The translations under genes were made by a program, and so were the position numbers. The notes under the pieces are model-generated. The model did not search any database. It saw nothing but the letters and a program-made list of their open reading frames with translations, and was not told the origin of the DNA. Positions 1 to 22,249 of a stretch of 22,249 nucleotides of DNA are shown here, in pieces. The DNA is from Fragilaria crotonensis (lineage: Eukaryota; Bacillariophyta; Fragilariophyceae; Fragilariales; Fragilariaceae): assembly GCA_022925895.1 (NCBI GenBank), contig JAKSYS010000818.1, positions 1 to 22,249 on the forward strand. The letters are read 5' to 3'. Numbering within the stretch: the stretch's first letter is position 1; each line of letters begins with the position of its first letter.

Positions 1-641
1 GAAGTCTACGCTATGAATCATATGAACAGGAGCACGCCGACGTGAACATCAGAATTGCGTCCAAATGAAGGGGAAAGCACGGATCGTTCGACGGAATTCG
101 GTCAAAATGACCTGCGTCCTTCGGCATGCGGCTGACAATTTCTTGGTAACGGTCGTTACGTACTCAGAGACTCAGAGTATCGTCAAGTAAGGAGAACGTA
201 GGAACTACGTTCTGATACTACTCCTGCGTACTTTCAAACTCCAACCTCCAACAACTTGATCGTCCCTTCGCGTTGGTATGGCCGTACTTGCATCCCGCTG
301 CTTTCGGTGTCGTTGGATGTCACAGCAAGGAAAAGGCGAAAGTCGCCAACAATAGAACAAGAGGTTGATCATTTCTCCATTGACTCCTCCCTAAACTCTT
401 ACTCTAGTACTGACGCATGACGTGTGCCAAGTACAAATTGAAAGGTATTATACTCGTTGTTTAGGTGAAGGGACAACACAACACCGTTGCATTTCTTTCG
501 CGCTGCAAGCAAAGCAAATTAGGTTGTTGAAACTAAACAGCCGACTGCAAGACCACATCCCTACTCACTTTACAACAAGATTCTCTTTCCGAGGACCGAT
601 TCACTTCTAACGTTTGATACGAAACTGCCTCAAGTTGAATT
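1..641. other. Intergenic / 5' leader of the R3H-SUZ gene
   Basis: No convincing coding region was found on either strand. The short open frame around 422-610 has no recognisable motif and lies in what is probably the promoter and 5' UTR of the gene starting at 642. Five GTAC tetramers are scattered through it, only a modest enrichment compared with the dense islands elsewhere in the window. Confidence 0.5.
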
Positions 642-2129
642 ATGATGACTGCATCGTTGGAACCCTGTGGTGCTCGCGATGATTCGCATTTTGATACTGC
701 GAATGATGCTGATCGTCATGATGATGTTGTGAATGGAGCGAAGCCGACTGCACCAGCATCGCAGATATCGACCCTGAATGGAGCCAAACCATTTGATTCT
801 TCAACTGTCGATCGTCAACAAACTGATGATCAGCATCAGCACCGAATCACCAATCAAGATAAAGTTTGCAATCAATCCCAACATCGACGACCTGCTGCTG
901 CTGCTGCTGCTGCTGCTATTGATTCGGCGTTGTGTTCCGCCTTGTCCGATCCACGCGAACGATTGGCCTTGTTACGGTGTGAACAACAATTCGTCCTTTT
1001 CATGCAAGCGTCAAATGTTGCCGAAATTACAATTGGTGGTGCCTACATCTCCATTATCGTGGGATTGACAAATGCACCTGCTATGAATTCCGATGCCGGG
1101 CTCAGCTTGTACAACAACAATGGAAGTCGATCCACGAGCTTTCAACGATGTTGGCTGCATCGATTGGCTGACCGATTTGGTATCGTGCGCGACATGGTGA
1201 ATAACGAATGGATTCGATGCAAGAAGACACCAGATTCGGCCATTCCAGCTCTCCTTTTGAGTCAATTGGGACCCGAGTTCTATGAATCTGAGCAAACAGC
1301 GGCTCGAAGCATGTCACAGTTGTCACTGGGTGCTCCTGCTGCCGTGGCCACCAAGGGGAGCTTCTCATCTAACAACAAGGCGACCGCTCCAAAACGTTCC
1401 AACAAGATGAAAATTATGAAGCGCGACTCGTCATCCTCATTGGGAGCGTCCAGCATTGATGGGAAAAGGGGCAATGGTTCTTCAAGAACAGCACTGTCCG
1501 ATTCCGACAAGAGTCATCTCAAGCGAGGCACCCTTCCAGAGAAAGAAAGGGCCTATGCGGAAGCTCGTGCTCGCATCTTCAGCGAAGGGGCTGCTGCCGT
1601 CTCTGCGGCAACGAATGGAGACTCTCTGGAGCCAAACATGATTGCAAGTGCTGGTGACCTGCCGAAAGCGTCTTCGTATCAATCGTTGCCGTCGACCTCG
1701 TCAACTGGAGATCAAGAGAGTTTTGATCAAAACGAACCACCCCACCAACGTCCTCGACCAGCTGCCGCAGCCATTGGTGGCATTTCCAAAGTCACATGGC
1801 GGAATCGACAACAAGAAGTCAATGATCCGGATTTTCAGAGGGGCGTCGTGTACAACAATGCTGCTAGTGTTGCTGATGTGTCGTATTATTATGCTGCGTC
1901 GGCTGGAGTACAACATCATGTTCCGAATGCATATTACTATCAACATGCGCAGTATCAACATCAAGAGCGGCAACAACCGCAACGGCTGCACCACTCCGAT
2001 CCTCATAATAGCAACGCGTATGCATCGCAACATCAACAGCAACCGGATCAGTACCAGCAGCAGTACATGGTTGGCGGGGAAGCACAAAGGACAACTACAG
2101 GGCAACCGTCTCCCAGTTCAGGGGTGTAA
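642..2129 (+). CDS. R3H and SUZ domain RNA-binding protein (encore/R3HDM-like)
   Basis: Single-exon protein of 495 aa. An R3H domain spans about residues 105-196, with the signature R-x3-H as R169-CWL-H173 followed by LADRFG. A SUZ-type motif spans about 257-313: a KIMKRDSS block, a spacer, then PEKERAYAEARARIF. R3H followed by SUZ is the arrangement of encore/R3HDM1/ARPP21-like proteins, which bind single-stranded RNA and act in mRNA regulation in the cytoplasm. The N-terminus is disordered and carries an Ala run at 85-92 encoded by a GCT repeat. The C-terminal ~90 residues are rich in Gln, Tyr and His, as in prion-like tails of RNA-granule proteins. The start is the first of two tandem ATGs, and the second is equally possible. 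Family assignment comes from motif recognition. The role in this organism is inferred. Confidence 0.85.
   Translation: MMTASLEPCGARDDSHFDTANDADRHDDVVNGAKPTAPASQISTLNGAKPFDSSTVDRQQTDDQHQHRITNQDKVCNQSQHRRPAAAAAAAAIDSALCSALSDPRERLALLRCEQQFVLFMQASNVAEITIGGAYISIIVGLTNAPAMNSDAGLSLYNNNGSRSTSFQRCWLHRLADRFGIVRDMVNNEWIRCKKTPDSAIPALLLSQLGPEFYESEQTAARSMSQLSLGAPAAVATKGSFSSNNKATAPKRSNKMKIMKRDSSSSLGASSIDGKRGNGSSRTALSDSDKSHLKRGTLPEKERAYAEARARIFSEGAAAVSAATNGDSLEPNMIASAGDLPKASSYQSLPSTSSTGDQESFDQNEPPHQRPRPAAAAIGGISKVTWRNRQQEVNDPDFQRGVVYNNAASVADVSYYYAASAGVQHHVPNAYYYQHAQYQHQERQQPQRLHHSDPHNSNAYASQHQQQPDQYQQQYMVGGEAQRTTTGQPSPSSGV
892..917 (+). repeat. CTG/GCT trinucleotide repeat coding poly-Ala
   Basis: About eight uninterrupted GCT codons in the R3H-SUZ gene encode the Ala tract at residues 85-92. 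It is a short coding microsatellite likely to vary in length between strains. Confidence 0.9.
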
Positions 2130-3460
2130 GAGTGGTTTAATTATGTAGGGTTCAGTATATAGAATGTTCTTTCTTGCAGTGACTGTCACCCACCAATTTA
2201 CTTTTCAATACAGCTTCGTCAACTCAAGGGCAGCTTCCCAAGACCGTGATACGTGCATTGCTGGAGAATTCATGCATGTCAACCAGACTTAATGAGCGAC
2301 TACAAAAATGTTTTTGGAGGCCATAATGATGAATGATGTCTGCGTGTCTGTCTATGGTTTTTTGCACACGGAGTACAGCTGTACGTACGCTACTTGTACT
2401 GTACATACGAGATACTTCACTTGGGCAGGATGTAGTACACGTGCTACTGTACTACACTTTACATGTATTAGGAGGACCACCCTACTCGAGTACTCGAGTA
2501 TGGTATGCGTACTATTGTAAGATACTGTACTGAGTAGTCCAGGTACACTGTTGTACTCCGCGTCAGAGGCTACTGGTACGAGTTCAAAGAACGACCCTAC
2601 ATAAATGGCAGCGATTACAAGTGCCATTACTCTGACAAAGTAGTCTAGTAGTCGTACGTACAGTCCATAAAATACTACCTGGTACTACTCCATGTCTAAT
2701 AGCATCTCATCAGTCATCGAGTCGAATCTCGGGGGCTCGTTCCGCCCCAAGACCCAAGATAAAATCTGCTTATACGACGTTTTAAATGGCAAACGAGAGG
2801 AATCCCGGTAGTCATCGGACAATGCAAGCACTTATTTAAGACGGTACCATCAGATTTGTCCATCGTAAAATGTACTCTAGCCAGTAGTATTCGAACGTAG
2901 GGAACTCAGATTGCCATTCATTTCACTTAAACAGGTTATTCGATGAGATTCATTGTATTTGCCGAACTTCTGGAATACCTGGTTGTTAGTACATCGGAAT
3001 TCGGGAAATCCACGTTCAGCCCTGTCCTTCATACCGAGGCAGAGACGATGGAATGCACGAATGTCCACCACATAGCACCTAGTACGAGGACCTACCATCG
3101 AAGGTGCTGATTCCTATTACTCGGAGTGCTTTTCAGACCATAATCGAAACTGCGATTTTGTTCCTTTGTTCCATTTGATCATGTCGTATCTCAATAATCT
3201 AATCGTAGCTGCTACTTGTACGACATACTTCCATGTTCCATACGATCGAAGCACTAGCGAGCAACGTGACCGACATTTAAAGAGAGCGACATAATGTCGT
3301 ATGCATTTTGCGATGCATCTTCTGTCTTGTCGTCGGTGGACATGGTATGCAGTGTATGTGATTGATGGAGTTTGTGACGAGGTAACACCGAAATCACGGA
3401 TAGAATCTATAAGCGTCATCGAGGGGAGTGAGCTTGACCTTTTTCCATTACAGCTGCCCC
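2130..3460. other. 1.3 kb intergenic region
   Basis: No gene recognised. It contains the 3' end of the R3H-SUZ transcript, a GTAC-rich island at about 2379-2690 and an 18-nt perfect palindrome at 2483-2500. Open frames on the minus strand (for example 2877-3098 and 3117-3581) have no recognisable composition or motif and look fortuitous. Confidence 0.5.
2379..2690. promoter_or_regulatory. GTAC-rich island 1
   Basis: Sixteen GTAC tetramers occur in about 320 bp, where about one is expected by chance. They are dispersed rather than in tandem and separated by CT/AC-rich spacers. An 18-nt palindrome, TACTCGAGTACTCGAGTA, sits at 2483-2500. It lies downstream of the R3H-SUZ gene and about 0.8 kb upstream of the next gene. 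Function is inferred only from the recurrence of such islands near gene starts. Confidence 0.4.
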
Positions 3461-4009
3461 ATGATGTTGTCGAGAAAAGTGTCGTTTCCTGATGATGACC
3501 ATCTGGCTGTTTGCCTCTCGGGCATTCATTTCTCATCCGAGTTTGACGAGATGCAACAGGAAGGACTGTGGTACTCGGCAAACGATTTTGGGGCTTTCAG
3601 ATGTAATTCGCGAATAGTTGCGAGTGAATGCAAGATGCGAGGAATCGGAAACTTTCTGGCGTCCGCCAATGCAGGTTCTGGAGAATCATTTGAATTGTTG
3701 GTACAATGGTCAAAATACCACCATTCTACTCGAGGGCTGGAGCGACTTTGCAACCCACGTCACGGATCCAATCGAGCGAGACAGCGAAGGGATTGCATCC
3801 GCAGCGTTCTTATGGCCCAAGAGGTTCTACGTCAGCACACTGGAATCCACGAGGACATCAAGTGCTTAATTGTTGCAAAGGTGTCGGCGAAATACTCGGA
3901 AAACGCACGCTGGTTTGCCTCAAGGATGGGGCTTGCGGATGCATGTGCCGTTCCAACACCCCGTTCTCCGACTTCGCAAAATTTCCTGGTCACATTCCGG
4001 GATGAGTAG
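3461..4009 (+). CDS. Uncharacterised diatom-type protein (RGLE motif family)
   Basis: Single-exon ORF of 182 aa from the tandem ATGs at 3461/3464. The open frame extends upstream only through a GTG. The layout is one I associate with a large uncharacterised family in diatoms: an RKVSF block near residue 5, an acidic stretch, LWYSANDFGAFR at about 36-47, RGLE at 91-94, a basic run, then a helical segment with VLMAQEVLRQ and IAK/YSE/A...G.ADA-like positions to about 162. No catalytic motif, signal peptide or membrane segment is visible. A pyrimidine-rich stretch and TTACAG lie just before the ATG, so an upstream exon cannot be excluded. Function unknown. Confidence 0.65.
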   Translation: MMLSRKVSFPDDDHLAVCLSGIHFSSEFDEMQQEGLWYSANDFGAFRCNSRIVASECKMRGIGNFLASANAGSGESFELLVQWSKYHHSTRGLERLCNPRHGSNRARQRRDCIRSVLMAQEVLRQHTGIHEDIKCLIVAKVSAKYSENARWFASRMGLADACAVPTPRSPTSQNFLVTFRDE

Positions 4010-4798
4010 AAGGCCAGCGTATTAGCTGGTCGTGTTTATTTCAGGGTCTCGTCTAAGCGACTGCCCGCACGCATATAATTAATGCTGGATCCGATTTGGG
4101 ATGGGTTCGGCAGCAGAGGTCTTGAATTACAAGTAACCCTATGATCCATCGGAGATGCTTGTTGAATCATTTGATACAGTAATACCCACGCGTTTTACAT
4201 CTAGATTCAAGGCCACCAAATCGTGCTTTCTTATATCTGAAATATATTGTTGACGCATTCAACGAGTCCAAACAAGGGCAGTCTACGTTGGTGCGTCCGA
4301 TGCGCGAGTTTTCGGTCATTTGTTGACACAATCAGCTGATTCTGGGGACAGATGCGCCAAAGATGCCCCCCTCAGGCCTCACTCAGGGATGAATCTCAGA
4401 GCTCGACAATCACTGTCTGTGATAATTATAAAGTTATAGGGTAGGAAGATTACTGCATGTTGCTTCGTCGTTCCAATACTGAACAAGGTAGTACTGTAGT
4501 ACTCGTTACTGGTACAGGTTCTGCTATCTGCCAGCAGGGTCCGTCCAATCTTCACGACTAATTCACGCAAGTAGCAAGTACAATGTACTGGTACGTAGTG
4601 AGTAGTGAGTAGTAGACGGTACTTCTCTACCGGTACTTTTGCCGTTTGTCAGTACTGGAAGTGGTACAAGTACTGTACTCGGGACTCGGGACTCAGGAGT
4701 GAGGGGTGCGGGAGGTGGGAGAGGAGCTTCGAGAAACGCGTTTTACAGTTTTCTGGGCTTTCTTGCCAAACCAAGCTTCGACACGACGACCCTCGTTT
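4010..4798. other. Intergenic region upstream of the Rossmann-like gene
   Basis: No gene recognised in this 0.8 kb. The last 310 bp carry a GTAC-rich island (about 4490-4680) and short direct repeats (GTAGTGA units near 4596-4612, GGGACTC units near 4681-4696) immediately before the downstream start codon. Confidence 0.5.
4490..4680. promoter_or_regulatory. GTAC-rich island 2
   Basis: Twelve GTAC tetramers in about 190 bp, ending roughly 120 bp upstream of the ATG at 4799. No TATA-like element was identified with confidence. Confidence 0.45.
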
Positions 4799-5995
4799 AT
4801 GATTCGACGACACAATTCCGATCTACATGCGAACTATGCATATATTCCCGATCCTTTCATGCGGACAAGGCACCGCCGCTTGTGGCTGTCGAGAATCATG
4901 ATGATGCTGGACTCATGTCTTATCTACCAAGCACGAGCGTTCTTCCCTGTCGTAGCACAACATGCAAGCAATGGCGGTTCGTTTCGGTCGTCGTTGCGGC
5001 GCAACATGACCCCGTTCACCCCCGTACTCGCCCACCAACGACGTCGACTGCTGTCCAGCAGCAGGAGCATTACCAGCAGCATAAGTGCTCATGCGAACGA
5101 AGACAACGGTGATACATCAATCCGGAAGAATGAGAACATTATCGACAAACAGAATGCAAAACGAAATCATGTGATGAGTCGTCAGCTAAAACGCGAAGAT
5201 CGCATCTCGTTCCTTGAATATTCACGGAAAAACGGCGTTGAGTTGTCAATTCCAGAGCAAAAGGAGTTACAAGGACTCCTGTCTACCAACAGTGATGATA
5301 GTTCTGATACAGACATCAGTAACTTTGTGGAACAGTATTCATCCCTCGGCTTTTCAGAAGAGCACGTAGCCTTCAAGGCAACCCACAATCAAGTTTTTGC
5401 ACGCCTCATTTCATACTGTCAATCCAAACATGCTGATCGAACCATCAACGTCTTTTACCTCGACGGTCCTTGCGGTGGAACAACTGAGGCACTGTTGATG
5501 AGTTCCAATTCTTCTCCCTCCACAACAGCACGGTTCATTGAGCCCTATCAGTGCTATACTGCCAACCGACATGCATCAACGTGTCGCGCACTGCAACAAC
5601 GGTTCCCAGCCGTTCACGTCCAACATGCATCAGCTGAGGATGCACTGCTACAGACAAGCGTACCATTTCATGCGTTCTACTTTGATGCATGTGGTGGTCA
5701 CGTGCCGATGATTGTCGATATGATGCGGGCGGCACTCGTGCGGAAACAAGGTGAAACTGTCTTGTCATGGCAACCGCCTGTGGCCATGGGATTCTCTATT
5801 CTTGGTGGTGGTCGAGATTGTGTCGACAAGGAACAAGAGGTAATACAGGCGTTGGTGCAAATGGTGAAGCCCATGAAATGTAGAGTTGCTCGAGTTGGTG
5901 ACGATCCAGAAATGTATGGGATAGACGATGTAGGTACCCTAGTCAAGGTTGAGTCCTTGACCATGACCACGTGGGTAATGATAGAACGCGACTAG
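4799..5995 (+). CDS. Uncharacterised protein with a Rossmann/methyltransferase-like core, probable organelle leader
   Basis: ORF of 398 aa from the first in-frame ATG at 4799. Other possible starts are ATGs at 4898 and 5006. From the 5006 start the N-terminus is Arg/Ser-rich and lacks acidic residues (QRRRLLSSSRSITSS), like a mitochondrial presequence. The 4898 start gives a short hydrophobic stretch ending in QARAFFP, which could be read as a plastid leader. The C-terminal half suggests an alternating beta/alpha fold: NVFYLDGPCGGTTEALL, then a strand ending in EP followed by a helix with a basic residue pattern, then HVQHASAEDAL, then FHAFYFDACGG. That order matches motifs I, II, III and IV of class I SAM-dependent methyltransferases. 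The first loop is DGPCGG rather than the usual GxGxG, so the fold call is tentative and the substrate unknown. It is convergent with the proteasome gene, with a 108 bp spacer. Confidence 0.7.
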   Translation: MIRRHNSDLHANYAYIPDPFMRTRHRRLWLSRIMMMLDSCLIYQARAFFPVVAQHASNGGSFRSSLRRNMTPFTPVLAHQRRRLLSSSRSITSSISAHANEDNGDTSIRKNENIIDKQNAKRNHVMSRQLKREDRISFLEYSRKNGVELSIPEQKELQGLLSTNSDDSSDTDISNFVEQYSSLGFSEEHVAFKATHNQVFARLISYCQSKHADRTINVFYLDGPCGGTTEALLMSSNSSPSTTARFIEPYQCYTANRHASTCRALQQRFPAVHVQHASAEDALLQTSVPFHAFYFDACGGHVPMIVDMMRAALVRKQGETVLSWQPPVAMGFSILGGGRDCVDKEQEVIQALVQMVKPMKCRVARVGDDPEMYGIDDVGTLVKVESLTMTTWVMIERD

Positions 5996-6103
5996 GGACA
6001 CCACAATGCCAGTCACAGAGGGCTGCAGAACAATTACATGCATGATACTCTCAAACTATTGATCGGCAGACACATCTCATCCCTGCTGATTGTCTAGCCT
6101 ATT

Positions 6104-7014
6104 CTATTCCTCTCCGGAAGCGCCAGCACGTTTCTCCTCCTGTTCCTGTTCAATTTCCTTGACGACAGTCTCGATTTCGCTTTCTTCGAGCATTGCTTTC
6201 TTTCCTCCACGTCGCACTACACAAATTTCCATTGTCTTGGCACCACTGTCCACAACTTCCAAAAGAGCCTGAATGGCCAATCGTACGCATTGCGACTCCT
6301 CCATTCCCTCGGAATACTGCTTTTCCAAAAACTCCCTTAACGACTTGGCATTCCGCCCAGCAATGACTTGCGCCTTCCATCTGGAATGCGTTCCCGCCGG
6401 ATCTGTCTGATACAATTCCGGAACTCCATTTTCTTCATTCGTCCCGCAGAAAAGAGATGCAATTCCAAATGGTCGGACACCTCCGCGTTGGGTGTACTGT
6501 TGCTGCGTCCTGGCCAAGTATCGTGCCAGGTAGTCAATCGATGGAGCATCCTCCATGGTGAGACGGTAGGATTGGGCCTCCCAGACGGATCTTTTGGATC
6601 AACACACGAGCGTCAGCCGTCAGACCCGCAAAGGCCAAGACGGAACGATCGTCAATCGAAACAATCTTGCGGATCGTACGGGCTTCTTGGAGTCTTTAAT
6701 TTTTTAAATTGTAAAAATGTGTATTGGATAGACATGTTAGGAATTGTGTCCTGATTAACAACATGAAGACAAGATGGAAATCCAGACCTCTACAATGACA
6801 TGACAAACAAATGCCACAACAGAGGACTGGTAGAAAAAACACATGTCTGTCATACTTACTTGGCAAGAGCGCGACGCTCCACAGCAAGGACAACGCAGTC
6901 CTTTCCTTTAATCCCAACGGCAGTACTCCCCCGTCGGACCGCCTCCATGGCGTATTCTACTTGAAACAAGTGACCATCAGGAGAAAAGACGGTGATGGCA
7001 CGATCGTACGACAT
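6104..7014 (-). CDS. PSMA7: 20S proteasome subunit alpha type-7 (alpha-4), two exons, with a 1-nt frame break
   Basis: Structural subunit of the alpha ring of the 20S proteasome. Exon 1 (7014-6860) encodes the canonical alpha N-terminus [20 protein letters not shown]. The intron spans 6859-6694 (166 nt, GTAAGT...AAAG), and the splice restores [11 protein letters not shown] as in family members. Exon 2 (6693-6104) carries [36 protein letters not shown] and [13 protein letters not shown]. The exon 2 reading frame breaks at the GGG on the minus strand at 6582-6580. Before it the frame reads ...LIQKIRL, after it EAQSYRL, and the first frame meets a TGA near 6533. The spliced coding length is 745 nt. 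Without one base it is 744 nt, or 247 aa, close to the usual ~248. The identity is certain, and only the intactness of the frame is in doubt. Parts of the proteasome alpha-7 sequence occur in all eukaryotes, so a knocked-out single copy would be surprising. Confidence 0.94.
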
Positions 7015-7850
7015 GGTTACAATCAATGGCTTCGTCCAGATTAAATTTGTACGATGCTGAAGGGTGCAGGATCTTTCCATGCGGTTCGACCTGATTCATC
7101 GCGAGAGCAACTGGAGTGCTACGAGCAACGTATTGTACCAACGTACAAGTACCCGTACTCCAGTAGTACTACCAGGACTGTACCAGTAGTATAGTCCTAC
7201 AAGTACAGTTCGATTTGTGTTGATTGGAATTCGCTACTGTATGACATACATCCTGTATCATAGTTCCACTACTGTAGTCAGAAGCACTCCGTACATACTC
7301 GTATTCCAGTACTCTACAGCTCTACAGTACTCCCTGCTACTGCTATACAAGGACTACTACTACCAAGTAACAGTCCTCGAGCGCAGTATAGTTGTAGTGG
7401 CCGAGCAGTCATGGGACGAAAACGCAAACCTCTCTATCCATTCCTATTTCATACTCCAGTCTATCCTTCTAAGTTCACTGTGACCCGCATGCAAATTTAG
7501 CAAGTTAGCACAGTACCCCTATGGCACCTCAGTCTTCATGACATTTTGGTCAACCATTCGTCTTGAACTCTGGACGTTCATACCGGAGTTGGCCAGTCAT
7601 GTTAACGTGCTTTTAAATACCAAGGCGAACCGCCCGGCGAACGCCAGCGATCAATGCCGAGGCGTACTGTTAGAACCCTTGATCACCAAAAGGAATGTTG
7701 GGTCGATGTCGCGTCAACATCCTTACTTGCATTGGCACACACGCGTACGTTGTCTGTCGAGGTTCTAGTCGCAGAGAAAAAAGCTTGTTTCCAAGCGTGA
7801 TGTGCGACCAGATCCAGCAGCAATGAATCTCAAGCTACCAGTAGTCGGTA
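7015..7850. other. Intergenic region between proteasome alpha-7 and the isochorismatase-TTL gene
   Basis: The promoter side of the proteasome gene holds a GTAC-rich island (about 7136-7330). The rest shows no gene. A 29-codon frame at 7410 beginning MGRKRK and the longer frames at 7217-7483 and 7538-7768 lack any recognisable motif. Confidence 0.5.
7136..7330. promoter_or_regulatory. GTAC-rich island 3
   Basis: Ten GTAC tetramers in about 195 bp, beginning about 120 bp upstream of the proteasome alpha-7 start codon on the minus strand. Confidence 0.45.
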
Positions 7851-9607
7851 TCACTTGGTCAATGAGCCGGAGTAAGAAAAGGTACTTAGCGCGTCCCAGC
7901 CATCATCCTTGGAAGGCTTTTGGTTGATAGCGAGCGAGAGGGCACCCCGAATCATGTCATGGTCATTAATGATTCTAGCATCATTTTTGTCGAATTCTCG
8001 ATAGCGTCGATGGTATTCTACCAGCCCCTTGATTGTCAAGTCCTGGTTGTGAAGAGGATCAAACAGGACAGGAGTGAAGTTGAATTCTAGCAACCAGGCC
8101 CGTCCCGACTCGTCGATCATAAAGTCAGCTGAAAACAGCTCAAACTGCTTTTGATTCGGTCGAGGCAGTAGTTTCCTTTGTTCTACAGCACGGCCGACGA
8201 CGGCTACCATGATTTGTTGGCAAGATTCATAGGCAGTCGGCCATCCAGACCAAACGTCGCAGTGCTCCCGGTGCTTTAATTGCAAATCACGGAGAATAGT
8301 AACTTGTGTGTCTCGGCTTGTATCGGTGGGGCTCCAGGGGTGAGGCGCAATGGAGAGAAAAGGGTGTCGATGGGTAAACAGATCCCACGTGGCGTTTTCA
8401 CCTCCAGCAGAACACTGCAAGTAGGCGTATTGCTTCAAATGACACTTGTGGCCATCAACAGTCAACAGCGGATTTGACACATGGGGCTGAACCACATATC
8501 GTCCATCAGGAAGAGCAGCCTCTAGGCATTCTGCTGCTGAAAGGAACGCTTGAACGGCACGCCCTCCATTTTTATCCGTCTCCTTGAGGAACCACAAACG
8601 CGGTGTGGCATCTGAGTTTGGCTCGTCATCCACCCATTTCCCAAATTCCAAGCGATACGTTTTTGGCATGAATTCGTTGGAAAGTTGGACAACCTTTTCT
8701 TTTTCATCCAGCCACTCCCTACCTTTAGAAACATGCTAATGCGACTGAACTGCGGTTCGTCGCTCAAATCCACGATGCGTTTGCCCAATGGACACGAATA
8801 CCGTTTCCCGGTTAGAGGTTCGTCGTACCATGGTTGCGTCGGAAACTGTTGCCAGTTCTCCGTCAAGTGTCCGAGATATAGAGACGCATGTCCGCCACGA
8901 CCACAGAAGCTATACAGTTGCAGAGACTTCTTGCGGCCATCGTTGGAACCGTCCTCATCGTTCTGGTATTTGTATTGGTCCAAACCGACCGCGACGTCAA
9001 TGAGTTCAGCAAGTGTGACTACAGAACCATAAACAGGAATCAAATGGTCCATGACGGCATCGCATCGTTTCTCGTCATCATCTTGAACACAATCTCTAAC
9101 GACATAAACTGCTATCCCCGCATCGCTCAAGCTTTGCGTGACAGCTTGTACTGCATACCCCGCCTTGATGCCGACTACTGTGGCTTGGACCGGAGTACTT
9201 GCCGCAACTTGGTCGTTCGTCTTACAACCAAGGACTTGGTCAATCAATTCTTGTGTTGGTAAATGTTGTGGTCGCCATACCGCAGTGTCGCCTTCTTCAT
9301 ACAGCATCATTTCGGATCCAGGATATCCCTCAAGGAACCAATGAGCTGCATCGTTGCCTAATTTGGCGTTGAGTCGCTGAAAGCCACCATAGATTTTGTG
9401 ATGCGGCGGAACGCCTTGATACGATGATGGGAATCGAACCCCCATGTGTACAATCTTCCAACCAGCTCGCCGGGCAACGTCCATGCCAATTTGAATCCTA
9501 TCGATTAGCGCATCTCGTTTCGATGCTGGAACGATGGATCCCAGCAAATCAGGTTGCATGTCGCAGACAACGAGGACCTGGAGGGATGCCGTTGCTACGG
9601 AAGACAT
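7851..9607 (-). CDS. Fusion of isochorismatase-like (pseudo-enzyme) and tubulin-tyrosine-ligase-like domains, with a 1-nt frame break
   Basis: Two overlapping minus-strand frames form one gene. The N-terminal frame (ATG at 9607) is isochorismatase-like, residues ~8-210: a strand with VVCDMQPDLL (D16 is the family aspartate), then VVGIKAGYAV at ~144-153, then VVRDCVQDD. The nucleophilic Cys of the family is Ala152 here (codon GCA), and the expected lysine region reads VWRPQHLP. The second frame runs to the stop at 7851 and is TTL-type ATP-grasp: LWFLKETDKNGGRAV, YVVQPHVSNPLL..HLKQY, and ADFMIDESGRAWLLEFNFTP (metal/ATP E-x-N). TTL-family enzymes ligate amino acids to proteins such as tubulin. 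The frames join after K295 (AAG at 8725-8723). Adding one G would read FLKGREWLDEKEK, which continues naturally into the second frame and gives 585 aa. A 29-nt intron would also restore the frame but is unusually short. Substrate unknown. Confidence 0.82.
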
Positions 9608-10032
9608 TGTCTCGATTTATGGTCTGTGAGTTAGGAGTCAGGAGAGACGGAGATGATCTGGCGTCGTGCTTTCAATGGTATTTCTCCATTTATCGTGCAG
9701 TTTTGGGCAGGCGTTGCTAGTATCTCATAGCAGTTGCCGCTTGTCATAGGCTATCTGATGTGAGATGTGAGAATGACACGAACGAGGATTCGAGTGAGCT
9801 GCAGTGCAAGTACCATCTAGCTGGTACTCAGTGTATGTATGTGCCTTATGCCAGTACAAGTACTGTGTCGTTTATACGCAGGGTCAGAACAGTACTGGTA
9901 CTTGTACTAGACTGTGTCAATAATGTACTCGATGATGCGTAATAAGCGTACAGTACATCATACATCGAAGGTGGAATAAATAATATACCCGCATTACTAC
10001 AGTGAGCATGCTACACTGCAACTATCGAGGGC
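9608..10032. promoter_or_regulatory. Promoter region of the isochorismatase-TTL gene with GTAC-rich island 4
   Basis: No coding region. Ten GTAC tetramers lie between about 9809 and 9957, starting about 200 bp upstream of the ATG at 9607 (minus strand). The same spacer holds the 3' end of PGK. Confidence 0.45.
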
Positions 10033-11340
10033 TTAAGCATCCGACAATGCTGCAACTCCCGGAAGCACCTTACCCTCCAGCAACTCCAAAGAAGCTCCAC
10101 CTCCAGTGGAAATGTGGGAAACCTTGTCGCCCAAACCAGCCTGGTTAATTGCAGCCACGGAATCTCCTCCACCGACAATTGTAATGGCACCCTTCTCCAA
10201 AGTAACTTTTGCGAGCATTTCCGCAACCGTGTTTGTTCCAGCGGCGAAGTTGGACATTTCAAAGACACCCATGGGGCCGTTCCACACAATAGTGTTGCTC
10301 TTTTCAATCTCATCGCTAAACGTCTTGATCGTATCGGGACCAATGTCAAGTCCCATCCAAGCACCCGAGATCTCGTTCACCTTGGCAATCGCTGTGTTGG
10401 CGTCATTGGCAAACTTGTCGGCTAGGACCACATCGGTGGGGAGCAGAAGCTTGACTCCCTTGGCCTCTGCCTTCTTCATCAATTCACCAGCCAACTCGAC
10501 CATGTCTTCCTCTAACATGGAAGCGCCAATATCATACCCTTGAGCCTTGTAGAAAGTAAAGATCATACCTCCACCCAACAAGATAGTATCACACTTCTCC
10601 AAAAGTGACTCAATGACGGGAAGCTTGGTCGAAACCTTAGCTCCACCAATAATGGCCATCATTGGTCGTACTGGATTGTCGACTGCGCCCTTGAGGTACT
10701 TGAGTTCCTTGTCCAACAAGAAACCCGCCGCACTGTATGTCATGTGTTCCGTGACACCAGCCGTCGACGAATGCGCGCGATGAGCAGTTCCAAAGGCGTC
10801 CATGACAAAGTAGTCGGCGAGCTTTCCGAGGCCAGCCGACAGGACTGGGTCGTTCTTGGTTTCGCCAGCGTAGAAGCGAGTATTTTCGAGCAGGAGGACT
10901 TGTCCCGAAGTAGGGGCTGAGGCAGCCGCCTCAACTTCTGGTCCCATGCAGTCGTTGACTTTGGTGATGTCGACGCCCAACAGAACCTTGAGAGGTTCGA
11001 CGACAGGGGTCAAGCGACCGTTCTTTCCAGTTTCAATGATTTCTCCCTTTGGACGTCCGAAATGGGAGCAGAGGATGACATTGGCACCCTTCTCGAGGAG
11101 AAACTTGGCGGTAGGAACGATAGCTCTCAATCTAGTGTCATCAGTGACTGTTACATCGTCCTTCTTGTCGAGCGGAACGTTGAGATCGACTCGCATGAGA
11201 ACATTTTGGCCGCTGAGGTTGACTTTGGCAGCAAGACCTTCAACATTCAGCTTTTCAAGAGTGAGGGGAGACGCGTGGAAGAAACGCACACCGCGGGGGA
11301 CGGCGAAGCGGGTAGTGGAACGGGCGATGGTTGACAACAT
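10033..11340 (-). CDS. PGK: Phosphoglycerate kinase, mitochondrial isoform
   Basis: Catalyses ATP-producing transfer of phosphate from 1,3-bisphosphoglycerate to ADP. Single exon, 435 aa from the ATG at 11340. An in-frame ATG at 11397 would add 19 residues, but the shorter start gives a clean presequence. The first ~25 residues ([20 protein letters not shown]...) are rich in Arg, Ser and Thr and lack acidic residues, as in a mitochondrial targeting peptide. Core motifs are all intact: RVDLNVPL at 50-57, SHFGRPKG at 92-99, [11 protein letters not shown] at ~149-160, GGAKVSTK at 232-239, WNGPMGVFE at 353-361, GGGDS at 390-394 and STGGGASLE at 411-419. Diatoms are known to run the lower half of glycolysis in mitochondria, which fits this targeting. 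It is divergent from the ATP synthase gamma gene. A plastid copy would need a signal peptide, and none is seen. Confidence 0.97.
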
Positions 11341-11782
11341 GATGGGGATTCGAAGAGTACAGCGATCGTCAATGTCACACCGCAAATTATGTATCATATA
11401 TGATACACGGGATGATGATTTCAGTATGATTTCAAGTATTTCTCGCTTCGCAGATCACAAATCGAGTGATGCAGGCTGCGGGCGATAGCAAACCGACCAG
11501 TGGTATTGTGCAGGAAGTAAGTCGTCACTTGCATACGTCAGCAGTCAGCATGGGAAGTCCTGAAATTTAACGGCGAGCTGGCAACAACCACTGCCGAATC
11601 TTGTGCCGACATGACCAAAATCGGATACTGATAATACGAACTCTCAGACAGAAAAGCATACAGATAAATCTGGCATCCCGTTTTACACCCGACCGCATGT
11701 CGTCGCTTCCCGACCAAAAGATGCACATCTTGCATCTTGAACGTATCGTGCTCGTGTAACACTCCCCTTCATCTCAATTAAA
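11341..11782. promoter_or_regulatory. Divergent promoter region of PGK and ATP synthase gamma
   Basis: This 442 bp spacer lies between the divergent start codons of two mitochondrial energy genes and has the layout of a bidirectional promoter. It has only one GTAC, unlike the upstream regions of the neighbouring genes. No specific factor sites were recognised. Small open frames on the minus strand (11538-11762, 11683-11925) look fortuitous, and the second overlaps exon 1 of the gamma gene. Confidence 0.5.
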
Positions 11783-12948
11783 ATGTCTTCTCTTCGAGTA
11801 ATTGCGGCGAAAACCGCCCCTCGTGTTACACCAATGTATGTGAACTGCGATGCAGTCGTTGTTGCTGCGTTCAAATTCGGGAAGAGATGCATCATCGCCA
11901 CAACACGTTGATCGGCGATTTTCACAATGATATGGTTTCTGATTGGTAGGATTCCAGATTCCGAATCGAAATTACATCCCTGTACCGTGTACTGACTACT
12001 GGCATACCAGAGCTCGTCTCACTTTATCTCCTCATTCATAATTCATACCATCACAGGATGCCCACATTATCATTCCAATCGCAACAGACTCGTAACATGG
12101 CCACTGAGAAGCAAATTGCCATGCAAATCAACTCTACCAAGAATATTAGAAAGATTACCGCTTCCATGAAGATGGTATCTGCTGCCAAGTTGAAGGGTGA
12201 TGAGAAAAGAATGAACGTTGCTCGCCCTTTTAACGCTTGGTCGTCGGCACTTGTCCCAGAGCCTCAAACAATTGAGTTCGCCACCTTTGAGGAGTTGCCT
12301 CAGAGATGCCTCATTGTTCCGTTCACGTCTGAGAGAGGACTTTGTGGAGGTATCAACGGTTTTATCTCACGCGGTGTCAAGGTTTGCGTCAATGCTCTCA
12401 CCAAACAGGGCAAAGAAAGCGATATTGTCGTGATTGGCGAGAAGGGTCGCAGTCAGTTGCGCCGACTCTTTGCGGACAAGATTGTCCGTTCTGCCACCGA
12501 TGTTGTTGCCCCAGGAACGTTCGCCCTTGCTGCCGGACTTGCCAACGAAGTTATGACCGCCTACAAGGCCAAGGAGTATGATGCCATTGTCTTGATTTAC
12601 AACCACTACGTCAACCCCGCTGTTTACCAGCAATATTACAAAGTCATCGGCGAACTCGCCGATGAAGGCGAGGAGGGAGAGCCATTGATGGAGTACGAAT
12701 TTGAAGACAAGAAGGAGGTCATGTCAGACATTTTCGAGTACATGATTGCGACACAAATTTATGCCACTTTCATGGATGCTGCAGCCGCCGAGCAGGCTGC
12801 CCGCATGGCTGCCATGGAGAACGCCACCAAGAACGCCGGCGAGATGATTGATGCCTTGACCCTCAAGTACAATCGAGCTCGTCAAACCCGTATTACCACG
12901 GAGCTCATTGAGATTATCTCCGGAGCGTCTGCTCTTGAAGACAAGTAA
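11783..12948 (+). CDS. ATPC: Mitochondrial F1-ATP synthase gamma subunit, two exons
   Basis: Central rotor stalk of mitochondrial F1Fo ATP synthase. Exon 1 is 11783-11835 and encodes MSSLRVIAAKTAPRVTP plus two bases of an ATG codon. The intron is 11836-12056 (221 nt, GTATGTG...TCACAG). Exon 2 is 12057-12948. The spliced product is 314 aa and in frame. Conserved parts: the N-terminal helix with STKNIRKITASMKMVSAAKL at ~44-63, the SERGLCGGIN loop, and the C-terminal helix with NAGEMIDALTLKYNRARQ..IT.EL.EIISGASAL, which inserts into the alpha3beta3 hexamer. The regulatory insertion of the plastid gamma subunit is missing, so this is the mitochondrial form. The ATG at 12058 would begin a 296-aa frame, but exon 1 with Arg/Lys/Ala composition and good splice sites gives a proper presequence. 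The intron sits inside the presequence, just before the mature protein. Confidence 0.95.
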
Positions 12949-13308
12949 TTTTTATGAAAATACTGGAACTAAGGAAATTATTGTGATATTCCAGATAGCT
13001 TTTTCCTGCAGATTCTTGCTTTGCCATGCTAGAGTTTGCTGGCGAGAAATGGTTCGTTTATGTTGTGCCCTTGCTATTGAAATCATCGCTTTCCCCTATA
13101 AAAAAACAGAAAAAACAAACATAAACTTGATATCCTTATTAGATGCGGTGTCGTATGTAAGTGTGTCCCTTTTAAATTTCACATCGTTCCTGATTGCTGC
13201 GTAGCAAACACATCGCAGCCTAAAGAGTGCTGAAAAACCGCGTCGTCTACTATAGTAGCACTCGTCAAGATACACGGCGCTGCTCCGCCGCGTTTGGATA
13301 CGTTAGAT
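12949..13308. other. Convergent 3'-3' spacer between ATP synthase gamma and HDR
   Basis: This 360 bp spacer between two stop codons has no gene. It contains A-rich stretches (about 13098-13122) and a 12-nt palindrome CTACTATAGTAG at about 13246-13257, possibly part of transcript 3' ends. There is no GTAC tetramer in it. Confidence 0.5.
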
Positions 13309-14940
13309 TTATGCACTCAACTTCTTCAGCATGAATATGCTGCTCAACGAATCCTGCACTGCCGCATCCGGGGTGGACGCACCCGACGTGACTCCCATGA
13401 CCACATCCTTGGACATGTCCAGGATGAAGGGTTCCGTCACGATTTGGCCATCCACGGTTCGGTGCGTGATGGTGTTGTCGGCTTTAATGCAGTCACCTCG
13501 GTTAATGTGAAAGGCACGAATTCCCGCGTGGACGGGGATCTCTAGCAAATGGGCCGTGTTTGAGGAATCCCATCCGCCAATCACAAGGATAAAGTCCAAT
13601 CCCAAGGTTGACGCGTTTTCTACCAATTCGTGAATTGCGTCTTGTCGTTCCTGATCGGCAAGTAGAGACAAGTATGAGTTGGCGATGCTGATGTGTGCAA
13701 CAGAGACGCTCACCGTGTTTGTCCTCGTATTTACAAAGGTTGGGTACGGTACATACCTGGGTCGCATCACAGATGGTATCGAACTCAACATAATGGCTTT
13801 GGGCATCCACAGGTCCATACTTTTTCATCATAGTCTTTTGAAGCAACTGCCCGATCGCACGGGTCTCCTTCTTATACATGGTGGTTTGATTGGCAAGACC
13901 TAGCTTTTGAAGGTGAATATCGGGATCAAACCCAGCACTGTGAGCACCAGCAAAGTGTTTCATGAAGGCCTCCTTATCACCTCCATTCAAAATATAATCA
14001 GCAACCATTTCTGCTTCCTTCATGTTCTTGACACAAATGTAATCCTCACAGAAGGATGTTGTCGCGACAGTCTCTTCGTGACTGTATTTTCCGTGAATAA
14101 TGCTGGTGAGTCCCTTCTTTTGGTGCATGTCTACGGTATTCCAGACTTTGGATACCCAGGGGCAGGTGGTGTCGACGACTTCGACGTTCTTTTATTGAGT
14201 TGAGAAACATACGTTAGCTCTTATATTGGGGAGGGACACATACATTCGAGTTTCTTACCTTCTTATCCAACATATCCATTTCTTCAAAGGATGCTCCAAA
14301 CGCAGGAAGAATGACGACATCGCCTTCACCGATGGTGGAGAAGTCTTTTCCGCTTCCTGTCTTTTGAATGAAATTGACATTCATGGCCAAGAGATTGTCA
14401 TTGACTTCTGGATTGTGAATGAGTTCGTTTGTAATATGAACCTTCTTGCCAGGAAAGTGTTCGACGGCCTCATAGGCCAACGCGATGGATCGTTCAACAC
14501 CCCAACAGAAACCAAAATCCTAACAATGGGTCAGGGCAATCTGTGGTGCGCGACAAATGCTTTCTCGCACACCTTTTCTATCTTACCTTGGCCAAATGAA
14601 CTTTAACTCCATCGCGTTCGACAACATAATTGCTGGATTTGAGATCCTTGACGAGTGTCGATTCGAATTGTTCTCCCATGGTCGTTTCAACTTTTTCGCG
14701 AACTTCCTTGAATCCCTGACGATGGAATTGTTCAGATTTCATGAATCGCAATCGTTCCGCCTTTTTCGATGTTTTCGTAATTTCATCTTGAGAAGCAGCA
14801 GACGTGGATGCCGACGATTGTTGCAAAACAAGGGCCGAGGAGGACGATGGAGCGCGACCGACAAAGGCGCAAGGCATAAAAGCCTCAGTAGTCGTCACGG
14901 AGGAACCGATGAGGATCGAAAGGGCAAGAGAGAGCTTCAT
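13309..14940 (-). CDS. HDR: 4-hydroxy-3-methylbut-2-enyl diphosphate reductase (LytB/IspH), plastid, four exons
   Basis: Last enzyme of the plastid MEP pathway. It reduces HMBPP to IPP and DMAPP with a [4Fe-4S] cluster. Exons: 14940-14587, 14519-14259, 14188-13757 and 13650-13309. Introns of 67, 70 and 106 nt are all GT-AG and phase 0. The spliced protein is 462 aa, matching plant/cyanobacterial HDRs. The N-terminus has a hydrophobic signal ([14 protein letters not shown]) ending TEA|FMP, followed by a Ser/Ala-rich transit peptide. This is the bipartite leader with Phe at +1 used for complex plastids. Cluster ligands: C123 (GFCWGVER), C214 (DTTCPWV) and C345 (TICDATQERQ). Acid/base Glu is E244 in a SHEE context, and the substrate phosphate motif SSN is at 378-380. 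All key residues are present, and each splice joins conserved blocks exactly. Confidence 0.97.
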
Positions 14941-15412
14941 TGCGACACTTTATTGAGCTGCTTTTGGTGGCAGTGGACGAACGAATCTTATTCTGGAGTC
15001 TGGAGCTCTGCTGGAGGACTGTAAAGATAGTAGGTGATGTGAGCTTCCACTCGGCCGATTGTTCAGGAGTTCACAGCTTCAACTGGCGAACACATGAGTG
15101 ACGATATATTCACGTAACAGGGATCTTCAAGTCCGGGTGGCCCGATCCAATCATCTTGCGGCGCCACGCGGGCACGGACGACGGTCGGACCCAGTTTGTA
15201 CCAAGAGGTCAGTGCACAGTGCACAGTACTACACAGTACCGACCGGTAGTACTCCTATCATAATACAAGTACACTCTATCTACTAGAATACTGCAGTACA
15301 AAAAGCAAACGTTTCGGTGGCTCGTAGAGATTATATGATGACACGTGTAACTTGTCACAGAGCGTTTCGATCAAAATCACCTCTTATGAAACGATTCGTC
15401 GTAGCGTCTCAT
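14941..15412. promoter_or_regulatory. HDR upstream region with GTAC-rich island 5
   Basis: No coding region seen. Six GTAC tetramers lie between about 15199 and 15299, roughly 260-360 bp upstream of the HDR start codon (minus strand). A duplicated GTGCAC unit occurs near 15212-15225. Confidence 0.4.
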
Positions 15413-16151
15413 TTAAATACACCTTAAGTACTCGAACAGAGCAGAATAACGATGATACGTAGCTCTGCTGATGCCAATCGTATCATCAAACGTAATCACA
15501 ACTATACCAACTTGGCTGTCAATTGAGATTTCCTGGCTGTGTTCGTGTCCTTGAGAGTGCTTGCTGTTGCAGGACAGATCACTGATGGAGCATGGTACAG
15601 GTATTCCTAGCTCTCCAACTGGCAGTAGTGCGACTATTTTCTGCCGAAAGGAACACAGTGTCTTGAGTTGAGTCTCCGATAGGCACCATGGTTGCGGTAT
15701 AGGAGTGGTGCTATTGCCAGCAAAGCCCATTGACTCCACCCACCATTCCGCTGGACATACTACATCCCAAACATGGCAGCCAGATTATATTGGGATGAAC
15801 CCGACAATCCCAGTGATCATCTTTCCAAAGGATGCTCCCTGCCATCAACAAAACAGTTTCCGCCGCCCTGCCAATTATGCCATTGCTCATGTAGTATGGT
15901 TTCAATCTCACGAGCAGCTCTTGCGAAAACAAAACTGATGCTGACACTCCTGATGCGTCATTTTCCACTGCATGACAAGTCATCTTCTTGGGGGTGGCAA
16001 TCTCTCAAAAGTGGCACAAATCCTCGTGGTACGATTCAGATTGTTTCCCTTGCTCCCTTGTCATGTTGCCACAATTAAAAAAGTTCTTCGTTTCCAGGTC
16101 CACCATCCCAAACTCTTGGAACTCCCCCCTGATTCTAATGGCATCTGCCAT
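15413..16151 (-). pseudogene. Broken ORF of unknown family
   Basis: A minus-strand reading frame from an ATG at 16151 runs to a TAG at 15711 with one in-frame TGA (16007-16005). A second frame overlaps it and runs from about 15739 to a TAA at 15413. Together they cover about 740 nt (about 245 codons) with one stop and one frame change, longer than expected for random sequence. Blocks such as FSQELLVRLKPYYMSNGIIG and VGIVVITFDDTIGISRATY look protein-like. I do not recognise a family. It could be a decayed gene, a transposon remnant or an intact gene with consensus errors, and coincidence is possible. Confidence 0.33.
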
Positions 16152-17655
16152 GGAATTGCATCGAGATCAGCACTGTTGTTGTTGTTATTGTTCTGTGTTG
16201 TTCTGTGTTTTGCTGCACCTACTAGCTACATAGTTGATGACTCAACACCTGTGAGAAATGAGGAACAATGTTTTTCATGCATCTCATGACATTGAGGATC
16301 TCAGCTATTCCTCGTCGATAAAAGAATGAACTTGTTGAGATTTGAGATTCATGCACACCCAGAACAGCTTCAGGTGGGAGACTCCTGACACTACTGTGAT
16401 AGACAACTTGCCTTTATTCTTCAGTACGCACTGGCATCTAGACAAAGGAATATGCATATGTCAAGAGCAACAATAACTGGGGGGAATGCCAAGTGTTGGT
16501 GCATCTTTCTACCATTCATCAGCAAACTCCGACGAGTAGCTAGCTACAACCTGGAGATTCTAGGTCTACGATTCGATTACTGTCACTGACCTGTAGTATG
16601 GTGGTAGATTGGATACACGGTGACAACCGGATAATCCGTTCCTGTTATTGGTCTTGTTGTCTTGAATTGTGAGGCTATCATGCAGAATCCAAAACCAGTC
16701 AATTTGCACCAGCAGCCAAGTAATATTTCTTCCAATTCCATGAGTCAAGGTTTTTGGATGACAGGATTGCATTGCATAGAATCCAATCCTTACTATTTGT
16801 TCTCCATCGTTCGTTTTGACTCTTCACAATGCTCCCCTTTCTCATTGATGGTGTTGTCTGAATACATGGAGTTAACACTTGCATTCGTGGGACTCAATCT
16901 CGTCACATTCGTCTGGCCATTCTCCGATTTTATGTAGTACTCCAGTACAGTACAGTACAGTACAGTACAGTACAGTAGACGCATTCCGAATTGCGAGTAC
17001 ATTAAAGTTCTTTGAACCCGGTGTGATATACAGCTGTTTTCACAATCAAATAGCCCAGCATACAACGTCGTATTATTTCTACTGGAGATCAATAATCTCT
17101 ATAGTAGACGTCAGCAAAAACAGACGACTCCGTCCGACCAAAATTCACGGACGCATCCAATTATGTATCTTGCAGCGCCGAAACCGTTTTGTTGGCCTTT
17201 GCTTATTGAGTGACTTACGCTGATCCTGATCCATGTCGCCTCGCGAAGTAGGAGGACTCTTTGCCTTCTGGTGGTACTGGTAGTACTGGAATTGTTGGAG
17301 TAGAGGTAATGTAGGCTGAACTTGTGTCCTAATGGGTCCTGTTGAACAAGGTTGCTCCATCTCCTCGGATTCAGTTGTTCTGTCTTTCTCCTCACGTATT
17401 GGGTACTACAGTAGACCGCAAAGAAACAATGCGATGGTCGCTGATGAGGAGGCGTCGCTTTTTGAGGTTTGGAATACAGTCGGCATATTGTGTTCCGATC
17501 CTGCTCTTCTGACACTGCTTTCTTTCACTGTGATTGCGACATCATGGATGCTAACGACCTCTATGAAGATATTGTGTGTGATTTCACATGTTGAGTGGAA
17601 AATAAACAGTGTTGTCACACTCCAACATAACAACGAAGCGACGAAGGAAATGTGA
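16152..17655. other. Gene-poor region
   Basis: No gene recognised. It contains a TTG-rich stretch near 16173-16210, a 12-nt palindrome GTAGCTAGCTAC at 16536-16547 and the AGTAC array at 16944-16976. Open frames here (for example 16662-16937 + and 17145-17360 -) lack motifs I can identify. Confidence 0.45.
16944..16976. repeat. AGTAC pentanucleotide tandem array
   Basis: 33 nt of perfect AGTAC repeats (about 6.6 units). The unit contains GTAC, the same tetramer that is dispersed in the upstream islands of this window, so it may be an expanded form of the same sequence bias. Confidence 0.95.
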
Positions 17656-18141
17656 GCAGAATTGTGTACAGTTGTTAGAACAAAGCCCCACTTCAAGTAT
17701 TTTCAAGGCCATTTTGAACGCATTGTGACTACTACTCGTTCCCGGTGGAAACGACAACAAGGAAGAGTGGGAGTCAACTGCTCCTGGGCAAAGAACAGTG
17801 AGACGTGTCCCAAGAAAGGACGGTGGTACTGCTGACAGGAGTGTGGTGGTTACCTTAAGAATGGCAGTCAAAATGACGCAAAGATCCTCTTCATTAGAAT
17901 TCTTTTTGTATTATGAATGCCTCGGGAAGATAACGACACTTGTTTTGAGGATAATGGATACAAGATCCACCAAGCAAGGTGCCTAAGATGCGGCTACATT
18001 CTTCTTGCTGATGAACCTGGAGTTCTCATCGCTTACCTTGTTGGTCTGGAGCAATCGGATGTGCAAGATGCGATTTGTATTTTTGTTGCTTGGGTCAAAA
18101 CAGCGGCAGAAATTTTGAAAGGAGAGAGGGGTGATGAATGA
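17656..18141 (+). pseudogene. Decayed ORF fragments with paired cysteines
   Basis: One plus-strand frame holds three protein-like segments separated by TGA at 17833-17835 and 17914-17916. Segment 1 is basic (RTKPHFKYFQGHFERIV, RSRWKRQQGR) and runs into a C-x8-C-x6-C arrangement ending GRWYC. A CG pair follows beyond the first stop. Segment 3 (ATG at 17917) encodes 74 aa with CLRCG. Cys pairs after a basic stretch occur in terminal zinc ribbons of some cut-and-paste transposases, but I cannot place this in a family. It may be noise. Confidence 0.22.
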
Positions 18142-18749
18142 TACCGAGCAGCTGTTTAAGCGACCGGATCATGGAGTCCATCTTTGCAAGGATATTGTCA
18201 AATCCACGTTCGATTTGTCGTGGGGAGGCTTGATGATTGATACTCTGTCGCGGACTTTTGATTGTTCTCGCTGAGTTTCAATGGATTCTGTACGCTGCGA
18301 GAATTGTACCACACAGCAAAACATTGTGAGCTTGAGATACCTTCGTAAAACCTGATGCTAAATTTACCTGTCGGGATTGATAATGGAAAAGCGCCGAACA
18401 ACCTGAGCAAAGAATTAATAAACACTCTGGCCTGGCTATTCTGATTCATCGACTGCTTGAAAAGGGCTTGCATCAGCCAGCTCAACGGTCATTACTATGA
18501 AGACGATGTCGTTGATGACAAGCAAAAGCCTTGACAGCAATGACAGGGAACTCATCATGCTTGCGACACAACAGCACTGTAATTCAATGTCGTCAATTTT
18601 GTTAGCTCCTGCAGAGTATCGCTGCCCTTTTGTTGAGACAGACTACTACAGCACAACTCGACCATAAAGCAAACGTAAGTAGAAATTGCAATTTAGAATT
18701 ACAACCGTAGAAACAACACTCTCACAACTTTAAACAAGTATGCATTCCG
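18142..18749. other. 3' flank of the transposase
   Basis: No gene recognised. The minus-strand frame at 18198-18485 (95 codons) shows no motif. This is where the downstream end of the transposon should lie. I compared it by eye with 22092-22249 and found no terminal inverted repeat. Confidence 0.4.
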
Positions 18750-21700
18750 TTAGGCAGCATTATCTTCATTCCCTTCCTTCAATGTTGCAAGGACAAAGCG
18801 AATGTCGAAGTCCAAAGCACAGCGATGTGTTTTAAATCGTTTCATGAGTTGTTCAATCTTCTTATAAAGGAGCTGCTGTTTTGCAGCTGCGGCAATTCCA
18901 GGCACATTTTCAGCAATCTCATCAATGTTGTTTGTCTCTCGTTCAAGGTAATAATATGTGCATATGTAGGCTCGTGCTCTTGCGGCATATTTTCTAACCC
19001 TTTCTTTTGTCAAGACTGTTGTTGGGCAAAGACACCTTGTCACAAGATTGATGAAGTTGGCTCGACCCTTTTTCTCTCGCATTGGTGTTCTCCTCATTAG
19101 TGCCTTTGCCTGTGCCCATGTGTACTCAATCCCTTCACCTGCGAATTCGCAATGAAACTTTGGCGTTAACATCACACGCAAACCAAGTTGGGAGCCCAAA
19201 AATTGCAGAGCTGTTTCTTCCGTCTTGAAGTCATAACAGTTGCCCATCAACCCTTTAAGCGAAGACGATTCGATAATATGACCAGTCAAGATATCTTTCC
19301 GTCCGCCAAGCGTATAAAATGATGTGTTGATCAATTTGTTTCCTTGTTTGTCCACATGTTCTTTGCAGTTGGACGGATCAATCCACCCTCGCTCCCATAA
19401 GACTTGGAGTAGTCCTTTTGCTTTGCCAAGCCAACCTTCGTTGACATAGACTTTCTCGTGCATCAGACTGATGCCATGGATAGCGGCAAGTTCCTTCAGC
19501 TCATTCAATGGGCGATTGGACTCTACCGTGATGCCTGATTCCTCGAGCAATGCAAATGCCAACTCATTCCGTGTTCGTGGTACATTTTTGGGGGGGCGCC
19601 CACGGTTGTCGTGATTGTCATACTTCCGTCTCGCTTGTTCTGCTGTAGCCAACCACCATGGACCCTGGTCATCGGCTTCAAAGACCATGCTCTGTTGATC
19701 GCCTACCTGCAGTATAGAATCAAATGGGCCAAGGCAGTTACTCGTTATCACAGATGAGTGCATTTTTGGTTGCTTGCCTCCAAAACTCCGCGACATACTG
19801 TCTGCATCAAGAGCCCCATCTTTTTTCCTAGCATGACCTTGACTGTGATCGAACATAAAAACAAAGTCAAATTGCGGTCGGAAAATTTTCAGGCAATCAA
19901 CAACATCTTCAAGTTGAATTGCCATATGGTAGCTATTCCAATAGCCACCTTCGAGGCCTGATCAGCAAGTGCCGGACAAAGGAGACTCCGTCAACGGCTG
20001 CTTCCGAGTATGCTTGTTGACTTCGAGTGCAGCAGTTTGGTCAATGTAGTGTGTTCCTCGTCGCAAAGCATTGACTATGGTCAGGTCTTCATCCGTCATT
20101 GGCATTCCGAATCCAGTGTCGCGAGACACAAACGCAGATACCATGAGTCCTTCACCAAGCGATTTGGGAAACAATCCTCGCTCTTGATTCGGGCCAACCC
20201 AACTCTTTGAGGGAAACAGAAATTGGGAGAAACTGATTCGTCCTGACCATAAATTTCAATCGGCCTTGAATTAGGAGGAGCACGTACACTCATCGACGCA
20301 ATTTTCCATGCATGGCATCAAACGTCTCGTTTCCACGACAACTGTAACAGTAGTCAATATGAAACTCATAGTAAACGCTGTTGCAATCTTCGTTGATATA
20401 CTTGTAGCCAAACTCAGGATTGAGATTTGCCGTTTCAAGTTCACTTAAAGCATATTGCACCCATCGTAAACATTTTGGTTCAAGCTCAGTGAGGTACTGC
20501 TGACAAAATTGCTTGCGAGATAAAACAACGTCATCACGTTCATGACCGTCAACATAATACGATTTTTGTTGTATACTATATGCGAAGCCAATTAGTTGCA
20601 TCCATCGCCAGCATGTCGGAATTCCAAATTTGTAATTCCGTGTACCTTCAGAAAAGTTCTTGTGTCAGCGATGATGCTGCTTGGTGACCTTCGTGATCGT
20701 TACACCACTGCTGGTATATACTTGGGAAGAGCTCTTCAATGCAGAATACTCGCACTAATTCAACTGTCAGAATTGACAGGTTACCTAAGCCGAATGCTGC
20801 TATTTGATCTTTTGTATCGGGATACTTCATGAAGAGAAGTGGAAAAGGGCGTTTCCCACATCTCACAATATGATCAGGGTGAAGGAATGTCCTGCACTTA
20901 CGAAACTCCAAATTCCAATCTTGAACGCTTCTAGGTTTCGTAGCTTGCACCACACCAAGTTCATTGAGCTGTCGGCAGGCTTCCCTGCAGCACTGCTTCC
21001 ACGTCCATGAATTCATGTGCCGCATGGCAGTGCGGTATGCCAAGCACAGAATGATTGCCCTGCTCTTCAAGACAAAAATGTCAGATTTAGAACAAACATT
21101 TTCAGCATCACGCCCTTGCACCACATCTCGCCAGCCATTCAGAGTTTTGCTTGCGGATTGTAGAGCGACAACATGACCCTCCAAAATGTCTAGAACATTA
21201 TTGCCACCGCCAAGAATGTCGGCTGAAAATTCCTCAAAAGATGTGCTCCCTCCACCCGCAAATAAATTCCATGCATCTCGACTATTCCAAAAACACAATG
21301 TACTGGCTTGGATGTGAAATGCTGATGCATCGTCTCGTACAAAATTGCATGGCATTCCTTCGTGGCGTTCCTCTTCTTTGTCTTGTTGCTGATGGCAATC
21401 GGAAGAACTTGTACTATTCGGAGACGAAGCCCCTGCAGGCCGCATCGTTGTGATTGATTCCAGGACACTTCTAGTGGAAGCAGAAGTCTCATAGAAATGC
21501 AGTATAGTGTCTCCTTTGCTTGGTTGTGATGACTTGTCCTGAGTGACTGCAGTCGTCGGAAGTTTATCCTTGAGCGTCATCACAGAGAAAAGTGATGAAA
21601 CGGAACTTCTTGTTATGACGATTGCTGACATCACCTCCATGGCAACCGAAATGACACTGTCTTTCCACTTGATGTCAAGAGGACAGGGATAGTCTGCCTG

Positions 21701-22072
21701 CTCAAATGGATCAGTGAGCATGTAGTAAAACTTTTTTTGGAATCTGACACGGAATATTCCAGTAGGGTTTGTCCCATCAAATCGGTCCATTGCGGGCCCA
21801 TCAAAGAATTGTTTGCTTCGAATCATTGCTGCATTTAGCATGGTAGCATCAACTCTACACACACTTTCATCAACAAGACCTGATAAAGTCAATATTTCAG
21901 CCCATGTCTCGGCTGGCAACCATTTTCTCCACACTTGCTGTCGATGATTTTTGTCATCACGAAGCCGCATGAAGGCATTTGTTATAATCACATTTTTGGG
22001 AGTTGGGAGCTTCATCCCCGAGGCCTCACTCATTTTGCTCAATCCCCAAGGCATCAAAGTAGAATATGCCAT
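18750..22072 (-). mobile_element. DNA transposon with a DDE-superfamily transposase, frame-broken
   Basis: About 3.3 kb on the minus strand encodes one long transposase (about 1,100 codons) now in three frames. Segment A (22072-20648) contains TWKQCCREACRQLNELG...VQDWNLEFRK, a helix-turn-helix-like region. Segment B (about 20660-20290) contains YYVDGHERDDV, a hallmark preceding the catalytic core in this family. Segment C (20293 to about 20230) has IYGQDES, probable first Asp at 20242-20240. Segment D (about 20230 to 18750) has GEGLMVSAFVSR, FMFDHSQGH (probable second Asp, 19850-19848), SFGGKQPKM, KGLLQVLWERGWID and HCEFAGEGIEY (probable Glu, 19127-19125). Breaks lie near 20655, 20290 and 20230, plus a compensating pair around an in-frame TGA near 19962. 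The family is common in algae and fungi. The catalytic assignment is from pattern only. It is decayed or carries consensus indels. Confidence 0.85.
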
Positions 22073-22091
22073 GAGGCAGGCCTCGGGGATG
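22013..22091. repeat. Inverted repeat at the transposase start codon
   Basis: Arms at 22013-22033 and 22071-22091 match as inverted repeats in 19 of 21 positions, including a perfect 14-nt block (CATCCCCGAGGCCT and its complement), with a 37-nt loop. The first ATG of segment A (22072-22070) lies in one arm, so a transcript could fold into a hairpin around the start codon. Confidence 0.8.
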
Positions 22092-22249
22092 CAAACATTT
22101 GAGCTTCATTGACCCGTTCATTCCCCCATGAGTGAAGCGTTGATGTTATCGCATTAATTTTTCTTCGTTTACTTAGGCTAAAAATATTTACGTTGATACA
22201 CTACCAAGGCCTACGTCGGGTCTTCAGAATATGAAAACAGCTGTACATA
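22092..22249. other. Upstream flank of the transposase, window edge
   Basis: AT-rich 158 bp with no coding region seen. It probably contains the 5' flank or terminal repeat of the transposon, which may continue beyond the window. Confidence 0.4.

Follow-up and report, generated by a model that had tools for sequence, protein, structure and literature searches.

Promoter-enriched GTAC clusters in the genome of the diatom Fragilaria crotonensis

Clusters of the tetranucleotide GTAC are a real, genome-wide and promoter-enriched feature of the Fragilaria crotonensis genome (62.1 Mb, 881 contigs). They have a GTAC core, their copies are separated by a few bases, and they are preferentially found upstream of genes. 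The signal is probably widespread and regulatory. We give about even chances to the more specific reading in which a short cis-regulatory site with a palindromic GTAC core is repeated to form homotypic clusters close to many promoters, where it would be used; protein binding, selection on the sites and an effect of binding are what we infer from this arrangement.

GTAC islands in the window and in the genome

The window, i.e. the whole analyzed stretch of 22,249 bp, contains 126 GTAC, compared to 52 expected under a first-order Markov model with the dinucleotides of the window. The densest 200 bp contain 12 GTAC, while simulations (n=200) never gave more than 5, and the maxima of the other 15 palindromic tetramers in the window range from 2 to 6 per 200 bp. 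The following features are considered below.

2373..2685, no strand: GTAC island 1, 16 GTAC, follows the SUZ-domain ORF
4491..4678, no strand: GTAC island 2, 12 GTAC, upstream of the plus-strand gene starting near 4800
7135..7330, no strand: GTAC island 3, 10 GTAC, upstream of a minus-strand gene for a proteasome subunit
9810..9956, no strand: GTAC island 4, 10 GTAC, 202 bp upstream of the start of the isochorismatase-domain gene at 9607 (minus strand)
15198..15299, no strand: GTAC island 5, 6 GTAC, upstream of the minus-strand LytB/IspH gene
16937..17000, no strand: GTAC cluster 6, 8 GTAC, contains a perfect (CAGTA)7 array (16943-16977), close to the left end of the transposon
5996..6103, no strand: convergent spacer, negative control, 0 GTAC
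12949..13308, no strand: convergent spacer, negative control, 0 GTAC
11398..12057, no strand: divergent spacer between PGK and ATP synthase gamma, 2 GTAC, promoter region without an island
17031..22243, minus strand: DNA transposon with ends CAGCTGTTTTCA, each bordered by TA; it could have left TACWGTA scars if the rival reading given below holds

Pfam domain matches in the window ORFs are SUZ, isochorismatase and LytB, and further genes encode PGK, ATP synthase gamma, a proteasome subunit and the second LytB exon. The genes with island-bearing promoters are of mixed kinds. As the first-pass annotation had noted, four of the five islands that it described lie upstream of a start codon, the exception being island 1, which starts 243 bp past the stop of the SUZ-domain ORF; the next ORF after it (3428-4009) has no Pfam match. 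Its island counts (16, 12, 10, 10 and 6) are reproduced if the limits are shifted by a few bases, whereas its exact limits yield 15, 12, 9, 10 and 5. The count also agrees with its zero for both convergent spacers, but the divergent PGK/gamma promoter, credited with a single GTAC, has two. The islands had been said not to be simple microsatellites, and this holds for most clusters; cluster 6, which had been overlooked, contains (CAGTA)7, and the array at 16943-16977 is the only microsatellite inside an island within the window. A search for a second haplotype copy of window positions 9600-12000 found none, the sole other match being a 230-bp piece that is 69% identical.

In the complete 62.1 Mb, three GTAC separated by gaps of 0-12 bases occur at 26,221 places, compared to 4,001 for the reversed word. 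For analysis relative to genes, the window was supplemented by twenty 10-kb stretches from contigs picked at even steps. ORF calling relied on a hexamer score derived from these sequences themselves; the procedure yields long exons rather than full gene models (and none in stretch L004). In the window and the 20 stretches, the island finder identified 28 GTAC islands, 6 of them in the window, while the same finder identified 4 islands for CATG, 5 for TGCA, 2 for TCGA, 1 for AATT, 2 for GATC, 2 for ACGT, 12 for GTTG and 14 for CAAC.

Satellites with a period of 72-73 bp in stretches L004 and L014 carry GTAC. They were left unmasked in the noncoding/coding and start-profile counts, the island finder and the flank-coupling test, and were masked in the spacer-word, TACWGTA-neighbor, spacing, spacer-class, distance-from-GTAC, 700-bp and held-out tests. 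In addition, L014 was used without its first 1,700 bp in the pair-spacing, spacer-class, 700-bp, distance-from-GTAC, held-out and order-2 spacer-word tests.

Preference for DNA upstream of genes

The density of GTAC is 6.48 per kb in noncoding and 2.62 per kb in coding DNA, while the control word CATG is distributed almost evenly (5.54 and 5.19). With positions measured from start codons rather than transcription starts, GTAC peaks at 15.8 per kb between -300 and -200 (47 starts), while CATG stays within 2.7-7.5 throughout the profile; in 100-bp bins 3' of 52 stops, GTAC ranges from 2.9 to 10.3 per kb. Segments of 700 bp that precede a start (n=37) have a median of 6 GTAC, and those that follow a stop (n=37) have a median of 3 (Mann-Whitney p 0.018). 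In a ranking of all 4-mers by their frequency before starts relative to that after stops, GTAC comes first in the data without the window (40 starts, 44 stops), and second, after GGTA, with the window included.

The contrast between spacer classes that the first-pass annotation had proposed as a test yielded unequal densities in the sample: without the window, GTAC occurs at 11.1 per kb in divergent (n=5), 5.95 in tandem (n=14) and 2.36 in convergent spacers (n=7; p 0.011), whereas for CATG the classes do not differ (p 0.38). With the window, the values are 9.77 (n=6), 6.92 (n=17) and 2.04 (n=9), respectively (permutation p 0.0022). When spacers with uncertain gene ends are added, they become 8.09, 7.66 and 3.88, the convergent class rising because of one spacer with 14 GTAC in 1,975 bp, which had been left out of the clean set as its gene end is uncertain. 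The upstream concentration claimed initially holds, while "absent" was too strong a word for 3'-3' spacers, in which GTAC is about as frequent as chance would give; likewise, the pattern extends to the 20 further stretches statistically but not as an absolute rule.

Genes of the chlorophyll-binding family (61 exon-level matches in the genome) provide an additional set. One chlorophyll-binding protein (L067) has its best match in 'FCPI-7' of PDB 6ly5 (E 4.6e-88), a diatom photosystem. Upstream of eight LHC-family genes, taken from the better of the 61 exon matches, there are 68 GTAC in 6,808 bp (10.0 per kb; CATG 4.4). Downstream, whatever genes may follow there, 19 are present in 3,208 bp (5.9 per kb; CATG 7.5), so that this DNA is not GTAC-poor. 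In the window and the sample, several copies of one motif lie within a few hundred base pairs beyond chance, as in homotypic clusters, and they lie at promoters rather than in 3' regions, more weakly so for the LHC genes and for uncertain gene ends.

The surplus of GTAC in noncoding, mostly upstream DNA would also be produced by a mutational or methylation bias limited to promoters, a possibility raised in the first-pass annotation. We regard such a bias as highly improbable, since islands with GTAC masked have the same base composition as their surroundings, and a bias at the level of bases would not favor the spacing of 4-10 bp described below.

Island anatomy and its possible origins

GTAC copies are close to each other: at distances of 4-10 bp there are 19 pairs per spacing, compared to 4.3 if the pairs were uniform, falling to 8.3 at 51-75 bp, while CATG pairs do not cluster (4.1 vs 3.8). 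With GTAC masked, words retaining a half-site stay enriched in the islands (CTAC 3.1-fold, ATAC 2.5-fold, TTAC 1.7-fold), the enrichment of words with an altered inner TA being weaker (1.1-1.6-fold). According to the regulatory reading, a putative abundant DNA-binding factor would recognize GTAC and, more weakly, the half-sites GTA/TAC; neighboring weak sites would raise its local occupancy and thereby keep the promoter open, and the arrays may lengthen and shorten through short local duplications.

Several observations count against this reading. A dimeric factor on a palindromic core, suggested by the first-pass annotation, may be involved, but no binder was found among the domains searched: a six-frame search of the genome, in which short exons may escape, gave no AP2 match (the control matched in 1 of 14 genomes), and there were no SBP matches in the genome, though the control genomes gave none either. 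Moreover, the flanks of GTAC show no palindromic coupling (78 vs 92.8 expected, satellite included). In one pair of sequences that are 94% identical, the conservation of GTAC (86 of 100, satellite included) does not stand out from that of all 4-mers (83.8%). Some promoters, the PGK/gamma spacer among them, have no island, and 10 of 37 starts are preceded by one or two GTAC in 700 bp. Finally, the strong excess of GTACWGTAC over GTACSGTAC is not needed for GTAC sites that are simply clustered: genome-wide, the former occurs 7,109 times vs 1,092 for its control (6.5 times), and the latter 1,204 times vs 1,049. The preference of single sites for A/T flanks explains this only in part. The share of A/T at positions ±1 of GTAC is 51% for coding sites, 61% for isolated ones and 67% for dense ones, and the value for isolated sites falls short of the 5.9:1 ratio observed genome-wide.

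The main rival explanation, which the first-pass annotation had not raised, fits several details, among them this word. Cut-and-paste transposons with TA as the target and CAG...CTG as the ends would leave TA-CAG-TA or TA-CTG-TA on excision; if they are drawn to the open chromatin of promoters, scarring of one GTAC would turn it into two (GTACWGTAC), and the islands would grow by themselves with no need for a regulatory role. An element of this kind, with CAGCTG ends and TA flanks, is present in the window, next to the (CAGTA)7 cluster, and the published scar of Sleeping Beauty is TAC(A/T)GTA (PMC3432063). Among the enriched spacer words between TAs (CAG/CTG, CCGG, CAAG, CCAG, CTAG and CCAGG), TA-CAG/CTG-TA occurs 90 times compared to 11.6 expected under the order-1 Markov model, and 87 times compared to 22.0 under the order-2 one. 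Moreover, TACWGTA, which is contained in GTACWGTAC, is enriched over TACSGTA, and 24 of its 82 copies are flanked by GTAC on neither side. On the other hand, the enrichment ratios of CCGG, CCAGG, CAAG, CCAG and CTAG are just as high, and these words would have to come from additional families of elements, while the joins expected from irregular repair, CAGTG and CACTG, are not enriched (2 vs 1.4 each). Isolated footprints are not in excess: at least 120 bp from any GTAC (46,389 bp), TACWGTA occurs once vs 2.1 expected.

The mobile elements themselves give a mixed picture. A second copy of the window transposon is 98.9% identical over 5,236 bp. The ORF of the element belongs to a family with at least 109 matches; it resembles nothing in Pfam and nothing convincingly in PDB, and the DDE_3 domain has no matches in the genome. 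The invariant motifs FDHSQGHA and E..W of the ORF may resemble those of a mariner-type transposase. In nine related termini elsewhere, TA precedes all nine and GTA eight, eight starting with CAGCTG and one with TGGCTG. A search with a strict terminus pattern yields just nine termini, a point against the scar reading, and for two relatives (L051 and L052) the opposite end was not located. A search for inverted repeats recovered the window transposon and a GGTTTCACC repeat in L014, but TA-flanked pairs (10) are no more frequent than those flanked by control dinucleotides (8-16), and no other family in the sample is convincing.

Allelic comparisons bear on the same question. In one allelic pair an indel in an island is TA versus TACGCATA, and in another pair it is TACA versus TACAGTGTA; both could be irregular scars. 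However, none of the four allelic or duplicate pairs contains a TACWGTA insertion, that is, a scar present in one copy and missing from the other. An alignment of 22 copies of a repeat family was tried as a record of scars and was not decisive; its small insertions are mostly tandem duplications, and one insertion (L032) gives TACCGGTA. A look-up of second copies for L009 returned repeat families only. Taken with the evidence above, the origin of the islands from excision scars seems doubtful, though a real possibility. An extended version, unlikely in our opinion, describes promoters as self-amplifying landing pads: a CAG-ending, TA-targeting family preferring GTA(C) would leave TACWGTA scars, each visit to a GTAC turning one copy into two, and over time the scars would have become a lexicon common to promoters across the genome, from which the cell may now draw binding sites.

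Short local duplication could also act on its own, if the islands are cryptically simple and slippage copies units of 3-8 bases in upstream DNA under weak constraint, GTAC being just the commonest of them. The surplus of pairs at 4-10 bp, the exact (CAGTA)7 in cluster 6, several allelic indels of 2-5 bases in or beside clusters, and the short tandem units that overlap 3 of 28 islands (in stretches L013, L019 and L020) agree with this mechanism. Still, 18 of the 28 islands do not overlap any tandem array, and slippage explains neither the choice of one palindromic word throughout the genome, nor the loss of GTAC from convergent spacers, where constraint is weak as well. As the source of the islands, we consider it quite improbable.

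Relation to known systems and significance

GTAC cores are known from promoters of other organisms. CRR1 of Chlamydomonas and SPL7 of Arabidopsis are SBP-domain proteins associated with a copper response element with a GTAC core, and SBP proteins are said to occur in the green lineage alone (PMC6600651). The diatom islands resemble this system in that a photosynthetic eukaryote has promoters with a GTAC core, but they differ in forming dense arrays at many promoters with no copper regulon, and in the lack of SBP matches, with the controls being silent as well. The motif of PfAP2-G from Plasmodium falciparum is GTAC/GTACNC, and its own promoter has several copies (PMC7083873); here, the GTAC core at promoters is shared, whereas AP2 matches are missing, the density is far higher, and the clusters are not bound to one programme. 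The footprint of Sleeping Beauty (PMC3432063) has the same letters as a strongly enriched island word, and the window element has TA flanks and CAG ends; however, the ORF of this element has no Pfam match, other spacer words misfit, and the four pairs show no canonical scar polymorphism.

In literature listings on GTAC in diatoms, promoter motifs, core promoters and open chromatin, no description of GTAC islands was found. Vertebrate promoters have CpG islands, in which a short palindromic word is enriched in patches. The diatom islands differ in that the word has four letters, the patches are about 100-300 bp long, the base composition is unchanged, and there is no known link to methylation.

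The regulatory and the scar readings predict opposite outcomes. If the islands are scars, mobile DNA would have written a promoter-wide signature yet left few copies of itself. The frequency of GTAC upstream of genes would provide a sequence handle for diatom promoters, for isolation of a putative binder and for the design of expression cassettes.

Breakpoint in a GTAC cluster and paired copies

In the L084/L085 pair, taken from the comparison of LHC-family genes with their flanking DNA, the gene and its upstream DNA are near-identical, and the two sequences diverge abruptly within a GTAC cluster, at about column 778. Judging by this alignment, the divergence point is the breakpoint of a rearrangement or insertion inside a GTAC island.

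Two 8-kb pairs of stretches are colinear, with 99.3% (L053/L054) and 94.3% (L055/L056) identity; the assembly thus seems to include certain regions twice, as two alleles or as duplicates.

Tandem repeats and TAGCTA

The units of one repeat family can fold into hairpins, and several of its copies adjoin GTAC-rich DNA. The repeat ends in ...CCTAATCGGATC, followed by dissimilar DNA.

Loci of this repeat family, whose tandem units are 72-73 bp long:
L009:8918-9132
L014:1-1600
L004:4608-6712
L021-L040

TAGCTA is over-represented in the noncoding sample (34 observed vs 16.5 expected under a maximal-order Markov model), and the excess persists at least 120 bp from any GTAC (8 vs 3.6).

SUZ-domain ORF and transposon of the window

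642-2129, SUZ-domain ORF
17031-22243, large DNA transposon with TA flanks
18750-19925, minus strand, transposon ORF
20648-22072, minus strand, transposon ORF

The SUZ-domain ORF contains a (CTG)n run (892-917), and Gln and His are abundant near its end.

The ORF family of the transposon has at least 109 matches in the same genome and no Pfam match; the motifs FDHSQGHA and E..W are invariant in the 391-aa ORF. The family is possibly an undescribed branch of TA-targeting transposases.
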